Of a stretch of DNA of 64,000 nt, positions 1 through 64,000 are shown one piece after another. The notes beneath the pieces are model-generated. The model worked only from the letters and a program-made list of their open reading frames with translations, had not been told where the DNA came from and ran no database searches. The stretch comes from a virus, in IMG/VR virus record IMGVR_UViG_3300006076_000002, positions 28,859 through 92,858 of that record; one strand, 5' to 3'. The position numbers were made by a program, and so were the translations under genes. The stretch's first letter is position 1, and the number at the start of each line of letters is the position of its first letter.

Positions 1-1
1 G

Positions 2-73
2 TTAAATATACTGAAATATACAGAAGAAATAGTTAAATTTAAGGAAGAATACGGTATAATTACTTATATTTAA
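2..73 (+). CDS. 3' end of an unidentified CDS (truncated by window start)
   Basis: An open frame runs in from the window edge and ends at TAA 71-73, leaving 23 residues rich in Lys, Glu and Ile that look like a real C-terminus. The next gene starts 42 bases later. Too little is visible for any function; it could be chance. Confidence 0.35.
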   Translation, partial: LNILKYTEEIVKFKEEYGIITYI

Positions 74-115
74 TAGCTCCAACTATTAAGTATAATAACC
101 GTATAAAGGAAAGTC

Positions 116-571
116 ATGAGTAATTATACACAAAATTACCTTAAAGTAGTAACTAAAGGTTACAAACCAAATAACAGTTACCCAATAGATGGTATTAAAC
201 CAATAAAGTATGTTAGAGGAGAATACATGTTATCACAAGAATTTAAACGAAATATAATAAAAACTTTAGGAGCAGATGCTTATATTTTATACGAGTATTT
301 TTATGATACTACTAGAGCCAATGGTAGAATGATACCCACTGATGATGAAGGCATAGGTAATACATTTGGATGGTCAAAATCTAAAGTGACTAGGTTAAAG
401 AGTCAGCTAAAAAAAGCTAACTATTTGCTTATTATAAAAGAGTCAACTACCAAAGGCACAATATTGTATAAAGTCTTATTAAATCCTAGTATTATAACAC
501 AATATAAAAATACTGGAGAACTACCTGATGAAATAGAAGTAATAGGCAAGGAAGAACGTGGAACCAACTAA
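116..571 (+). CDS. Helix-turn-helix (winged-helix-like) DNA-binding protein
   Basis: 151 aa. The start ATG follows the ribosome-binding sequence AAAGGAAAG. Residues about 38-120 read as a replication-initiator/regulator-type helix-turn-helix: a helical segment (LSQEFKRNIIKTLGADAYIL), then GIGNTFGWSKSKVTRLKSQL as the probable recognition helix pair, then a beta-wing around TKGTILYKV. Phage proteins of this shape regulate transcription or replication; which one cannot be told here. It heads a cluster of coupled small genes. The HTH call is from pattern only. Confidence 0.55.
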   Translation: MSNYTQNYLKVVTKGYKPNNSYPIDGIKPIKYVRGEYMLSQEFKRNIIKTLGADAYILYEYFYDTTRANGRMIPTDDEGIGNTFGWSKSKVTRLKSQLKKANYLLIIKESTTKGTILYKVLLNPSIITQYKNTGELPDEIEVIGKEERGTN

Positions 572-587
572 CAACGAAGGATAACTG

Positions 588-1034
588 ATGAATACGTCAA
601 GCAGAATAAACAAAGTAATATACGAGCTAGTGTCATACTATATAGATAATCAACTACCTTTCAATATTATCGCACTAGATAAGGAAGATAGTTTTGATTT
701 ACCAAAAGAAGTGTACTACGATAATAGCAACGCAGTATCTATAGATATACTAGAATGGAATCTAGAGACTGCTGAGTATGACGATAAACATTTATATGTA
801 ACATATGTATATAACAATGAGGAAATACCTCTAACTATACCGCTAGTAAACATAAACACTATTATGGATATGACACATAGAAGTATAGTATTTGTAAACA
901 TATTTGAAACAAATATAGATGATGTAATAGTTACTGATACAAATCTAAAAGTAGAAAAATATGTAAAAACACATGAAAAAGAGATAGCTCATTCAATGAG
1001 TTGTTTATCTCTATGCAACAGTAAGGACGTATAA
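588..1034 (+). CDS. Hypothetical protein, 148 aa
   Basis: An acidic protein that I do not recognise. It begins 16 bases after the HTH gene, and its TAA stop overlaps the next ATG by one base (TAATG), so the two are probably translationally coupled. No transmembrane segment or metal-binding cysteine pattern is visible. An early phage accessory role is likely only by position. Confidence 0.6.
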   Translation: MNTSSRINKVIYELVSYYIDNQLPFNIIALDKEDSFDLPKEVYYDNSNAVSIDILEWNLETAEYDDKHLYVTYVYNNEEIPLTIPLVNINTIMDMTHRSIVFVNIFETNIDDVIVTDTNLKVEKYVKTHEKEIAHSMSCLSLCNSKDV

Positions 1035-1366
1035 TGGCTAATATATTAGGACAAGACGAGATAGATGCATTGTTAGATGTATGCGATGAAACTACAGACT
1101 TAGAGAATTTACAATATCTAAGAGCCTTCTTTAGAGAAGCTCCTGTTGAAGGTACTGTTAATGACACCTATATACGAGTATCTAACAATTTAGCAAAAGA
1201 TATCATAAAGCAACTTGGTAGTGCTATCATAACATTGGAACGTTTAACAGAAGATGGTAGTAAGGCTAAAAATAGTTATAAAGAATGCGGTACTTGTACA
1301 GTGTGCGGAACATACAACGACCCAGACAGGCAGGTATGTAACTGCGCCAATAAGCAATTAATTTAG
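1034..1366 (+). CDS. Small protein with FliM-like N-terminal CheY-binding motif and C-terminal Cys cluster
   Basis: 110 aa. The N-terminus MANILGQDEIDALLDVCDE closely matches the start of flagellar switch protein FliM (E. coli has ILSQAEIDALL). That segment is the site where phosphorylated CheY binds FliM. Nothing else of FliM is present. Residues 20-75 form a helical domain shared with the next gene, and residues about 88-105 hold six cysteines (CGTCTVCG, then CNC), probably a zinc site absent from the paralogue. It is coupled to the upstream gene by TAATG. Inference: a phage-encoded decoy or sequestering factor for CheY. Function is unproven; the short match could be convergent. Confidence 0.65.
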   Translation: MANILGQDEIDALLDVCDETTDLENLQYLRAFFREAPVEGTVNDTYIRVSNNLAKDIIKQLGSAIITLERLTEDGSKAKNSYKECGTCTVCGTYNDPDRQVCNCANKQLI

Positions 1367-1387
1367 ATATATTGATAAGGGCATATA

Positions 1388-1612
1388 ATGAAAGATATAC
1401 TAAATGAAAAAGAAGTAAATGAGATACTAAATATTTTAAGTAGCTATAGCGAGTTAGAGAACTTACAGCACATAAAAAGCTATTTAAAAGAAGTACCTAT
1501 ATCTGGTACAGTATTTAATTCTTATGTAGAAATACCTAGTAATACTGTAATAGATATTATTAAACAACTAGACAGAGTTATTACTATTTTAAAACAAACA
1601 GAAAATAACTAA
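1388..1612 (+). CDS. Paralogue of the FliM-motif protein, motif degenerate
   Basis: 74 aa. It aligns along its whole length with the preceding protein: DLENLQYLRAFFREAPVEGT corresponds to ELENLQHIKSYLKEVPISGT, and KDIIKQLGSAI to IDIIKQLDRVI. At the N-terminus the FliM-like residues have drifted (ILNEKEVNEILNIL), keeping the hydrophobic spacing but losing EIDALL. The C-terminal cysteine cluster is missing. A tandem duplication followed by divergence is the simplest reading. RBS is AAGGGCATATA; its stop overlaps the next ATG (TAATG). Confidence 0.6.
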   Translation: MKDILNEKEVNEILNILSSYSELENLQHIKSYLKEVPISGTVFNSYVEIPSNTVIDIIKQLDRVITILKQTENN

Positions 1613-1803
1613 TGTTTATATTAGAAGCAACAGTAAGTTATAACACGTGTAGTACGTTATACTATAGTTATTTTGGAGAATATACAGAAATAACATTAGA
1701 TAAAAAAGAGGCTTTAAAAATGGATAACATATTTGATGTTAAACAACTAATAAATAAACACAATCTTAAAAACTATAAAATAGTTGAAATAAAGAATAGC
1801 TGA
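1612..1803 (+). CDS. Small NIFxxK-family protein, copy 1
   Basis: 63 aa, function unknown. Its second half (NIFDVKQLINKHNLKNYKIV then EIK) recurs in the proteins at 2171-2356 and 2356-2562, so the three form a small paralogous family. It is coupled on both sides by one-base overlaps (TAATG upstream, TGATG downstream). The length and a strand-rich N-terminal half suggest a compact alpha/beta fold. Confidence 0.55.
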   Translation: MFILEATVSYNTCSTLYYSYFGEYTEITLDKKEALKMDNIFDVKQLINKHNLKNYKIVEIKNS

Positions 1804-2171
1804 TGATTGGTAAAGAATTGTTAAGTGAAATACTGGGCTATACTCCTAAAACAATTAAATTTGATAAAAATAGGAATGAAGTTATATGGTTAAAAGAAAT
1901 CACTTATAAAAGCTACGGTATTGAACAATCAGGTAATATTAAAATGTATATAAATATCTATGAGTTAGCACATAAGTGTAAAAAGTGGCTAATTAATAGT
2001 GATTATTTTATTACTATAAAATATGATCCTCGTATAGGGAGAACTAAAATTGAATTAATTGTATCTAAAGATAGTACTACTATATCCAGTGAAGAACACT
2101 TTTATACAAACACAGAACAAGATGCTATATTTCAAGCATGTGAATGGATACTTAAACAAAAGGATAACTAA
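1803..2171 (+). CDS. Hypothetical protein, 122 aa
   Basis: Unrecognised. Starts inside the TGATG overlap with the upstream gene and ends KQKDN-TAA with TAATG into the next. It sits between two members of the NIFxxK family but does not share their motif. Charged and soluble, with no cysteine pattern of note. Confidence 0.55.
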   Translation: MIGKELLSEILGYTPKTIKFDKNRNEVIWLKEITYKSYGIEQSGNIKMYINIYELAHKCKKWLINSDYFITIKYDPRIGRTKIELIVSKDSTTISSEEHFYTNTEQDAIFQACEWILKQKDN

Positions 2172-2356
2172 TGAAGTATAGACTAAGAATTAGTTATAAC
2201 CATAAATCTACTGCTATAGGCCCTGGTATCCCTCCAAACACTGAAGTACTGCCAAAAGTATACGATAACATATTTGAAGCTAAGAGAGCTAAAGAACTTT
2301 TTATAAAACATAATGATGGGTGTAGTTTTACCATAATTGAAATAAAGAGTAGATAA
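2171..2356 (+). CDS. Small NIFxxK-family protein, copy 2
   Basis: 61 aa. The C-terminal half NIFEAKRAKELFIKHN followed by FTIIEIK matches the other two family members. The N-terminal half begins with a beta-like stretch (KYRLRISYNHKS) comparable to copy 1 (ILEATVSYNTCS). Coupled by TAATG on both sides. Unknown role. Confidence 0.55.
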   Translation: MKYRLRISYNHKSTAIGPGIPPNTEVLPKVYDNIFEAKRAKELFIKHNDGCSFTIIEIKSR

Positions 2357-2562
2357 TGTCTCAGTTGTATATACTACATACTAATTACCATACAGGTATA
2401 GATTTTCAAGTATATTACTATGCATACAGTAAAGATACAGCAAGTTATGGTGTGTGGGCTACTGATATGGAGTATGCAACTAAACTAAATATATTTGAAG
2501 CTAAACAGGTAGTACATGAGTATAAACTTAAAGACTACAATCTAATTGAAATAAAGGAGTAA
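2356..2562 (+). CDS. Small NIFxxK-family protein, copy 3
   Basis: 68 aa. It contains NIFEAKQVVHEYKLKDYNLI and a terminal EIKE, aligning with copies 1 and 2, with an aromatic-rich N-terminal half (QVYYYAY). The RBS for the next gene, AAAGGAG, lies in its last codons, so translation of the HNH gene downstream is probably coupled to this one. Confidence 0.55.
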   Translation: MSQLYILHTNYHTGIDFQVYYYAYSKDTASYGVWATDMEYATKLNIFEAKQVVHEYKLKDYNLIEIKE

Positions 2563-2564
2563 CT

Positions 2565-3077
2565 ATGAGTATTTTACTAAAAGAAAAAATAGCAAAACAT
2601 AGAAATGGTAGGTATATAGGACTATATAAATGTGATTGTGGTAACGAATATACAGCAGTACAGACAAAATTCAATTCAGGGCATAATAAAGACTGTGGGT
2701 GTAGAATTAATGCAAAAAATAAAAAAGCCTCCCCTGAAGTATTAAGGTTAAAACAAATACGCAAAGGTATGCTGCAGAGATGTTACAATGAAAAAGCTGA
2801 ACACTACGACTGTTATGGTGGACGTGGAATAACTGTATGTAAAGAATGGGTAAACGATAAGGATACTTTTATAAAATGGGCGCTATCTAATGGGTATAAA
2901 ATAGACTTAAATGAAAAAGGTATCAATAAACTATCAATAGACCGTATAGACAATAATAAAGGATATTACTCTAGTAACTGTAGATGGGTAGATAAAAGTA
3001 CCCAAATGAAGAACAGAAGACCATATAGAGTAGGTAAACCTAAATTAACTATAGAATCATTTGACTGGGTAATATAA
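2565..3077 (+). CDS. HNH-type free-standing homing endonuclease (DRIDNNKGYY family)
   Basis: 170 aa. An N-terminal zinc-ribbon-like part (CDCG at about residue 24, then CGC at about 44) precedes the nuclease core typical of phage HNH homing enzymes: GMLQRCYN, YGGRGITVC, then LSIDRIDNNKGYYSSNCRW. The family cleaves DNA at a specific site and spreads its own gene. Unlike several relatives in this window it has no AP2 domain after the core. It lies directly before the DNA polymerase gene, a usual neighbourhood, since these genes often sit beside the conserved gene they target. Confidence 0.8.
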   Translation: MSILLKEKIAKHRNGRYIGLYKCDCGNEYTAVQTKFNSGHNKDCGCRINAKNKKASPEVLRLKQIRKGMLQRCYNEKAEHYDCYGGRGITVCKEWVNDKDTFIKWALSNGYKIDLNEKGINKLSIDRIDNNKGYYSSNCRWVDKSTQMKNRRPYRVGKPKLTIESFDWVI

Positions 3078-3089
3078 AGGAAATGTGAT

Positions 3090-5564
3090 ATGTCAATAAT
3101 AAAAGTTAGCTACGAAATAGCTTCTACTAGTTATACTATAGGTAAGATACTACGTAAGCTAGAATCTGTACCATTATTAGCAGTGGATACTGAAGTAAGA
3201 AGTATCTACAGCAATAAAGAAATTAAAGAAGCCAAAGAATTACTTAAAGATACTACTAATATGTCTGTAGAAATAGTTAATGAACTAAAACTTATAGCAG
3301 GGAGTAGTGGACTTAGTTATCCTAAAATCACTAAAGTAACTCACTTTATTTTATCTTACGATAAAGAACATAGTTATATCCTATTACCTAGTACTCCCCA
3401 AGAAGAACTACGTATATGGAATTGGTTAGCTAAGTTTCAAGGTAAGGTATTAGTATGGAATAGTTTATTTGATATGAAAATCATGTATGAACGTATACAA
3501 CAATTACCTATAGATTTAGAAGACCCTATGCTTATGCTTAGAACCTTAATTAATGATGTAGATAGTTGGAAGTGTAGAACAGGTTTAAAAGAGTTTGTAG
3601 GCTCTTATTATGACCCTAAATGGGGTATGATGGAAGACTACACTAATGAAAACTATAAAGATGTTAGTTTCTTACAGTATTGTGCTAATGATACTAGTGC
3701 ATTATTATTGGCCTATGAATTAATCTGTGAAGAATCAAACTATGATGGTACTAAATCTGATAAACGTCCTTGGGAGATATTAGGTACTCTGCCTGAGCCT
3801 AAAGATTTTGACCCTTCAGAAGAAGAACCCTTATATTTTTATAAGCATTTTATACGACCTCTTATACCTGATATGATAAAACTAATGTGTAATGGTTTAA
3901 CTATGAATCAAGAAGCTATACAAGACTTAGATAAAGTAATAGTTAACGTACTAGACTCAGTAAAAACTACCTTAGCTAATAACACTGTTATACAAGAATT
4001 TCAAAAACTCCAGTATAAGAAAAACTATAAAGCACTTGAAGCAGAACAACGTTCTAAGTTTCGTACACTTGACTACTATCTTAAACCTTATAAGCAAGGT
4101 GATATGACTCATCGTACCTACTTAGTTAATTACTTACTTGACCAAGCTAGTCTATCTAAAGATAAACGCAGTAAATGGACTGTAAACGACTTAAAGAAGT
4201 ACAACCAGATAAATCCATTACCTATGTTTAAAGACATCATAGAGAAGACCGTAGACCCTACCAACGAGGTAGTATTAGATGTTATGAAATGTTTAGCACA
4301 AGAAAAACTTGACATATATAACAAATCTAAGCTAATTAAACTAGAAACTATCACTAAAGAAGAACTAGTTCCTCCTTTTAATGCCGGTAGTTCTAAACAG
4401 AAGACAGAGTTATTTAATTGGCTAGGTATTAAACCTTTAAAATTCAGTAAAGATACAGGTGAGCCAAGCTGGGGAAGAGAGCAGGTTGAGGAGCTATTAA
4501 AAACCGCTGAAGATGAAACACTAAGAGAAGTGTTACAAGCTTTTATAGATTATAGCTATAGCGCTATTATTAAAAACAACTTCTTAGAATCATTTTCACG
4601 TTATACTATTGACGGTACTCTTCACGGAGGGGTGCGTTTATTCGGAACTAAAACATTCCGTCCCACAGGACAAAACCCTAACTTCCTTCAACTCCCTAGT
4701 TCTGGTTCTATATATGCTAAACCTTTAAAGAAATGTATTGTAGCTAAACCTGGATATCTTGTATGGACTATAGACTATGATCAACTAGAGGATAGAGTAT
4801 TAGCTAACTTAACAAAGGATGAAGGTAAATGTAATATATTTTTAAAAAACCTAGATAGCCATTGTTACAATGCCTTAGGTTATTTTCCTGATAAAATCGC
4901 AGAACATATGCCATTAACAGGAGATCTAATTGCAGATACTTTAGAATTTAAAAGTAGGATAGAAAATGGAAATAAAGCTTTAAAGGATATCAGACAGCAA
5001 GGTAAAAGAGTTACGTTTGGAATTTCTTATGGAGCATTTCCCCCTAAAATAGCAGATTCTATAAAATGTTCAATAGAAGAAGCTACAGAAATATTCAACA
5101 ACTACCACGGTAAACTGTACCCAGGAATTACTAAACTACGTGAAGATATTATTATACCTCAAACAAGTAAGAATGGGTATGTACATATGGGATTAGGTGC
5201 TAGGTTATATACTAGTGATATCAATAAAGATACAAGAACTATATGGAATTCTGTATCTCAATTTTGGTCAATACTAACTCTTATAGCTATGAATGAATTT
5301 CATTATAGATTACAAGAAGTAAATCATGACATCACTATTAATGCAACCGTATATGATGCCTTATACGGTCAAATTGAGAATACCCCAGAAGCTATTGAAT
5401 GGTTAAATAATACTTTACCTGAAATAATGAGAAAAGATTTTTTATCCGATACCTTAGTACACAATAATGCAGCTGTAGAAATCGGCACTAGTTGGGCTAA
5501 TTTACATGAATTACCTACCAACGCTTCTCTGGAGCAAATAGAACAAACACTAAAGGATTTATAA
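3090..5564 (+). CDS. Family A DNA polymerase with 3'-5' exonuclease domain
   Basis: 824 aa, the replicative polymerase. The exonuclease domain has motif I at LAVDTEV (Asp33, Glu35), motif II at LVWNSLFDMKI and motif III at YCANDTSALL. In the polymerase domain, motif A is TIDYDQLEDRVLA near residue 561, motif B RQQGKRVTFGISYG near 633, and motif C TVYDALYG near 754. The LEDR form of motif A and the following DSHC are seen in T5-like and other phage polymerases; motif C has Tyr where bacterial Pol I has His. No 5' nuclease domain is present. The gene ends with the sequence AAAGGATTTATAATG, giving the next gene its RBS and start. Confidence 0.93.
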   Translation: MSIIKVSYEIASTSYTIGKILRKLESVPLLAVDTEVRSIYSNKEIKEAKELLKDTTNMSVEIVNELKLIAGSSGLSYPKITKVTHFILSYDKEHSYILLPSTPQEELRIWNWLAKFQGKVLVWNSLFDMKIMYERIQQLPIDLEDPMLMLRTLINDVDSWKCRTGLKEFVGSYYDPKWGMMEDYTNENYKDVSFLQYCANDTSALLLAYELICEESNYDGTKSDKRPWEILGTLPEPKDFDPSEEEPLYFYKHFIRPLIPDMIKLMCNGLTMNQEAIQDLDKVIVNVLDSVKTTLANNTVIQEFQKLQYKKNYKALEAEQRSKFRTLDYYLKPYKQGDMTHRTYLVNYLLDQASLSKDKRSKWTVNDLKKYNQINPLPMFKDIIEKTVDPTNEVVLDVMKCLAQEKLDIYNKSKLIKLETITKEELVPPFNAGSSKQKTELFNWLGIKPLKFSKDTGEPSWGREQVEELLKTAEDETLREVLQAFIDYSYSAIIKNNFLESFSRYTIDGTLHGGVRLFGTKTFRPTGQNPNFLQLPSSGSIYAKPLKKCIVAKPGYLVWTIDYDQLEDRVLANLTKDEGKCNIFLKNLDSHCYNALGYFPDKIAEHMPLTGDLIADTLEFKSRIENGNKALKDIRQQGKRVTFGISYGAFPPKIADSIKCSIEEATEIFNNYHGKLYPGITKLREDIIIPQTSKNGYVHMGLGARLYTSDINKDTRTIWNSVSQFWSILTLIAMNEFHYRLQEVNHDITINATVYDALYGQIENTPEAIEWLNNTLPEIMRKDFLSDTLVHNNAAVEIGTSWANLHELPTNASLEQIEQTLKDL

Positions 5565-5743
5565 TGAAGCTAGAAGATATGACAACTGAAGAAAGAGTAT
5601 GTACTGTACTAAACAAACTAAATGAAATAGTGAATAAACCTGCAAGCACTGAAATTCCGCCATGGTTAGTAGAGTATAGAAAAGCAGAACATGCAGCAAT
5701 AGAAAAATGGTGTAATTCAGTAATGGCTAAAAAGGATTTATAA
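5564..5743 (+). CDS. Hypothetical protein, 59 aa
   Basis: The ATG overlaps the polymerase stop (TAATG), six bases after AAAGGA. The sequence begins MKLEDMTTEERVCTVLNKLN, is helical and charged, and ends KKDL. The last codons again form AAAGGATTTATAATG for the following gene. Function unknown. Confidence 0.6.
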   Translation: MKLEDMTTEERVCTVLNKLNEIVNKPASTEIPPWLVEYRKAEHAAIEKWCNSVMAKKDL

Positions 5744-5952
5744 TGAAAACTGACACTCCATTAACTGATACTTGGGATCACGTAAAAGATATATCTTCTA
5801 TAGAAGCACAACTTAGTAGAACCTTAAACAATATGAAACAATGCTATGTATGTGGAAAGAAAGCTACACATAGTGTATATCACAAAGAACCTAACCAATT
5901 TATGGGAAGTTTTATAGGTCTATGTAACAACCATACTAAAAAGGATTTATAA
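5743..5952 (+). CDS. Small zinc-ribbon-like protein, 69 aa
   Basis: Contains CYVCGKKATHSVYH near residue 36 and a later CNNH, a CxxC...CxxH pattern suited to one zinc ion. It begins in the TAATG overlap and ends with the same KKDL/AAAGGATTTATAATG junction as its upstream neighbour. Probably a nucleic-acid- or protein-binding accessory factor; no family recognised. Confidence 0.55.
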   Translation: MKTDTPLTDTWDHVKDISSIEAQLSRTLNNMKQCYVCGKKATHSVYHKEPNQFMGSFIGLCNNHTKKDL

Positions 5953-6245
5953 TGAGTTTAAAACAAGAACTAGTAGGTTGGGTATTCTTTGATTCAGAAG
6001 AGCTAGAAGATAGAACAAACTTAATTAAAACAATAAGTATACATCTTGCAGGATTTAAACGAGACATAGCTAGTTATTCTGATGAATGCAGTGTAATCAA
6101 AGGGAAGTTAATTGTACCTGAACACGTAGTAGAGGATTTAAAATATATGTTAGATGCTTATGTATATAATTTATTAATGATATTCAAAGAAGTGGATAAA
6201 GGTATGTATGATAAACTCATAGAACAAACACTAAAAGAAAAGTAA
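5952..6245 (+). CDS. Hypothetical protein, 97 aa
   Basis: Starts from the third AAAGGATTTATAATG junction. Mostly helical and acidic, with no domain I recognise. It ends at TAA 6243-6245, inside the region where the fourth, altered copy of the junction sequence begins. Confidence 0.6.
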   Translation: MSLKQELVGWVFFDSEELEDRTNLIKTISIHLAGFKRDIASYSDECSVIKGKLIVPEHVVEDLKYMLDAYVYNLLMIFKEVDKGMYDKLIEQTLKEK

Positions 6246-6255
6246 AGGATTTATC

Positions 6256-6588
6256 ATCGGATTCAGATCAGACGTATACATAAAATGTAAAAAAGAAAAA
6301 GTATTTGAATTTAAACATTTCCTACAAACATATAGAGAAAAGTTTAATGAAGATTTACAACAACAAGAAGAATTCTACACAGACGATGATTACTTATATT
6401 TAATTCTACGTGACTGGAAATTTTATTCTAGTTATCCAGAAGTAGATTTTATTACAGACTTTGTAGAACTAGAAGACTTAGACGAGTATATCGGTATGAT
6501 AGCTATTAATGAAGATTCTACTAAAGATGAATGGGGAAGTCCTTGGGATGTAGATTTAAATACCTATATGGAAATAGAAGGAATGTAA
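6256..6588 (+). CDS. Hypothetical protein, 110 aa, with apparent ATC start (or lost start codon)
   Basis: This frame is open from 6235 to TAA 6586-6588 and looks coding (acidic, aromatic-rich, contains YLYLILRDWKFYSSYP). There is no ATG, GTG or TTG near its 5' end; the first in-frame ATG is at 6496 and would remove most of the protein. Upstream genes start from AAAGGATTTATAATG. Here positions 6244-6258 read AAAGGATTTATCATC, so ATC occupies exactly the place of ATG. Either ATC is used as a rare start, as ATT and ATC are in a few bacterial genes, or the start was lost by mutation and this is a fresh pseudogene. Unknown function. Confidence 0.5.
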   Translation: MGFRSDVYIKCKKEKVFEFKHFLQTYREKFNEDLQQQEEFYTDDDYLYLILRDWKFYSSYPEVDFITDFVELEDLDEYIGMIAINEDSTKDEWGSPWDVDLNTYMEIEGM

Positions 6589-6807
6589 ATGGAAACTTTT
6601 AATGATTCAAATGAAGAAAAACGAGCACAAGAATGTGTAAACAGAGGTAACTTTTGGGTATGTAAGGAATGTGCAGACAAATATAGTAAAAACCTATCTT
6701 ATGAAGGCATATTAACTATGCATAACGATGAGTGTTATATCTGTCAACAGCATAGAATGGTAGCTCCTAGCTATAAGCTATTTGGCTTTTATAAAGGAGT
6801 AATATAA
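6589..6807 (+). CDS. Small zinc-finger-like protein, 72 aa
   Basis: CKECADKY near residue 23 and CYICQQH near residue 50 give two CxxC pairs able to bind one zinc ion. The ATG directly follows the previous TAA, and its own stop overlaps the next ATG (TAATG), with RBS AAAGGAG in its last codons. Role unknown; zinc-ribbon proteins of this size are common in phage early regions. Confidence 0.6.
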   Translation: METFNDSNEEKRAQECVNRGNFWVCKECADKYSKNLSYEGILTMHNDECYICQQHRMVAPSYKLFGFYKGVI

Positions 6808-6998
6808 TGACAATACAAATTAAGAACATACAGTATTTCGAATGGAAAATACCAGATAACTTAGTTAAAGGCATAGCACCTGATGATTATGATAAATTAC
6901 AGCAACTAATCGATGAATATTTCATTCCAGATGACTGTACAGAAGTAGAGCAAATCAGTGATGATTACTACGAACTCGAACAAGTAGAAGCACAATGA
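6807..6998 (+). CDS. Hypothetical acidic protein, 63 aa
   Basis: Strongly acidic (Asp/Glu-rich throughout, ending ELEQVEAQ). Begins in a TAATG overlap and ends in ATGA overlapping the next start, so it sits inside a coupled chain. Its charge would suit a DNA-mimic or protein-binding role, but that is speculation. Confidence 0.55.
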   Translation: MTIQIKNIQYFEWKIPDNLVKGIAPDDYDKLQQLIDEYFIPDDCTEVEQISDDYYELEQVEAQ

Positions 6999-7177
6999 CA
7001 CAAGCACAGCTATATCAACTGTATTTAGATGCTACTGAACTAATGGTACAAAATGACATGACAGAAGCTTATGATTTAATTGATTATTTAGCTCAAAAAT
7101 ACAATTTAATATTTGATGTATATTTAGCTAATAAATCATATCTAACAGAAGATAAATATTATCCACCAAAGGAATAA
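6995..7177 (+). CDS. Hypothetical protein, 60 aa
   Basis: Helical sequence (AQLYQLYLDATELMVQNDMT) without a recognised domain. Starts within the 4-base ATGA overlap with the upstream gene. Its last codons (AAGGAATAAC) supply an RBS for the next small gene. Confidence 0.5.
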   Translation: MTQAQLYQLYLDATELMVQNDMTEAYDLIDYLAQKYNLIFDVYLANKSYLTEDKYYPPKE

Positions 7178-7179
7178 CA

Positions 7180-7347
7180 ATGATAATAGAAATAACAGTA
7201 AAACAGGGAAAAGATGTAGAAACTTATACACGTACAAATGTGAAGTTCTATAGTTTCGATAAACAATATCTAGCAATTACCTATAACGATAATTCTCATG
7301 GATACTATAGATTATCTACAGTACTAGTGATAGAGGAGGTAGCATGA
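7180..7347 (+). CDS. Hypothetical protein, 55 aa
   Basis: ATG at 7180 follows AAAGGAATAACA. The product starts MIIEITVKQGKDVETYT and looks like a small all-beta protein. It ends GAGGAGGTAGCATGA, which holds a strong RBS (GAGGAGG) and a 4-base ATGA overlap with the exonuclease gene, so translation of the two is coupled. Confidence 0.55.
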   Translation: MIIEITVKQGKDVETYTRTNVKFYSFDKQYLAITYNDNSHGYYRLSTVLVIEEVA

Positions 7348-8261
7348 AAGTAGGAACCCCAACCTCTCTTGATTATTATAATGGGCAAAATGAAGTACCT
7401 GAAGGTGCATTCCGTATTGGAGCATCTTCATTTAGTACCTTTGTGTCACGACCATGGCAGTGGTTCAAGGAACAAGTACTAGGTATTGGAGGATTTGAAG
7501 GCTCCACGAGCAGTATCTTAGGTTCTGTGGTGCATTACGTCTGTGAACAAAAAGCACAAGGCAAAGAACCGGATATTAATGAAATCGATCAGTACATCCT
7601 CAATAATCGGGGTAACCCTGATGTTGATGCATACATAGTTGAAAAAGAATGGAAATCTATGGCTATATGTGTTGTCAATGAATTTGTATTACCTAACATT
7701 AAACGCTATAGTTCAGTAGAGGAGTTCGTAGTACACGACCTTGGAGATGGTATCTACATTGGTGGTTCGATAGATGCTGTACTAGATGAATACAAAACCT
7801 ATAAAGTAAATGGTGCCTATATAAACGGCAAAAAAGAGTATGATAAGCTATCTTTAGATAAACAAAACGATTGTACTATAACTTCTACCTCAGGCACAAT
7901 AGTGGATTACAAAACAACGTCTGGACGTGTACCTACTAATATCCCAGCTAACTACAAGCAACAATTACTAGTTTATGCCTGGGTACTTAAACAACTAGGC
8001 AGAACTATGGATCGTATACAACTGGTATACATCACCAGAGAGAAGGATACTCGTGCTATCAGTGAGAAAACTGGCAAATCTATAGGGCGTTTACAGCTAC
8101 CAGAAACTACTGTGTTAACTGAGCAAATACAAGAATCAGATTTACAGTGGATAGAAGAGGAAATTATGTTATGTAAAGATAAACTATTACTTACAGAACA
8201 ACAACCAGATATAGCTAATCTTATTTGGCACTACCCTGAATCTTATTTAACTAATAATTAA
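7344..8261 (+). CDS. PD-(D/E)XK exonuclease, Cas4/RecB-like
   Basis: 305 aa. RecB-family nuclease core: His64 in GSVVHYV, Asp144 in GSIDAVLDEY, Asp188/Lys190 in GTIVDYKT, and Gln206-207 in YKQQLLVYAW, the full metal-dependent catalytic set. Phage enzymes of this type trim DNA ends in recombination and replication, and N4-like phages carry one beside their SSB. The last 50 or so codons have a diverged second copy downstream at 9097-9273, separated by an HNH gene, so the present 3' end was probably acquired together with that insertion. Confidence 0.85.
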   Translation: MKVGTPTSLDYYNGQNEVPEGAFRIGASSFSTFVSRPWQWFKEQVLGIGGFEGSTSSILGSVVHYVCEQKAQGKEPDINEIDQYILNNRGNPDVDAYIVEKEWKSMAICVVNEFVLPNIKRYSSVEEFVVHDLGDGIYIGGSIDAVLDEYKTYKVNGAYINGKKEYDKLSLDKQNDCTITSTSGTIVDYKTTSGRVPTNIPANYKQQLLVYAWVLKQLGRTMDRIQLVYITREKDTRAISEKTGKSIGRLQLPETTVLTEQIQESDLQWIEEEIMLCKDKLLLTEQQPDIANLIWHYPESYLTNN

Positions 8262-8339
8262 GCTAACCTATTGTACAATTTTTCATAAGTCCTTTAAATA
8301 GGCAGTCTTATACGGATAACTATCTACGGTTATCTAAAG

Positions 8340-8359
8340 CCTTATTATTTACAATAAGG
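8340..8359 (+). promoter_or_regulatory. Hairpin sequestering the RBS of the HNH gene at 8369
   Basis: Perfect 7-bp stem CCTTATT/AATAAGG around a 6-base loop. The 3' arm contains the Shine-Dalgarno core (AAGGA, 8356-8360) used by the ATG at 8369. In a transcript started far upstream this fold should lower endonuclease translation. Confidence 0.55.
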
Positions 8360-8368
8360 AATAATCAT

Positions 8369-9097
8369 ATGGAAAAGAAATATAATAGGTCTCATATAGG
8401 AGAAACTCACATAACTAAAAGTTCTTTAGGTGGTTACACACTAAAAGTTATAGATGCAAGTAGTAAACCTGGATACTGTAAAATACAGATAAAAAACTGG
8501 ATAAAAGAAGTAGTGTATACTCATGTAAAAAATGGTGTAGTAAAATACCCGTACCACCCAACAGTTTTTAATATAGGCTATTTAGGAGAGGGTATTTACA
8601 CAAAAACAGCTAAATGTTATAGAGTATGGCAGGGTATGCTAGAAAGGTGCTACAGTAATAGCTGTCAAGAAAATCATCCTAGTTATAAAGGGGTAACTGT
8701 ATGCGAGAAGTGGTATAATTATCAAAACTTTGCTGAATGGTTCTATAAAAAATCAAATTACCAAGAAGGGTGGCATTTAGATAAAGATCTACTGTCAGGG
8801 GATAATAAACTGTATAGTCCAGAAACTTGCATCTTTATACCACAAGCGTTAAATAGTTTTATGACTAACAAACAAGTTACAAATACAAGCGGATATACAG
8901 GTGTAAGTAAAATACGGAATTCTACAAAATTCAAAGCACAAATAAAAAAGAATAACAAAGTCTATCATTTAGGAAATTTTACAAGTAAGATAATAGCACG
9001 TATAGTATATTTAAAAGCTAGAAGTGATTATGCTTTAGAGTGGCAACAAAATATGAAAAATAAGCTACCTTTAAAGGTGATACAAAATATAAAATAA
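8369..9097 (+). CDS. HNH/AP2-type homing endonuclease
   Basis: 242 aa. The core follows the phage HNH pattern: VWQGMLERCYSNSCQ, YKGVTVCEKWYNYQNFAEWF, WHLDKDLLSGDNKLYSPETC, where D-K-D replaces the usual D-R-I. It is followed by an AP2-like DNA-binding domain (SGYTGVSKIRNSTKFKAQI, YHLGNFTS). It lies between the intact exonuclease gene and a diverged remnant of that gene's 3' end, which marks it as an inserted mobile gene. The start is chosen at 8369 because AAGGA lies 8 bases upstream. Confidence 0.78.
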   Translation: MEKKYNRSHIGETHITKSSLGGYTLKVIDASSKPGYCKIQIKNWIKEVVYTHVKNGVVKYPYHPTVFNIGYLGEGIYTKTAKCYRVWQGMLERCYSNSCQENHPSYKGVTVCEKWYNYQNFAEWFYKKSNYQEGWHLDKDLLSGDNKLYSPETCIFIPQALNSFMTNKQVTNTSGYTGVSKIRNSTKFKAQIKKNNKVYHLGNFTSKIIARIVYLKARSDYALEWQQNMKNKLPLKVIQNIK

Positions 9098-9273
9098 TAG
9101 GCAAATTGGTGCCTCCTACTTGTACGGTTTTAGTTGAGCAAATCACTTCAGATGACCTTAAGTGGATTGAAGATATGATTATGCTTGCAAAAGACAAGCT
9201 ATTAGCTACTGAGCAGTATCCTGAACTACAATCTCTGATTTGACATGCGCCTCAGAGCTACTTCGAAGAGTAA
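9097..9273 (+). pseudogene. Diverged remnant of the exonuclease 3' end
   Basis: In frame from 9097 the translation reads VLVEQITSDDLKWIEDMIML, then AKDKLLATEQYPELQSLI, a stop, then HAPQSYFEE and TAA. This aligns without gaps to the exonuclease C-terminus (VLTEQIQESDLQWIEEEIML, CKDKLLLTEQQPDIANLIWH, YPESYLTNN). The TGA at 9241-9243 stands where the intact gene has TGG (Trp). It has no start and abuts the HNH stop, so it is a relic left by the insertion. Confidence 0.75.
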
Positions 9274-9350
9274 TTTTATTACCACGACTAGTCGATGCCC
9301 TAGTCTATATGAAGGTGGTGGTAACCACAAGTCCGAAGGCATCACTATAT

Positions 9351-9424
9351 GTACCATTAAGCTCAAAGGTAGAGCTCATTTCCTTTTAAGATTTGGGTTA
9401 CTGGTTCGACTCCAGTATGGTACT
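9351..9424 (+). tRNA. tRNA-Lys(UUU)-like gene, anticodon stem imperfect
   Basis: Acceptor stem GTACCAT/ATGGTAC pairs over 7 bp. D-arm AGCTC-AAAGGTA-GAGCT carries the GG pair. The anticodon loop is CTTTTAA (anticodon TTT, Lys). T-arm ACTGG-TTCGACT-CCAGT is perfect. Total length is 73 plus discriminator, with no encoded CCA. The weak point is the anticodon stem ATTTC/GATTT with two T-T mismatches, so it may be a decayed tRNA or one tolerant of U-U pairs. It lies in the long non-coding gap after the exonuclease remnant. Confidence 0.6.
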
Positions 9425-9670
9425 ACTGATTCTAAGTTGATTACTTGGCACCTACTACGAGGTGAATTCGTAGAATCTCTGGTTAAGCTACCCATGACAA
9501 AAATGAAAAGGCTAGAGTAGACTAATCATCTACTCGTACACTTTATATGTGTAGGCAGCTAAGTTTTTACCTCCTACAATAAATTTTATTACTTGCGGAT
9601 TTGAACCTCGTATATAACAAATCAATTAATAGATTTTTACTTAGCTGTCTACTAGTATAAAGTAAAGGCG
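9425..9670. other. Gap of dense inverted repeats after the tRNA
   Basis: No convincing gene. It holds CTACGA/TCGTAG, GAGTAG/CTACTC and TACAC/GTGTA hairpins. The largest is a 14-bp inverted repeat (9551-9564 with 9639-9652, one G-T pair) enclosing about 74 bases. A T-loop-like string (GGTTCAAATCC on the minus strand, 9600-9613 region) suggests decayed tRNA sequence. The stretch may be an untranslated RNA or tRNA-cluster debris. Confidence 0.45.
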
Positions 9671-9676
9671 GTGCCA

Positions 9677-9913
9677 ATGAGATGGCTAATACAAATATGG
9701 CATAACATATGGAACTATCTTATAACTAAGGATAGAGATCGTGTATTAGCTCAAATGATAAAAGAAACTAGAGAACAGACAATATCTGAACCCTCTAAAC
9801 ATAAGTGTCCTAAAACAGGATTAACTATAGTTGATAAGCTACCAGCTAGACAACTTAAAATAAAAAAGAAAAGGAAAGCTAATGGGAGAACTAGAACAGA
9901 AAATGTACAGTGA
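9677..9913 (+). CDS. Hypothetical basic protein, 78 aa
   Basis: ATG 9677 is chosen over the GTG two codons earlier because AAAGGCGG stands just upstream at the right spacing. The N-terminus (MRWLIQIWHNIWNYL) is an amphipathic, Trp-rich helix. The C-terminus is highly basic (KIKKKRKANGRTRTE). It overlaps the next gene by 32 bases in another frame. Possibly membrane- or DNA-associated; unrecognised. Confidence 0.5.
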   Translation: MRWLIQIWHNIWNYLITKDRDRVLAQMIKETREQTISEPSKHKCPKTGLTIVDKLPARQLKIKKKRKANGRTRTENVQ

Positions 9914-10115
9914 AACTCCAGTAGGTGCAGGTTATTATGCTTTACGTGAAAATACCTCTAAATGTGGTAAGAAGTACACAAAATTAGTTAAAGCAAATCG
10001 TTCACCAGAACCAGCTTATGGGGTACTTAATACACCTCCAAAACTGACACCTTCAGTAGGGCATAACCAACGTAGACAAAAAATCCTAGATAAAAGGAAA
10101 ACTAATGGTAACTAA
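9882..10115 (+). CDS. Hypothetical basic protein, 77 aa
   Basis: Starts MGELEQKMYSETPVGAGYYA, preceded by AAAGGAAAG inside the upstream gene. Rich in Lys, Arg and Pro, with no recognised domain. Its 3' end overlaps the ATPase start by 11 bases and supplies the RBS AAAAGGAAAAC, so the two are probably co-translated. Confidence 0.5.
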   Translation: MGELEQKMYSETPVGAGYYALRENTSKCGKKYTKLVKANRSPEPAYGVLNTPPKLTPSVGHNQRRQKILDKRKTNGN

Positions 10116-10779
10116 AGAAGGTATTAAACTACTAATAGTAGCTCCAGAGAATTCAGGTAAAACACGTCTTATTAGCAATATTGAAAGTGGTTTAGTTATG
10201 TCAACGGACAACAAAGCATTCCGTGGTAAAGTACCACACTTCCGTTATAATATTTACAATGGTTTAGATGACTTAATCGAAACAATTAGTTCTAAACTTG
10301 AGGCCTACGAATCTAAATTTGGCAAACTGCCAGAAACATTTGTAATTGATTCCGTAACTCACTTACAGAATATAATCATCAAATACAATAATGATAAGTA
10401 CACAGGTTTTAATATCTGGACAAATATTAACCGTGACGTATTAGCTATTAATTCATTCATTGAAGAGGAACTAATTCCAGCCGGAATAAATGTAGTTATG
10501 ACTGCTCACGTAGTTTACGACACTGAAGCAGCACGTTGGAAGATTGACAGTCCGGGTAACTTCGGTAAAACTGGGAGCTGGCTTAGTATAGTTGACGAGA
10601 GTGTGTTTATAGAAGTCAAAGGTAACAAACGTATTCTTCACTTCAGCACTATGAAGTTCCCATGCAGAACCCTTCAAGCAGATTTACCTGAATCAATCAA
10701 CGTAGACGATTTTGATATTAATAAACATATTAAACTGCTTGAATCATCCGTACAGGAAAGTGAGGAATGGGCGATATAA
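10105..10779 (+). CDS. RecA-like ATPase, AAA_24/Sak4-like
   Basis: 224 aa. A Walker A-like loop APENSGKT (residues 13-20, first Gly replaced by Ala), a Walker B strand TFVIDS near 78-83, and a later sensor-like VVMTAHVVYD fit the phage AAA_24 group that includes Sak4-type single-strand annealing/recombination ATPases. Its neighbours, an exonuclease and an SSB, support a role in recombination-dependent replication. The protein is about the usual family length and ends in an acidic tail (SVQESEEWAI). A close alternative is an uncharacterised N4-like ATPase. Confidence 0.72.
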   Translation: MVTKEGIKLLIVAPENSGKTRLISNIESGLVMSTDNKAFRGKVPHFRYNIYNGLDDLIETISSKLEAYESKFGKLPETFVIDSVTHLQNIIIKYNNDKYTGFNIWTNINRDVLAINSFIEEELIPAGINVVMTAHVVYDTEAARWKIDSPGNFGKTGSWLSIVDESVFIEVKGNKRILHFSTMKFPCRTLQADLPESINVDDFDINKHIKLLESSVQESEEWAI

Positions 10780-10943
10780 GGACCATTTAAGCACATTAGT
10801 TGTACAATTCGTACCCAACATTGGATATTACCTATAAAGGATTACTTAAGTTATGTTCTGTTATACTTTTAATCTACGCAGGGTTAATATACTGCACCAT
10901 CTAAACTTTACGGAATTGCCAAATTCTATAAAAAGGAGTTTAG
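10780..10943 (+). other. Non-coding leader before the HNH/AP2 gene
   Basis: 164 bases without a gene. It shares with the leader of the HNH gene at 8369 the string TTGTACAATT shortly after the upstream stop. A promoter-like TGTTATACT (extended -10 form) lies at 10859-10867 without a matching -35. The 3' end folds with the start codon (see the hairpin). Confidence 0.35.
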
Positions 10944-10946
10944 ATG
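10898..10946 (+). promoter_or_regulatory. 10-bp hairpin burying the start codon of the HNH/AP2 gene
   Basis: CATCTAAACT (10898-10907) pairs perfectly with AGTTTAGATG (10937-10946), whose last three bases are the ATG of the gene at 10944. The stem also takes part of the AAGGAG ribosome site. Two further wobble pairs are possible. Translation from a long transcript should be strongly reduced. Confidence 0.65.
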
Positions 10947-11687
10947 AACTCAAATGAAATTAAAGTACTACATAACAAACCTTTTAAAGGTAAATTTAAG
11001 CCACTCAAGCAAGAGAATTATGTTTTAAAGGTATTAGCGGATTTAGGTATGCAGTATCCTACTAAATCCTCTAAACAGAAAAAGCGTATGGTACATATTG
11101 AATGTAAATGTGGAGATATTCTTACTGTACAAGAAAAGCAGTTCAGAGATAATCACGCTAGAGTATGTAAAAAATGTTCAAATAAAGATAAAATTATATT
11201 TGGAGATAGTTATAAAGACTCTATCGGATTTTATCTTAGAAAAATACATTCTGGTGTTAAAGGTAGATGTACTAACCCTAAAAATAAAGATTACGAAAAA
11301 TATAGTAAGTTAGGTATATACCAACCTTGGATGGATTATAGTGTATTTAGACATTGGGCATTAACTAATGGATACAAACCGGGATTAACTATTGATAGGG
11401 TAGATAACAATAAAGGGTACTATCCAAATAACTGTAGATGGACTACTAAAAGTATACAAGCACAAAACACTAGAGTTTTACGTTCTACTAATAAATCTGG
11501 TTACAGAGGGGTTAGTTGGAATAAAAAAGAGAATATATGGAAAGTTAATATAATGACGAACGGTAAAAATAAATATTTAGGTAGATTTACTACAGCCTTA
11601 GAAGGCGCTAAAGCTTATGATACCTACGTAGTTGAACATAATACTCAACATAATATTAACGGAGTTTTATACTCTGAATTACGATAA
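10944..11687 (+). CDS. HNH/AP2 homing endonuclease
   Basis: 247 aa. Domain order: zinc-ribbon-like (CKCGDILTVQ, then CKKC, residues 52-80), HNH-type core (IHSGVKGRCTN, LTIDRVDNNKGYYPNNCRW near residues 95-175), then an AP2 DNA-binding domain (SGYRGVSWNKKENIWKV, NKYLGRFTTALEGAKAYD). It is related to the genes at 2565 and 8369. It separates the ATPase from the SSB, which are neighbours in related phages. RBS AAAAGGAG is partly masked by a hairpin. Confidence 0.82.
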   Translation: MNSNEIKVLHNKPFKGKFKPLKQENYVLKVLADLGMQYPTKSSKQKKRMVHIECKCGDILTVQEKQFRDNHARVCKKCSNKDKIIFGDSYKDSIGFYLRKIHSGVKGRCTNPKNKDYEKYSKLGIYQPWMDYSVFRHWALTNGYKPGLTIDRVDNNKGYYPNNCRWTTKSIQAQNTRVLRSTNKSGYRGVSWNKKENIWKVNIMTNGKNKYLGRFTTALEGAKAYDTYVVEHNTQHNINGVLYSELR

Positions 11688-11724
11688 GTTAATTTAAAGA
11701 ATTAAATATAAAAGGAAATAATAA

Positions 11725-12411
11725 ATGAGTTTTTTTAAAACAAAAAGAGATAGTGAGTCAGTAAAAGAAAGAGTTGGAGGAAGTTCTAAATTTTTAAATA
11801 AAGCCGGAATATACGATGTAAATGTAATTGCAGCATTTGTAAATGAAGGTAAAGGTGGATCTTTAACAGTTGACTTTTTCATTGAGAAAGATGAGCAACC
11901 ACAACCATTATACGGATCTCTTAGAATTACCAACAATAACGGTGACGAGAACAAGATTGGTGCAGCAACATTCAATAAACTACTAGTTATTCTTGATGAA
12001 GATGAAGCAGCAGATCCAGAGGAAGCAACTCTACCAATGGGTAAAGATGGTGCAGACAAAGATGTAGCTGTAATTCCTAACCTAACGGATTTTGAAGTCA
12101 AAGTATGGGTAGCTATCGAGTATTCAGTATACAATGGCTCTATCAAAGAGAAGAAAGTAATTCGTAACTTTTACCGTGCAAACGATGGTGCATCAGCAGA
12201 GGAAATCGTTAATGAAGCAGAACCAGGTCAACAGTACGCTAAAGATCTTGAGTACCTTGAAACTTCAGAAAACAAAGGTGTAATCTACAAAGATAATCTT
12301 ACTGCAGACCAAGTACAAGAGTGGATCAAAGGCGGACGTAAAGAAGGCACTGTAGGTGGAAGCACATCAGCAGCTAAGCCTAATTTCTCAAAACGTAGAT
12401 TTGGAAAATAA
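11725..12411 (+). CDS. Single-stranded DNA-binding protein, N4-SSB-like (probable)
   Basis: 228 aa. A long beta-rich domain (SLTVDFFIEKDEQPQPLYGS, then FEVKVWVAIEYSVYNG) is followed by a flexible Gly/Ser-rich linker and a short basic tail (FSKRRFGK), not the acidic tail of bacterial SSB. N4 SSB is similarly placed and has a basic C-terminus; it binds single strands and activates host RNA polymerase at late promoters. The position after the exonuclease and ATPase supports the call. No decisive motif exists, so the name rests on context and shape. RBS AAAAGGAAATAATAA. Confidence 0.55.
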   Translation: MSFFKTKRDSESVKERVGGSSKFLNKAGIYDVNVIAAFVNEGKGGSLTVDFFIEKDEQPQPLYGSLRITNNNGDENKIGAATFNKLLVILDEDEAADPEEATLPMGKDGADKDVAVIPNLTDFEVKVWVAIEYSVYNGSIKEKKVIRNFYRANDGASAEEIVNEAEPGQQYAKDLEYLETSENKGVIYKDNLTADQVQEWIKGGRKEGTVGGSTSAAKPNFSKRRFGK

Positions 12412-12609
12412 ATAGTTTAAGGAAAGTTATCAGCCTTAAAGAGAGACTAAGTCTATCGTATACAGAGACTATAAACCTTGCACCCTAACTTTGTCAGTTA
12501 ACTAGGTTAAATAAAACTGATCGTCTAGAATTCACAAAGACGCAAACTTTTGAATCCCACGTCCAGCAGTACGGAGGTCAGTAACTACTGCTATTTATAA
12601 AGGAAAATA
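12412..12609 (+). other. Structured non-coding gap
   Basis: 198 bases without a coding frame. Visible foldbacks are AGTCT/AGACT around 12450-12471, TCAGTT/AACTGA around 12497-12524, and AGCAGTA/TACTGCT at about 12567-12594, just before the RBS (AAAGGAAAATA) of the next gene. No tRNA T-loop, promoter or terminator pattern was found. It may be a 5' leader RNA or the scar of a lost insertion. Confidence 0.35.
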
Positions 12610-12900
12610 ATGGAAAATAAAGAATTGCAAGATTTACGCAAACAGTGCAGTAAATTAGAAAAACAAGTAAAGAAACACTTAAAGAATACGCTTAGTATTT
12701 ATGCAGAGCTATTGGCAGGTTTTGAAAAACAAGACTCGCTAGACCCTGACGAAGTAGGTGTTATCATAGCTTCTTTAGGTTTACAGACTTCACGTGTATT
12801 TGATACACTAAACGATAAAGACTTATCCGTACAAGAGTTGGCTTCTAAGCTTAAACGTATTAATAAAACACCAACTGTTACAACTACAAAGGAAAAATAA
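12610..12900 (+). CDS. Hypothetical coiled-coil protein, 96 aa
   Basis: The first 30 residues (ELQDLRKQCSKLEKQVKKHL) have a heptad pattern; the rest is helical and ends in a Thr/Lys tail. RBS AAAGGAAAATA. Its TAA overlaps the HU-like ATG (TAATG), so the two are coupled. Unknown function. Confidence 0.55.
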   Translation: MENKELQDLRKQCSKLEKQVKKHLKNTLSIYAELLAGFEKQDSLDPDEVGVIIASLGLQTSRVFDTLNDKDLSVQELASKLKRINKTPTVTTTKEK

Positions 12901-13181
12901 TGAACAAACAACAATTTATTGAAGAACTATCTCTACTAGAAGATTTTGAGTCTAAGGCAGCTGCAGCTCGTGCAGTCGAATTAGCTATCGATATTATTAC
13001 TAAACAAGTAGCTTCCGGTAACGAAGTAGTTATCAGTGGATTAGGTAAATTCTATCCACATAAACAAACAGGTAAAAGTGGGAAAGTTCCAGGTACTGAC
13101 AGAACATATACTACTCAAGATAAGATGGTACCTAAGTTCAAAGCAGCAAAAGCTTTCAAAGACACTGTAGCTGGAGTGTAG
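12900..13181 (+). CDS. HU/IHF-family DNA-binding protein
   Basis: 93 aa, the normal HU length. MNKQQFIEEL and the helical half AVELAIDIITKQVASGNEVV lead to the signature GLGKFYPHKQTGKSGKVPG and a C-terminal helix VPKFKAAKAFKDTV. HU proteins bend and compact DNA as dimers. The arm region is diverged from bacterial HU (NPxTG not retained exactly). Phage copies may help replication or packaging. Coupled to the gene upstream. Confidence 0.85.
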   Translation: MNKQQFIEELSLLEDFESKAAAARAVELAIDIITKQVASGNEVVISGLGKFYPHKQTGKSGKVPGTDRTYTTQDKMVPKFKAAKAFKDTVAGV

Positions 13182-13184
13182 ACT

Positions 13185-13307
13185 ATGTCTACTCTTCAAT
13201 ACATTAAAAATCGGCTAAACGAACAAGTACAATGTACAGTAGGTTTCAAAGTATTTACTTACTTATCCTTCGCATTAGTATGGCTCACTCTAGCGTTAGG
13301 AAAATAG
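13185..13307 (+). CDS. Small membrane protein, 40 aa
   Basis: ATG 13185 to TAG 13305-13307, between HU and nrdA. One transmembrane helix (VFTYLSFALVWLTLAL) with positive residues before it, suggesting a cytoplasmic N-terminus. No clear RBS beyond AGTGTAGACT. Too short to classify, but the frame fills the gap exactly and looks real. Confidence 0.45.
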   Translation: MSTLQYIKNRLNEQVQCTVGFKVFTYLSFALVWLTLALGK

Positions 13308-13308
13308 C

Positions 13309-15453
13309 ATGGCTATTGAACTAGCAACTAATAAAACACACATAGTTGTCAAACGTGATGGAAGAGAAGAACCTTATTCTGAAGCTAAAATGAAACAAGT
13401 ACTTATGTGGGCTTGTCAAGGTAGTGAACCATTAGCTGATAGCATACTAGAAGCGATTGAAATACGCATTTACAACAAGATAGCCATAGAAACACTATTC
13501 GATGAAGTAATAGATACTGTATATAATATGATATCTAGACTTACACCACAATACGAAGAAGTACTAAAGCGCTTATTCATACAGAAAACCTATAAAGAGT
13601 TATGGGGTATTAAGCGTGCAGAGTATCCAACATTAGCACAATATTTTGCTGAGTTTAGTGGACAGGATAAAGAACTAATCGATCCAAAATTATCTCCAAC
13701 TGAGTTAGAGCAACTTGATTTAGCTATTAAGCCGGAAAGAGACTTATTAAGCCCATATCTAGGTTTAACGGTATTCTTTGAGAAGTATTCTATACGTGGA
13801 AAAGAACTATTACAGCATGGTTTTATGCGTGTAGCTATTCAACCTTATGTAAATGATACTTCACCAAATAGAATTCAGAAAATTATCAACCGTTACAATA
13901 ACTTATCTTTAGGTTACTATACAGAAGCAACTCCTAAATTTAAGAACTCTCTTAAGCATAAGTTTTACGGGGCATCTTGCTGTGTACACAAATCAGCAGA
14001 TAACTCTGAATCAATCAATGCCGTAACTTCTGATATTGGTCAGTATTCTCGTGCAGATGGTGGTAATGCTTGTGATGTATCTGATTGGAGAGCATCTAAC
14101 TCAACTATCGGATTAGTAGGTAAGTCTGATGGTCCTATACCATTTATTAAAAAACTTGAAGCATCTGTTAACGCATTTAATCAAAATTCTACTCGTCCTG
14201 GTGTATGTGCAGTATACTATCAATGGTGGCATGCAGACGTTATGGCACTACTTCCGTTAATGGATGAAGGTGGTAAAGAAAACCAACGTGCCAGAGGTCT
14301 TAAATTTGGTATCAAACTTAACCGTCTATTCTTACGTGCTATTACAGCTAACGAAGATGTACATTTATTTGATCCGAAAGTAGTACCTCATTTGAACAAC
14401 CTGTTTGGCACAGAATTCGATGAAGCCTATGATCAAGCTGTCAAAGCTAAGTTGTACACTTCAGTGATACCAGCACGTACTATTGCATTGGCCATAGCTA
14501 AAGAGCGTCTTGAAACAGGCAATTTATACATTTTCTTCATTGAAAATGCAAATGAGCACACTCCTTTCAATGATATTATTCATAGTTCTAATCTCTGTAT
14601 GGAAATATTTTTACCTACTATTGCTACTGAATTTAATAAAAGTAGGGTAGTAACAGATTTATCTACAGGTGAAGCCTATACTGAAAGCTACAATAAAACA
14701 GGACTAACTGCACTGTGCAATCTTAGTTCTATCAATGTAGATAAATGGATAAACATGTCATCAGAAGAACGAGATACTTTAGCTGCTGAGCTATTGGAGT
14801 CTTCTGATAATCTAATTGACTTACAAAGCTACCCTACTCCTGAAGGTGAATTATTCAACCGTAATTACAGAGCAATTGGTATTGGTATGAATAACTTAGC
14901 ATATGCATTTGCAAGCAGAAATATTAAGTTTACTGATGACGATGCAAAAGTATTAATGGAAGAAATATCATCTTCAATCCATGAAGTATTTAACCGTGCG
15001 TCATACAACCTAGCTATACAACGTGGTAATTTCCTATGGCATAATAAAACTAAGCTATCTGAACCTAGGCGTTTTGCAACATTGTTTGCTTTACCCCCAG
15101 GAGCTACAAACAGTTTAATTATTGGTGCTACCGAAGGTACTGAACCGGTATCTAAACTATTGAGTGAGAAAACAGGTACATACTCATCTAAACAATTAGT
15201 ACCTGAACTACTTAAGTACGGAATGAACTACCAGTTAGCTGCGGAGATACCTACAAAAGTATTATATGATTTAGCAGCGATTCGTCAACGCTATCTTGAT
15301 CAAGGACAATCTCTTAACACATATGCTAAAGATCCTTCAAGTGCATACGAAGTAGTTAATGCCATTATCTATGCTGAATCAGTAGGGCTTAAGTCGCTTT
15401 ACTATTTACAATCAAATACGGCAGTCGATGAGTGCCTTAGCTGTGGAGCTTAA
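13309..15453 (+). CDS. nrdA: Ribonucleoside-diphosphate reductase class Ia, alpha subunit
   Basis: 714 aa. It reduces ribonucleotides to deoxyribonucleotides for phage DNA synthesis. An N-terminal ATP-cone (VVKRDGREEPYSEAKMKQ) precedes the barrel, with active-site cysteines in GASCCVHK (about residue 224), NLCMEI (about 430) and ALCNLSSIN (about 470). The C-terminal thiol pair is CLSC (709, 712), which is regenerated by thioredoxin or glutaredoxin. Length is close to bacterial NrdA. It is followed after two bases by the beta subunit, so the genes form an operon. Confidence 0.95.
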   Translation: MAIELATNKTHIVVKRDGREEPYSEAKMKQVLMWACQGSEPLADSILEAIEIRIYNKIAIETLFDEVIDTVYNMISRLTPQYEEVLKRLFIQKTYKELWGIKRAEYPTLAQYFAEFSGQDKELIDPKLSPTELEQLDLAIKPERDLLSPYLGLTVFFEKYSIRGKELLQHGFMRVAIQPYVNDTSPNRIQKIINRYNNLSLGYYTEATPKFKNSLKHKFYGASCCVHKSADNSESINAVTSDIGQYSRADGGNACDVSDWRASNSTIGLVGKSDGPIPFIKKLEASVNAFNQNSTRPGVCAVYYQWWHADVMALLPLMDEGGKENQRARGLKFGIKLNRLFLRAITANEDVHLFDPKVVPHLNNLFGTEFDEAYDQAVKAKLYTSVIPARTIALAIAKERLETGNLYIFFIENANEHTPFNDIIHSSNLCMEIFLPTIATEFNKSRVVTDLSTGEAYTESYNKTGLTALCNLSSINVDKWINMSSEERDTLAAELLESSDNLIDLQSYPTPEGELFNRNYRAIGIGMNNLAYAFASRNIKFTDDDAKVLMEEISSSIHEVFNRASYNLAIQRGNFLWHNKTKLSEPRRFATLFALPPGATNSLIIGATEGTEPVSKLLSEKTGTYSSKQLVPELLKYGMNYQLAAEIPTKVLYDLAAIRQRYLDQGQSLNTYAKDPSSAYEVVNAIIYAESVGLKSLYYLQSNTAVDECLSCGA

Positions 15454-15455
15454 CA

Positions 15456-16481
15456 ATGAAACATATAATCACACTTAACCCTCAAACAGACACATCTCTA
15501 TTTGGGCAATCAGACGGAGGTGTATTCCTTCGTACTGACAAAGTACAACATAGAATACTAAAAGACCTATGGGACAAATCTAACGCTTTATTCTGGACTG
15601 TAAACATGGTTGATTTCTCTAAGGACTCAATTGAACACATACCAGAAATTGGTCAACGAATGTTTAAACTAAACAACGGCTATCAATCTTTAATGGATTC
15701 AGGCGTAGTTGGTATTTATAATCACTTAGCTTTATTAACTACTTCCAACGAAGTAGCTTTATCTTATCAGCAGATAGCATTTATGGAAACAATTCATGCA
15801 ACTAGCTATTCTGATGGCTTATTGCAAATGTTTAATGAAAAAGCTACAGAGATAATTGATATAGTATATACAGATAAAGTAGTACAAAATAGATTATCTT
15901 CGGAGATAGACTATTCCGATAAAGTAATTATTGATCCAAGCAAGCATAACATAGCTTTATCAATAGCTGCGACATATTTGCTAGAATCTATTAAGTTCCC
16001 ATTCAGCTTCTTTGTAACCTTTTCTATTAATAAAGCTTACAGTAATTGCATCAATGGCTTCTCTCAGCTAATTTCACGAATAGCTACTGACGAATTGGAA
16101 ATCCATGTACCAACTAATAAGTACATTCTCAAACAACTGATAAAAGAAGGTGCGATACAGAAGCAGGAAATCTTAACTATGGCTAATACTATCCTAGAAC
16201 AAGAGCTTAACTGGAATCAGTACCTACAGCAAGATGGCCCAATACCTGGGTACAATAAAGAGATAGGTACACAGTTTATTAAGTACATGCACAATAAGTC
16301 TGTACGTGATCTAGGTGTAGATATAGATGTAATAAAACCAAACGATACTGTTCAATGGTTCAATCATGTAAGAAACCCAGACAACAAGCAAGTATCTCAA
16401 CAAGAACAAAAGTCAACGCAATACCAGAAAGGTGTTATGAAGGATAACTTATTCTTATTAGACAAGGCTGATAATGACTGA
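15456..16481 (+). CDS. nrdB: Ribonucleoside-diphosphate reductase class Ia, beta subunit
   Basis: 341 aa, the radical-bearing subunit. By alignment with E. coli NrdB the ligands are Asp81 (YQSLMDS), Glu111 and His114 (METIHATSY), radical Tyr118 and Glu177 (LLESIKF). The last pair is odd. E. coli has R-D-E-x-x-H; here it is TDELEIH (Glu213, His217), so His lies four residues after Glu instead of three. The enzyme may tolerate this, use a different ligand geometry, or be altered. Three bases separate it from nrdA; its end overlaps the next small gene. Confidence 0.92.
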   Translation: MKHIITLNPQTDTSLFGQSDGGVFLRTDKVQHRILKDLWDKSNALFWTVNMVDFSKDSIEHIPEIGQRMFKLNNGYQSLMDSGVVGIYNHLALLTTSNEVALSYQQIAFMETIHATSYSDGLLQMFNEKATEIIDIVYTDKVVQNRLSSEIDYSDKVIIDPSKHNIALSIAATYLLESIKFPFSFFVTFSINKAYSNCINGFSQLISRIATDELEIHVPTNKYILKQLIKEGAIQKQEILTMANTILEQELNWNQYLQQDGPIPGYNKEIGTQFIKYMHNKSVRDLGVDIDVIKPNDTVQWFNHVRNPDNKQVSQQEQKSTQYQKGVMKDNLFLLDKADND

Positions 16482-16650
16482 ATCTGATATACGTAAAAAG
16501 ATTGAGCAGTATAGAGTTTCTGATGCACCAATTCACATCAAGGAAGCAGCTATTAAAGAGCTGGAACAAAAACTAATCTGTAATGACCAGGAAGCTCGTA
16601 CTCAGTACATTGAGGGCTTACCTGATACATCAGACATACAACAAGATTAA
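16474..16650 (+). CDS. Hypothetical protein, 58 aa
   Basis: ATG 16474 overlaps the nrdB end by 8 bases; TAA 16648-16650. Begins MTESDIRKKIEQYRVSDAPI and contains an amphipathic helix (IKEAAIKELEQKL). AAGGATAACTT upstream is a weak RBS. Small, charged, unknown; its coupling to nrdB suggests it is co-expressed with the reductase. Confidence 0.5.
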   Translation: MTESDIRKKIEQYRVSDAPIHIKEAAIKELEQKLICNDQEARTQYIEGLPDTSDIQQD

Positions 16651-16659
16651 AGGAACACA

Positions 16660-17295
16660 ATGAGCGCTAAAAATAGAGGTAGTACAACAATCTTACAAGA
16701 ATTTTACCCTACACCTACTACTACTGTAGATAGTATACTGGATGAAATAAATTGGAGTAAAATTACTACCTTTTGTGAACCTTGTAAAGGTGACGGAGCT
16801 GTGTATAATAAAGTACCCCTACTAGATGAGCATAAATACTATTTCGAACTAACAGAGGGTACTAACTATTTAGACCCTAAAAACTCAAAACAAGTAGATT
16901 TAATTTTAACTAATCCTCCTTTTTCGTTAGCAGAAGAGTTTATAACTAAAGCTAAAAAAGAAGCTAAGTGTGTGGTTATGCTCCAACGAGTAAATTTTCT
17001 AGGGTCACAAGCACGTAAAGAGTTTTGGAGTAAAAACCCACCTACCCATCTATTTGTATTAGCAAACAGACCTAAGTTTGTAGCTCGTTGTAATAACAAT
17101 AAACGCACAGAAGACGGGAAAAAAGTTTGTAACAATAAGGAATCTTACCAAATTACCGAACCGGCACAACCGTGTAATACGTGCGGTAAACTAACCGTAC
17201 CATCCAGTGATGCAACTGAATACGCATGGTTTGTATGGTGTGAAGAAAGTCATTTAGATATGATTAAAAAAGATAAAGGTGTATATGTTATTTAA
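16660..17295 (+). CDS. DNA N6-adenine methyltransferase (Dam-like, NPPF)
   Basis: 211 aa. The segment EFYPTP (14-19), the AdoMet-binding FCEPCKGDGAVY (38-49) and the catalytic NPPF (85-88) identify an adenine-N6 methyltransferase. A cysteine-rich insert (CNNNKRT, VCNN, PCNTCGK) near residues 145-175 may bind zinc. Phages use such enzymes to protect DNA from host restriction. RBS AAAGGAACACA. Target sequence cannot be read from the protein. Confidence 0.82.
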   Translation: MSAKNRGSTTILQEFYPTPTTTVDSILDEINWSKITTFCEPCKGDGAVYNKVPLLDEHKYYFELTEGTNYLDPKNSKQVDLILTNPPFSLAEEFITKAKKEAKCVVMLQRVNFLGSQARKEFWSKNPPTHLFVLANRPKFVARCNNNKRTEDGKKVCNNKESYQITEPAQPCNTCGKLTVPSSDATEYAWFVWCEESHLDMIKKDKGVYVI

Positions 17296-17319
17296 CACAT
17301 CTATAAATAAAGGAATACA

Positions 17320-17880
17320 ATGAAATTTAAGAAATTCATGAAAAGAATTAAGCAGCTACACAAGCATCTACCAGAACAAGTAGAACTGCCATCAGAAGAA
17401 TGGTTCAAAGCTAATGTACCAAAAGAAGGCAGAATTGATTACTTAGCTAGAGGTGTACATAAGTTATTAACTGTAAAGCTACAAGAAGTTGACAATATTG
17501 AAGAACCTGCTAAAAACACTAACGAAGATACTACTGAATCCTTAACTGGTATCGACGCAACTCTAGCTGAACGTGGTTCTAACTACGGTAAATTCGAAAA
17601 CCACGCTAAATTATCACAAAGTTTGCAAGTACTTTTTGAGGGGCATGTACGCAGATATGGACAACCAGAGAAGTATACTGACTCTATGAACGAAGCTATC
17701 CAGCTAATCATGCACAAACTGGCTAGAATTGCTAACGGTTCGCCAATGTACATAGAGAACTTCAGAGACATATGCGGATATGCACAACTAATAATAAATG
17801 AGTTGGAAACTACTGAGGGTGCTACTGATGCTAAAGTATCTAAAATTGTAAGAGAAGATAATAAGTGGGTAGAGCAGTAA
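17320..17880 (+). CDS. DUF6378-like phage protein
   Basis: 186 aa. The C-terminal two-thirds has the family pattern LAERGSNYGKFENHAKLSQ, then EAIQLIMHKLARIANG, then ENFRDICGYAQLI. This widespread phage protein often sits near nucleotide-metabolism genes, as here beside nrdAB and MazG; its helical make-up recalls MazG-type folds, but its activity is unknown. The N-terminal 90 residues are basic and then acidic, and not family-specific. Its stop overlaps the next ATG (TAATG). Confidence 0.68.
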   Translation: MKFKKFMKRIKQLHKHLPEQVELPSEEWFKANVPKEGRIDYLARGVHKLLTVKLQEVDNIEEPAKNTNEDTTESLTGIDATLAERGSNYGKFENHAKLSQSLQVLFEGHVRRYGQPEKYTDSMNEAIQLIMHKLARIANGSPMYIENFRDICGYAQLIINELETTEGATDAKVSKIVREDNKWVEQ

Positions 17881-18077
17881 TGTCCTATCTATCTCTTGAC
17901 TTTCTATTATATTTAAGTAGATGGGTAGTCTCAGCTTTCGCGGTTATGCCTGTACTATATATATTAGTTAAGTATAACTGTTGCAAAGGTAAATACGAAG
18001 AATACATTCACTTAATACTAGTACAAGTATTCGGTGCATTTATATTCTTTTATATTGATCAATGGATATTTTCATGA
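17880..18077 (+). CDS. Small membrane protein, 65 aa, two transmembrane helices
   Basis: ATG 17880 is preferred because it forms TAATG with the upstream stop. Two hydrophobic helices (RWVVSAFAVMPVLYILV and LILVQVFGAFIFFYIDQW) flank a CCKGKYEE loop. No family recognised. It ends in ATGA, overlapping the methyltransferase start. Possibly an inner-membrane accessory of the early phase. Confidence 0.55.
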   Translation: MSYLSLDFLLYLSRWVVSAFAVMPVLYILVKYNCCKGKYEEYIHLILVQVFGAFIFFYIDQWIFS

Positions 18078-18712
18078 AGAAGTATGATATAGTTTATATA
18101 GATCCTCCTTGGCAATTTAACAAACGATCAAACACAAAAACTAGTTTTGGTGGAGGGGCAATGGCCCATTACCCTACAATGCCTATGAAAGATATAGCAG
18201 CATTAGATTTCACAGTATTTATGAAAGAAAATGCTCTTATGTACTGTTGGGTAACTCTAGCTAAACTGCCTGAATGTATTGAAGCTATACAAAAACCAAA
18301 TCTACAATTTGTAACTACTGGTTTCGTATGGGTAAAAACTAACCCTATAGGACACACAAAACCACAAGAGGGTATCAATATATTTAATCCTTCTGATAGT
18401 ACTTATCGTAAACCTTTTTATGGTGTAGGAAACTATACAGCATCTAACGCAGAGATTTGTTTAATATTCCGCAAAGGTAAAATGGTAAAACATAAAGAAA
18501 AAGTATCACAGGTTATACTATCTCCAAGAGAAAAGCACAGTAAAAAACCTAAAGAAGCTTATGACAGATTAGAAACTATGTATCCTTCTAACGAGTTTAA
18601 CAAGATAGAAATATTTGCACGCAATAGCGCTAAAGGTTTTGACGTAATAGGTAATCAGCATAATAACATACAAATTGAAGACTTTATCAAACAGTACGAG
18701 GATGCGGAATGA
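18074..18712 (+). CDS. MT-A70-family adenine methyltransferase
   Basis: 212 aa from ATG 18074, chosen because it overlaps the previous stop as ATGA; an alternative ATG lies at 18062. The catalytic motif YIDPPW (8-13) with QFNKRSNTKTSFGGGA is the MT-A70 signature, followed by family segments ALMYCWVT, TGFVWVKTNP and NAEICLIFRKG. It methylates adenine N6, most likely in DNA. This is the second adenine methyltransferase within 2.1 kb, of a different family. Confidence 0.85.
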   Translation: MKKYDIVYIDPPWQFNKRSNTKTSFGGGAMAHYPTMPMKDIAALDFTVFMKENALMYCWVTLAKLPECIEAIQKPNLQFVTTGFVWVKTNPIGHTKPQEGINIFNPSDSTYRKPFYGVGNYTASNAEICLIFRKGKMVKHKEKVSQVILSPREKHSKKPKEAYDRLETMYPSNEFNKIEIFARNSAKGFDVIGNQHNNIQIEDFIKQYEDAE

Positions 18713-18927
18713 GCTGGGAACCAGGAACACATGTACAAGCATTTGGCGCTAAGTCTTTACATGCTGGGCAATCAGGTGTAGTTGTGCGAGATGATGGAGA
18801 ATACATTATGTTATTAGCAGATGATCCTTCGTATAAACAAGCACATAAAAACAGTATAGATGAGCCAGATTCACCAAATAGATATTTCTGGGTCAGTAAT
18901 CTGTGCTTAAAACAACTAAAGGATTAA
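18709..18927 (+). CDS. Hypothetical small beta-rich protein, 72 aa
   Basis: Begins MSWEPGTHVQAFGAKSLHAG and continues GQSGVVVRDDGEYIMLLA, an arrangement typical of SH3-like or KOW-like barrels. It overlaps the methyltransferase end as ATGA and ends with KQLKD, whose codons (AAAGGATTAAATAAATG) form the RBS of the MazG gene. Function unknown. Confidence 0.55.
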   Translation: MSWEPGTHVQAFGAKSLHAGQSGVVVRDDGEYIMLLADDPSYKQAHKNSIDEPDSPNRYFWVSNLCLKQLKD

Positions 18928-18931
18928 ATAA

Positions 18932-19309
18932 ATGAAATGGAAAGATAGCCTTAAACACTGGCGTAAAAACCGAGGTTTAACAACACCACAAATAAGTATC
19001 AACCAAGAAACAGGCAATCCTGCAATTATAGATATGCTACTTGAAGAAGTGGAGGAACTCCGCTTAGCTTTACTAGATAACAATGAGCATGAAATCATAG
19101 ATGCTTGTAACGATCTAATTGTATTATCTGCTAATCATGTAGCTCAATCAGGATACGATATTGACCTTACAATGAAAGAGACTCTTAAAGAAATCTCATC
19201 TCGTGAAGGCTCAATCAACCCTACTACAGGTAAATGGCAGAAAGACAAAGCTCAAGACCCTTCTACTCTTTACAAGGCTGATTATTCAACCTGTAAATTG
19301 AAGTCTTAG
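18932..19309 (+). CDS. MazG-like nucleotide pyrophosphohydrolase
   Basis: 125 aa. The metal-binding helix pair LLEEVEELRLALLDNN and EIIDACNDLIVLSAN gives the EExxE...ExxD pattern of MazG/all-alpha NTP pyrophosphatases. These enzymes hydrolyse (d)NTPs or alarmones, and phage forms are proposed to adjust nucleotide pools. Context with nrdAB supports this. RBS AAAGGATTAAATAA. Confidence 0.78.
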   Translation: MKWKDSLKHWRKNRGLTTPQISINQETGNPAIIDMLLEEVEELRLALLDNNEHEIIDACNDLIVLSANHVAQSGYDIDLTMKETLKEISSREGSINPTTGKWQKDKAQDPSTLYKADYSTCKLKS

Positions 19310-19311
19310 TT

Positions 19312-19488
19312 TTGACTTTAGAACAATTATTCTCGATTCTACGTAATCTTGAGGAACTAAAACTACAAGGCGGTAAACGCTATAAAGCAATTACCTTATT
19401 ATTGCAGAAGGAAGCTACAACACACAATTGTGCTGAAGCCAGAATTCTGCTAGATCAGCTACAGTCCTCTATGGATAGCCTCAACTAG
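19312..19488 (+). CDS. Hypothetical protein, 58 aa, TTG start, last gene of the rightward arm
   Basis: Frame from TTG 19312 to TAG 19486-19488, just after the MazG stop. Starts TLEQLFSILRNLEELKLQGG and is helical and soluble. No clear RBS and a non-ATG start lower confidence, but the frame is uninterrupted and fills the space. Its last 30 bases overlap, in antisense, the end of the leftward 1406-aa gene. Confidence 0.45.
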   Translation: MTLEQLFSILRNLEELKLQGGKRYKAITLLLQKEATTHNCAEARILLDQLQSSMDSLN

Positions 19489-22400
19489 TGGGATTTCTGT
19501 CCCACCATTAAGTAGACTGCCCAAACCGTGGAATGGATTAATTCTATTCCAGAATACAGAGAACAAGTTACTATCAAAGATATCCGATTCATCACCCAAC
19601 ACTGCTTGCTCTAATTTACTAGCTGCAACTCTTGCCGGTGATTCCTTCAGCATTTTAATATTAACTCTCTGTATATTTGCAAAATACGTCCAAAATGCTT
19701 CAGGACCCATTCTCTCTAACCATCTGACAGTTTTACTGTTTATAACTTTGCTATAGTTAATAAAGCTATCCGTAACAAACCTGAATACATCCTCCTCATT
19801 CTCACCTTTTTCCATCTTAGCCCAATACATAGCAGCTCTAAAGTGAAAGTCACTCTCTCTAGTAGCTCTCAACAAGAACTTACCTGCTGCACTTCTCTGA
19901 GTCAAGAACAACGTCTCAACTGCATCTCTAGCTAATCCTTCATCACCTGTAACCTTTTCAGATAATCCTCTCAATTTTTTACTAATTTTATTTGTATCAT
20001 CATATATTGCAACATCATCAATTACCGACTGGTACAAACCTTTAGCCATCAATGGTCTCAACGGATTATTATCCAACTTGTACTGCACATCTGATATGTT
20101 TCTCTCAAGATTAGCTTTTTTACTCCCACTAGCACCTTTAACCAATCTCTGCAATCTATGTAACTCCTCCTCATCTTTTTTCCAGGTATCTAATGATCTA
20201 ATACTTTTAATCATCAACGTAATTGCCTGTCTCACCGGCACTCCGCTATAAAACAGTATCCTCATATTCGACAGTATATTATTCCATATAGTACTAGGTA
20301 ATCTGACAACCACATTACCTTTGAGCAATCCTATGAAATCCTTCCAGTAACTTTCAACAACCTGTACTTTATATTTAGTTCCAACATCCACCTTATTAAA
20401 TATTTTCATATCTGTAATACTCGGCTCTTGATATCCGAATAACTGAGCTATCAAATCTTTACGTATATAAATCTCTCTCCTTGGATTGTCATCTACACTT
20501 TTAAGCTGTTCTTCCATTGTCATACGATATCTTTTATCTGTATCATGTATTCTCTTATACACCTCAGTACCAGGCTTTTTAGCATCTTCACGTATTTTAG
20601 CCTTATCTACTTCTATGTTATGCTTAATAATATTATCTCTGGCATCTGGCGGTAACAATCCCCATAGTTCCTCACCTTCAGTTTTAATCCCATATTTACC
20701 TTTATCCAGTAACTCTTTATTACCATTCTTATACATCTCACGTCTAGTCTCTTCACTTAAGTCAAAATCCTTAGCTCTTACGTGTATAAACAATCTCGAA
20801 GTATCTTTAGTTGGATCGTTAGACTTAATATAACTATCTGCATAATCCTTATACAATATCCTAAGTACCTTTTGATTCTCCTTATCTGTCATCGGTTGTG
20901 TGCCTACGTGTCCCTCACTCTTAGCCAACACTTCTGCACCTCTAGTATCTAATTCTAAATATCTAATTTTGTCTTTCTTGCTAATTCCGTACCTAAAATC
21001 TGTTATATACCCTTGATCATTGAACACTGGATGCATATTTCCTATATTTTCACCATCCATATATTTTTGCACTAATGCACTCCTACTTCTTATATACAAC
21101 TTCCATACAGCATCTTCAGTCAATCCTGGATTTGACATTCTTATCTTATCTCTAAGTAGCAGCCCTTGCACTTTTTCTCTCTGCAGACCTACCGAACCAT
21201 CTACACGTCCAGCTACCTGCAAGTTACTATTTACATACTTTCCGTACTGCACTGGATCAGCATCCTTCAAGTCTCTATCTAGCACTTCAACCAGTGTAAA
21301 CCCTAACTCATTCATCTTTTTCTTCTCAGATACCGGAGCTATCTGTAGTTCTCTATTCCTATTGTAAGTATCTCTCACCTGCCCTTTTACATAGCTTTGA
21401 GGTTCATACTTATCATACTCCTCTTTCACAGCTACCTGCAATCCTTTAGCGTACTCTGTATATGCCATAACCCCATCAGGATCTTTCTCCAGTAATTCCA
21501 GCATAGTATCTTTAGCTTTGTCATCTATATGTGTCAATGCGTACAACGATATCAGCTTATCCACATCTTTAACTAACTTCTCATCCACTTCTGTTTCCCA
21601 GTAAGGCTTCATCTCTATGTGTGTACCAAACCCTCTAACTATGTTCTCTGCATTGGTTCTCAACCCTACCCCAGTAACCGCATACTGAGCAGCTTTGTGT
21701 GCATCCTTAGTTATCGCTTTATACCAGAAGTCACTACCTTGCTTAGCTATTTTAGCCTCTAATTCTTTAATATCTTTCCCAGGATTAGTTATATACCCTT
21801 TTAAACCATATGCACTCTCAGCATCCAATGCCTGTAGATCTGCTGACATAATTACTGCTTCCAGTGCATGGTCATACTTCTTATTCTCTTTCTTAAGTAA
21901 ATCCACTTTCTTAAACATAGTCTTATACACATCTACCAGTGTACCTTCATAGTTCTGGTGTCTTAATCTATCTATGTGTGATCTAAACTCCATAGTTAAG
22001 TCGGTAACCAGCTCTAATGTCTTTCTACCTGCCGTAAAATCTGCAAACAACTTTCTCAAGAAGCTATCCTCTGCAATCTTCATAGCTGACAAATAGTTAC
22101 CCCATAGGATCGCTAGGTGTGGTCTCTGGTACTCATCTGCACCTTGTATAGCAGCTTTAAACTTAGGCAGTATTCTAGCTAACTTGATAAACTTGACCAG
22201 TATATTGTCACTGTCTTTAGGCCAATTATGCTTTATTGGATTATACAAATCATCAAACTCTTGTTGTGTCATACCTTGTTTAGTTACACCTAATGTATTC
22301 TGTAGTAAATCATCCACTCTACCCGATATTTTCTTATCTACTTCATCTAACACTTTATTCAATGTATCTGATACTTTTTCATCTGCATGCTTACCACGTC

Positions 22401-23679
22401 TCATTGCTGCTTCACTACCGTACTTATCCTTGATAGCCATCAACTTGTATATCGTTTTAACCGTCTCTTCTTCTACATTCTTACCCTTAGCACCTTTAAA
22501 CTTATGCACCACTTTAGCTAGAAAGTCAGCTATCATATGCACTACCTTATCATATGCACTTTTATATTCTTTCTCTTTCTTCTCTGTAGTTATACTTTCT
22601 AGTGCATTCTTCATCTGTTTATTCGTCATAGCATATGCCATAAACTCCTGCAATCTTACAGATGCTGCTCTAGTATCTTCTTTACCTTTTCTACCGAAGA
22701 TGTAATCATATCTATCTTTAGCAGCATCTTTCTCCGCTTCCGTATACAACCCATCCTTAACTAAATGTTCTGGTTTCAGAGTCTCTCTAGCCTTCTTATA
22801 CAGCTCTTGTATCTGTAACTTCAGTGCATCTGCTTCTGTACCTGCATGTTTATTGTCAAACACCCAATCCAATGCTGCATGTACTACTTCATGTACCAGT
22901 GTCTCCTCATTTGTCATAGTTAACCTATTTCTAGCTTCTTGACTTAATGTACCTGTCTTTATTTTTATCGGAGCTAGTGGGTCATTCTTATCAAACTGTC
23001 CGTAAGGCTCTACCACTTTAGCTATCTGTTCTGTATTCAGCTTAACTACTGTCTTACCCAGATCCTTACTCAGCTTCATCACATTGCTCAATACTTCATC
23101 TAAATGCTTCCCATGTTCACTGTCATACTCTTCACCCATCAGACTTTTATCTAGTCTTCTAAGCTCGTCTCTTACATTCAGTATCGTATTTTCTGTACTC
23201 TCTTCACCAAGAAACAGTCTATCTATATCCTCATCTGTGAGTTCATCTTTGTTGTACAGCACATCATTCACGTACCCTCGTTTAATTACCTCTGTAACCC
23301 CTGGCATCTCCACCACTGTTCCATTAGCTTTCGTAGCTATACTTTTCTCACTACCCCTCTCAAACGTGTACTGGTGATTGTTATCTAGCACAACTGTAGT
23401 CTTACCTGCTCTAGGCTTGTATATGACTTTCTTTATACCTAGTTTCTTACTCTCTCCACTCTTCAGTGGGTCCTTGTTGCTGTAGTGTACCCAGACATCC
23501 TTTGGCATGTTATCCTGTAGATATTTCTCTGTAGCCTTTTTACGTGACTGCCAGTATACCTTCTCAGCTGTAATCTGCTTAGTGAGAGCTTCTACTTCTC
23601 TCTCTAGCTCATCACCTTTATACTTACCTTCTAACTCTTCTCTTACTTTAGCTTCTATGCTTCTTGTATCACATGCCAT
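19459..23679 (-). CDS. Giant virion protein with HExxH metallopeptidase motif (1406 aa)
   Basis: Directly follows the virion RNA polymerase gene (TAATG overlap), so it is almost certainly a co-expressed, probably ejected internal virion protein. Residues 260-275 read LVHEVVHAALDW: HEVVH (His263, Glu264, His267) is a zincin-type metal site, and acidic residues follow (AGTEADALK). The rest is long, charged and helical, as in phage internal proteins that line or cross the cell wall. I see one cysteine only, at residue 3. Whether the peptidase is active, for example on the wall or in self-processing, is unknown. Its 3' end overlaps a rightward gene. Confidence 0.75.
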   Translation of the reverse strand: MACDTRSIEAKVREELEGKYKGDELEREVEALTKQITAEKVYWQSRKKATEKYLQDNMPKDVWVHYSNKDPLKSGESKKLGIKKVIYKPRAGKTTVVLDNNHQYTFERGSEKSIATKANGTVVEMPGVTEVIKRGYVNDVLYNKDELTDEDIDRLFLGEESTENTILNVRDELRRLDKSLMGEEYDSEHGKHLDEVLSNVMKLSKDLGKTVVKLNTEQIAKVVEPYGQFDKNDPLAPIKIKTGTLSQEARNRLTMTNEETLVHEVVHAALDWVFDNKHAGTEADALKLQIQELYKKARETLKPEHLVKDGLYTEAEKDAAKDRYDYIFGRKGKEDTRAASVRLQEFMAYAMTNKQMKNALESITTEKKEKEYKSAYDKVVHMIADFLAKVVHKFKGAKGKNVEEETVKTIYKLMAIKDKYGSEAAMRRGKHADEKVSDTLNKVLDEVDKKISGRVDDLLQNTLGVTKQGMTQQEFDDLYNPIKHNWPKDSDNILVKFIKLARILPKFKAAIQGADEYQRPHLAILWGNYLSAMKIAEDSFLRKLFADFTAGRKTLELVTDLTMEFRSHIDRLRHQNYEGTLVDVYKTMFKKVDLLKKENKKYDHALEAVIMSADLQALDAESAYGLKGYITNPGKDIKELEAKIAKQGSDFWYKAITKDAHKAAQYAVTGVGLRTNAENIVRGFGTHIEMKPYWETEVDEKLVKDVDKLISLYALTHIDDKAKDTMLELLEKDPDGVMAYTEYAKGLQVAVKEEYDKYEPQSYVKGQVRDTYNRNRELQIAPVSEKKKMNELGFTLVEVLDRDLKDADPVQYGKYVNSNLQVAGRVDGSVGLQREKVQGLLLRDKIRMSNPGLTEDAVWKLYIRSRSALVQKYMDGENIGNMHPVFNDQGYITDFRYGISKKDKIRYLELDTRGAEVLAKSEGHVGTQPMTDKENQKVLRILYKDYADSYIKSNDPTKDTSRLFIHVRAKDFDLSEETRREMYKNGNKELLDKGKYGIKTEGEELWGLLPPDARDNIIKHNIEVDKAKIREDAKKPGTEVYKRIHDTDKRYRMTMEEQLKSVDDNPRREIYIRKDLIAQLFGYQEPSITDMKIFNKVDVGTKYKVQVVESYWKDFIGLLKGNVVVRLPSTIWNNILSNMRILFYSGVPVRQAITLMIKSIRSLDTWKKDEEELHRLQRLVKGASGSKKANLERNISDVQYKLDNNPLRPLMAKGLYQSVIDDVAIYDDTNKISKKLRGLSEKVTGDEGLARDAVETLFLTQRSAAGKFLLRATRESDFHFRAAMYWAKMEKGENEEDVFRFVTDSFINYSKVINSKTVRWLERMGPEAFWTYFANIQRVNIKMLKESPARVAASKLEQAVLGDESDIFDSNLFSVFWNRINPFHGLGSLLNGGTEIPLVEAIHRGL
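19488..19505. terminator. Hairpin at the convergence of the two gene arms
   Basis: Perfect 6-bp GC-rich stem GTGGGA/TCCCAC with loop TTTCTG, starting on the last base of the rightward arm's final stop codon and lying inside the 3' coding end of the leftward 1406-aa gene. No T-run on either side, so if it ends transcription it is not a standard intrinsic terminator. Its position between converging units is the main argument. Confidence 0.35.
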
Positions 23680-26600
23680 TAGTCACACTCCAACTGATCT
23701 AGTATTTTATTTGCTATTATATCCATTTCTGGGTTAGTCTCTGCTTTAACCTCTTGCAAAGGTCTATTAGCTAACGGAGTATCAACCACCTCGTCGGGCT
23801 CAACACTATGATTTTCGTACACCAATTCTTTTGGTAATTTACTCTTATCTAGTTTATTCTTAGGCACTTTAGGTACGTATTCCTCTTTACCTTCAGCTCT
23901 ATACTCAGCACCATCTAATGCACTGTGTCCTACACTGAAGTCAGTCTCAAACAGCACTTTACGACCTTCTTCAGCTCTTTTCTGTAATTGTTCCATCTCT
24001 TTCACTGTACTTCTCATTGTAGGTAGATGTGTTATATCTCTCATTCTACCAACACTCATCATAGCTATCCTAGCATTATCACTCATATCCATTTCACTGA
24101 CTGTATTCAGGTACTCGTTGTAAGCATCGCTCAAATCACCATCAAGCTTACTCAGGAATGTTTTAACCGCAGCTAACACTTCATTTTGATTCTTACCTAT
24201 CTCAACTACTAATTCTTTCTGTTCTGCGTATGACAACCCGTCTAATGCTGTAGGTGCTTCACCTTGTATCATATCGTATATGTCACTTACCGGATTCGTA
24301 AGCATCTTTCTAACTACATTCAGTACAGACTCCATAGCCGTATCATCTTCTACTTTCTGTATGACTTCTTTATCTACACCATTCAACGTAGCATACAAGC
24401 TATCTAGCATCTCTGTAGTTAAACTCCAATCCTTGCTCAAATGATATGCAGACTTGTTGTAAGACTTAGTTACACCCATAGCTTTATCTACTGTAGCGAA
24501 GTTTGCATCATGCACTCCTAATGCTTCCCACTTAGCTAGCACTTCAGCTTGTATCGAAGCATCCTGTGCGTGTATCGGCATTACCGCTCCACTAGTAAAC
24601 GCAACTACCATCTTGTACAACTCACTGTTAGCTCTCAGCTTATCACCGTTAGCTCTCTCTATCTTACCCTGGAGGTTTATAGCAGTGTTCATAGTACCTT
24701 CTGTCCAATCACCTTTAGCAGTCTTGAACAGCACCATTTGATCCCCATTACCATTGTCTAATGCCATATTTATAATCGGTAAGATAACCTTATTAGCTTT
24801 GAGTATAGCATCCACTTCTTTAGTAGTTAACGGTACCCATTTACTTTTATGTTTACCCTCATTCTTCTTTTTAGTTTCTATATCTATTTGTTTATTCACT
24901 TCTTCTAATGCAATCTTACCTATCAACGCAATCGTACTATTCGTAGTTCTAGTAGCCTTAATCAATTCTCCATACTGTTCTTCAAATGTATCTCTAATCG
25001 GTTTACCAACCACTCTAGCTACATGCTCTTGTACCATCTCGTAGAAGTTATCCGGTATCTTCATGTTAAGCACATTCATCGGTGTTTTATCTAACTCTGC
25101 CCTCAACTTACCTAACCATGCATCTACAGCTTCACTTTGCTTATCGTAGTACATTTTCTTACCTGTAGACGGATCTACCATCAAATACGAAGATGCTTTT
25201 AATGCTCTCTTCATCAGGTCAAATGCACCCTCTACTTCACTTACTTTCTTAGATGTTGCCATCGTAGTCATTAACGCATTCAAGTTACTTTTAGAGGGAT
25301 ATGGTGTACCACTAGTAGATAATGCTCTCTTAGCTATACTATTGATAATACCTTTCATACCTGAACCGTAGTTAAGTACCATGAACGGATGTTTCATGAA
25401 TGCTCTAGATATTTCTTCTATCAGATGTTCTTCACCATCACGTGTACCTTCTCCAAGTAACTCCATAGCTACTTCCATACCTTGGAGTATACCTTTAGCT
25501 CTTTTCTCTATCTCTGCTTGCGTACCTTTAACTAAAGCTGGGTGTGGAACCGGTTTTCCTATGAAACTTGGTACCGGATCTACAAACTTTAATTCCGCTA
25601 ACCCTTTACTGTTATCGAGTACTACTCCTTTAATTTCACCCTTCACATTTATATTTACTTTTTTAGCGTTTTCCACTTTCTGCCTAAATAATTCAGCAGG
25701 TTCTTGGTATGCATCTCTCTTAGTCTTATCATCAGCTATTTCTGAATACTTTGGCACGTGTCCATCTTTTACTCTCATGAATCCACCACGCTCTAATTCT
25801 TCAAACGTTTTCTTCATGTCAAGTTTACCACCCTTCACGAATATTGGCATCTGTAGCATCTTGAGTATGTAACCGCTAGTTACTGCATCCGTCTCTAACA
25901 TGATCGTAGACATATATGCTTCATCACTAGCACTTTCTTTATGGTTCATGTACTTGAGTATTTCTATCATACCTTTTATACCATGCTCATCATGCACACC
26001 TAGCACATCCACTAACTCTTTCAGATCGTCATTTGTAATATCTTGTATTGTAGGTATCTTAGCATCACCAAACACTCCATTAACTTTAGCTTCTAACCCT
26101 GCATACTGTTTTATAGATTTACCCATAGGTAACTTATCTACATCAACACCTAGTGCTTGCCCGATAGCTAACTTTAATATCTTCTCTTCTGTACTACCTA
26201 GTTTAACTTCAGCTTTACCCATGTCTGTAGCAAATCTATGCAATAGTATTGATTGATGGTCAAATTTACCACCTATGATACCAAATCTAAAGTTTGTAAG
26301 TATTCTCCACTTCTGCCAGAATGGTTTCTTACCTTTATCTGTAGCTTCATACACTTCATCTAGTAGTTTCTTCTGTCTATCTATAGCGTCATTCTTACCT
26401 TTAGCACCTTCTCTTTCATTCACATATATCGTATCTGGGTCTACTTTACCTAATATCTTATCTAGCAGTGAGTATGGTACATCTTCTCCGTTCTCATCAT
26501 ATCCTGTAGTGTCTGCAATTCCATCTAGCTTATCTAACCCTGTCATGAAATCTTCACCGATAGTCAATCTTGTATCACTCTGCTTCTTAACTGCTTTAAC

Positions 26601-29600
26601 TCTAGGTTCCGACACTGAGAACAACTTAGACACACTTTGGTGTTCAGTAGGCGTATCCTCCATCTCATGCTTGTTATCTTCTGTGTATATACCCAATGAA
26701 TCCTCAGTAGGTTCTAATACCTTTTCTAAGTCTGTAGTCATACCTTTATGTGCTTTAATCAGATCTTTAGCTGTAGTTGTCAAATTGTATGTAACTATAT
26801 CTGGTTTACCTGCATCTTTATCATTCTCATATATCATTGCAGCTGGAGTCTTATACCCTTTCTTAAACACCATTTCTTTCTTAAGTTTTATATCTCTATC
26901 TTTAGCATTTAGTATTATATACTCAGCTTTCTCTAACGCTAACATACCTAGCATACCTAACTCTGCTTTTAGTTTCTGCTCTATATACTCAGTATCTAAC
27001 CCTTCTGGTGCATCCTTTACAGCTTTAAGTCCTAGTGCTTTCCAAGCCTTATTACCTATAGTACTTGACACATAATCCATTATTCCATCAAAGTCTTTGA
27101 TTGACATTCTATCAGTCTGGCTTACCGGAGCATTTTTATCCATACCCTTCAACGCTCTTACTGCATTGTTGTCTCTACGTTCTGAGTCAAACTTAGCCAT
27201 ACTATCTGTCAACACTTCTACTGCGCTTGTTGCCAATGCCTCAGCTACCTTACCGTTTAACTCTAGTTTACCTTTATTAGCGAACTCACCTTCAGGCACT
27301 GTATATGCCATTAGCATTCTACTTACACTTTGGAATCCTTCTACACTATCTGTACCAAACCACACCATGTTAGCTCTTGCAGATGATAAGTCATTCTCTA
27401 CTACACTTTGTACACTTCCTGTCAATTTCTTTATAGTTACACCTGCAGTAAGCAAGTTCTTCTGTGCTACACTTGACAGTGTTTCCTTTTTCTGTGCTAG
27501 TAACTCTCTTAGCACATCTAAAGCTGTAGCATTTAAATTCTTAGGCTCTGTAGCAGCTTTGAAGAACTCGTGTAAGTAACCTTTGCCGTATGCAACATCT
27601 ACACCATTTTTAGCTTCAGTAACGTGATGGGATTTATTGTCAGCAGTCCATGCAAGTATACTACTAGCTACTTTGTTATCTCTTTCAGCTGTTTTATCTA
27701 TCAGTTCAGATTTCTTTTCTTTGATTGCAGCTTTGGTGTCTTTTACCTTATTATTAACCTCTTGCATTTGTAATATACGCTTTATGGTTTTCTTTCTAGT
27801 TTCTGTTAATTTTCGTTCTTTGCCTTGTGTTTGGTCTTTTATGAAATCTTTTTTATATTCAAGCTCATCTTTTTTAGCTACCTTTTTGTCAATAGCCTGT
27901 TGTATACTACTTTCTACTTTTTTGTTGGTAGTTTCAGCTAGTTTATTATACAACGCATCAACACTGCTATCTATGCTTGCTATATAGCTATTTATACGCT
28001 TTATACTAGCATTAGACTTTTCTAACTGTTTAGCTGTCCACATCCTAGTTTGTATGGCATTTCTGAGTATATGTCTTTTAGTATTTTTAAAGTTATACCC
28101 ATCTGTCAGTTTATCTAGTGTGTTCTGTTTCTCGTATACTTCTTTTTCTAGCTCTTTAATTTCAACCTCTAAATTGGCTATTTCTTTATCTATACCTGTT
28201 AGCTCTTCTTGCTTAGGTTTTGTGCTCTCTGTATTGCCTTGTCCAGTACTTTGTTCTGTTCCTGTAGTAGTGCTTTTTTCTTCTGTAACAACTTTAGTTT
28301 CTTCATTTTGTTTTGCATCTATTTTTCCTTTATTTAGTAATCCTAATTTTTTAAGCGCAAATACATTTGCATCTTTTTCATATAATGCAGGATCAGCAGT
28401 ATATTTTTTTCTGAACTCTTCTTTTCCGTATTTGCCTATCTGTTGTGTATGTCGATACTCGTGTAATAACAGAAATTTACGTATATCTTGTGGGCTTAGC
28501 TTACTTATCGTATCTAAGAAGTCTATACTATAGTCTTTATTTATGCTATCTGTAACCTGTTGTTTAGTAAGTATAACCTCTTTAGACTTTTCGTCTTTAA
28601 ACTCTCTATGAGTACTTAAGTAATCTAATACCTTTTTTGCTGTAATGTTCTTACTGAGTCTAATTTTACTACCGTCAGAAGAGGTACCAGCCAACTGTCC
28701 ATTAGAAGCATCTGCCGAGTAGTATCTAATAGGTATACCAGCTACAGTAGCTGTCTGTACATTCGCATTTTTCTCTTTTACTGCACCTTCTACGACAGGT
28801 GCAGCTTCCTCAACCTTTTGCTGCGTAGTTTCAGCTTGTTGTGGCTTACCTACCTCTAGTGTACCGTTGATAGTGTCTGTAGCTAAACTGTTTATGTCTT
28901 GTAGTAACTTGTACTCTTTCTCTAATTTTGCTGTAAACCCTTCAGACTTTTTACCGTCATACACGTACTTACTTCCAGGATAGTTCACATCTACTTTTAG
29001 TTTAGCTAGGTCATTTTTAGCTTTATCTAACCCTGCAGCATCTTTACCTATAGCCTCTAAGTTTTTGATAGTTTCACGTAAGTTATCAGCCTTCTCTTTA
29101 TACACTCTTTGAGCAGCTTTAAATGCATCCCTCTTCTCTGCTTGAGTACTCATAAACTTATTCATAGCTATTATTGCACTATCTCTAGCTGTATCTGATT
29201 GAGCGTTTATGACTGCATCTAGGTGTTCTAGCATCCCTAGTTTTCGCTTACCTTTGTACTCTCCACCAAGCAGCTTTAACGCTAACGATTCATTCTTATT
29301 AGCTTTATCTACTACCGTAACCCCATTAAAGTCTTTACTATGTACCAGATCACTAACCAATTTCTCAGCTTTCAGTTTAGCTAACTCTTTTACCTTTTCA
29401 CTTTTAACAGTTTCATCTGTTATATCAGCTAACTCTGTCTGAACTTCTGCCATATCCTTAGCTATTTCTTTAGGGTCCCTATTCCCTAATATTTCTGATT
29501 CACCATTTAGTTTACGTCTAAGGTTCAGAGCATCTTGCAGATGTTTAGTAACTAACTCTTTTTCAGTTATTATCTCTGGAGTACTGTCTAATGAATCTAA

Positions 29601-31820
29601 TGTTGTTAAATGAGTCATTAAGTCATCTATATTTTTATTTAACCCAGGTTTACCATCTGAACTACCATTCAGTATAACCTTTTTCATAGCATCTTTAACT
29701 TTAACGTTCTTAGGATCATCAACCTTGCTAGCTATACTTTGAAACGTAGGTACATTTGTCATTGCTCTATTAGCGGCATCTCTACTAGCCGCTAGTTCTT
29801 CATCTGTAGTTACCTTGGCTTCTACCGGTTTACTACCTTTAGGTAATTTACTTTTTAAACTATTCACTGCGTTTGATAATTCTGCTACACCTTGAGTTGC
29901 ACCTGCAATGTGTCCACCTGCTAGCCCTTCTATACCAGCCACTTTAGCATCTAATTGATTCTTCTCATTAGCTATTATGCTTTGTAGGTCATCACCTTTC
30001 TTACCAGTATCCCACTGTTTACCTAGTATGTCTGCCCACTGTTGTAAGTACTCTTCAGTACCTTCTACTGCCATACCCTTACCGCCTGCAGCTGCCATCC
30101 TACCTGCTGACTTTAGTACTGAATGCCATAATTTATCAGTTGCTTTCTTACCTAGTACGCTAACTGAGTCTTTCAATGCTACTTTAATCGGTTTAGTGAT
30201 TACCATTGCACTCTCTAACCCTATGTAAGTCTGTAATGCTGCTGATATACTAGCTAATGCAATGTCTTCTCCTCCAGTGTGTTTCTGCCCTTCAGCTTCA
30301 TTTCTAGCTGCTAAGGTATCATTAGCTATTCCAGTGAACATCGCAGTAGCACCGGCTCTCTCTATTCCTTTAGCTAGTACTTTCTGAGCCATGTTTAGCT
30401 TGTTATTAGCAGCAGCAGTCAACTTCTCTGCTTGCACTACCTTACCAGCTTTCATTAACTGTGCAGCTTTCTCATATGCCTTACCTATTTTACTGCCATT
30501 CTTAACTACCATCATGCCAGCTTTTGCTTCACCAGCCCCTATCATGAATGTACCAACGCTACCAACTACGTTACCCACGATGTTACCACTACGCATTGCA
30601 TGCCATGCAGCCATCCCGTAGTTACCTTTCTTTATGTCATCCTCTACTTGTGCTTGTTCTCTTTGTGCTTGATCAGTGTTAACTCCGTATGTTGCATCTG
30701 CCATCTGACCTATGTTCTCGTTCGTGTAGTACTCTTTCGTATCGTTGTACCCATCACCACCTAACCAACTAGCTACTCCATTCATCTTGAAACTGTGGGC
30801 TATGGCATCTTTCTTCTCTGCTTCTAGTTTAGCTCTTTCTTCTTTACTTGTGGCATTAGCTATTTGATGGTCATAGTAAGCTTCTTCTGCTTTACCTATC
30901 AACCAGTCAGGTGCGTCATTAGCTACTGCATCTATTGCCTGACCTATTGTACTAGTAACTGTACTTGCAGTTCCTTTAGCGACCCCTTCTAGGAATCCTT
31001 GATCACCAAATTTAGCTTTGTTTAATGCAGCTAGTAATGCTTCTCCATTATCTACCGGTTGTATTTCACCTTTATTACCGAATGAGTCTTCGTATGCGAA
31101 TCTTCCACCTGTATTAACTTGGTTATCATTATGCATTACCGCATTTATGTCTACCCCTTCTTTATTCGCTAAGTATCCTAGTTCACGTGACATATTCGAT
31201 TTTTGTACACCTTTTACCTTTACTGGTATATTCATGCCATTGCCGCCACTGTAGGCATTTTTACTTAAGTCCGTCCTAGCTCCCGGTATGTATGGTGCTT
31301 CCCAGTCACTATTACCATTTACTATATCAGCTAGTTGCTGTATCTTATTCATGTTAGCTACATCTAGCATGTCTTGCTCAGTAATGTTAGCTGCAGTCTT
31401 GTGTGCATTTGGATTGTTTTGGTTTATTACGTCAGCAACGCCTTGTCTTTGTGCATCCATTGATAGTGCACTTTTACTGTATTTGTATTTTTCTGGTTGG
31501 TTACGCTTTAAGCTGGGTTCTACTCCATACATATCGTATGGACGATTACCGTGTAAGGTCTCTACTGCATCTATTCCAGCAGTTCTGTATGTGGATTCTT
31601 TACCTGTTGTAGGATCGATTGTAGTGAATCCATCACCGTCATCCCCTGTGTATTTGAGTATGGCATCACTGTAAGTACTAAGTCTATCTCCTGATAGTTT
31701 GTTAATCTTATCTTGTGCTCTTTGCTGTAAGTTGTCTACTTTAGTATTAGTTGAATTCGACCCAAATGCTGCTATGTTTTCCGCTATGTTTTCTGCTGGG
31801 TCTTGTAGGTATTGAGGCAT
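23679..31820 (-). CDS. N4-type virion RNA polymerase polyprotein (2713 aa)
   Basis: Single-subunit RNA polymerase motifs are visible: ETDAVTSGY (motif A, Asp1978); RAFMKHPFMVLNYGSG (motif B: Arg2139, Lys2143, Tyr2151, matching T7 RxxxKxxxxxxxYG); MPIHAQDAS and GVHDAN (motif C, His2437-Asp2438); and TNFRFG at 1842, where N4 has TxxGR. Lys-to-Asp spacing of 295 resembles N4 virion RNA polymerase (about 281 as I recall), not T7 (181). N4 packages this enzyme and ejects it to transcribe early genes. Elsewhere the chain holds DGDGF near residue 55 in an SNase-like context, an HEYRH site at 1120-1124 and long coiled coils near 1190-1400. The only cysteine is the penultimate residue. Shorter than N4's 3500 aa. 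Confidence 0.87.
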   Translation of the reverse strand: MPQYLQDPAENIAENIAAFGSNSTNTKVDNLQQRAQDKINKLSGDRLSTYSDAILKYTGDDGDGFTTIDPTTGKESTYRTAGIDAVETLHGNRPYDMYGVEPSLKRNQPEKYKYSKSALSMDAQRQGVADVINQNNPNAHKTAANITEQDMLDVANMNKIQQLADIVNGNSDWEAPYIPGARTDLSKNAYSGGNGMNIPVKVKGVQKSNMSRELGYLANKEGVDINAVMHNDNQVNTGGRFAYEDSFGNKGEIQPVDNGEALLAALNKAKFGDQGFLEGVAKGTASTVTSTIGQAIDAVANDAPDWLIGKAEEAYYDHQIANATSKEERAKLEAEKKDAIAHSFKMNGVASWLGGDGYNDTKEYYTNENIGQMADATYGVNTDQAQREQAQVEDDIKKGNYGMAAWHAMRSGNIVGNVVGSVGTFMIGAGEAKAGMMVVKNGSKIGKAYEKAAQLMKAGKVVQAEKLTAAANNKLNMAQKVLAKGIERAGATAMFTGIANDTLAARNEAEGQKHTGGEDIALASISAALQTYIGLESAMVITKPIKVALKDSVSVLGKKATDKLWHSVLKSAGRMAAAGGKGMAVEGTEEYLQQWADILGKQWDTGKKGDDLQSIIANEKNQLDAKVAGIEGLAGGHIAGATQGVAELSNAVNSLKSKLPKGSKPVEAKVTTDEELAASRDAANRAMTNVPTFQSIASKVDDPKNVKVKDAMKKVILNGSSDGKPGLNKNIDDLMTHLTTLDSLDSTPEIITEKELVTKHLQDALNLRRKLNGESEILGNRDPKEIAKDMAEVQTELADITDETVKSEKVKELAKLKAEKLVSDLVHSKDFNGVTVVDKANKNESLALKLLGGEYKGKRKLGMLEHLDAVINAQSDTARDSAIIAMNKFMSTQAEKRDAFKAAQRVYKEKADNLRETIKNLEAIGKDAAGLDKAKNDLAKLKVDVNYPGSKYVYDGKKSEGFTAKLEKEYKLLQDINSLATDTINGTLEVGKPQQAETTQQKVEEAAPVVEGAVKEKNANVQTATVAGIPIRYYSADASNGQLAGTSSDGSKIRLSKNITAKKVLDYLSTHREFKDEKSKEVILTKQQVTDSINKDYSIDFLDTISKLSPQDIRKFLLLHEYRHTQQIGKYGKEEFRKKYTADPALYEKDANVFALKKLGLLNKGKIDAKQNEETKVVTEEKSTTTGTEQSTGQGNTESTKPKQEELTGIDKEIANLEVEIKELEKEVYEKQNTLDKLTDGYNFKNTKRHILRNAIQTRMWTAKQLEKSNASIKRINSYIASIDSSVDALYNKLAETTNKKVESSIQQAIDKKVAKKDELEYKKDFIKDQTQGKERKLTETRKKTIKRILQMQEVNNKVKDTKAAIKEKKSELIDKTAERDNKVASSILAWTADNKSHHVTEAKNGVDVAYGKGYLHEFFKAATEPKNLNATALDVLRELLAQKKETLSSVAQKNLLTAGVTIKKLTGSVQSVVENDLSSARANMVWFGTDSVEGFQSVSRMLMAYTVPEGEFANKGKLELNGKVAEALATSAVEVLTDSMAKFDSERRDNNAVRALKGMDKNAPVSQTDRMSIKDFDGIMDYVSSTIGNKAWKALGLKAVKDAPEGLDTEYIEQKLKAELGMLGMLALEKAEYIILNAKDRDIKLKKEMVFKKGYKTPAAMIYENDKDAGKPDIVTYNLTTTAKDLIKAHKGMTTDLEKVLEPTEDSLGIYTEDNKHEMEDTPTEHQSVSKLFSVSEPRVKAVKKQSDTRLTIGEDFMTGLDKLDGIADTTGYDENGEDVPYSLLDKILGKVDPDTIYVNEREGAKGKNDAIDRQKKLLDEVYEATDKGKKPFWQKWRILTNFRFGIIGGKFDHQSILLHRFATDMGKAEVKLGSTEEKILKLAIGQALGVDVDKLPMGKSIKQYAGLEAKVNGVFGDAKIPTIQDITNDDLKELVDVLGVHDEHGIKGMIEILKYMNHKESASDEAYMSTIMLETDAVTSGYILKMLQMPIFVKGGKLDMKKTFEELERGGFMRVKDGHVPKYSEIADDKTKRDAYQEPAELFRQKVENAKKVNINVKGEIKGVVLDNSKGLAELKFVDPVPSFIGKPVPHPALVKGTQAEIEKRAKGILQGMEVAMELLGEGTRDGEEHLIEEISRAFMKHPFMVLNYGSGMKGIINSIAKRALSTSGTPYPSKSNLNALMTTMATSKKVSEVEGAFDLMKRALKASSYLMVDPSTGKKMYYDKQSEAVDAWLGKLRAELDKTPMNVLNMKIPDNFYEMVQEHVARVVGKPIRDTFEEQYGELIKATRTTNSTIALIGKIALEEVNKQIDIETKKKNEGKHKSKWVPLTTKEVDAILKANKVILPIINMALDNGNGDQMVLFKTAKGDWTEGTMNTAINLQGKIERANGDKLRANSELYKMVVAFTSGAVMPIHAQDASIQAEVLAKWEALGVHDANFATVDKAMGVTKSYNKSAYHLSKDWSLTTEMLDSLYATLNGVDKEVIQKVEDDTAMESVLNVVRKMLTNPVSDIYDMIQGEAPTALDGLSYAEQKELVVEIGKNQNEVLAAVKTFLSKLDGDLSDAYNEYLNTVSEMDMSDNARIAMMSVGRMRDITHLPTMRSTVKEMEQLQKRAEEGRKVLFETDFSVGHSALDGAEYRAEGKEEYVPKVPKNKLDKSKLPKELVYENHSVEPDEVVDTPLANRPLQEVKAETNPEMDIIANKILDQLECD

Positions 31821-31855
31821 TTGTAGTCCTTAGTAGATATAATATTTATTATCGT

Positions 31856-31864
31856 ATTATACCA
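31856..31864 (-). promoter_or_regulatory. Extended -10 late promoter (TGGTATAAT)
   Basis: Minus-strand TTATGGTATAATA in the gap just upstream of the virion RNA polymerase gene. It matches the extended -10 consensus TGnTATAAT and recurs before other late genes. No good -35 is present, as is usual for extended -10 promoters. Confidence 0.6.
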
Positions 31865-31873
31865 TAACTAAGC

Positions 31874-33538
31874 TTACTTTAGGTTCTTTCTAGCAGTTGG
31901 ATTTAGCAAGGTGTTAGCAAGGTTTATATTCCTACTTTGCTGCAATGCCTTTATATTACGCAGTTGTTCCGCAGATAATGAACTTTTTGAAGGTTCACGA
32001 TTTATTAACCCATTTAAGAAGTTCTCTACATCTCCCCCATTAGGTATTATATGCTTAGGGTGGGCTTTATCGTACTTTTCCTTAGCTATGTAGAATGATA
32101 AGGTATCAGGATATTCAGTCACCAGCATACCTGGTTTGTAAGGGTTTAAGGCAGATCTGTTTACCTCTTTACTAACTTCCTTACGCTTTTTATTATTATG
32201 GGCAGTATTTACTTTTATTCCTTTAGCTGCTTCATTTAGCCATATGCTATCATTTGCTATTGCTTTATTTACTCGACTTTGTTGTTTACTGCCTAATCCA
32301 CCATACATGCTTGCAAACCCTTCAGGATTATTTACTGCTAGGCTAGCTAATGCGTGATCCCCTTTAGGGCTGTTCAATGCATCTAGTAGTGCATTACTTG
32401 TAGGTGCTTCCTTCTTATGTTGAGTACTACTACTCTGTTTACCCGTACTTGTTGTAATTGACTTACCTAATCTGTCAAGTATCTTGTTGTAATTGTTTCT
32501 ATCAGCTAGTAACTGCCCTAACGACTTTGACGTAACGTAGTTTGGGGTAATCTTAGCTATCTGTTTATCAGTTAATCCTGGTACTGCTGCTTTATTTCTA
32601 CCTGCATAACCGTATTCATTACGTAAGCCATCAACGTACTTTGCAACGTCTTTAGCTATTTTACCATTATTCTGGTATTCGAACTTGTAGTTAGTACCCC
32701 ATGTACCTGGATCTTTTGAGTGTGTGATGTACTCGTATGCTTCTGCAGGTGTGTACCCTTTTATGATTTTTTCTTTACCATTTACTGTTTCAGTTCGTGG
32801 AGATGTTAGTAAGTTGAACAAGGTCTTAGCTTGTTTATCATCGTACTTGATCGGCATGTAATCAGGTGAAGCTTTATTAGTTAACAAATCTAGGTATTTT
32901 TCATTGTCGCCCGGTTTGTGTGCAAATGTATAATGACCACCAGTGGACTTACTACCATCTTTACTATTAGCTATGTTAGCTTTCATTCCCATTTGTACTA
33001 GGAACTGCTCTCTTTTCACTCTTTTATCTTCCGCGTCGTTGTACGCTTTAGTTTGAGCTGCTTCATTAGCTAGTATCTCTTTCTTAGTATCGAATTGTTG
33101 ACTCAGTAACTTTGCAGCATTAGCTGCTTCCTGTGCAGTACCACCAGCAGCAAGCACCTTATTCGATACGTATTGACTAGCTTCACTTTGTGTTGGATTA
33201 TACCCCTGTGTATACGTATCATTAAATACCTGCATCTCTTTAGGCGTAAGTTCGCGTTTACCGTTATTAGTTATTTGGTTATACTTATCAACAACAGCAG
33301 TATTAGTTCGCATTAGTAGGTCTTCTGGTCTTACTGATTGAGCATCGAATCCTTTAGCTAAGTCGGAAACTGCACTTTGCACACCCAACTTTCTCTGACG
33401 GTCTTCTTGCTCATCCTGGAACCGTTTAGCTAGTATCTGGTTCTGGAATGCTTGCTGATTTAATGCAACCTGATCTCGCATTCTTTGACGTGATGCATCT
33501 TGTAAATTGTGGCTTACCTGTAAAAATTCTGATTGCAT
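31874..33538 (-). CDS. Virion-associated protein, 554 aa
   Basis: Unrecognised family. The N-terminus is Gln-rich and coiled-coil (RDQVALNQQAFQNQILAKRF); the rest is hydrophilic, Lys/Asn-rich and helical, without cysteine. Placed between the virion RNA polymerase gene and the 196-aa gene, it is likely an internal or ejected virion protein. RBS AAGGATAGATA. Ends with a Leu/Asn-rich basic tail. Confidence 0.6.
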   Translation of the reverse strand: MQSEFLQVSHNLQDASRQRMRDQVALNQQAFQNQILAKRFQDEQEDRQRKLGVQSAVSDLAKGFDAQSVRPEDLLMRTNTAVVDKYNQITNNGKRELTPKEMQVFNDTYTQGYNPTQSEASQYVSNKVLAAGGTAQEAANAAKLLSQQFDTKKEILANEAAQTKAYNDAEDKRVKREQFLVQMGMKANIANSKDGSKSTGGHYTFAHKPGDNEKYLDLLTNKASPDYMPIKYDDKQAKTLFNLLTSPRTETVNGKEKIIKGYTPAEAYEYITHSKDPGTWGTNYKFEYQNNGKIAKDVAKYVDGLRNEYGYAGRNKAAVPGLTDKQIAKITPNYVTSKSLGQLLADRNNYNKILDRLGKSITTSTGKQSSSTQHKKEAPTSNALLDALNSPKGDHALASLAVNNPEGFASMYGGLGSKQQSRVNKAIANDSIWLNEAAKGIKVNTAHNNKKRKEVSKEVNRSALNPYKPGMLVTEYPDTLSFYIAKEKYDKAHPKHIIPNGGDVENFLNGLINREPSKSSLSAEQLRNIKALQQSRNINLANTLLNPTARKNLK

Positions 33539-33548
33539 TATCTATCCT

Positions 33549-34139
33549 TTATTGTTTCGCATACATCTTAGCAGCTTCAGCATTCGCTTTAGCATAGTTC
33601 TCACCTCTAATTTTTCTATCATTTCTAGAGTCATCATACTTTCTTTTAGCTAGTCCGTAAGTTTTTAACCCTAAGTCATACTGTTTATTAATCTGATCTT
33701 GACGTTGAGCTAGTGTTTTATTATTAGAAGTTATTCCGTATATATCCATACCTACACCGTATAAGCTCTGTAGTCCTTTGAATCCAGCAGAAGTTGTGAA
33801 GTCACCACTAACTTTAATAGGCTCCATTTTACCAGTTTCTGGGTTAAATTTATAACTTGTTTGCTCTTGTGGTTTCCACGCTTTATCCCATTTTTCAGAG
33901 AATCCATCAAATATACCAGAGTTATTTGTAGTAGGTGCAGTTGTAGTAGGTTTAGCAAAGTATCCTACATTTTTATCATTAAATACTAATCCGTTAGCAC
34001 CCATCTTAGCAGCTAGTTCTGGGTACTTTTCTGCAAAAGAGTTAAATTTATTCATATCAATTAATGTAGAACCGTCATAACCTTTACCACTAACTAGTGA
34101 AGAAGCTAATCCACCATTATTTAAAAAATCGTAACCCAT
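33549..34139 (-). CDS. Virion-associated protein, 196 aa
   Basis: Starts MGYDFLNNGGLASSLVSGKG after the RBS AAGGATATAGT. The C-terminal third is a basic, Ala/Lys/Tyr-rich helix (NYAKANAEAAKMYAKQ). No cysteine and no recognised domain. It shares the operon with the 554-aa protein (9-base gap) and follows a late promoter, so a minor structural role is likely. Confidence 0.55.
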   Translation of the reverse strand: MGYDFLNNGGLASSLVSGKGYDGSTLIDMNKFNSFAEKYPELAAKMGANGLVFNDKNVGYFAKPTTTAPTTNNSGIFDGFSEKWDKAWKPQEQTSYKFNPETGKMEPIKVSGDFTTSAGFKGLQSLYGVGMDIYGITSNNKTLAQRQDQINKQYDLGLKTYGLAKRKYDDSRNDRKIRGENYAKANAEAAKMYAKQ

Positions 34140-34182
34140 ACTATATCCTTATGTACTTTTATTAAAGTATTTCTATTAACGT

Positions 34183-34191
34183 ATTATATCA
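34183..34191 (-). promoter_or_regulatory. Extended -10 late promoter (TGATATAAT)
   Basis: The TGA at its 5' end is the stop codon of the 1190-aa gene, so stop and promoter share bases. It faces the 196-aa and 554-aa genes. Same TGnTATAAT form as the other late promoters. Confidence 0.58.
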
Positions 34192-37100
34192 TAATACTGG
34201 CAATTTTGCATCTGCTGATACTATCGGTACCATTACTTCTCGCATAGTGGAAGATAATAACACAGCAGAAGGTGCTGCTGTATCAGCTTGAGCAGTAACG
34301 CTTGAAGTATATACTAAGTAGTCTGGAGAGAAATTAGCACCTACTAACCATTCAGGGACATTTACAGGGTCGTAGTTTTCATCTTCTAAGGTACTAACTA
34401 ATATATCTCTAAATACTTCTACATATGACTCGTGTACACTATCTTTTTCAACTAATTTATTTAGTTCTTTATTTTTATGTTCTAATACAGCCATTTTAGT
34501 TTTATAGTCAGCATCCATATGTTTCATTTTCTGCTCAGTTTCGTAATCAGATATAGTAGAAGCTATACCTGCTATAGTACCGATGTTTTGTAGTAACGTT
34601 TGTTCAGCAAAGTGATCCACTATTGCTACAGCTATGTCTGATATAGATGCATTCTCAAGCGCAGTCAACAACTCGCTACTAACACCATTACCTATCGCTC
34701 CTGCACCCATGGTAAGTGCTGCGACAATTACCATTCTTAGCATCGGATTCATATCAGGAGCAAGTATGCTCATACCTATACTTATAGCCATACCACCTAC
34801 TAATCCTCCGAGAAATGACCCCAATGTTAATGAAGCCCCACCTGTTTCAGGGGCAGTAAGTATTATGATAGCTATTCCAGCTACTATTAATACAAACCCA
34901 AAGAAACCACTTTGGTACCATTTAATATGTACCACCTTTCTAGAGTAGGTGTACAGAAACAGGTTACTGCTATATAGTACAGTGTATTCCCTAAAAGCTA
35001 ATTCTTTATTTATAATATCAGGGTATACAATCACTAGTTGATCTAACTTGTCTCCACCTTTTATAGTAGTGGTACCCCAACCATTATCAGAACCTACTTG
35101 ACTAGTAGATATAGAGTATACACCGTCATAGGATTGAAATATTCCTGTAATGTTCTTATAAGTATATCTAATAGCTGTACCATCAGCAGCTATAAAATAT
35201 GCATAAAGAACTATAGTGTACAAATTGGTAGTTGTATCTGAATCCCCAATGTTAGTAGTAGTATAGGTACTTGTGTGTTCTTTAGCTATCCTAGCAGCGT
35301 ATTTAGGTCTCTTATTACCATTAGTAGCATATAACTCAGTATACTCGGCTGTAGTAGTAAAATTAGCTATTGTGTCTTTTACTATAGTATAAGAATAGGT
35401 TGCATTCATATTACTAGCATGATACGTAATGGTAGTAGCTGCTCCTTCCACTACTCCAGAACCTGTTAACTTATCCGCTAATTTATACATTACTTTTGCT
35501 CTAGCATTATAAGGATCAACAACTAGTTTTGTAGTATCTATAGTTGCTTCTGCGTCGTTACTACTTTCAAATATTGCTAAACCAACAAATATTGTAGACG
35601 TAAAAGTATCAGGAGACGAAACAGTAGACTCCATCAAACTACTAACACCATCTTCATCCATCCCTAAAGATTTCATTACTCTCAACATTTTTCCGAGTTT
35701 AGGGTCTGGATCTCCATCTTTATATTTATTTATTCCAGCAACTAAAGTAGCTTTTGAGTAATTACTGTCATATTTACTAATAAGATTCTCAAAATCAGGA
35801 TTTTTAGTATCCCATAAGTAGGTGTCTAATTCTTCAAAAGAGCCAACTATACTAGTATTACCGATATCCAGCTGAAAAGATACACTAAGATCTAAATCAG
35901 GCTGATTTTGTATTTGTCGCTCAACATAAGTACCACCTGTCCATCCATCTTCCACTTCCACTAGTTCATACTTAGGTTGAACATAAGTCTTAAGTAAATC
36001 TATAATATACTTTTTAGCCTTAAGCAGAGGAGTGTCTGCATAAACAGCCCAACCATTAGTTTTTAAAGGAATCATAGGAGTAGTATCTTCAATGTCAATA
36101 GTAGTAAGTACACTTTTATCAGCCAACATGTACATAGTACTATCTAACTCTACACTATCCCCTAAGCTATTGGTAACTGTCTTAGTATAGTTTACCGGAA
36201 CCACTTTAGAGGTTAACTCATAAAATGCTGTAGTATTAAATCCCAATCTAGCAACAAGGGTGAAACCGTCCAGTATAACTGCGCCTTTCATAACCGATAA
36301 TGCATTTGGTGATATAACAACACCATCAAAGTCTGATAACCCTGGTCCAGGTATAAGTTTTATTTCCTGCTCGTAGGTTACAAAACTATTATAGATTGTG
36401 GACTCCACAGGTTTTGTATAGTATATTGAATAGTTATTATTAGCGTAATTCCTAAATTGTTCTAAGGCAACCCATCCATGATACTTATCCGTCACAGTTG
36501 GTACTATTAGTTCTGTCTTTACAGGTCTATACTCAATAGGGGAGTTGGTAAGAACACTAATACCTATTCCACAGTTAAGAGGCTCATACTCAGTTACAAC
36601 TGTCGTAGTAACAGTTTTAGTACAAGTATCTACTGTAGTCTCATTACCGTCATCATCCGTCTCTGTTCGAGTACCTGCTGTATATGTAGTTTCCACTGTA
36701 GTGGTAACTATCTCATTCATATCGCCTTCTATAGTGTATTTAGCAGTAATGTCTAAAGTAGTAGATATTGATAAGTTGTTACTTATTGTGACTTGTGCTG
36801 TTTCACTTGTTTCAGGTTTAGTGTAGTATCCTTCATTAAGCGTTTCTACTACATCTGTAGTAACAGTATCTGATTCAGTACATTCTCCATCTTTAGTAGT
36901 CTCTTCAACAGTTACTTCATCTTCTTTACCCTTAGCTTTACCTGTTAAAGCACCTACAAAAACAGCAGTGTTAGCATCTATATTGCTAATTGTAGCATAG
37001 AACCAGTCTATTCCAGATATAGCTTTCAGACCTAACTCAAGAGTTCCAACCTCTATGGTACCTGCTATAGTATCTACTGAGTTAAGCCACCAAAAAGCAT

Positions 37101-37761
37101 TACCGCTAAATCTATCTTTCATAACTGCTAATAAGTCTTTGGGGTGCAAATAACCTTTTAAAGTGTTTATTTGAGTTTTATTATACTCAGTATCAATATA
37201 AATGTCTCTATAAGATAGTTCCTCTTCAGCATTTAAGTATATCTCTCTTACATGCTTTGATGGAGAAATACCGGTTATATTTCTACTGTAAACTGTTGCG
37301 GAATTTGAACTATAGGAAAATCTACAAACTATATCTAAATCATCTATCATATAACCGTCTACTTGTCGCAGGTTACCTACAATAGCTCTAACCTTATCAT
37401 CTACAGTTGTTAGATTGTTTAAAATTTCTGAACCAGATACTGATTTAACTACGATAGAATTGTCATTTAAATCACTTCTTAACTTACTTTGTATTGCAGG
37501 TATGTCAAATTTATATAATGCCATTGTAGAAGTAGTTGCTACTCCTGCTTTCTCTAAATACTTAGGTGAATACTTCTTACGTATTTGTTTGGCCATATAC
37601 CATTTACTTTTAGCATACCCTTCAACACCACCATCCATATAGGCTTTATTTAACCTTAACTTAGACTGTTTCCACAGGTCCTCTGACAGTTTAGGATTCG
37701 TTTTTAATGGCTGTATACCATAACTTTTATATACTTCATTATGACCACTAAACAAACCCAT
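34189..37761 (-). CDS. Large virion (probable tail) protein with hydrophobic segment, 1190 aa
   Basis: Long beta-rich protein (many Thr/Val/Ile strands such as VTVEETTKDGECTESDTVTT) with a hydrophobic stretch near residues 940-1045 containing three membrane-like helices (FFGFVLIVAGIAIIIL, LGGLVGGMAISIGMSIL, MVIVAALTMGAGAIG). A coiled segment follows (KTKMAVLEHKNKELNKLVEK). Such architecture suits a tail or internal protein that inserts into membrane during DNA delivery. No family recognised. It is the third gene downstream of the 403-aa protein block and is read from the same leftward unit. Confidence 0.6.
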   Translation of the reverse strand: MGLFSGHNEVYKSYGIQPLKTNPKLSEDLWKQSKLRLNKAYMDGGVEGYAKSKWYMAKQIRKKYSPKYLEKAGVATTSTMALYKFDIPAIQSKLRSDLNDNSIVVKSVSGSEILNNLTTVDDKVRAIVGNLRQVDGYMIDDLDIVCRFSYSSNSATVYSRNITGISPSKHVREIYLNAEEELSYRDIYIDTEYNKTQINTLKGYLHPKDLLAVMKDRFSGNAFWWLNSVDTIAGTIEVGTLELGLKAISGIDWFYATISNIDANTAVFVGALTGKAKGKEDEVTVEETTKDGECTESDTVTTDVVETLNEGYYTKPETSETAQVTISNNLSISTTLDITAKYTIEGDMNEIVTTTVETTYTAGTRTETDDDGNETTVDTCTKTVTTTVVTEYEPLNCGIGISVLTNSPIEYRPVKTELIVPTVTDKYHGWVALEQFRNYANNNYSIYYTKPVESTIYNSFVTYEQEIKLIPGPGLSDFDGVVISPNALSVMKGAVILDGFTLVARLGFNTTAFYELTSKVVPVNYTKTVTNSLGDSVELDSTMYMLADKSVLTTIDIEDTTPMIPLKTNGWAVYADTPLLKAKKYIIDLLKTYVQPKYELVEVEDGWTGGTYVERQIQNQPDLDLSVSFQLDIGNTSIVGSFEELDTYLWDTKNPDFENLISKYDSNYSKATLVAGINKYKDGDPDPKLGKMLRVMKSLGMDEDGVSSLMESTVSSPDTFTSTIFVGLAIFESSNDAEATIDTTKLVVDPYNARAKVMYKLADKLTGSGVVEGAATTITYHASNMNATYSYTIVKDTIANFTTTAEYTELYATNGNKRPKYAARIAKEHTSTYTTTNIGDSDTTTNLYTIVLYAYFIAADGTAIRYTYKNITGIFQSYDGVYSISTSQVGSDNGWGTTTIKGGDKLDQLVIVYPDIINKELAFREYTVLYSSNLFLYTYSRKVVHIKWYQSGFFGFVLIVAGIAIIILTAPETGGASLTLGSFLGGLVGGMAISIGMSILAPDMNPMLRMVIVAALTMGAGAIGNGVSSELLTALENASISDIAVAIVDHFAEQTLLQNIGTIAGIASTISDYETEQKMKHMDADYKTKMAVLEHKNKELNKLVEKDSVHESYVEVFRDILVSTLEDENYDPVNVPEWLVGANFSPDYLVYTSSVTAQADTAAPSAVLLSSTMREVMVPIVSADAKLPVL

Positions 37762-37773
37762 ATTTATACCTTT

Positions 37774-38985
37774 TTAGGACTGTTCTGTAGATGGGAATGG
37801 TGCCACTCCTGCAGCCTCTCTAATTAAGTTTTCTAACCCATTAATACCTTTTTCTGTCCAAGAGTGTGGCGGCGTTTGTTTAGCAGCCGGTAAGTCTGCA
37901 TACGCCATTGCAAACCCTCCAGAAGCATCTTTAAATAAATCTTTGAGTAAACTATCTCCCAAAGCTTTTTCCTGTCTGGTTAATAAACTTGCTTGATTAG
38001 TTTTTACTAAGATATCTTTATCTTTAACTTCTCTAGTCTTAGCTGCGTTGGCTGCTACTTCTGCTTTTTGTGCGGCTATAAGGTCTTTTTCTGCTTCTAC
38101 CTTGTCTTTCTGTGCAGGAAGTATGTTTTCTAACTCATAATCTTTAGCCTCTTTGTTTACATTAACTAATGCTGTTTGAGCTGCTACTTCTGAACCTTGT
38201 GTGTCTATAAACTCAGTTTCTGCTTCAACTTTATTCTTTTGCGCTGGAAGAATATTAGTTTTTTCGTAATCTTTAGCTTCTTTATTCACATTGACTAGGG
38301 CTGTTTGGGCTTCTACTTCTGCTCCTTGTGCATTTACAAGTTCTGTTTCTGCTTCAACTTTACCTTTCTGCACAGCTTTATTTAATAAATCCTGTGCAGA
38401 TTGTGCCTCAGCTATGAGTGTTTTTCTTTCTTCTACTTCTACTTGTTTAGGTAACACAACTTCTACTTCATAATTTATCTTTGCCTTATTACTATCTTCT
38501 AGTGCTGCTTGTTTGTCTTTGAGTATTCTGTCTTTAACACCATTAGCTACCAATTCACTATCTTGAGTTTGCAGTAGATCTATTTCTTCTAATAGTTTAT
38601 TTTTCTGTTCAGGTAGTATGTTAGCATTCTCATAATCTTTACCTACCTTCTGAGAGTTTATCAATGCTGTTTGAGCTTCTATTTCAGCCCGTTTAGCAGC
38701 ACCATCCAACTCTGCTTGCTCTCTTTGAGTAATTAGTAAATCAGTCTGCGCTTCCACTTGTTTCTCTTGCAGTAAATATTGCATACTTTGTGCAATTACA
38801 CTTTGCATACCACCTAAGTAAACATTAGCATAGTCTGTAGATGTGATTCTACCTTGGTTATACTGTCCTTCGATATTCTTATTAACTGCTGAAATAAGCT
38901 TATCGAATACACCAGTACCAACCCACTCATTATTACTGTCTAATGAACCGTTAACTAAGTCTGTTATTACTAAATCTGTAGCCAT
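37774..38985 (-). CDS. Repetitive coiled-coil virion protein, 403 aa
   Basis: Almost wholly helical, with internal repeats of about 42 residues built on KEAKDYExxNILPAQKxKVE and AQTALVN. Two copies are nearly identical and others are weaker. Short globular ends: N-terminal ITDLVNGSLDSNNEWVGTGV and a C-terminal Pro-rich part. Proteins with this NILPxQ repeat occur among phage virion proteins near capsid genes; their exact role is uncertain. No cysteine. Confidence 0.65.
   Translation of the reverse strand: MATDLVITDLVNGSLDSNNEWVGTGVFDKLISAVNKNIEGQYNQGRITSTDYANVYLGGMQSVIAQSMQYLLQEKQVEAQTDLLITQREQAELDGAAKRAEIEAQTALINSQKVGKDYENANILPEQKNKLLEEIDLLQTQDSELVANGVKDRILKDKQAALEDSNKAKINYEVEVVLPKQVEVEERKTLIAEAQSAQDLLNKAVQKGKVEAETELVNAQGAEVEAQTALVNVNKEAKDYEKTNILPAQKNKVEAETEFIDTQGSEVAAQTALVNVNKEAKDYELENILPAQKDKVEAEKDLIAAQKAEVAANAAKTREVKDKDILVKTNQASLLTRQEKALGDSLLKDLFKDASGGFAMAYADLPAAKQTPPHSWTEKGINGLENLIREAAGVAPFPSTEQS
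38102..38345 (-). repeat. Tandem ~126-bp coding repeats in the 403-aa gene
   Basis: Two adjacent units (about 38102-38225 and 38228-38345) encode near-identical 42-residue segments; a third, more diverged unit lies near 38605-38700. Copy number could change by recombination, altering coil length. Confidence 0.6.
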
Positions 38986-39035
38986 TGTTACTCCTCATAA
39001 ATATAACAGACCCTACCTAAGTAGAGTCTATATAG

Positions 39036-39548
39036 TTACGCTTTCATGTCTTCGAAACTAACTGAGTAACGTTTTCTCAATTCAAGTCTAGACAATCCTG
39101 TCTTAGGATCTTTAACGTGCATAGGTATTTCAACTTCCTTAATCACATCAATATGCCCTTGCATTACTTCAACAGGCGTATTTAATGGTAGGATCATCTG
39201 ACCTAAGTCGAACCACTCATTACCACAATTCACTGACACTGTAGTTGTGAAGTTATTTTCACGTTGATCATTATCAACTATCGTGACTACTTTAGTCTTA
39301 CGAGCCTTTGCTTCCATCTTACGAGCTAAGTCACCCATCTTATGTACTGACTTTATGTCTGCACCTTTTTTATTCTCTTCGAACGACTCTTTAGCTTTAA
39401 TCTCTGCTTCAATCTTCTCATCAGCTTTCTTTTCTTCTGCTTCGTAGAACTCATTGATTCTTTCCTGAAGCTTAGCTTCACTAATATTTGGACTGAACGA
39501 AATATTTAACTCTTTCGCTTCTTGTTTTAGCTCATCAATTTTAGCCAT
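39036..39548 (-). CDS. Capsid-associated protein, 170 aa
   Basis: Begins MAKIDELKQEAKELNISFSP, with a short helix-extended loop-helix-like N-terminus (about residues 4-33), then an acidic coiled part and a beta-rich C-terminal domain (TTTVSVNCGNEWFDLGQMI). Lies downstream of the major capsid gene, with its own promoter at 39592. Such position and make-up suit a head-stabilising or decoration protein; not proven. Confidence 0.6.
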   Translation of the reverse strand: MAKIDELKQEAKELNISFSPNISEAKLQERINEFYEAEEKKADEKIEAEIKAKESFEENKKGADIKSVHKMGDLARKMEAKARKTKVVTIVDNDQRENNFTTTVSVNCGNEWFDLGQMILPLNTPVEVMQGHIDVIKEVEIPMHVKDPKTGLSRLELRKRYSVSFEDMKA

Positions 39549-39591
39549 ATCTAAATTCCTTTTAGGTTGTTTTAGTTTTTATACTGGGTGT

Positions 39592-39600
39592 ATTATAACA
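39592..39600 (-). promoter_or_regulatory. Extended -10 late promoter (TGTTATAAT)
   Basis: Lies between the HNH gene end (39624) and the 170-aa gene start. Because it restarts transcription beyond the inserted HNH gene, it may predate the insertion. Same TGnTATAAT pattern, no clear -35. Confidence 0.58.
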
Positions 39601-39623
39601 TAGTATTGAGGGAATTGCAAGAA

Positions 39624-40628
39624 CTAACTTGCATATCTGATGTAGTATCCAGCAGTTCTATACTTGGCAAAACCTAGCTTCTCGTTATCTCTAGCAGCTC
39701 TAGTTACTTTAGATCTATTAGCTCCTATAGCCTCTGCAGCTTTCTTACCACTATCATACCTATCCCAACTCTCTTTATCTTTAGACACTTCAACTGGACG
39801 TTCTAGCCCTTCTGAGTACAGTGTGTTATCTATTGTCATAGCTATGTTTTTAAACTTCTCAGGTAACTCTTCACCTATAGTATTGAGTACTATATACCCT
39901 CTGTATCTATATGGATTAATTGTAACGTCGTAGCCTTTATTCTTATCTAATGTGTCATTTTGTTTAGCAGCTTTGCCTAGCTTACTTGCATTAGCCATAG
40001 TGATACTTAGTTCTTTCTCTATTAGCTCTTTAGCATCTATTAAACGTGGAAAGAACTTCCACTCTTTACCATCTTTAGATACTGCACAGCCCTTATTTCT
40101 ACTATCTTGTAATCCAGTTTCCCATGCGTGTTTTAGATTATCTTCATTACTAATCCACTCTAAGTTTGTATAATGATTATTTAGTTTGTCACCGTCTTTA
40201 TGATTTACTGTAAGTGTTTGATCACCTTCTACAAATGCTCGTGCAACTAGTCTGTGTATATACTCTAATACTTTGTTTCCATCTATACTAGTAATATTTA
40301 CTACTTTGTACCCATTTTTACCAATAATAGGATTTAAGTACTTTAATGTTTTTAACGAGTATACTTCACCATTCTTAGTTATTGTATGGTTAGGGTACCC
40401 TTCAATTGGTTTACCTGGTACAGTCTCAGGAAAGGTTATTTTTATAAGGTATTCTATAGCTCTTCGTACTGAAGTACCATCGATTAGTTTTACATTAGTA
40501 GCTTCTGGACTATTTTTATACTTTACGGTTGAATATTTAGTACCATCATCACGCAGTAAAACGTATGAATTATTTAGTTTTTGGATTTTTAGGTTTTGAT
40601 AACCTGGGGTTTGTCGTGTGTTATTCAC
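39624..40628 (-). CDS. NUMOD4-HNH homing endonuclease, 334 aa
   Basis: GTG start at 40628 after AAGGAG. The NUMOD4-like part (GYPNHTITKNGEVYSLKTLK, near residues 79-98) leads to the HNH core YIHRLVARAFVEG...LTVNHKDGDKLNNHYTNLEW (near 122-161). It ends with helix-turn-helix DNA-binding repeats (DSGKKAAEAIGANRSKVTRA). The extra N-terminal 75 residues are not family-typical. It is inserted directly downstream of the major capsid gene. An RBS-proximal hairpin probably limits its translation. Confidence 0.85.
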   Translation of the reverse strand: MNNTRQTPGYQNLKIQKLNNSYVLLRDDGTKYSTVKYKNSPEATNVKLIDGTSVRRAIEYLIKITFPETVPGKPIEGYPNHTITKNGEVYSLKTLKYLNPIIGKNGYKVVNITSIDGNKVLEYIHRLVARAFVEGDQTLTVNHKDGDKLNNHYTNLEWISNEDNLKHAWETGLQDSRNKGCAVSKDGKEWKFFPRLIDAKELIEKELSITMANASKLGKAAKQNDTLDKNKGYDVTINPYRYRGYIVLNTIGEELPEKFKNIAMTIDNTLYSEGLERPVEVSKDKESWDRYDSGKKAAEAIGANRSKVTRAARDNEKLGFAKYRTAGYYIRYAS

Positions 40629-40636
40629 AGGAACTC

Positions 40637-40655
40637 CTTGTATAATTTATACAAG
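40637..40655 (-). promoter_or_regulatory. Palindromic hairpin at the RBS of the NUMOD4-HNH gene
   Basis: CTTGTATAA-A-TTATACAAG (minus strand), a 9-bp inverted repeat whose 3' arm runs into the AAGGAG ribosome site of the GTG start at 40628. It may sequester the RBS or, lying after the capsid stop, act in transcript-end processing. Confidence 0.5.
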
Positions 40656-40695
40656 AAGTATACCTGGATTTACCTTATAGGGTACTTAAAGCTTC

Positions 40696-41877
40696 CTATT
40701 TCGAAGCGGCTACATATACAGCGAGAAGTTTCTCAGCCTCTAAAATAATCCCTGCGTACCATAGAGAATAAGAGAAAAATCCCTGATTTCCATATACATT
40801 AACATTATCAACGTCTTTAGGTGACTTAGAGTTAAACTTAATTTTACCTTGACCTTTAAGACCTACAGTTGCAAATGCACCTTCAGTTGGGAAAAGAATT
40901 GGGAATACATCAAAATGATTTTCACCAGAACCATTATCACTGTACTGTAGTGTACCAGCGTAACTATCTGGGATTTTAGCACCAGCAGCACGGTAAGTAA
41001 CAGCAGCTTCAGACTCAATGAAACGTACTTCATTCATATAACCAACTTCACCTTCAGCAAGTGTAGATGCAGCAGCATACTTATGAACAGGTACGAATAC
41101 AAATTCAGTCTCATAACTAGAACCACGTGTAAGCGTTTCAAGGTCAGCTTTTACATCAGCACCAATAACACCATAGTAAGCAGGAGCAATTGGTTGTGTA
41201 CCAATTTTAGTTGAACCAGTTACGATCTGTGTATTTTTCTTAGCACGGTTTCTACGTAATTTACGTACAGCTTTACGCATTAAGTCGTAAGACACTTTGT
41301 AAACATCATCAGTTGAACCATCAGCAGCAGCACCATCACCTACAGTAGCTTTTGATGTAGCAACACCAGAAAACATTACAGTTGGAGTACCAAGCATATC
41401 AAGTTGAATCAAGTCTTCAATACGACTATTAGCTAATTCACCTAGCTCTTCACGGTAACGTGTCTGAATATAATCTTCTGAGAAGAGTTCTACTTCATCA
41501 GTATATTCAATCATCTCACCGTATCTAGCAAGTGTAGTTTCCATTGTAACTTTACTAAGTGAACGTGTATTAACACGACCAGCACCCTCAGCAAGTGACG
41601 CATTAGATAGTGACTGGGATACTGCAGCAGCATCACGAGCAGTTAAGTAACCTTTAGCTGCAAATTCAGTATCTGCAAGATCACGGTCATACATATGTAA
41701 GAACTTAGAAATCTTGAAAGTCTTACCCATTTTTTTAGGCATTGTCTTACGGTCAGCGAACTGTCCATAAACATTTACACGGTTAGCAGCTTTGATACCT
41801 GCTCTGTCATAAAAGTGTGTTACTGTGTTAGCACCAGCTGTTGAGTTAGTACCATTACCATAAATATTCATACTCAT
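40696..41877 (-). CDS. Major capsid protein, N4-gp56-like
   Basis: 393 aa from ATG 41877, preceded by a strong AGGAGG; a longer reading from 41970 is rejected because it lacks an RBS. Segments such as YDRAGIKAANRVNVYGQFAD, TLARYGEMIEYTDEVELF, REELGELANSRIEDLIQLDM and AVRKLRRNRAKKNTQIVTG follow the N4-gp56 capsid pattern of an HK97-type shell subunit. It is flanked on both sides by HNH genes and follows the scaffold gene, the usual head order. Confidence 0.85.
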   Translation of the reverse strand: MSMNIYGNGTNSTAGANTVTHFYDRAGIKAANRVNVYGQFADRKTMPKKMGKTFKISKFLHMYDRDLADTEFAAKGYLTARDAAAVSQSLSNASLAEGAGRVNTRSLSKVTMETTLARYGEMIEYTDEVELFSEDYIQTRYREELGELANSRIEDLIQLDMLGTPTVMFSGVATSKATVGDGAAADGSTDDVYKVSYDLMRKAVRKLRRNRAKKNTQIVTGSTKIGTQPIAPAYYGVIGADVKADLETLTRGSSYETEFVFVPVHKYAAASTLAEGEVGYMNEVRFIESEAAVTYRAAGAKIPDSYAGTLQYSDNGSGENHFDVFPILFPTEGAFATVGLKGQGKIKFNSKSPKDVDNVNVYGNQGFFSYSLWYAGIILEAEKLLAVYVAASK

Positions 41878-41908
41878 TATTTTTGTGCCTCCTAAGACAC
41901 TACGATTT

Positions 41909-42466
41909 TTAGTCCCCTCTTTGTGGGCTCTTAATTTTTTTCCAGGTGTACCCTTTATGAACTGGTCCACGTTTACCAGAGATAGCTCTAGTTACACCAG
42001 ATAGTACAAATCCTGCATTCTCTAAATTCTTTTTACCGACTAAAGTGATTTCTTCACCAGTTTTAATATTTGTACCTATGTAGGTAGTCATACCTTTACC
42101 GACCATCATTTCCTTAGTTGATAACCCTGTTAACCAAGCATGATCTATATTTTGTTGTCGATCACACCATTCTAGATTCGATGCACAATTATTATGCTTA
42201 TCGCCATCTATATGATTAACCTCTTTTAACCCTAATGGGTTAGGAAGAAACGCCTCCGCTACTAGTCTATGTACGTATTTACTTTCTACAGGGTCATTCC
42301 ATTTTTTTCTTCTTAATGAAACTCTAAGATAGCCTTTATTGTTTGTAGCAGCTAACTCTTTTGTTGGAGTTTTACTGATACCTTCATTTCTGACTATCAT
42401 ACTGTATACTTTTCCGTTTTCACTTACAGTGTATCTACCATTGAATCCATTGACTTCTTTTAACAT
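41909..42466 (-). CDS. NUMOD4-HNH homing endonuclease, 185 aa
   Basis: Starts at ATG 42466 (MLKEVNGFNGRYTVS), since AAAGGAT lies six bases upstream; an in-frame ATG at 42481 would place that RBS inside the gene. NUMOD4 (YTVSENGKVYSMI) is followed by HNH (YVHRLVAEAFLPNPLGLKEV, then NHIDGDKHNNCASNLEW) and a C-terminal DNA-binding part (LENAGFVLSGVTRAISGK). Inserted between scaffold and capsid genes, leaving the capsid RBS intact 17 bases beyond its stop. Confidence 0.85.
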   Translation of the reverse strand: MLKEVNGFNGRYTVSENGKVYSMIVRNEGISKTPTKELAATNNKGYLRVSLRRKKWNDPVESKYVHRLVAEAFLPNPLGLKEVNHIDGDKHNNCASNLEWCDRQQNIDHAWLTGLSTKEMMVGKGMTTYIGTNIKTGEEITLVGKKNLENAGFVLSGVTRAISGKRGPVHKGYTWKKIKSPQRGD

Positions 42467-42525
42467 AGTATATCCTTTCATGAATATATTATACCCTTAG
42501 TTGCCTTATGGAAACCTTTTTCTCT

Positions 42526-43701
42526 TTAATAGAAATTCTCTACTTTATCTTTATACCATTTTTCAAACTCCTCGTCAGAATCATCTAGGTAATCAGTTAC
42601 AGTAGTTTTTGTTCCTGCACTCTTCTTCGAAGGTACAGCACGTTTACGTTGTTCGGCCTTTTGTTCAGTAGCTTCACGTTGAGCAGTTTCTTTTTGCACT
42701 CGTTCCAATTCAGCTTGCTTAGCTTGTTTGGCTTGCATTCTCATTTGTTCCTGTGCTTGCATAGCTTGCTGTGACTGCTCTTGCTCAGCAAAGTATACCT
42801 TAGCAGCCTCTTTGTAGTAATCTAGGTCTGACATTCGCCCACCATCATATACTTTCATTTTAGCTGCAATTGGTTGTACCCTATCAAACGTGCCATCACG
42901 TACATCAATGTGTAATGCTTTAATCAGCTGTGGGTCCTTAGTTATTTCATTCAGTGAACCTTCATCCCAATCTTTAGTTAGGACTGCCTCTGTACGCACA
43001 AACTCCGGATCTCTACTAATCTCATCTACCACATCTTGTATTGCGATAGCTGTTTCATCACGACCATAATCCTTCGGCACATAGTTACTCTCTTCCGTAT
43101 CTAAATCGAGGGCATCAACACCTGTTCTCTTTAGTAACGCTCCAATCGCATCTTTGTCACCCTTCAGCACATCTATAGCTAAGTTCAAGTCATTCTTATC
43201 GATGCCAGCTTGCTCAATAGCGTCAATCGTCTGTCGCCACGGTTTAATCTGTTGCATTTTCTTAGTATAGTCCATAGCCTGTCCAAACACACGAGGAAAC
43301 TGTTGTTTCATCTCATCTTCGGTAAACTCATATTCCATACCATTAGCTTTGAACTTGTACGTCTGTACTGGTTGTGTTTCCTCTTCCGCTTTGTCTTCCT
43401 CTGCTTCCGGTTGTCCTTCTTCCTCAGTAGTGTCCCCGTCAGGCTCACTAGCTTCAGTTTCTGGGTCTTCTTCAGTCTCTTCTTCCACTTCATTGTCAAC
43501 ATCAGCATTATCATCGGAGTCCTGGTCTTCAGGTTGTTCCAAATCATCTGCCTCATTATCTACTTCAGCAGGTTCTACGTAATCTTCATCCACGTTAGCT
43601 TCACCTACTTCAGTATTATCTTCATCTACCTGAGCTTCAGCGTATGCTTGCTCAAGTTCTTCGTCGCTCATATTATAGAGCTGATCTTCTGTAAATGCCA
43701 T
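42526..43701 (-). CDS. Scaffolding protein, 391 aa
   Basis: Extremely acidic N-terminal 110 residues (EEETEEDPETEASEPDGD and similar), then a helical core and a Gln/Ala/Lys-rich coiled coil (EQSQQAMQAQEQMRMQAKQA) and a basic region before an acidic tail. This composition and its place just upstream of the capsid gene match tailed-phage scaffolding proteins, which guide shell assembly and leave the head. No sequence motif proves it. Confidence 0.75.
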   Translation of the reverse strand: MAFTEDQLYNMSDEELEQAYAEAQVDEDNTEVGEANVDEDYVEPAEVDNEADDLEQPEDQDSDDNADVDNEVEEETEEDPETEASEPDGDTTEEEGQPEAEEDKAEEETQPVQTYKFKANGMEYEFTEDEMKQQFPRVFGQAMDYTKKMQQIKPWRQTIDAIEQAGIDKNDLNLAIDVLKGDKDAIGALLKRTGVDALDLDTEESNYVPKDYGRDETAIAIQDVVDEISRDPEFVRTEAVLTKDWDEGSLNEITKDPQLIKALHIDVRDGTFDRVQPIAAKMKVYDGGRMSDLDYYKEAAKVYFAEQEQSQQAMQAQEQMRMQAKQAKQAELERVQKETAQREATEQKAEQRKRAVPSKKSAGTKTTVTDYLDDSDEEFEKWYKDKVENFY

Positions 43702-43704
43702 AAT

Positions 43705-44037
43705 TTACTCCTCAGACTCAGTATCTTCATCGTCCTCATCTGGAGAGATATTACCCATAGCTTTTACTGTAGCAAAGTAATCTTCAAGTTGACTAATGGC
43801 AACTAATTGCTCCATTACATCACCCCTCTTACCTTGATCCTTGATCGCTGGATGTGCCAGTAAACTAACTCCATTAATTGCTTTATCTCTGAAGTAACCT
43901 TCTTTGATAACCTTAACGAAATCTGCATTGTTCTCTAATCTATCTAGAGCCTCTTTAAGCTCCACCCAGTACTGCATCTCTACAGTAGCTACTAATTCAT
44001 CTGAAACATTATCAGTCTGTGCTTGGTTAATCATCAT
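43705..44037 (-). CDS. Hypothetical head-region protein, 110 aa
   Basis: Helical protein ending in a strongly acidic tail (PDEDDEDTESEE). Three bases separate it from the scaffold gene and RBS GGAGTAAA for scaffold lies in its end, so they are co-translated. It might assist scaffold or head assembly. Unknown family. Confidence 0.55.
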   Translation of the reverse strand: MMINQAQTDNVSDELVATVEMQYWVELKEALDRLENNADFVKVIKEGYFRDKAINGVSLLAHPAIKDQGKRGDVMEQLVAISQLEDYFATVKAMGNISPDEDDEDTESEE

Positions 44038-44127
44038 TTGATGTATTCCTTAGTTGTTGATATGTTAGTTTTACGACAGTTACGGTCTAAACACTGTAAT
44101 TATACAATGCTTAAACTTAACTTAACC

Positions 44128-44421
44128 TTATCTTGCGCTTAACGCAGCTAATCCATCCATTCCCTGTGGTACTGGTTGCTCTTCTACTGGAGCCTGTTGT
44201 CCTTGCCCAGCTGCTTCCATTGCCATCTGAATCAACTCTTTAGGTACACCTTGCTCTTCTAACTGCTGAGGTGTAACCCCTTGCTTCAGCAATTCAACTA
44301 GTTGTGCCACTAGCTGCATAATCTGCTCTTGATCTGATTGTCCACCAGCTTGCTGAGCCTCAGCTTGCATACCTTGCTGCCCTGCCATTGCACTCTGTTG
44401 TGCTAATCCCTGATCCATCAT
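44128..44421 (-). CDS. Gln/Ala-rich head-region protein, 97 aa
   Basis: Low-complexity Gln, Ala and Gly (QQSAMAGQQGMQAEAQQAGG) with a helical middle (EQIMQLVAQLVELLKQG). Coupled to the upstream 119-aa gene. Small Q-rich proteins between portal and scaffold occur in related phages; role unknown. Confidence 0.55.
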   Translation of the reverse strand: MMDQGLAQQSAMAGQQGMQAEAQQAGGQSDQEQIMQLVAQLVELLKQGVTPQQLEEQGVPKELIQMAMEAAGQGQQAPVEEQPVPQGMDGLAALSAR

Positions 44422-44780
44422 TATCTATTTCCTCCGTATTGTTGTGCTAACCCTTGTGAGTGGGCTCTCATAGTCATTATGTCTTGCATATTAGGCATTC
44501 TACCTAGTAGTTGAGCTGCTCTCTGCACTTCTTCACTTGACACATTATCTCTAGGGTCTACCACTACCCCATCTCTCGGTGCAGCGTATGCAGCAGCTAA
44601 TCCGTGTTCCACTCCTTGTGCTAACCCAGCTTGATGAGCTTCTTGTGCTAATGCTTTCATCTGTGCAGCTTGTTGTGCTGCTCTCTCTTGTGCAATCGCT
44701 TGCTTACCTACTTGTGCATACCTAGAGTTTTCATTATCTATTGCTTGTGCCTTAGCTCTATCTTCAATTATACCCATCAT
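44421..44780 (-). CDS. Gln/Ala-rich head-region protein, 119 aa
   Basis: Directly follows the portal gene. Rich in Ala and Gln (AQERAAQQAAQMKALAQEAH), probably one long helix, with a short conserved-looking part DGVVVDPRDNVSSEEVQRAA. No recognised domain. Likely a minor head protein or assembly factor by position only. Confidence 0.55.
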   Translation of the reverse strand: MMGIIEDRAKAQAIDNENSRYAQVGKQAIAQERAAQQAAQMKALAQEAHQAGLAQGVEHGLAAAYAAPRDGVVVDPRDNVSSEEVQRAAQLLGRMPNMQDIMTMRAHSQGLAQQYGGNR

Positions 44781-46751
44781 TTATCCTTCATATATACCTA
44801 AGTTTTTGTCTCCAGCTTTTTGTTGCATTTGCATACTTAGCAAATTCATCTTAGCTTTCAACTCCTCTAACTCTAGCTTCTGTGCATGGTCTACACCCTC
44901 ATTCTCTTTGATGAACTTAAGGTCTGTCATATCCTTGTCACTAGCCAACTTCTCAGCCTTAGCCTCTTCTACCATTGCCTTAGCATTCTTCAATCTTAGG
45001 TCACCTTCATTCTCTTGGCCTCTTGATCTAATGTCTTCTATCTCTGCCTGTAGTTTACCTACTATTGCTTGCATTTTTTGTAGCTCTAGCTGTTTCTCTT
45101 GCTGTGCCATTGGATCTGGTTGTGGTTTGTAGTTAGCTATTTTATCTGCTAAATCTGGCATTTTCTGTAATCTAGCTATGTCTGATATAATTATCTGCAT
45201 CAGTTCTTGTCCCATGCTATTGCCTATAGTTTGCATTAAGAAACTTAGTTGTTGTGCTTTAGCGTTATTATCTTCAGCTGTACTGATAGCTATATCTATA
45301 TCTATTCTGCCTTGTAGGTCATCTCTACGAATAGGTACGAACTCACTATTAGTTACTCGTACTACTTCTTCCTCATCCAGGAACTCTGCATTGTATGCCA
45401 TCCATTTACGCATCAATGGCTTAAGCAGGTTCTCTGCCATATTTCTAACTAGGTTTAGCTTTCTCATTCCTGTAGCATCCATTGAAGCTCTCACTCCGGT
45501 TGCACTACTACCTAAACTATTACCTGATATACCTTGGTTGAAGCTCTTAACTCCAGTCTGACTCTCAATGTCATTATCCATCATCTGCAGTACATTGAAC
45601 ACACTACCTGGAATCTGATTGAAGCTACCTTGCCAGAAGTCTCCTGGTGTACCGTTGAACTCGAAGTTCTTCCCTGCCAGGAATTTCTTCTTATCAGCTG
45701 GACTCAATGCACCTTTACGCAACCCTACTTGACCATTATTTGATCTAGCCATATTATCTATGATCCCACGAGTGATTGCTGTTTTAACCTTTTGTCTATC
45801 GCCAATGTTCTCAGCTAATGCTTCACCTTCTAATTGGAAAGGGATCGGAGTGAATGGTACTACAAGGAATGGTGGTTTCTTATCCGGATACGGATTATCT
45901 TCTAATCTAATGATTACGTTATGCTCAGTCCATACGCACACAATCGGTATAGCTATACCATCACCTTTCATGTCGTAGTTGCCCCAGTATTCGTATACTA
46001 CGAACTTCTTACGTGGATCGTCTCTGAACTCGAAGTTACTTCTATCTTCTGGTATGTAATCCGTATCTTCACTAGCTAACTTCATACCTACGTGTTTCAG
46101 GTTCTTGTATCTACCGTCTTTTCTCAGTGTACTCAAGTCTGTTTCATATCTGTATATCACGAACTGTGCTTTGTCCATATCTCCCATACAAGTAGGATCT
46201 ACGAATACATCTTCATTTCTACATACATGAGCTGTAGGTTTATTAACTATTACTTTAGTACTCTCTACCTCAGTTTTAGCTACTTCATGCTTACCAGTCA
46301 TAGGATTAATAGCTATTACATCTACTTCTTCCTTAACCCTTTCATCTTGATAATCCCACCCAGTCTGTACTATACATGTACCTTCAGTAGCTAATACTCT
46401 AGCAGCTCTAGTTATGAAGTTGTATCTATCAAATTTTCTAGTGAACTGCGTATTTAGCACTAGCTCATTTTGCCTAGCTGACTCTACGTCTTCTGCAGTA
46501 ACTGGGTTACACTTAATCACATCAGGAGTACCTAGGAATGGGTCTACCATACTAGGTATTAGCCATTCTAGCTGTCTCTTGATATCCTTACTTACTATTG
46601 ATGAACGACCTTTCTGTTCATTTCCGTACCCCTTATTCCCGTAGGTCTCATCAACCCATTTATCTCTCCTAGCTATCCATTCCTTTTGATGTACTTCAGA
46701 GGCTTTATAGTCTGACTGCAAACTAACTAATAGTTCTTTTTTATTAATCAT
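44781..46751 (-). CDS. Portal protein, 656 aa
   Basis: Forms the ring through which DNA enters and leaves the head. The first 150 residues (RRDKWVDETYG, IKRQLEWLIPSMVDPFLGTP) and the middle (PPFLVVPFTPIPFQLEGEALA, MARSNNGQVGLRKGALSPAD, DIESQTGVKSFNQGI) match P22/N4-type podophage portals, and the C-terminal 130 residues are coiled coil (KLQAEIEDIRSRGQENEGD). Gene order with scaffold and capsid agrees. Its start overlaps the end of the T5orf172-like gene by 8 bases; RBS AAAGGGTG. Confidence 0.85.
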   Translation of the reverse strand: MINKKELLVSLQSDYKASEVHQKEWIARRDKWVDETYGNKGYGNEQKGRSSIVSKDIKRQLEWLIPSMVDPFLGTPDVIKCNPVTAEDVESARQNELVLNTQFTRKFDRYNFITRAARVLATEGTCIVQTGWDYQDERVKEEVDVIAINPMTGKHEVAKTEVESTKVIVNKPTAHVCRNEDVFVDPTCMGDMDKAQFVIYRYETDLSTLRKDGRYKNLKHVGMKLASEDTDYIPEDRSNFEFRDDPRKKFVVYEYWGNYDMKGDGIAIPIVCVWTEHNVIIRLEDNPYPDKKPPFLVVPFTPIPFQLEGEALAENIGDRQKVKTAITRGIIDNMARSNNGQVGLRKGALSPADKKKFLAGKNFEFNGTPGDFWQGSFNQIPGSVFNVLQMMDNDIESQTGVKSFNQGISGNSLGSSATGVRASMDATGMRKLNLVRNMAENLLKPLMRKWMAYNAEFLDEEEVVRVTNSEFVPIRRDDLQGRIDIDIAISTAEDNNAKAQQLSFLMQTIGNSMGQELMQIIISDIARLQKMPDLADKIANYKPQPDPMAQQEKQLELQKMQAIVGKLQAEIEDIRSRGQENEGDLRLKNAKAMVEEAKAEKLASDKDMTDLKFIKENEGVDHAQKLELEELKAKMNLLSMQMQQKAGDKNLGIYEG

Positions 46752-47481
46752 ATAAACACCCTTTAAATTTAACTTTAGTGTAACACTCAGTATGCCCTGA
46801 AAAAGACAGTGCAGGGGAATACTTATAATCCTTATTTAAATTATGATATTTTACTTCAAGCTCACTGATAGTTTTTGCATCTCCCTCAATAGTACCTATT
46901 ACAGTATAATGGTAAGGATTACTTTGCAATCTAGTAGAAACAGGTACAAAGGTTTTTCCTATCTTATAGAAAGTTTCTTCACCATCGTACATACGAACAA
47001 CATATAACTTGTATCCATCGAATTGTGAAGATGTTTTACTTTTTTCTTCCCACAAAGTGTGTGTCCAACCTGTATTAATATATCTACATTTTTGACATCC
47101 ACTCCCTTGCAGATGAGTAAGAGCTTGCTGTTTAAAGTACCCGTGTATTTTACACTTAATTAAGACTTTACCCTTTGCTTTAGTATATATAGTGCGGTCA
47201 TACTCGTATCTGTCTTGATGTACTTTTTTAGCTTTTTCAATGAACTCTCCAGTATTACTCAGGTTTTTCTGTGTTCTACGTTCTTTGCCACATTCAGGGC
47301 AACCTTCCTTACTGTTAGTATGGTCTGCAGCTCTGTTCTTAATAAAATTACCGTGAATAGGACATGTTATTATAACGGGTTCGGCAGCACCGTGGTAAAC
47401 AGTGTATTCATAGGTATATTTATCGTTATGAACTTGTTTTGCTTTTTGTACATACTCTTCAGTAGTAAGTTTTTTACTCAT
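46744..47481 (-). CDS. Zinc-repeat plus T5orf172/GIY-YIG-like endonuclease
   Basis: 245 aa. Two DUF723-type zinc repeats (KAKQVHNDKYTYEY...CPIHGNF...CPECG and KAKKVHQDRYEYDR...CKIHGYF...CQKC) cover residues 12-135. They are followed by a T5orf172/MUG113-like domain (LYVVRMYDGEETFYKIGKTF, RLQSNPYHYTVIGTIEGDA, ELEVKYHNL), a branch of the GIY-YIG nuclease superfamily. A mobile, homing-type nuclease is the best reading. It is inserted between a late promoter and the portal gene, so both would be co-transcribed. Confidence 0.72.
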   Translation of the reverse strand: MSKKLTTEEYVQKAKQVHNDKYTYEYTVYHGAAEPVIITCPIHGNFIKNRAADHTNSKEGCPECGKERRTQKNLSNTGEFIEKAKKVHQDRYEYDRTIYTKAKGKVLIKCKIHGYFKQQALTHLQGSGCQKCRYINTGWTHTLWEEKSKTSSQFDGYKLYVVRMYDGEETFYKIGKTFVPVSTRLQSNPYHYTVIGTIEGDAKTISELEVKYHNLNKDYKYSPALSFSGHTECYTKVKFKGCLYD

Positions 47482-47511
47482 TGTCAGCTGGCTCCATTAT
47501 TTATTAACATT

Positions 47512-47520
47512 ATTATACCA
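47512..47520 (-). promoter_or_regulatory. Extended -10 late promoter (TGGTATAAT)
   Basis: Minus-strand TTATGGTATAATAATG between the M15 peptidase gene and the T5orf172-like gene, reading into the portal/head block. Identical in its 13-base core to the copy at 31856. Confidence 0.6.
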
Positions 47521-47563
47521 TAACTTTACTTATGTTGTAGTGCTTCTTCTATTACCTCAAGTG

Positions 47564-47977
47564 TTAAGCACTAAATAACACTATTTCTTTTACCCCAGTG
47601 TTAGCCAAATCTAGATGACACCAGCTAACATCCTTTTCTATTCGTCTGATATGCGGAAATTCCTCTTGGTTATTTAGAATATATTGCCTTACTTCTTCGG
47701 CTGTGTACTTGCTCCACACTATATCTAACGCATTACCGTAACTGTGCTGGCTCCCTACCTTGTAGTACTTACTATCTGGAGTTCTTATTCCACTCCATTC
47801 TCTATTACCACCCCAGTAGTAGTTATTGATTGTCATAGTTCCATCACTGAATACTTCTTTTAGCTTATCTATCGTCTCAATCAGTCTGACATCAACATAT
47901 CGCCAAGCTTTTTCTCCATACGTATCATAAAGCACCTTAGGAACCAGTTCATGTATTTTAAAGTGTTTAGAAGTCAT
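47564..47977 (-). CDS. M15-family peptidase, endolysin
   Basis: 137 aa. SQHSYGNALDI (His78, Asp85) and WCHLDL (His121) provide the zinc ligands of the D-Ala/L-Ala-D-Glu carboxy- and endopeptidase (M15) fold; the SGIRTPDS turn also fits. Phage enzymes of this size cut peptidoglycan cross-links or stems during lysis. It closes a cassette with spanins and holin. No signal peptide, so a holin is needed for release. Confidence 0.78.
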   Translation of the reverse strand: MTSKHFKIHELVPKVLYDTYGEKAWRYVDVRLIETIDKLKEVFSDGTMTINNYYWGGNREWSGIRTPDSKYYKVGSQHSYGNALDIVWSKYTAEEVRQYILNNQEEFPHIRRIEKDVSWCHLDLANTGVKEIVLFSA

Positions 47978-47983
47978 AATATA

Positions 47984-48646
47984 CTACCTTTTGTCTGAGT
48001 GACTATTTCTATTTGTTTCATACCAATCTTTCATCAACTGATCAGTATCTTTCATGTCTCTAGTAAGCATTGAAATTATTTTAGTATTAGATTTATCCAA
48101 AGTATTGATAGATTGTACTACATAAGTGCCAAACATTATACTGTAAGCTATAATCAACCCTACTGCCCATTTAATTGTAGTAGGGCTTACATCCGCTGCT
48201 TTACTGGTTTCTATCTTTTCTATTCTAAGTCTTTGTTCCATTTCAGCACCAGACATACGCACAAACTCCCTATTTAAAGTTTCTACATCTTTGGCAAGCA
48301 GTCTTACGCTATTACACCCATTTCCACTTTTTTGTGTATTTGCTATTTCATCTATACGTGCATGTATTCGTTTGTTATTGTCAAACATAGCCTCATCTCT
48401 ACGTTTGAAACTTTCTCTAACTTCTCTATCCATAGTTTCAAGTTTAGTACCAAACACAGCTTGTTTAGCTAAATACTTGCTTATTTCCTCTAGTCTACTA
48501 TTAGTAGCCATCTGTCTTTCATTGGACTCTTTTTGTGCTTCTACTAGCAGTTCTACACTTGCTACTATTTTAGCGTTACTTGTAACTAAGTCTTCAATTA
48601 CTTTATCATGCTTAGTTACTAAATCTTTCATTGCGTCATCTGTCAT
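47984..48646 (-). CDS. Coiled-coil membrane protein of the lysis cassette, 220 aa
   Basis: Start ATG 48646 is chosen for the GAGGTG site 7 bases upstream; an in-frame GTG/ATG earlier lacks one. Residues 1-155 are coiled coil, one transmembrane helix lies near 164-184 (WAVGLIIAYSIMFGTYVV), and a short charged tail follows. It could be a holin, antiholin or spanin partner; the family is not recognised. Its start overlaps the o-spanin end. Confidence 0.55.
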   Translation of the reverse strand: MTDDAMKDLVTKHDKVIEDLVTSNAKIVASVELLVEAQKESNERQMATNSRLEEISKYLAKQAVFGTKLETMDREVRESFKRRDEAMFDNNKRIHARIDEIANTQKSGNGCNSVRLLAKDVETLNREFVRMSGAEMEQRLRIEKIETSKAADVSPTTIKWAVGLIIAYSIMFGTYVVQSINTLDKSNTKIISMLTRDMKDTDQLMKDWYETNRNSHSDKR

Positions 48647-48890
48647 CACTACACACCTCATTCACTCTTTTTAACTCTATAATACATTCTAACAAAGCAC
48701 TGATGACTTCGGTATCAGTTTTTCTGTCAAATGAACAGTTCACATCTGGAACTACACATTTCACAGGAACCTTTACTTCATAAGGCTTATCTACATATCT
48801 AACTATAGGTTTAGTAACGCAACCACTAAAGGTCACTGTAGTTAATACGCTTAACAGCACTGATTTGTTCATGAAGTTTTTTACAGTCAT
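48636..48890 (-). CDS. Outer-membrane spanin lipoprotein (Rz1-like)
   Basis: 84 aa. The lipobox TFSGC at about residues 20-24, after a hydrophobic signal (SVLLSVLTTV), marks a lipoprotein signal peptide; MNKS (residue 7) may be the true start. The mature part is short, with paired cysteines (KCVVPDVNC) and charged residues. It overlaps the i-spanin 3' end by 65 bases, the usual two-component spanin arrangement, which fuses inner and outer membranes at lysis of Gram-negative cells. Confidence 0.75.
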   Translation of the reverse strand: MTVKNFMNKSVLLSVLTTVTFSGCVTKPIVRYVDKPYEVKVPVKCVVPDVNCSFDRKTDTEVISALLECIIELKRVNEVCSDDR

Positions 48891-49212
48891 TGCTTTTTAT
48901 CTTTCTAATTTTGTATATGGTATTATACCGTATTTCTGCAGGTTTTGCTTTCCATTCAGCTAGTTTTTTATCTGCTTTTTGCTTATCTAACTCTAACATT
49001 TCGATTTTACTAGATTGTTTATCTAATGCAGCCTTATACCTACTACCCTCTAATCTACTATTAGCTAGCTCTATGTAACTATCTTTAAGGTCATTCCTTA
49101 ATCCAGCTATCTGTACCTTCAAGCTATGTACGTAGAAGTATAATCCTATCAGCAGTGCAACTACCATACCAGACATAATTAAGTTCTTATACACGTTTAG
49201 TTGTGCAAACAT
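48826..49212 (-). CDS. Inner-membrane spanin (Rz-like)
   Basis: 128 aa. An N-terminal signal anchor (LIMSGMVVALLIGLYFYV, residues 11-28) is followed by a periplasmic coiled coil (VQIAGLRNDLKDSYIELANS, KIEMLELDKQKADKKLAEW). This is the i-spanin layout. Partner of the lipoprotein encoded in its 3' end. Directly downstream of the holin-like gene. Confidence 0.75.
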   Translation of the reverse strand: MFAQLNVYKNLIMSGMVVALLIGLYFYVHSLKVQIAGLRNDLKDSYIELANSRLEGSRYKAALDKQSSKIEMLELDKQKADKKLAEWKAKPAEIRYNTIYKIRKIKSNDCKKLHEQISAVKRINYSDL

Positions 49213-49422
49213 TCAGTTACCTTCACTAGGAGCCGTACTCCAATTACTTTTAACTACCCAACCTAACACACCAAATACGCTTGTGTATATAGCACCAACA
49301 GCTACTTCACCTACTTCTTTTATCTGTTGTAAGTATTCAGGTCTAGTCATATTCCATGCTAAGTATATAAAGAATACTATGATAGTGTACCTTACTGCTA
49401 TTTTTATATCTGACCTATTCAT
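49213..49422 (-). CDS. Holin-like membrane protein, 69 aa
   Basis: Two hydrophobic helices: YTIIVFFIYLAWNM (residues 12-25) and VAVGAIYTSVFGVLGWVV (about 40-57), with a short soluble tail. Size and place between the phospholipase-like gene and the spanins support a class II-type holin that opens the membrane for endolysin. Its 5' end overlaps the upstream gene by 4 bases (ATGA). Confidence 0.65.
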   Translation of the reverse strand: MNRSDIKIAVRYTIIVFFIYLAWNMTRPEYLQQIKEVGEVAVGAIYTSVFGVLGWVVKSNWSTAPSEGN

Positions 49423-49763
49423 TGTATTGCCATTAAATCTTCAATAGTTTTTTGTTTTCCGTAACTAAAGTATTTACTACCAAATAATCTCACAGCTTTA
49501 TAGTAGGTATAAGCCCACACACTGTAGTATACTCGTTTAATTAAGCAATCTTCGTTTGCAGTGTCTAGTTGCATGTAGCTATAAAACGCATCATCTGCTT
49601 TTTTTCTATCTTCCTCTACACCGCCTTTCCAGTAAAGGAAGTCATGGTGGTCACATGATGCGTGAAATAGAAACTCAGGTGGATTAATAAACCCACCTTT
49701 TCCACCGCATCCATTACATATCTTAGTTTTTTGTTCTGGTGTTAAGTCTCTATAATGCAACAT
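49419..49763 (-). CDS. Phospholipase A2-like protein
   Basis: 114 aa. CNGCGGKGG (residues 16-24) resembles the glycine-rich calcium loop, and CDHHDFLYWKGG (37-48) carries the His40-Asp41 catalytic dyad of secreted-type phospholipase A2 (CxxHDxxY). Further helices (ADDAFYSYMQ, YYSVWAYTYYKAV) match the fold's paired helices. It would cleave membrane phospholipids. The gene sits directly before the holin gene in the lysis cassette, so a role in lysis or membrane weakening is plausible; a virion role is also possible. No signal peptide. Confidence 0.72.
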   Translation of the reverse strand: MLHYRDLTPEQKTKICNGCGGKGGFINPPEFLFHASCDHHDFLYWKGGVEEDRKKADDAFYSYMQLDTANEDCLIKRVYYSVWAYTYYKAVRLFGSKYFSYGKQKTIEDLMAIQ

Positions 49764-49764
49764 C

Positions 49765-50217
49765 TTATACCTCTATTGCATCTAACTCGTCTTGAGTAGT
49801 GCAGGCTTTAATAGCATCTCTCTTTGCTACCATAACACCTTCCCTTTGAGCTAAATAATTTACTTTTGCAAGTATAGAAGCAACATATTCCGCCTTAGTT
49901 ACAGTACCGTTATAACCAAGCAAGATATTATCTAGTATAGGTGTTGGAGAAGCACTGTCTAAGTCATAAGCTAAAGCTTCTCTCTTTTTGTCTTCAAATG
50001 TTGCTACTTCACTTTGTGGGTACTGAGCCAAGTAAGTATCGTATTCTTCTTGATATTTATCTTGAAGCTGTTTGATTTTTTGTTGTTTGAGTTCTTCAAG
50101 TGTTGGTGTTATCACAACCTCTGGCACTAACTCCCAATCTGAACTATCAACTCTATTGTCTATAAATTCTTGACTTGCTACAATTATATTACCTGTTTTT
50201 ATGTTTCTAAACTTCAT
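49765..50217 (-). CDS. Tail-fibre assembly chaperone-like protein, copy 2
   Basis: 150 aa. The C-terminal 110 residues (KIKQLQDKYQEEYDTYLAQY, EALAYDLDSASPTPILD, KACTTQDELDAIEV) closely match the protein at 52441-52947; both resemble DUF4376-type fibre chaperones that help fold adhesins. The N-terminal 35 residues differ. Third gene of the second fibre module. Confidence 0.6.
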   Translation of the reverse strand: MKFRNIKTGNIIVASQEFIDNRVDSSDWELVPEVVITPTLEELKQQKIKQLQDKYQEEYDTYLAQYPQSEVATFEDKKREALAYDLDSASPTPILDNILLGYNGTVTKAEYVASILAKVNYLAQREGVMVAKRDAIKACTTQDELDAIEV

Positions 50218-50218
50218 A

Positions 50219-50977
50219 TTAGTTATCCTTTATGTAAATTATTAAGGCAAAACCACTTGCCCCATCGGCACTTGCATAATACTCTCTGCACCCACTCCCA
50301 GCTCCTAGTATTGGAGGAGGTGGTGTTTGCGCACCAGCATCCCCACCATTAGCTAGTAGTGACCTTGCTCCTCCACTTTGCCATCTTGTACTATCACTAT
50401 TATTGTTGTTACCGTTTGTAAATCCAAAATTGTTATGTGTAGTGTCCAATAGTAGCTGTAATTCTTTTGAAGTATATACTTTTGTCGCTCCATTCTTATC
50501 AACCCCATCAGGAGCAAATAGTAAAGAAGGTTCATTGATAGATATGTATGAACCATCGGTAACGCCCACACCCCCGTTTTGTATTGATGCTGTAGAAAAA
50601 TAATCCCCAAATTGACTTATATCCCCTGCATTACCATCAGTTTTAGCAGTATCACTACCGTTCCCATCAACACCTGCACCACCTGCACCGATTGTTATAT
50701 CTATGGAATCGCCCTTAGCTAGAAATAAAGATTTTACAACCATATCACCACATCCACCACCAGTCCCATCACAATTATCAGCATTCCCAACAGCGGCACC
50801 AGAGCCTCCTCCACCGCTCAAAAAGACCAAATATCTTCCATTGTTTGGTACTGTCCAAGTTACAGAAGTATCTACTAATATAGAATATGTATTTATCTTC
50901 AAATAGTTAAATAGTGTATTTGTCAAATCATTTTTTACCTTATCAGAACCACCCATAAAATCTGTAAAATTACTCAT
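50219..50977 (-). CDS. Glycine-rich receptor-binding adhesin, copy 2
   Basis: 252 aa from ATG 50977, in TAATG overlap with the fibre gene and 8 bases after GGAGG. N-terminal MSNFTDFMGGSDKV parallels the copy at 52944. Clusters of glycine (GGGGSGAAVG, GTGGGCGD, IGAGGAGVDGNG, GGARSLLANGGDAG) recall T-even gp38-type tip adhesins whose polyglycine loops bind surface receptors. Probably a host-range determinant. Confidence 0.6.
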   Translation of the reverse strand: MSNFTDFMGGSDKVKNDLTNTLFNYLKINTYSILVDTSVTWTVPNNGRYLVFLSGGGGSGAAVGNADNCDGTGGGCGDMVVKSLFLAKGDSIDITIGAGGAGVDGNGSDTAKTDGNAGDISQFGDYFSTASIQNGGVGVTDGSYISINEPSLLFAPDGVDKNGATKVYTSKELQLLLDTTHNNFGFTNGNNNNSDSTRWQSGGARSLLANGGDAGAQTPPPPILGAGSGCREYYASADGASGFALIIYIKDN

Positions 50978-52431
50978 TATTTTATCCTCCAATCCCCATT
51001 AATATAAATAAGTTCAAAACTTATGTTTTTTGTATCTACTACCATATCTTCAGCCAACCCCATTATAAGTTTTCCATTTCTTAGTATTGTTAGAGCATTT
51101 GTATCAAACATACCTTTAAAGTCTAAGAAACCTATTACACTGTTCTCTAGTGGTGTAGATGGCAGTGTTATGGTAATAGGACCTACTTTGTTCTCTACAG
51201 TAACAACTACTTGCATATTACCGTTAACGCTCACAGTAAATGCAGTTCCAGCCGTATTAGCCGTAAGCAATATAGTGGAACTACCTGAATCAGTTGCTGT
51301 TACATTATCATCAGATATCGCATCCAGTATACCATTAATTATGTCTTGAACAGTATCGGGTGGCACATTATCTGTTGTAGTAGATGTAGAGATGTTATCT
51401 GTATTTGTTGTACTGCTATCTATAACAACAGTTTGAGGTACACCAGCTGTAACGGCAGTTATTGTTACGTTACCATTACCATCACTTTCACCGTTCGATA
51501 TTAAATCAGCTATACCGTCACCAATAGACCCAACTGTAGAATCTGTACCAGCAGTATAGCTATATACAGTTCCATCTACATCTACTGCGTACACATCTCC
51601 ATCTACTGCTGTACCTACTACAACAGTGTCTACTTGTGCAACAGGGGTTGTTGAGGTATAGGTATAATCTGTACCATTTATGGTAACAGCGTAATCTGTA
51701 CTATCTACTACTACTATACCACTAATAGTATCTACTTGTGCTATACTTTCTGTATCTACGAATGAATACTCTTTAGCATTTACAGTTTTATCAGCAGTAA
51801 CTGTTGAGTACACAAACGCATTACCACCTGTAACTACCATCCAATCACTACTAATAAGGCTTGGAGTGCTAGTATTACTTGCAATCTTACTTATGTAAAA
51901 GTACTCATCAGTGTAACTGATAGTATCACCTATTGCGTATCCATTACCACTATTATAGTCACTTACCCAGTCACCTTTATAGTTAGCGGAACTTTGTGCT
52001 ATCTGTGCATTACCGTAAGCATCTTGTATAGCTGGCATATTAGTTACCACTGTATTAATGTTACTAGTATTATCTGCTACTGTAATGATGTCATCTTTAA
52101 TATCTAGTATACCCTGTACATTATCCGTAGCTGTAACTATATCTACTGCAGATATCATATAACTGATTGTTGCTACCACGCCTGAATCAAGCACTACACT
52201 CAAATCGGTACTGGCGCCTAGGTTGATCTTATCAGCCACAGCTAGTGTAGCTCCAGTAGCTATAGTCTCTGTGAATACAATAGTACCGTTAACTTTCACA
52301 GTTGCACTAGCATCTGCTCCGTTAGGGTTGTAAAACAGTATACTATATACTACATTTTCCTCTGTCGATGTACCAGAGATAGCAGTTAACTCTGTGCCAT
52401 CTCCGGTTATCGATACTGATCTGAATGCCAT
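50977..52431 (-). CDS. Tail fibre protein with DWR C-terminal domain, copy 2 (484 aa)
   Basis: The N-terminal 200 residues (YSILFYNPNGADASATVKVN, DKINLGASTDLSVV, YKGDW) and C-terminal 80 residues (ENSVIGFLDFKGMFD, NGKLIMGLAEDM, NGDWRIK) align with the 296-aa fibre at 53561. Between them is a 170-residue insert of beta repeats (YAVTINGTDYTYTS, YAVDVDGTVYSYTA, then GTAFTVSVNGNMQV) of the same type as in the 1178-aa fibre. Likely an adhesive fibre; modular exchange is evident. Confidence 0.68.
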   Translation of the reverse strand: MAFRSVSITGDGTELTAISGTSTEENVVYSILFYNPNGADASATVKVNGTIVFTETIATGATLAVADKINLGASTDLSVVLDSGVVATISYMISAVDIVTATDNVQGILDIKDDIITVADNTSNINTVVTNMPAIQDAYGNAQIAQSSANYKGDWVSDYNSGNGYAIGDTISYTDEYFYISKIASNTSTPSLISSDWMVVTGGNAFVYSTVTADKTVNAKEYSFVDTESIAQVDTISGIVVVDSTDYAVTINGTDYTYTSTTPVAQVDTVVVGTAVDGDVYAVDVDGTVYSYTAGTDSTVGSIGDGIADLISNGESDGNGNVTITAVTAGVPQTVVIDSSTTNTDNISTSTTTDNVPPDTVQDIINGILDAISDDNVTATDSGSSTILLTANTAGTAFTVSVNGNMQVVVTVENKVGPITITLPSTPLENSVIGFLDFKGMFDTNALTILRNGKLIMGLAEDMVVDTKNISFELIYINGDWRIK

Positions 52432-52440
52432 TATGCTCTC

Positions 52441-52947
52441 CTATACTTGAATTGCATCTAACTCATCCTGAGTAGTGCAAGCTTTAATTTGGTCTCTAAT
52501 TTCTACCATAGCTCCCTCTTTACCAGCTAAGTACAGTACCTTATTTAGGACTGACTGGATATACTCTTCTTTGGCTGTAGAAGGCATACTAGCTACAATA
52601 GCATCTATTATAGGAGTAGGTGAAGTATTATCTAAGTTGTAAGCTAAAGCTTCTTTCTTTTTATCCGGGAATGATGCTACTTCTGACTTAGGGTATTTAG
52701 CTAAATAAGTATCATAGTCTTCTTGATATTTATCTTGTAATTGTTTTATTTTAGCTTGCTTTTGTTCATCTAATGTCAGAGGTGACGGTAAAATAAAATT
52801 AGAACCATTGTAAGTGTCTCCAATACTTGGCAATGTTGCTAAATTCGTTACATCAATCATTACTATTGTGTTGTCAAACTCCGGTAGCACTTCATACTCG
52901 AATACTCCGTGTACTTTATTATTCACTATTTGTGCATATTTTTTCAT
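52441..52947 (-). CDS. Tail-fibre assembly chaperone-like protein, copy 1
   Basis: 168 aa from ATG 52947 (ATGA overlap with the adhesin gene). N-terminal YAQIVNNKVHGVFEYEVLPE is typical of short phage fibre-associated proteins. The C-terminal part is highly similar to the copy at 49765 (KQLQDKYQEDYDTYLAKYPK, KACTTQDELDAIQV). Third gene of the first fibre module. Confidence 0.6.
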   Translation of the reverse strand: MKKYAQIVNNKVHGVFEYEVLPEFDNTIVMIDVTNLATLPSIGDTYNGSNFILPSPLTLDEQKQAKIKQLQDKYQEDYDTYLAKYPKSEVASFPDKKKEALAYNLDNTSPTPIIDAIVASMPSTAKEEYIQSVLNKVLYLAGKEGAMVEIRDQIKACTTQDELDAIQV

Positions 52948-53561
52948 TTTACTTGCTCCAATACTATACAAATTCCATCAGTTCCTGCACCGTTCGCTGT
53001 TCCACCAACCCCATAAGGTCTTGGACCTGCACCACCGCCGCCTGAATCACCATCTGCTGGCTCTCCTTGGAAAATTAGAGTATCACTTGTACCATCAAGT
53101 AAGAATGAAGACGTTGAAATAACTAGTAGATTAGAGATAATTTGAGGTACAACATAAATTCCACCATTTCCTGCACCATTACCATTTCCTGCAGCCCCGT
53201 TACCACCACCATTTACACCTATACTTCCACTGTCAGTTCCGACATTTCCTCCTATTGCACTTAAGTATGTCCCAAAAGACGTTGTACCACCAGAGGAGCC
53301 AGCAGCACCTCCAGTACCTATAGTTACATCTACTGATTCTCCTTTTGAAAGCGTAACTTTTTTTATTAAAAACCCGGAACCAGAACCTCCGTCATAATAC
53401 GATTCATCTGAACTACCGCCTCCACCTCCACAACAAACAATAATATAGTCTCCTGCGTAAGGGGCAACATATGTAGAATTTGTTGTTATCTCTGCAGCTT
53501 TTAATGAGAATGGATACACCACTCCTCCAGAACCACCTAAGTATTCTGTTATACTACTCAT
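52944..53561 (-). CDS. Glycine-rich receptor-binding adhesin, copy 1
   Basis: 205 aa from ATG 53561. MSSITEYLGGSGGV parallels the start of copy 2. Glycine clusters (CCGGGGGSSDE, GTGGAAGSSGGTTS, NGGGNGAAGNGNGAGNGG, GGGGAGPRPYGVGG) suggest a polyglycine-sandwich tip like T-even gp38. Coupled to the fibre gene upstream by TAATG, with GGAGG 8 bases before. Confidence 0.6.
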   Translation of the reverse strand: MSSITEYLGGSGGVVYPFSLKAAEITTNSTYVAPYAGDYIIVCCGGGGGSSDESYYDGGSGSGFLIKKVTLSKGESVDVTIGTGGAAGSSGGTTSFGTYLSAIGGNVGTDSGSIGVNGGGNGAAGNGNGAGNGGIYVVPQIISNLLVISTSSFLLDGTSDTLIFQGEPADGDSGGGGAGPRPYGVGGTANGAGTDGICIVLEQVK

Positions 53562-54451
53562 TATCTCACCCTCCAATCACCATTTACAAACATCAATTCC
53601 ATACTCAATCCTTTTTTATCTAATGTTAAGTCTTCATCTAATCCAACTATTAAGTTACCGTTTCTAGCTACTGTAACATTGTTAGTATCAAAGCTGTCTT
53701 TCACGTCCATGAACCCTACTATATCAAAGTTAGCTGGACTTGCTGGTAGTGTAACTGTGAATGCTGCTGAAGTAGTATCTGCTAGTACGTAATCAAACAC
53801 ACTTGCTGTATAATCATCACTCTCTTCAACGTACTTGTATGCACTATCCTGATTGAATTTCCAGTTAGCGTCACTTGTGAAGTCTACCGGGCTAGCCGTA
53901 TTTGCATCTATCTTGCTTACATACGTTCTACCATTGAATGTAACTGAGTCACCTACCGCATACCCATCTATATAAGTATCATTCCAGTCACCTTTATAGT
54001 TAGCACTAGCTTTAGCACTATCTGCATATACTATTGCTTTATCTATGTTGTTCAGGTCTGCTGCTACTGCATCTAAATTGCTTTTATCTGCGTACAATAC
54101 ATCTATTGAAGGTTTCAAGTCTACAACTGTTTGTACTGTACTGTTTACTGATACTACATCAGCTGCTTGCAGCAAGTAGTTACATGTAATGTTTACTGCT
54201 GTACCTGCTACCACATCTAATGTGCTAGACGTATTTAAGTTAATTTTATCTGCTAGTTTTACACTTGCACCTGCGTCAACATCCACTTTATACACTGTTG
54301 TGTCATTTATCTGAAACTCTACTGTTTCAACTGCAGTACCACTGTTATACAGAAATATACTGTAAACTACTACTTCATTAACATCATTGGTAGTAACTAA
54401 GTTAACCGGTGTAGAATCATTACCTACTTTATATGAGCTTTTGAATGCCAT
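53561..54451 (-). CDS. Tail fibre protein with DWR C-terminal domain, copy 1 (296 aa)
   Basis: Two shared parts: an N-terminal beta domain with coil (VYSIFLYNSGTAVETVEFQI, DKINLNTSSTLDVV, YKGDW) and a C-terminal domain (NFDIVGFMDVKDSFDTNNVT, NGNLIVGLDEDL, NGDWRVR). It lacks the repeat insert of copy 2. The last codons GAT TGG AGG also form the RBS of the adhesin gene. RBS AGGGGT. Probable fibre shaft with adhesin attached downstream. Confidence 0.68.
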   Translation of the reverse strand: MAFKSSYKVGNDSTPVNLVTTNDVNEVVVYSIFLYNSGTAVETVEFQINDTTVYKVDVDAGASVKLADKINLNTSSTLDVVAGTAVNITCNYLLQAADVVSVNSTVQTVVDLKPSIDVLYADKSNLDAVAADLNNIDKAIVYADSAKASANYKGDWNDTYIDGYAVGDSVTFNGRTYVSKIDANTASPVDFTSDANWKFNQDSAYKYVEESDDYTASVFDYVLADTTSAAFTVTLPASPANFDIVGFMDVKDSFDTNNVTVARNGNLIVGLDEDLTLDKKGLSMELMFVNGDWRVR

Positions 54452-54460
54452 ATGTAACCC

Positions 54461-54703
54461 CTATCCAAGTACGATAGCCATAGCTACCGCTTGCTGTTTA
54501 CCTGTAGCTTCTACTACAGCTAATCTACTTTGCACTTCAGACTCTAAGTCAGCTACTGTAGTATCTACATTTGTCATTTTGACATCTACATCTGCTAATT
54601 TAGTATCTACCGTGTTTGTCAGTTCATTAGATTTTGTCTCAAACTCGTCTAAGAACTGTTGACGTGTGAACTTTTGTGTAACTGATTTATAACTAATAGC
54701 CAT
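54461..54703 (-). CDS. Short coiled-coil fibre-associated protein, 80 aa
   Basis: ATG 54703 overlaps the 1178-aa fibre stop (TAATG), with GGAGA 9 bases upstream. Heptad-like repeats (KLADVDVKMTNVDTTVADLE) indicate a trimeric coiled coil, as in small fibre connector proteins. Ends in an Ala/Val-rich helix. Function inferred from position. Confidence 0.55.
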   Translation of the reverse strand: MAISYKSVTQKFTRQQFLDEFETKSNELTNTVDTKLADVDVKMTNVDTTVADLESEVQSRLAVVEATGKQQAVAMAIVLG

Positions 54704-57700
54704 TATTCGAATCTCCAATCATTATCTACACATACTAGTTCTATGTGCATGTTATCTACATCTAGTACGAGGTCATCTGCATTGCCATGTATTAATGCAC
54801 CGTTTCTATGCATAACTACATTATCAGTAGCGAAGTCACCTTTATCATCAACTATTTGTACAATTATACCATCTTCCGGGTTAGAAGGCAAGGTAATGTT
54901 TCTACATCCAGGTTGATTAGCTACTACGCTAGTTAATGACATGTTACCTTTAACTAAGGATATATCATACCCTACACCTGCTGTTTCAGCTGTAATAGTT
55001 ACCTCATTATTTTCATTAGTTGCTGTTAATTTTGAATTACCTAGATTATTAATAGCATCTGTCATACCTAGTACAATTTCTGCTAGTGTAGCTTCATCAG
55101 CTGAGTGTTCTGTTATATCCATATCTCCAGCACTAATAGTAACCGTTTGATCTTGATCATGGTCATCTGAAGATATAGTTAAGTACGTAGTCTTATCTAC
55201 TGCAGTCACAGGTTCACTTAATGCGTTAATTGCATCTACTAAACCAGCGGTAATTTCCCCTAGTTCGGCTTTCTCTGCTGCAGTAATTAGTGTTATTACT
55301 ACGTCATCACTATCCGTTGTGCTAAATGGGTCACCAGCATTACTTCCAGTCAGCTTTACTTTACTATCTACTATAGTTGCTACTACTGGTACGGAACTAT
55401 TATTAACTGCATCCTTCAATCCGCTTAGTATTTCATCTAATGTGGCTGTGTTATTAGCTCTAACAATAGCTGTACTCATTTGTCCTGATACGATATCTAA
55501 TGTAAACGCTACGCCTGCTACATCCGCTTCAACAAGTACTACGCCTGAACTTACTACAGAGGCAGTAACATCTGCACTTGTATTACTATCATTATTGATT
55601 GCATCTACCAACCCTTGAGTTATTTCTGCTTCTGTAGCTTTATCCGCTTCTACAGTTGTACTTACTTCCATATCACCATTAGACACTGAAGATGTAAACG
55701 CCTCACCTGCAGTATTACCTTCTATTTTTACATCCATATTATCAGCAGAGGCTGTAACTACTGCGCTAGTATCTGAGTCATTATTTATAGCATCTACCAA
55801 TCCATCCCTAATTTCGTCAACTGTAGCGTCATCATCTGAAGTATAACTAACTTCTGTACCAGCTATAATGATAGAGTACAATGCACTATCTGCTGCCGTT
55901 ATAGAAGTTATCTTATCTATCTGTGCTACTGCTGCATCTGATACGTATGCTACCTCATTACCATTAATGCTTACCTTATACGAAGTGCTATCTTCTACTG
56001 TAATACTGTCAATATTGTTTTGCTGTGCCACATCATCACTTGATACATAGCTAATTGTTGTATTATCAATACCAAACTCATAGTTATGGCTACTTTGTAC
56101 ACTCTGCACTTCTGCATCACTTACTTGTGCTACCAGTGGATCTGAGTGATATGTTGCATCTGTACTATTAACACTAATTGTGTAATCACTATCATGTGCA
56201 ACTGTGATGTTATTCACTGTGAATGTTTGATTAACGTACGCATCTGACGTATATGCAGCACTTTCCCCGTCAATGCTAACTTCGTATGTTGATCCATTCT
56301 CTGCTACTATGCTAGTTAATGTATCTTGCTGTGTTGTAGCTGTACTATCACATAGTACTAAGGATGTAGTATCTACTGTAATGTCACTATTTGCATTGAT
56401 TACTGTCTTACCTGTACCGTTAGTTACTTTGAAGTACGATAAGTCTCCATTATCCAACAGCACTTTATAGGTGTCTGTAGCATTCAACTTACCAGCAGTA
56501 CCACTTGGGTCTGTTGTAGTGTAGAACGTAACTGAAGCTATTCCTGGACCTGTATCACCTTTATCCCCTTTACCGAATGGTATTGCATTACTCCAGTCTC
56601 CTGACGTATCACTACGTTTAATATATAGCTCACCTGTATCTGTAGCTAGGAATGAGAAGTCTTTAGGCTGCCCATCGAAGTTATCTCTTTCAGCTAATGT
56701 TCCAGTCGCATTTACATTGAATGCATCACCTCTATCACCTTTAGGTCCTTGAGGAATACCTAGTATTAACTTGTTACCGTTCGAGTCATATGAAACACTA
56801 GCTGCACTTCCAGCTGTCAGTGTTAATGCATCTGCACCTAATGTGTGAATACTATTAGCTTGCGCTGTAGCAGTATCCGCTGCTGTCTGTGCTTGTTGGG
56901 CTGAAGCCGCTGCATTCTGAGCATTAGTTAATGATGCTAGTACCTCAGTGAGATTATCTACTACTGTTTGTATCTCTGCTTCTTTATCTGCAACTGTTTG
57001 TAAAGCGTTATTGTCAATCTTGCTAACTACTTTATCGATGTTACCGTTATCGATATTGTCTACTAATTTAGTCACATTACCGTTATCCACTTCTGTAACT
57101 ACTTTAGCTATATTACCAGCATCGATGTTACTTACTATCTTAGCTACTGATCCGTCATCCACTACTGTTACTATCTTACTTACATTACTATTAGTTATAT
57201 TATTGTATACAGTAGTTAACATATTCAAGCTATTTGCAATTTGCAATAGTATACTATTAGTACTACCCAACTGGATATCATCTGCTAGTGTTTTAATCTT
57301 TGATGAAGCATCCTGCAAGTCAGTTGCTACTGTAGTAGTGTAATTAGTACCACCTGCTTTTACATCATTATACAGCACTGTGAAGTTCGATATCTCTGCA
57401 TATAGGCTTTCTAGCTTATCTATGTTGCTGTATAAACTATCTGTATTTACTGTTAATCCACCTAGGTTGCTTTGTAGTAGTAATAACTCATCAATCTTAC
57501 TAGCTAGTGATACGATACTATTTATTTGTGCACCTATTGATATCAACTCAGATACCCTATTCGATAGTACCTCTAGTGATGATGTAGTTTGTGCCCAGTA
57601 GTACTCTTCCACATTCTTAGAAATATAATGCAGTAGCTCAATACGTAGGAACGTAGCAGTCTTACCGTCTGTATCATACAATCTAACTATTGTAGGCTTA

Positions 57701-58239
57701 TCTACTATTGTTTCATTCAGTAGTTCATACTCTACGTTAACTACATGTTTAAACTCATCTGGCTCATTTGCGTTATAATCCATAATTGCATCTTTAATAT
57801 GCTGTAGTATTACCGATGGTGACTCTGTTTCATTAACTACTGTTGTACCCGGTGCATAAAATGGCCACTCAATTGTAACCCCATCCTGCGTAACTATGTT
57901 TACTTGCTCAAACTTAGGAGCTACTCCATCCTCACCAATCAGCTTGGATAAGTCAATATCTATCTTTCTATTACCTAGGTAGTTACCTTTAGCTAAGTCT
58001 TGTGTAATCTCAATCAAGTTAGCTGTAGATAAGTCTGCTAGTGTCTGCGCAGATAGTGTAGTTAAGTTCTGTAGTGCAGCTGCCAGTACACTGAAGTCTA
58101 CTCCTGTACCTAGTTCATTAGCCAGTGTAACTACATCATTAATGTTTTTAGCTACTAATTCTACCTGATCGTATTTACTATTCAGCTGCTCACTGATAAC
58201 AGCTTCAATGTTACTGTTTAATATTGGTGTAATTGCCAT
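54703..58239 (-). CDS. Large tail fibre protein, 1178 aa
   Basis: Domain order: N-terminal attachment region (1-200); coiled coil with repeated VDNGNVTKLVDNIDNGNIDK-type segments (about 230-430); Ala-rich coil; collagen-like GPKGDRGD (near 498) and GKGDKGDTGPG (near 558); then about 500 residues of beta repeats, first YTSDxxVxQ / SxxYxxSIxG units, then GLVDAINxxS...AGxxF...M units; and a C-terminal DNDWR domain shared with both smaller fibres. It starts in TAATG overlap with the connector gene. Main fibre of the virion, with potential repeat-driven variation. Confidence 0.78.
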   Translation of the reverse strand: MAITPILNSNIEAVISEQLNSKYDQVELVAKNINDVVTLANELGTGVDFSVLAAALQNLTTLSAQTLADLSTANLIEITQDLAKGNYLGNRKIDIDLSKLIGEDGVAPKFEQVNIVTQDGVTIEWPFYAPGTTVVNETESPSVILQHIKDAIMDYNANEPDEFKHVVNVEYELLNETIVDKPTIVRLYDTDGKTATFLRIELLHYISKNVEEYYWAQTTSSLEVLSNRVSELISIGAQINSIVSLASKIDELLLLQSNLGGLTVNTDSLYSNIDKLESLYAEISNFTVLYNDVKAGGTNYTTTVATDLQDASSKIKTLADDIQLGSTNSILLQIANSLNMLTTVYNNITNSNVSKIVTVVDDGSVAKIVSNIDAGNIAKVVTEVDNGNVTKLVDNIDNGNIDKVVSKIDNNALQTVADKEAEIQTVVDNLTEVLASLTNAQNAAASAQQAQTAADTATAQANSIHTLGADALTLTAGSAASVSYDSNGNKLILGIPQGPKGDRGDAFNVNATGTLAERDNFDGQPKDFSFLATDTGELYIKRSDTSGDWSNAIPFGKGDKGDTGPGIASVTFYTTTDPSGTAGKLNATDTYKVLLDNGDLSYFKVTNGTGKTVINANSDITVDTTSLVLCDSTATTQQDTLTSIVAENGSTYEVSIDGESAAYTSDAYVNQTFTVNNITVAHDSDYTISVNSTDATYHSDPLVAQVSDAEVQSVQSSHNYEFGIDNTTISYVSSDDVAQQNNIDSITVEDSTSYKVSINGNEVAYVSDAAVAQIDKITSITAADSALYSIIIAGTEVSYTSDDDATVDEIRDGLVDAINNDSDTSAVVTASADNMDVKIEGNTAGEAFTSSVSNGDMEVSTTVEADKATEAEITQGLVDAINNDSNTSADVTASVVSSGVVLVEADVAGVAFTLDIVSGQMSTAIVRANNTATLDEILSGLKDAVNNSSVPVVATIVDSKVKLTGSNAGDPFSTTDSDDVVITLITAAEKAELGEITAGLVDAINALSEPVTAVDKTTYLTISSDDHDQDQTVTISAGDMDITEHSADEATLAEIVLGMTDAINNLGNSKLTATNENNEVTITAETAGVGYDISLVKGNMSLTSVVANQPGCRNITLPSNPEDGIIVQIVDDKGDFATDNVVMHRNGALIHGNADDLVLDVDNMHIELVCVDNDWRFE

Positions 58240-58880
58240 TATTCAAATCCTTTAGTTTTAATTCTATCATACATCTCTACAGATTCCGTTGAAAACATAC
58301 CATCCATTTCAATGCGTTTAACACTCAGCTCGAATCGCTGGTAGTGTGTGTTACTTTCTGCTTGTATATTTCCATTTACGCTTCCATGACCTCTGTACCC
58401 TATATAGTTCAACAATGCTTCTAGCATCTGATCAGGTATAGGCAATCGTTCATCCAACGTCTCCATAGTAACTAACGTGGGGCTAGCTACATACACTAAT
58501 GAGTATATATCACCTACTTCGATGTTATCTATCTGCACTGTGTCATATCCAATTGTATTAACTGAATTAGCTACTTCATCGCTGTTTATTTCTAGAAACT
58601 CTACATGAGAAGGATCAGTCATATCATACTGTGTTAAATCTTTAATCTTAACTTTATAGTGATATGCAGCTAATAACCACATGTAATCTGCAGGCATCTT
58701 ATATTTATCCACATTAGCAATACCTTCAATCAGGTACTCTTTAGTCTCGATAGGGAATCTTTTATATAATTCAATTAACCCTAAATTGATAAACCCTATT
58801 ACGGCATTAATATCATCTTTAACGGCAATTGTCTTTAGTTCACCATTCTGTGCTAGCGCTATCACTTCATTAGCTGTCAT
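58239..58880 (-). CDS. Head-tail connector/adaptor protein (probable), 213 aa
   Basis: Begins MTANEVIALAQNGELKTIAV. The helical N-terminal half (IGFINLGLIELYKRFPIETK, YKMPADYMWLLAAYHYKVK) and its place between terminase and fibre genes fit podophage adaptor (gp67-like in N4) proteins that join portal and tail. RBS AGGGGATGGT. First gene after the promoter at 58905. No decisive motif. Confidence 0.6.
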   Translation of the reverse strand: MTANEVIALAQNGELKTIAVKDDINAVIGFINLGLIELYKRFPIETKEYLIEGIANVDKYKMPADYMWLLAAYHYKVKIKDLTQYDMTDPSHVEFLEINSDEVANSVNTIGYDTVQIDNIEVGDIYSLVYVASPTLVTMETLDERLPIPDQMLEALLNYIGYRGHGSVNGNIQAESNTHYQRFELSVKRIEMDGMFSTESVEMYDRIKTKGFE

Positions 58881-58904
58881 ACCATCCCCTAATCTATTTT
58901 ACGT

Positions 58905-58913
58905 ATTATACCA
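58905..58913 (-). promoter_or_regulatory. Extended -10 late promoter (TGGTATAAT)
   Basis: Minus-strand TTATGGTATAATACG just after the terminase stop, reading into connector and fibre genes. Same 13-base core as at 31856 and 47512. Confidence 0.6.
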
Positions 58914-58921
58914 TAATTCTA

Positions 58922-61828
58922 CTAAAATATTAAACTACTATTGTAATCCTCATCATCGTCATCCTCACTAAAATCTTCACCCCATACACCGGACACTTTT
59001 GGTAGTGCATCAACATTAGGTGCACTATTGGAAGGGTTTATGTAATCTATCAAAGCTAGCTGTGACATACAATCTAAGAAGTCATCATGAAGAGAATTAT
59101 GAATAACTACCCCATTTTCTACAGTAAAATTATTAGCCTTATCTACAGATAAATCATATACTAACTCTCTCTTTCTCTTCACTATTTTTACGATCGAAAC
59201 GCTTACGACACCTAGTTCCGCAGAATCTTGATTCAACATCAACTTTTGTATAATAGGTTCCTCCACATTCTTCACATCTATGTTCATATTTCTGTTTACT
59301 TCTATTTGTTTTTGCACATTCTTCACTGCAGAACTTTCGTTTACTGTTTTTGAAGATTTCATAGCCTGTTCCACACTCCAAACACTTTCGTATTTCCAAT
59401 TTTGACCTACTTCGTTGGTACTCATGCTGTTTGTAGCACTCTGTTGAACAAGTCTTTTGATTTGGTGCCTTTTGCTTGAATTCATTACTACATATAATAC
59501 AAGTTTCCACACCCAAAGGTTTATAGTCTGGATTAACTCTTTTATTTCTATCACGCTCTCTGCACTGTGATGAGCAGAATTTTGTACCATCTTTGTCTGT
59601 GTCTTTGAGTGTAAACTCTTTTTCACACCAAACACAAACCCTCTTCTTATTTCCTTTAAGTCTTGTACGACGTTTCCTAATACCTTCATACTCCCCAGCT
59701 TTAGCTTGTTTAGCCAATTTACATAGCTTTTCTTGTTCTTCTGGAGTTCTGTTGTAGTAGTGCCTGTCTTCATCGTTTGCGTGATGCTCTTGGTGAGCAG
59801 AGCGTGATAATAATTCAAGATTATTTGGGCTGTTATCTTCCTTGTTATGGTTCTTGTGGTGAACATCCATACCTTTAGGTATATCCCCTTTAGTTTGTTT
59901 ATAGACGTATCTGTGTAACCAATCCCTACTCGCTCCAATCTTGGTTGTAGATTGATAATACCCTGACTTTTTTCTTGTCCATTTGTATCCACCGTATTCA
60001 ATTTGTTCCATGTTATATCTCCAGTTACTAATTTATCTGATACACCTAAATCACACACCTTCTTATACCCTGTTGTAGTAAGCACTTTGTGTTCTGCTGT
60101 TAAGTGCATTACACCAGTTTCAGTGTATATACTATACGTATCTTTTATACCTGTAAGTATAACATCAGTAACCTTAAAGTTTGCTACGTATCCTTGGTAT
60201 TGGGACACTACATTATCACCTATCCTTACATCTCTAATACTGATAAGTCCTTTATCTGTGAACACTTTAGTATCTGCTGATACACATCCCACTCCGGACC
60301 TACTCGTCTTTCTTATCTCCTCTAACGCTTCTTTCATAGCAGGACTATCTTCTAACTCTTTAGGGAATTTTATCTTATTTAGTTCGAAGTCAGGAAGCAC
60401 TCCTCTTAACCTCTCCATTTTATTCCCTTGACCCTTACTACGTATACCCACTTGGTTAGGGGATTTACCCTTCTGTCTTGCATACCTAAACCATATGTTC
60501 TTCTCAATCATCATAGCATCTAATCTGTTTATGTTTAACTGCTGTTGTCCATCTATTTCTATTCCTACCTCTAAGCTAGCTCCTTTACTACCCCATCGAC
60601 TAACTAGTTTAAACAGTGCTTCATACTGCTCCTGAATTGTACATTGTTCTAGAAACAAATCTATCAGGTATTTATCATCATTAGCGTTTATCGCCCATAC
60701 CGCTATACCACTATAGTCACCCTTCTTAGTGTTACCCGCTGTAAAGTCGGTAGTGATAACTATGGAGAAGTTCTGTATGTTCTTAACTATTAAGCTACGA
60801 GTATCATACCAACTGAGCATATATTCAGGTATTAATCTCTCAGCCTCTGAACTAATTTGTAACATTCGCTCTTGCTGAAAACTTTGTAATTCACCACTTT
60901 GTACTGCAGACTGGTATTGCTTAAGTATAGATTCAGGAGTATGCATAGCAGGCCACATGCTTTTTATGTCTTTTACTTTAGTGTCTTTATCTATATGTTC
61001 ACATATTGGAAATAACATAGGAGTATATACTCCACCAACCAACATAGACCATACTATATCACTTTCTGTAAAAGGTGTAGCTACTGATATTACATAGTTA
61101 TCTGTACCTGCTTCTAAAGCATTTAAGATATCACTGTATACTATAGTTTTTAATTGGTCCATTATAGTCTCTGAGTAAGCAGCTGCACTTGATGGGATTA
61201 TGTCATCTAGCAAGAATGCAGAAGGTCTTCTACCGTAACTGTCTCGAATACCACGGATACCACCAGACCATCCGACGTTACGCATTAGAAATGTCCTATC
61301 CGCTTTGGATCCTGGACCTTTACGTACTAATTCTATTTCCGTTTCAGTTGTTCTAATCTCTTCAAAGTAATTCTGACAAAATATGCTTTCATTGACCATG
61401 GAACCTAAAGTTTTACTTATAACCCTTGCTCCCCCTTGAGCCGAAGCACTGACAGAAGTTATAAAAGGTATTTTCTTACCGTTAGGCATACCTCCTTTGA
61501 TAGCTAAGTACAAAGGAAGGAAAGCGGTAAGTAAAGTAGATTTTGCACCACCACGGGAAGCTACAACAGCTATTCTGTGAGGGTCTACATTAATAGTGCT
61601 CTGCACTTCTTTAGAGTACGGGAACTGCTCTGCTTTAACTTTACCAAATACTACATCAATAGCGAAGTAATGCCAAGTAGGGGTAGTTACTAGAAAATCC
61701 TGACCATATACAAGCCTCATTAAGTTAAAAAACTCTAGAGACTCTTCACTGGGGGTGTATCCTGGAAAATCATAGTTTATTGTTTTTAGTGCTTCATCAG
61801 CATTAAATTTTTCCTTTAAATTACCCAT
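58922..61828 (-). CDS. Terminase large subunit interrupted by an intein (968 aa; 571 after splicing)
   Basis: DNA-packaging motor. ATPase: SRGGAKST (Walker A, 91-98) and FLLDD (Walker B, Asp208-Asp209). Nuclease: VITTDFTAGN (Asp361) and, after the intein, HDDFLD. The intein covers residues 515-911, between GVG and SLHDDFLD, right before the last nuclease motif, a position that must be perfect for function and so guards the intein against loss. The mature protein would be 571 aa, normal for the family. Starts 2 bases after the small subunit stop. Confidence 0.92.
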   Translation of the reverse strand: MGNLKEKFNADEALKTINYDFPGYTPSEESLEFFNLMRLVYGQDFLVTTPTWHYFAIDVVFGKVKAEQFPYSKEVQSTINVDPHRIAVVASRGGAKSTLLTAFLPLYLAIKGGMPNGKKIPFITSVSASAQGGARVISKTLGSMVNESIFCQNYFEEIRTTETEIELVRKGPGSKADRTFLMRNVGWSGGIRGIRDSYGRRPSAFLLDDIIPSSAAAYSETIMDQLKTIVYSDILNALEAGTDNYVISVATPFTESDIVWSMLVGGVYTPMLFPICEHIDKDTKVKDIKSMWPAMHTPESILKQYQSAVQSGELQSFQQERMLQISSEAERLIPEYMLSWYDTRSLIVKNIQNFSIVITTDFTAGNTKKGDYSGIAVWAINANDDKYLIDLFLEQCTIQEQYEALFKLVSRWGSKGASLEVGIEIDGQQQLNINRLDAMMIEKNIWFRYARQKGKSPNQVGIRSKGQGNKMERLRGVLPDFELNKIKFPKELEDSPAMKEALEEIRKTSRSGVGCVSADTKVFTDKGLISIRDVRIGDNVVSQYQGYVANFKVTDVILTGIKDTYSIYTETGVMHLTAEHKVLTTTGYKKVCDLGVSDKLVTGDITWNKLNTVDTNGQEKSQGIINLQPRLERVGIGYTDTSINKLKGIYLKVWMFTTRTITRKITAQIILNYYHALLTKSITQTMKTGTTTTELQKNKKSYVNWLNKLKLGSMKVLGNVVQDLKEIRRGFVFGVKKSLHSKTQTKMVQNSAHHSAESVIEIKELIQTINLWVWKLVLYVVMNSSKRHQIKRLVQQSATNSMSTNEVGQNWKYESVWSVEQAMKSSKTVNESSAVKNVQKQIEVNRNMNIDVKNVEEPIIQKLMLNQDSAELGVVSVSIVKIVKRKRELVYDLSVDKANNFTVENGVVIHNSLHDDFLDCMSQLALIDYINPSNSAPNVDALPKVSGVWGEDFSEDDDDEDYNSSLIF
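59096..60286 (-). other. Intein in the large terminase (397 aa) with its frame overlapped by an HNH gene
   Basis: Block A CVSADTKVFTDKGLISIRD (Cys1), block B HLTAEHKVLTTTGY (TxxH), block F VYDLSVDKANNF, block G VVIHN followed by Ser+1: all residues for protein splicing are present. Only about 90 residues at the N-side and about 20 at the C-side lie outside the overlapping HNH gene. The 286 codons between are open in the intein frame but look unlike any endonuclease, being the alternative reading of the HNH gene. Confidence 0.88.
59154..60011 (-). CDS. HNH endonuclease nested out of frame inside the terminase intein
   Basis: 285 aa, same strand as the terminase but in another frame. Its own RBS CTGGAG lies 7 bases before ATG 60011. 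HNH core: DWLHRYVYKQTKGDIPKGMD, VHHKNHNKEDNSPNNLELLS (residues 30-69). Then four zinc-finger-like CxxC...C...C repeats: CVWC, CIIC, CLEC, CEEC, each with a later CSxxC or CGxxC pair. It is presumably the homing nuclease for the intein allele. In known inteins the nuclease is normally in frame with the splicing domains; here it is a separate gene sharing the same DNA. Confidence 0.85.
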   Translation of the reverse strand: MEQIEYGGYKWTRKKSGYYQSTTKIGASRDWLHRYVYKQTKGDIPKGMDVHHKNHNKEDNSPNNLELLSRSAHQEHHANDEDRHYYNRTPEEQEKLCKLAKQAKAGEYEGIRKRRTRLKGNKKRVCVWCEKEFTLKDTDKDGTKFCSSQCRERDRNKRVNPDYKPLGVETCIICSNEFKQKAPNQKTCSTECYKQHEYQRSRSKLEIRKCLECGTGYEIFKNSKRKFCSEECAKTNRSKQKYEHRCEECGGTYYTKVDVESRFCGTRCRKRFDRKNSEEKERVSI

Positions 61829-61830
61829 AC

Positions 61831-62673
61831 TTATTCCTCTATCTCAGCGTCTACTGCATCACTGTTTAAGTTAATACCAATTTTCTGCACTGTAGAGATA
61901 TCTTCTCCTGCATCTAATCTAGCTTTCTGCATCTTAACTAGTTGGGCTAACTGCATATTCATTTCTTGTTGCATGCTAACCTCTTCCTCACTCTTACTTA
62001 CTGTCAGATCTATCTTAGCTGTCTCTGGCATCTTAGTAGCTTCTAGTAATGCCTTTGCAGCCAAATGCTGAACCATAGGGGAGCAAGTCATAGGCTCCCC
62101 ATTAGCGTTAGGTGCTGCTCTACCATTCATTAAGTCATACTGCTTCTTTATAGCTGCATGCTGATAACTAGCATACTGAATATGGAACGGTATCAGCATC
62201 TCTTTGTCTATCTCTTGAACTAACTTAGTACTGTTATACATAGCTACGTGATTAGCTATCTGCTTACCTTCCTCAACCAGTTTATCATATCTATCAGGAA
62301 ATACTATCTTCCACGCATCCTCATTAGTATGATTCCTCTTCAGGTTACAGAACTTAACTGCATTAATCAATTCAGTGACACTAGTTCTAGGAGCTTTCTT
62401 GAGTATATACATATAACTCATCACTTCCTCTTCAAGCAGCTCCTGTGGTAGCCCTGTGTCACTTTCCATGTTATCTACTAGTTCTAGTATCTCATCTGTG
62501 ATATTATGTTTACTTCCCTTCGGTAGCAATCCTTCTAACCTACTCTTAGTTATCTTTCCTGGTCTGCGCTTACCTAATGCTCTATTCGAACTGCTAGGTT
62601 TAGCTGCTCGCTTCTTATCGAATGTAGCTTCCTTAGCTCTGACCTCTGTCATGTTTGGTTTTCTTCTCGCCAT
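61831..62673 (-). CDS. Terminase small subunit (probable), 280 aa
   Basis: Placed just before the large subunit. Basic N-terminus (RRKPNMTEVRAKEATFDKKR, GKRRPGKITKSRLEGLLP) suited to DNA, helical middle, and a C-terminal acidic coil (KMQKARLDAGEDISTVQKIG). Likely recognises phage DNA for packaging. The assignment rests mainly on gene order. RBS AAGGACTAGACA. Confidence 0.68.
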   Translation of the reverse strand: MARRKPNMTEVRAKEATFDKKRAAKPSSSNRALGKRRPGKITKSRLEGLLPKGSKHNITDEILELVDNMESDTGLPQELLEEEVMSYMYILKKAPRTSVTELINAVKFCNLKRNHTNEDAWKIVFPDRYDKLVEEGKQIANHVAMYNSTKLVQEIDKEMLIPFHIQYASYQHAAIKKQYDLMNGRAAPNANGEPMTCSPMVQHLAAKALLEATKMPETAKIDLTVSKSEEEVSMQQEMNMQLAQLVKMQKARLDAGEDISTVQKIGINLNSDAVDAEIEE

Positions 62674-62717
62674 TGTCTAGTCCTTGAAGTGGTTAAAAAA
62701 CGACCACCTATATAATC

Positions 62718-62730
62718 GCCTATTATAGGC
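62718..62730 (-). promoter_or_regulatory. 5'-end hairpin of the terminase transcript
   Basis: GCCTA-TAA-TAGGC (minus strand), 5-bp stem with 3-base loop, starting about three bases after the expected transcription start of the promoter at 62740-62768. It may stabilise the mRNA 5' end. A 5-bp stem with 3-base loop also resembles N4 virion-polymerase promoters in form. Confidence 0.4.
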
Positions 62731-62739
62731 CTTTGTAGT

Positions 62740-62768
62740 ATTATATCTGAATTTATGCTTGAAGTCAA
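62740..62768 (-). promoter_or_regulatory. Near-consensus sigma70 promoter before the terminase genes
   Basis: Minus strand: TTGACT (62768-62763), 17-base spacer, TATAAT (62745-62740). It reads into the small and large terminase genes. Clearest canonical promoter in the window, implying use of host RNA polymerase. Confidence 0.78.
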
Positions 62769-62784
62769 TTTGTGTAGTATGTAG

Positions 62785-62892
62785 TTACCTACCCGAAGGT
62801 AGGGAAAACTCAACGAGCTCCCAGTCCCAGTTCTTTTTTACGGAATCTATTTCTACCGGACTTATGATAGACCAACCCAGCCTTCCGTGCAC
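62785..62892 (-). CDS. Possible 35-aa ORF or read-through extension of the ClpP-like gene
   Basis: Downstream of the ClpP-like stop, the same frame stays open for 42 codons to TAA 62785-62787, with protein-like content (GRLGWSIISPVEIDSVKK, WDWELVEFS). A GTG at 62892 could start a 35-aa protein, but no RBS is seen. Its end overlaps a stable hairpin CCTACC-TTCG-GGTAGG (62788-62803) with a UUCG loop, which may be an RNA element or terminator without T-run. Confidence 0.3.
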   Translation of the reverse strand: MHGRLGWSIISPVEIDSVKKNWDWELVEFSLPSGR

Positions 62893-62912
62893 GGTATCTG
62901 GGGCGTTATGTA

Positions 62913-62921
62913 ATTATACCA
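62913..62921 (-). promoter_or_regulatory. Extended -10 element (TGGTATAAT) overlapping the ClpP-like stop codon
   Basis: Minus-strand TTATGGTATAATTAC. The TAA stop of the ClpP-like gene lies inside TATAAT. It would add a second start upstream of the sigma70 promoter at 62740. Confidence 0.5.
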
Positions 62922-63486
62922 TAAGTTCTTTACGCTTAGCTAGTCTCTTTTCTATCTCTTCCTTGCCCATCCATAGATCTTGATCATTCATTACCTTCTT
63001 AATCTCAGCTGGCGTGAGGAATCCTTTGTACACTTCTTTGAATAGTTGCAGTGTAGTCTTCTCTACGAAGGCTTGTTGAGTCTTGAGCTCATTACCTTTA
63101 CCTTGTAATCCACCACTATAGTTATGCACCATGAATTCGATGTATGGAGCTATCTCTACCTCATCAAAAGCCATTGTAAGCATCGTAGCTGCACTAGCTA
63201 CCATACCACTTAGCTTACCTACCACTTTTGCTTCAGTTTTAATTATCGCGTCTAGTAGCATCGTAGCTGTGCTAAGTACACCTCCAGGGGAGTTTAGGAA
63301 CCATTCAATCGTGACAGTTTTATCTAGATCCTGAAGCAATTCAACTACATCAGCATAGTCCTGTGGAGCACCTATTTCATCCATCATATACACTCTATAC
63401 AATTCTTCATTCACTTTAACTATTGGGCATGGTGTATCCCATACTCTTTGATACGGATTTTTTATTTCTGGTATTGTTAATGTCAT
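62914..63486 (-). CDS. ClpP-like serine protease
   Basis: 190 aa. Nucleophile Ser98 in GMVASAATM and His121 in FMVHNYSGG match ClpP/SppA-type catalytic geometry, with NSPGGV (65-70) forming the oxyanion strand and an Asp expected near 167-170. Phage ClpP-like proteins often act as prohead proteases, but its distance from the capsid genes leaves a regulatory or host-directed role open. The ATG starts two bases inside the PhoH stop region (TAGATG). Confidence 0.8.
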   Translation of the reverse strand: MTLTIPEIKNPYQRVWDTPCPIVKVNEELYRVYMMDEIGAPQDYADVVELLQDLDKTVTIEWFLNSPGGVLSTATMLLDAIIKTEAKVVGKLSGMVASAATMLTMAFDEVEIAPYIEFMVHNYSGGLQGKGNELKTQQAFVEKTTLQLFKEVYKGFLTPAEIKKVMNDQDLWMGKEEIEKRLAKRKELMV

Positions 63487-64000
63487 CTATTTCCCTTCAA
63501 ATATGTTTTCTGCAAATTCTGCAAATTCTGATCTAACTACTTTATCTAAGCTGACTACATGCATATCTATCTGTTGTTCACTTGTAGCTGCGTCTAGTAG
63601 CACACTTAACCCATTCGTATACTTAGTTACATAAGGATTATCTATTTGTTTATTACTCCCACCTATGATTATCTTACAGTTCTTACCAAATCTAGTTAGC
63701 ACTTTACGCATACTAGCTTTACTCATGTTCTGTGCCTCATCCAGTATTACTACTGCATCCTCAAATGTACGACCTCTCATGCCTAATCCTGTAAACATCT
63801 GTATGTCACAGTCCTCTGCTATCTTATCTACTGTCTGCTTTAGCTTTTCTTCTAGCTCTTTACCTCTCAGCTTAGTACCTATTCTCTGCTTAGCTATATA
63901 ACCTAATGCATCTAGTGCTGGATAGAAATACATAGCATTCTTCTCATCTGCACTACCTTTCAGGAACCCTACTGCTTCTACATCCTCTACATCATCCACA
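63487..64000 (-). CDS. phoH: PhoH-like ATPase (5' part beyond the window)
   Basis: About 171 residues of the C-terminal part are visible. AVGFLKGSADEK corresponds to the PhoH segment GxLPGdxxEK, and VVILDEAQNMS is Walker B, followed by IIGGSNKQIDN (sensor). Walker A must lie upstream, beyond 64000. PhoH-like proteins are RNA-helicase-related ATPases common in phages of many hosts; their role is unclear. First visible gene of the leftward unit. Confidence 0.85.
   Translation of the reverse strand, partial: VDDVEDVEAVGFLKGSADEKNAMYFYPALDALGYIAKQRIGTKLRGKELEEKLKQTVDKIAEDCDIQMFTGLGMRGRTFEDAVVILDEAQNMSKASMRKVLTRFGKNCKIIIGGSNKQIDNPYVTKYTNGLSVLLDAATSEQQIDMHVVSLDKVVRSEFAEFAENIFEGK

Follow-up and report, generated by a model that had tools for sequence, protein, structure and literature searches.

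The virion RNA polymerase (vRNAP) of phage N4, gp50 (PDB 2PO4, 3C2P, 9PNR and 9PNT), is a single chain of 3500 aa. It comprises an N-terminal domain (NTD), a linker (residues 907-1006), the RNA polymerase (RNAP) domain (1007-2101), a second linker (2102-2123), the unit C1 with an HExxH motif (2124-2375) and the unit C2, which extends to residue 3500 (PMC12633501). In the same study, the domains are described as connected by flexible linkers, the C-terminal domain (CTD) is reported to reduce transcription in vitro, and passage of the chain through the tail like beads on a string is proposed. How the 380-kDa enzyme passes the narrow tail and is activated is treated there as an open question. Unpublished work cited in PMC4496689 found the CTD to be needed for encapsidation and the NTD for genome injection. 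N4 itself also has a T7-like single-subunit RNAP divided into two genes, RNAPII (gp15 and gp16; PMC4496689). Unlike the enzyme studied here, RNAPII is made in the infected cell and is not a virion enzyme, and its cut lies inside the polymerase fold. For Shigella phage pSb-1, the vRNAP is annotated in three adjacent ORFs. A two-protein vRNAP occurs in AD45-P1, one of four cultured Alteromonas phages (vB_AmaP_AD45-P1 to P4) with genomes of about 100-104 kb.

The window, which is the whole 64,000-nucleotide stretch of viral DNA analysed, encodes an N4-type vRNAP split into two proteins, one with the NTD and the polymerase (part 1) and one with the CTD (part 2). It shares with gp50 a T7-like polymerase domain with all catalytic residues, a homologous CTD, the location beside gp51 and gp52 and a near absence of cysteine, of which N4 gp50 has none. 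It differs from the one N4 chain in that two to four proteins are found in the window and its relatives, with cysteines flanking each break apart from the exceptions given below. The enzyme belongs to a known family, of which the split form with cysteine-tipped ends is a new variant. No report of cysteines at vRNAP ends, or of a split vRNAP that works, was found in the literature searched, in which subscription papers were thinly covered.

Polymerase and C-terminal domain genes in the window

Part 1 matched PHROG 2206 'virion RNA polymerase' with an E-value of 7e-56, covering only profile positions 687-2001 of 3406 (Table 1). A first attempt to search the PDB with the part 1 sequence alone gave no match. 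With a profile of an alignment of 21 relatives, the N4 mini-vRNAP was matched at E 6e-74 and T7 RNAP at 0.002. A single-subunit RNAP fold was found in the AlphaFold2 model of residues 1400-2595 (pLDDT 73.2, pTM 0.67). The ten best PDB matches in Foldseek were all N4 vRNAP, with a best E-value of 1.8e-25, and were followed by mitochondrial and T7 polymerases. The proposal of the first-pass annotation that this protein holds a single-subunit RNAP of the N4 vRNAP type was thus supported in agreement by PHROG, PDB profile and Foldseek; the outcome named there as refuting, a predicted structure lacking this fold, did not occur.

Table 1. Positions of the vRNAP genes, their motifs and neighbouring genes in the window.
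Feature	Position	Strand	Basis
vRNAP part 2 (C-terminal domain as separate protein), 1406 aa	19459..23679	(-)	PHROG 2206
HEVVH (HExxH), part 2 residues 263-267	22879..22893	(-)	H, E and H invariant, 15 relatives
Codon of C3 (MAC), sole Cys of part 2	23671..23673	(-)	column invariant, 15 relatives
Gene junction TAATG; part 1 stop overlaps part 2 start, different frame	23677..23681	(-)	
vRNAP part 1 (N-terminal domain and single-subunit RNA polymerase domain), 2713 aa	23679..31820	(-)	PHROG 2206
Codon of C2712, sole Cys of part 1, second residue from C-end	23685..23687	(-)	
GGAG, Shine-Dalgarno-like, before part 2	23688..23691	(-)	
Modelled polymerase domain, residues 1400-2595	24036..27623	(-)	AlphaFold2, Foldseek
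Motif C GVHDAN, residues 2435-2440 (D2438)	24501..24518	(-)	alignments
Motif B RAFMKHPFMVLNYG, residues 2139-2152 (R2139, K2143, Y2151)	25365..25406	(-)	alignments
Motif A ETDAVTSG, residues 1976-1983 (D1978)	25872..25895	(-)	alignments
TNFRFG, TxxGR-like site; R1845 invariant	26280..26297	(-)	alignments
Candidate ejection protein, N4 gp51 position, 554 aa, no Cys	31874..33538	(-)	position
Candidate in N4 gp52 position, 196 aa, no Cys	33549..34139	(-)	position only

The motifs A, B and C had been reported in this order, and alignment with N4 and five other single-chain vRNAPs confirmed them. ETDAVTSG aligned on EADGVTNG, RAFMKHPFMVLNYG on RGIAKNPLTITIYG and GVHDAN on KIFDGM. Residues R1845, E1976, D1978, R2139, K2143, Y2151 and D2438 were invariant in the alignment of 21 relatives, from which N4 was excluded. 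As read from the alignments, all catalytic residues of a single-subunit RNAP are present in part 1. At the TxxGR-like site, the Arg had been described as shifted, which was incorrect: the Arg of L-T-N-F-R falls on that of N4 T-R-V-G-R and is in place, and the Thr and Gly are substituted relative to N4. The motif ExDGxxxG, used to screen for vRNAPs in PMC10654107, is absent from part 1, which reads ETDAVTSG; that screen would therefore miss it. Part 1 also contains an HExxH motif, HEYRH (residues 1120-1124, 28449-28463(-)), between NTD and polymerase. It is found neither in part 1 of locus L004 nor in the other split N/polymerase pieces compared.

The first-pass annotation had treated the 2713-residue protein as shorter than N4's, with different flanking domains. 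It is not merely a shorter vRNAP; the CTD had been missed and is the next gene, assigned to the same PHROG (E 9e-117, profile positions 2231-3009 and 3048-3404). The model of part 2 residues 1-1200 was weaker (pLDDT 68.9, pTM 0.51), and its sole PDB matches below E 0.001 were two N4 vRNAP entries (7e-13 and 1.3e-12). The modelled structure indicates that part 2 is homologous to N4 vRNAP, with low TM-scores (0.27) and no claim on detailed geometry. A scan of a bacterial genome collection with the CTD alignment gave no relative. Following two helices at the start of part 2, a small beta domain is predicted (residues 61-107, window 23359-23499(-)), which precedes the stretch matching PHROG 2206.

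The one-chain layout of about 3500 aa with NTD, RNAP and CTD is absent from the window. Two genes, each in its own frame, encode RNAP and CTD, and a plain single-chain vRNAP like that of N4 was ruled out by the finding of the CTD in the next gene. The GGAG stands eight bases ahead of the part 2 ATG, and the part 2 frame is closed by a stop codon just upstream of this start. A sequencing frameshift in the window was ruled out as well, as other contigs carry the same split.

Split vRNAP genes in related contigs

The same two genes were found in L004, a 35-kb contig whose CTD is 77% identical to that of the window. Further split loci in viral contigs were L013/L029, L026, L028 (with near-copies L027 and L030), L034, L039-L046 and L048. 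The NTD formed an additional separate protein in ten of them (L028, L029, L034, L039, L040, L041 and L043-L046), and a small separate piece lay between polymerase and CTD in L028 (375 aa) and L042 (364 aa). The 375-aa piece (L028:8516-9643) has the motif HELIH, resembles the N4 C1 unit and has both of its ends marked by a Cys; a separate HELVH is present in the main CTD of L028. Several of the contigs with a split vRNAP were large, from 81 to 118 kb.

The vRNAP of the cultured phage AD45-P1 is also split, with ORFs at positions 94860-102404 and 90623-94882 of its record, and has end cysteines. AD45-P1 to P4 are distant from the window in sequence, have two pieces only and carry the split unrecognised in the record: GenBank flags the AD45-P1 locus only as 'potential frameshift'. 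The CTDs of AD45-P2, P3 and P4 are 99.7-100% identical and bear the same note; the break itself was read in P1 only.

This flag, and PMC10654107, in which the ORFs of AD45-P1 and pSb-1 were noted and joined and miscalling or readthrough was suggested, would suit a full-length single chain made by stop-codon readthrough or frameshifting, or breaks that are sequencing errors. Of the breaks that have a start codon, 28 in number, eight join ORFs in a shared frame, in favour of this explanation. The other 20 are out of frame with varied offsets, a Shine-Dalgarno-like sequence is present at 24 of the 28, and the same split recurs across many records, which makes a single chain or error extremely improbable. 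Readthrough fusion as a general rule was ruled out by frame, and from the frames and the Shine-Dalgarno-like sequences it follows that separate translation is the rule. Error-like breaks exist and carry no end Cys, namely those of L086 and pSb-1. Like the window, pSb-1 has its vRNAP in adjacent ORFs; unlike the window, all three are without Cys, and the second break would lie, by length, inside N4's C1 region. The pSb-1 breaks look like sequence errors.

For the lineage of the window, the best explanation of the gene arrangements is that gene fission at domain linkers made two, three or four proteins of the giant chain. In a CTD tree of 32 rows, the state of the NTD-RNAP break required three changes among 14 scored rows. 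The 16 split rows formed a supported group (SH-aLRT 99) together with L032, a fused sequence on a long branch. A clade of the 16 split CTDs without L032 was nominally rejected by the AU test (p-AU 0.023), so a single origin of the split is not established. L032 may be misplaced or re-fused.

Cysteines at the gene breaks and their possible role

Part 1 has one Cys in 2713 residues and part 2 one in 1406. The other listed genes of the window hold 116 Cys in 14,362 residues, a rate that would give 33 in these 4119 residues. A break-end Cys was defined as one within the last 7 residues upstream or the first 6 downstream. On this definition, Cys was present on both sides at 28 of 29 breaks from 16 distinct records. 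The count excluded duplicates of L028 (L027, L030, L035, L037, L038), of L029 (L013, L036) and of L004 (L011, L012, L033), as well as L024 and L025, with breaks that have no end Cys or are frameshift-like. Break ends held 57 of the 59 Cys in 64,472 residues of the 16 records, the two others being in L034 and L040 (binomial log10 P = -126, with relatedness of the records ignored). Among 146 other genes of the same stretches, Cys occurred in the last 7 residues in 11 and in the first 6 in 5. The one exception of the 29 was the N|polymerase break of L048, which has no start codon nearby and is possibly a frameshift.

The downstream Cys is mostly residue 3 or 4, and the intervening residue after Met varies (A, G, K, S, N, T, R). 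The upstream Cys lies at a varying distance of 1 to 7 from the stop, often in tails with a shared N-K-I-x(n)-C look. Where the NTD-RNAP linker is unbroken (window, L004, L042, AD45), it has no Cys; where NTD and RNAP are split, Cys is found at both ends, L048 excepted. In the 16 fused vRNAPs (54,203 residues), 25 Cys were counted. The divergent L032 accounts for 20 of them and L015 for 3, which lie near the beginning of its open frame; two other proteins have one each, and N4 has none. L014, L019 and L020 were left outside the fused set as incomplete or as a near-copy of pVco-5. The L032 protein (L032:1403-13537) is a fused, CTD-bearing chain of 4044 aa, in which the first RNAP profile matched no polymerase domain.

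The cysteine rule was examined in contigs of a later scan, outside those from which it had been derived; among the 51 loci L059-L109, the 14 that had been counted before or lay on known contigs were passed over. All five adjacent breaks had Cys on both sides (two in L065, one each in L077, L108 and L105). L077 and L108 share their sample of origin and resemble each other at the break, and in L105 only the last 26 residues of the upstream ORF are visible. The CTD of L065 also holds an internal Cys (606). A possible N|polymerase break in L079 and a break within the polymerase domain of L086 were without Cys. A polymerase fused to the CTD occurs in L089-L092 (one protein), L107 and L095. These chains start with MAC, MAC and MSTDAC, respectively, and the gene ahead of them is unrelated and Cys-rich. 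For these, the rule predicts a separate N piece with a lone C-terminal Cys. With PHROG 2206, such a piece was located for both L092 and L107, separated from the polymerase gene by about 5 kb that hold other genes. Each had exactly one Cys, at residue 1514 of 1515 and 1314 of 1316 of the open frame, so that the rule was obeyed in both. The 17-kb record of L095 yielded no N piece.

The Cys codons might be a by-product of nucleotide signals at the junctions, such as ribosome binding sites or translational coupling. Several junctions show an overlap between the TGT codon and the GGATGT of the ribosome site, and TGT is mildly over-used at the ends (53 of 57 vs 90 of 111 in other window genes, p 0.011). 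In L004, L034 and L041, the ribosome site and the upstream Cys are apart, and a lone Cys still closes the N pieces whose genes are about 5 kb away from that of the polymerase, which leaves this origin very improbable.

The pattern of the cysteines makes it fairly probable that disulfides between the paired end cysteines link the pieces of the broken chain end to end again, and this reading is the best explanation of their placement. It is favoured by the way Cys tracks the breaks, absent in the unbroken linker and at both ends when split, with three changes of break state on the tree. It is also favoured by the success of the rule in the later contigs, by the invariance of C3 in 15 C-terminal pieces and by the flexible linkers and inhibitory CTD of N4. 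The candidate genes in gp51 and gp52 position before the vRNAP genes had no Cys in all 25 ORFs checked, which leaves the end cysteines without another partner among those proteins. As far as sequences tell, thiols among the candidate ejected proteins sit only at the vRNAP break ends, with few exceptions. Disulfide coupling is weakened by the breaks without end Cys (L048, L024, L079), by the AU test result and by the slight TGT-richness of the end codons. Phage assembly takes place in the reducing cytoplasm, and thioredoxin and glutaredoxin genes (PF00085, PF00462) were not found in 9 of 10 records, the exception being AD45-P1 with a thioredoxin; both points also weaken the coupling.

Its strongest rival is another thiol role of the end cysteines, in metal binding, lipid or other modification or reaction with a host or virion protein, the pieces meeting non-covalently. 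The evidence on the end cysteines is their sequence, the invariant C3 would fit any thiol function and the shared N-K-I-x(n)-C tails could be a recognition tag. Such a role appears unlikely, as the cysteines stand one per side of each break, are absent in the unbroken linker and are paired even with genes about 5 kb apart; one per end is also few for metal binding. Covalent joining by an enzyme or by protein splicing would equally use paired cysteines at nearly every break. It is quite improbable given that the two window parts had no Pfam intein match and that the downstream Cys is mostly not residue 1.

Under disulfide coupling, the vRNAP pieces would be packaged in the virion, packaging and ejection being inferred from the family. 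The end cysteines of consecutive pieces could then act as head-to-tail couplers, either within the virion or in the course of ejection, with oxidation after lysis or within the capsid. The coupled pieces would be threaded through the tail as one string, in order. The reducing host cytoplasm would break the disulfides and free the polymerase from the CTD, which is inhibitory in N4. Gene fission may in this way have produced a redox-gated delivery device of otherwise Cys-free wagons in fixed order, unhitched in the cytoplasm with release of the polymerase, a proposal that is plausible but tentative. A single Cys per end by itself leaves the pairing order of the pieces unfixed. Should disulfide coupling be demonstrated, the device would be of a new kind. 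The position of the evolutionary cuts, at the domain linkers, is relevant to the view of the chain as beads on a string. If right, the coupling would be a design found in nature by which large proteins are delivered as parts that can come apart, and it would explain genes that are at present written off as frameshifts. A simple chemical coupling is what the paired end cysteines predict, testable in the cultured AD45-P1 and its sisters.

Phage context and neighbouring genes

The assignment of the phage as N4-like in the first-pass annotation held, as the N4 gene order was found. Portal, tape-measure-like protein and terminase genes occur along with the vRNAP in the N4-like structural order. The record of the window, with at least 92,858 bp, lies outside the Schitoviridae genome range of 59-80 kb (PMC7650795). 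A simple scan for the hairpin early promoters predicted in the first-pass annotation (GC-rich stems, 3-nt loop) gave no excess over shuffled sequence, with 1 hit in the left 15 kb vs 0.95 in shuffled sequence and 1 vs 2.9 in the whole 92,858-bp record. For RNAPII, the window's own record had no PF00940 match, and blastp with N4 gp15 and gp16 gave nothing significant. In L056, two adjacent early ORFs (272 and 572 aa; L056:5963-8558) stand in the place of N4 gp15/gp16 without a significant match. The second has the sequence CLHSQDAF, resembling the motif C region. A PhoH-like gene lies at the left end of the same record (L056:3-956(-)).

One window gene, 49419-49763(-), was rejected as a thioredoxin partner. 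It has a CxxC, and its weak match is to the phospholipase A2 family. The 114-aa late protein showed similarity to PF09056 (prokaryotic phospholipase A2) at E 5.5e-06, below the cut-off. The 1190-aa ORF at 34189-37761 had no tblastn match in phages. An HNH endonuclease gene is located within the structural gene cluster (39624-40628(-)). A ribonucleotide reductase large subunit is encoded at 13309-15453(+), followed by a 341-aa ORF (the pair spans 13309-16481), and a tRNA-Lys at 9351-9424(+).

Follow-up and report, generated by a model that had tools for sequence, protein, structure and literature searches.

A complete HNH endonuclease gene nested out of frame within an open terminase intein of a virus, and the spread of this layout among phages

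Canonical inteins in the large terminases (TerL) of mycobacteriophages contain an in-frame endonuclease (PMC5050341). Fractured genes, in which a split intein goes together with a free-standing endonuclease, are reported to occur (Dassa et al., 2009, NAR 37:2560; cited in PMC10448857). The ShiLan domain is a hidden out-of-frame HNH inserted in a phage DNA methylase gene (PMC11855218). I-HmuI, an HNH homing endonuclease, is intron-encoded.

The locus analyzed here shares with the mycobacteriophage inteins the TerL host, the splicing blocks, and an endonuclease at the usual site, but its endonuclease is a separate overlapping gene, outside the intein polypeptide. As in the fractured genes, an endonuclease gene lies between two intein halves in a phage gene, and 22 loci of this HNH family are built in that way; here, however, the gene is unbroken, a single ORF spans the two halves, with the HNH gene overlapping it in a different frame, and the family is HNH_3 with Cys4 repeats. 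As in ShiLan, the HNH is coded in a frame other than that of its host gene, which remains open; it also lies in the "third frame" relative to the host and shows a patchy, homing-like spread; ShiLan, however, has no detectable intein or intron and no ribosome-binding site (its start is GTG), whereas this locus has a complete intein splicing domain and a Shine–Dalgarno site. The absence of a splicing domain from the host frame, which characterizes the ShiLan type, is hence not seen, Intein_splicing being present. The HNH fold resembles that of I-HmuI-type homing endonucleases, although no group I intron is found. Inteins and HNH homing nucleases have been described before; what seems to be new, within the literature searched, is that they overlap, how widely they do so, and how this relates to fractured genes. 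No intein with a complete out-of-frame endonuclease was found in the literature searched; for overlapping frames, the ShiLan authors (PMC11855218) cite their own 2025 preprint on actinobacteriophage inteins with "non-canonical architecture" (bioRxiv 10.1101/2025.01.02.630785), and it is possible that part of the nested layout has been reported there.

The window, i.e., the whole stretch of 64,000 nucleotides that was analyzed, is part of a 92,858-base virus record (features in Table 1). The TerL ORF matches phrog_38 (E 6e-47), and its top phage matches are Vibrio SBP1 and other N4-like phages (~34%). The intein is inserted in the TerL nuclease motif (G^C...HN^S-LHDD); its removal leaves a TerL of 571 aa, and intein-less relatives have 568–573 aa. 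The sequence criteria of a class-1 intein (Cys1, TxxH, block F, HN, Ser+1) are met, with TAEH as block B and VYDLSVDKANNF as block F; Pfam Intein_splicing gives 37–42 bits (cut-off 35.8), and TIGR01443 intein_Cterm (NCBIfam) is also above its cut-off. In the AlphaFold model of the TerL frame, intein residues 1–92 and 361–396 form a confident Hint domain (pLDDT 92–98), so that the fold criterion is met by a predicted model, while the ~265 residues between the halves have low pLDDT, mostly 40–60, with one helix at 75–85. In a structure search, the modeled splicing domain matches the DnaB, RecA, and gp41-1 mini-inteins. The TerL intein is thus likely to be a cis-splicing class-1 intein, splicing being inferred in the absence of splicing data.

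Table 1. Features of the terminase locus (window coordinates).
Feature	Position	Strand	Description
Large terminase (TerL) ORF with intein	58922..61828	(-)	968 aa; N4-like, Schitoviridae-type
Intein	59096..60286	(-)	397 aa, TerL residues 515-911; class-1 residues Cys1 ... HN/Ser+1
IntN half of splicing domain	60011..60286	(-)	Intein residues 1-92; pLDDT 92-98
Shine–Dalgarno GGAG	60019..60022	(-)	7 bases before HNH ATG (60011)
HNH endonuclease gene (putative)	59154..60011	(-)	285 aa, -1 frame; HNH_3 domain and four Cys4 treble-clef-like repeats
Intein residues 93-376, TerL frame	59157..60010	(-)	Loop as by-product of the HNH gene, mostly low confidence; IntC strand begins in the final ~16 residues
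HNH stop TGA	59154..59156	(-)	Inside intein codons TAT GAT (Y-D, block F)
IntC half	59096..59205	(-)	Block F VYDLSVDKANNF, block G VVIHN; pLDDT 95-97; 5' part coded twice, with HNH tail

The HNH gene sits entirely within the intein, and the layout is seen directly: the third base of each TerL codon is the first base of an HNH codon (-1 frame, offset 2 mod 3). The gene starts 1817 bases into TerL, directly after block B, at the place where in-frame endonucleases occupy a conserved insertion site in inteins (PMC6801210), and ends within block F, its final ~16 codons overlapping the first IntC strand (361–381 in the model). The original prediction of a 968-codon open TerL ORF with all splicing blocks held (motifs, Pfam, TIGR01443), as did that of a complete 285-codon HNH gene with its own ribosome-binding site and ATG in another frame of the same strand (GGAG 7 bases before the ATG), and that of 15–20 C-terminal HNH codons overlapping beta-strands of the splicing domain.

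The nested ORF matches HNH_3 (E 4e-15), and its model (AlphaFold, pLDDT 91) has I-HmuI (1u3e) as top PDB match (E 0.0077, probability 1.00). Ten residues are invariant in 43 sequences, i.e., H33, H51, H52, N60, N64, H73, and four Cys of one Cys4 set; the structure and conservation profiles draw on the window and IMG/VR loci only. The criteria of an HNH homing endonuclease in motif, catalytic residues, and fold are met, the conservation of catalytic and zinc residues being observed and the fold predicted. The HNH protein is likely the homing nuclease that spreads the intein; only the patchy distribution is shown, and cutting and homing are inferred. An intein with an in-frame endonuclease is ruled out for the window by the offset of 2 mod 3, and a group I intron with an HNH gene is ruled out by an Rfam scan of the window, which gave no group I intron and, as its single match, a tRNA-Lys (ttt) at 9351–9424 (+). 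Elsewhere in the window, two more HNH_3 ORFs, at 41909–42481 (-) and 39624–40628 (-) with 190 and 334 aa, flank a 424-aa ORF resembling a major capsid protein; they may be further mobile nucleases.

In many loci the HNH stop is formed, in the -1 frame, by conserved splicing codons, namely TAT GAT (Y-D), TAT AAY (Y-N), or GTT GAG (V-E). In the clade that uses the other frame, block F is VYCLNV or VYCLVV and the stop comes from CTA AAT or TTA GTT. Since block F supplies the stop, it may explain the frame preference, although this is an inference. Upstream of its ATG, the HNH frame is open for only 21 bases in the window (median across loci, 78). A Shine–Dalgarno site is found upstream of 41% of nested loci vs. 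14.5% of control out-of-frame ATGs; a match of at least 4 bases is seen in only 22 of 54 nested loci with ATG. The short upstream frame and the Shine–Dalgarno enrichment favor internal initiation over frameshifting. Hence, HNH translation probably starts independently at its own GGAG/ATG, with expression inferred and no expression data available; the prediction that the nuclease is expressed independently of the host gene fits these data and likewise remains inferred.

The openness of the intein frame was assessed by holding the HNH protein constant and redrawing synonymous codons according to the codon usage of the window (5000 draws). Across the HNH gene, 10.6 ± 2.0 intein-frame stops are expected (minimum 3 over 5000 draws), so that the "dozen or more" of the original prediction was about right, and none is observed; permuting the HNH gene's own codons gives an expectation of 5.7. 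The third frame has 44 stops across the gene; in Vibrio phage 1.238, which is the nearest of the broken homologues, the same frame contains 14. GTA, the commonest Val codon of the window (509 uses), is not used in the HNH gene. The HNH proteins are poor in Leu, Ile, Val, and Met, hence the intein frame makes fewer stops than a naive count suggests; amino-acid make-up alone, considered as the cause of openness, explains part of the effect but not the zero stops of the resampling. The high-GC phage TJE1, taken alone, is a weak test, with 1.1–3.2 stops expected.

Across loci, with identical copies removed, the host frame has no stops in nested -1 loci (101–214 expected) and none in nested loci of the other frame (67–95 expected), vs. 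193 in fractured loci (170–187 expected) and 194 in intein-less HNH homologues (167–183 expected). The nested class is in part defined by its open frame, and zero stops there are partly circular; therefore, the weight rests on the resampling and on the contrast with fractured and free homologues. The avoidance of stops is thus shown, and both lines of evidence support the original claim that the intein frame is selected to stay open across the HNH gene, which we consider likely, although inferred from sequence alone.

The HNH frame is more conserved than the host-frame linker, with identities of 91 vs. 67% (loci L034/L049), 60 vs. 31% (L029/L030), and 49.5 vs. 31.6% (the window and contig L014). 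In the last pair the intein halves are 53% and the linker 29% identical, and the host-frame linker similarity, 0.316, is slightly higher than the 0.268 ± 0.020 predicted from HNH alone; shared ancestry possibly accounts for the excess. Selection on the linker's own sequence has little support, its identity being near the level forced by HNH. The window has one near relative (L014, 49% HNH identity), hence no within-clade rate test is available for it. With a conserved HNH frame and a variable, low-confidence linker, the host frame appears to be under pressure mainly to stay open.

Searches with the HNH protein matched 32 phage records. A single HNH query gave no match among viral contigs, where a profile of five proteins was needed; the latter found 80 viral and 26 genomic loci. 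Together with the first ones these make 111 loci, classified by profile HMMs of the two intein halves. The HNH gene is nested out of frame in an open intein in 58 of 111, 49 in the frame of the window and nine, forming one clade, in the other; 22 are fractured, with HNH between intein halves on separate ORFs, and in 31 no intein is seen. In-frame HNH was sought and found in none of the 80 intein-associated HNH loci (0/111 overall). The carriers include phage and prophage sequences. The terL genes of Tetrasphaera phage TJE1, of a human-gut phage scaffold, and of Acinetobacter phage Highwayman share the arrangement; for TJE1 and Highwayman, the annotation of the nested locus consists of only a single CDS, terL. 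Intein_splicing matches 48 of 49 nested host ORFs, most of which are TerL, while two match portal proteins. The continuous ORF of the window does not meet the criterion of a fractured gene, which is met by Vibrio phages 1.238/1.245 and other relatives. Of 40 TerL relatives, the window not counted, 38 have no intein at the insertion site.

Both scenarios named in advance as refuting the layout failed: a frameshift error merging HNH in frame with the intein, as the independent contig L014 (identical with contig L150) agrees with the window in site, intein, and frame, and relatives with in-frame HNH, given their absence among intein-associated loci. The original remark that no well-described case of the layout was known needs correction, since 58 of the loci show it, including the cultured TJE1 and Highwayman, and since an out-of-frame HNH has been published, ShiLan, though without an intein (PMC11855218).

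Several relatives show further peculiarities. The TerL of L004 (L004:519-2599) is interrupted, two residues inside the following motif (HDDF^C), by a mini-intein without HNH; an apparent frameshift splits the N-terminal part of this TerL into ORFs of 331 and 371 aa. Further upstream, the TerL of L014 (L014:1470-5090) has another intein-like insertion, unlike the first (CHVVGTT...SKNC before IIFDD); two inteins may thus be present. In Vibrio phages 1.238/1.245 (L006:741-3617, L010), TerL holds, in addition to the fractured intein, another close to the Walker A motif (...VTHN/TT). A 439-aa ORF of a probable mobile nuclease (L003:2677-3996) lies immediately upstream of an intein-less terL. HNH relatives directly after terL (L158–L162) are found in Lactobacillus CL2, Pseudomonas PAE1/FBPa53, Sphaerotilus SN1, and Exiguobacterium EauM-23; in Lactobacillus CL2, intein halves are present, unannotated.

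Overall, the locus is best read as a selfish intein that overlaps the gene of its own homing nuclease, the latter being initiated independently, and that is related through HNH to the split-intein "fractured genes"; this is likely, with expression, splicing, and cutting inferred and without expression, splicing, or cleavage data. In this reading, the homing endonuclease would be a complete HNH gene in the -1 frame at the usual endonuclease insertion point, and not an in-frame domain. It would be translated from its own GGAG/ATG on the terL transcript, and the block F codons (TAT GAT) of the intein would supply its stop. The TerL frame would be stop-free across the HNH gene because a stop would truncate the terminase, and the protein encoded there would amount to no more than a loose loop that is excised along with the intein. 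The HNH protein would cut intein-less terL, and the intein and HNH would be copied in together. A stop gained in the TerL frame might be rescued by split-intein halves on separate ORFs, yielding the fractured relatives. The direction from nested to fractured is an inference, made because a stop in the host frame would interrupt the gene and yet leave the intein halves able, in principle, to trans-splice. In the HNH tree, the window clusters with L014 and the fractured Vibrio phages (support 96), all loci of the other frame fall into one clade (99), and at least seven changes between nested and fractured states are required; the tree, built by a quick method and with many open forks, gives no direction.

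A programmed -1 frameshift from TerL-IntN, producing a fusion with HNH that is then processed, would agree with the -1 frame of HNH at 49 loci, but it is very unlikely, given that the HNH frame opens so shortly before the ATG (21 bases in the window, median 78 across loci), that Shine–Dalgarno sites are enriched, and that the other frame is used by a single clade. The HNH protein might instead be a packaging cofactor kept beside the terminase and no homing enzyme. In favor of this view, HNH proteins linked to terminases are established components of packaging (Kala et al., 2014, cited in PMC10448857 and PMC12613952), and in those annotated phage records that were examined the gene is situated within terL or adjacent to it. 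The cofactor view is equally hard to sustain, however, as the HNH lies at the endonuclease site of an intein, its presence is patchy (no intein occupies the site in 38 of 40 TerL relatives), two host ORFs match portal proteins, and the nearest structure is I-HmuI.

The absence of activity data would allow the HNH or the intein to be a dead relic, its frame open by inertia; against this, the catalytic and zinc residues are invariant, HNH is 49% conserved with L014, all splicing residues are present, and there are no stops, making a relic very improbable. Finally, an intein frame open by chance or by sequencing error could appeal to the low Leu, Ile, Val, and Met content of HNH proteins, with few stops arising in the intein frame, but is contradicted by the resampling, the 58 nested loci, and L014, and is all but excluded.

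A bolder reading of the preferred, overlapping-gene interpretation, for and against which the case is evenly balanced, is that out-of-frame nesting constitutes a major, largely unrecognized intein class ("overprinted" inteins) in phage terminase genes, forming the evolutionary link between mini-inteins, homing endonucleases, and natural split inteins, the nuclease stop being built into block F; such inteins would be hidden from annotation because the host ORF is open. The nested layout would uncouple nuclease expression from the host protein, one DNA stretch being read for both; therefore, live nuclease genes may be concealed in inteins that have long shapeless loops and seem to lack an endonuclease. 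The many overlapping-gene pairs, with one frame constrained in sequence and the other mainly kept open, make a good study system for overprinting. The window and Vibrio phage 1.238 carry related HNH genes in an open and a broken terminase, respectively, and the nested layout offers a specific candidate for the state from which split inteins, tools in wide use but of unclear origin, arose.
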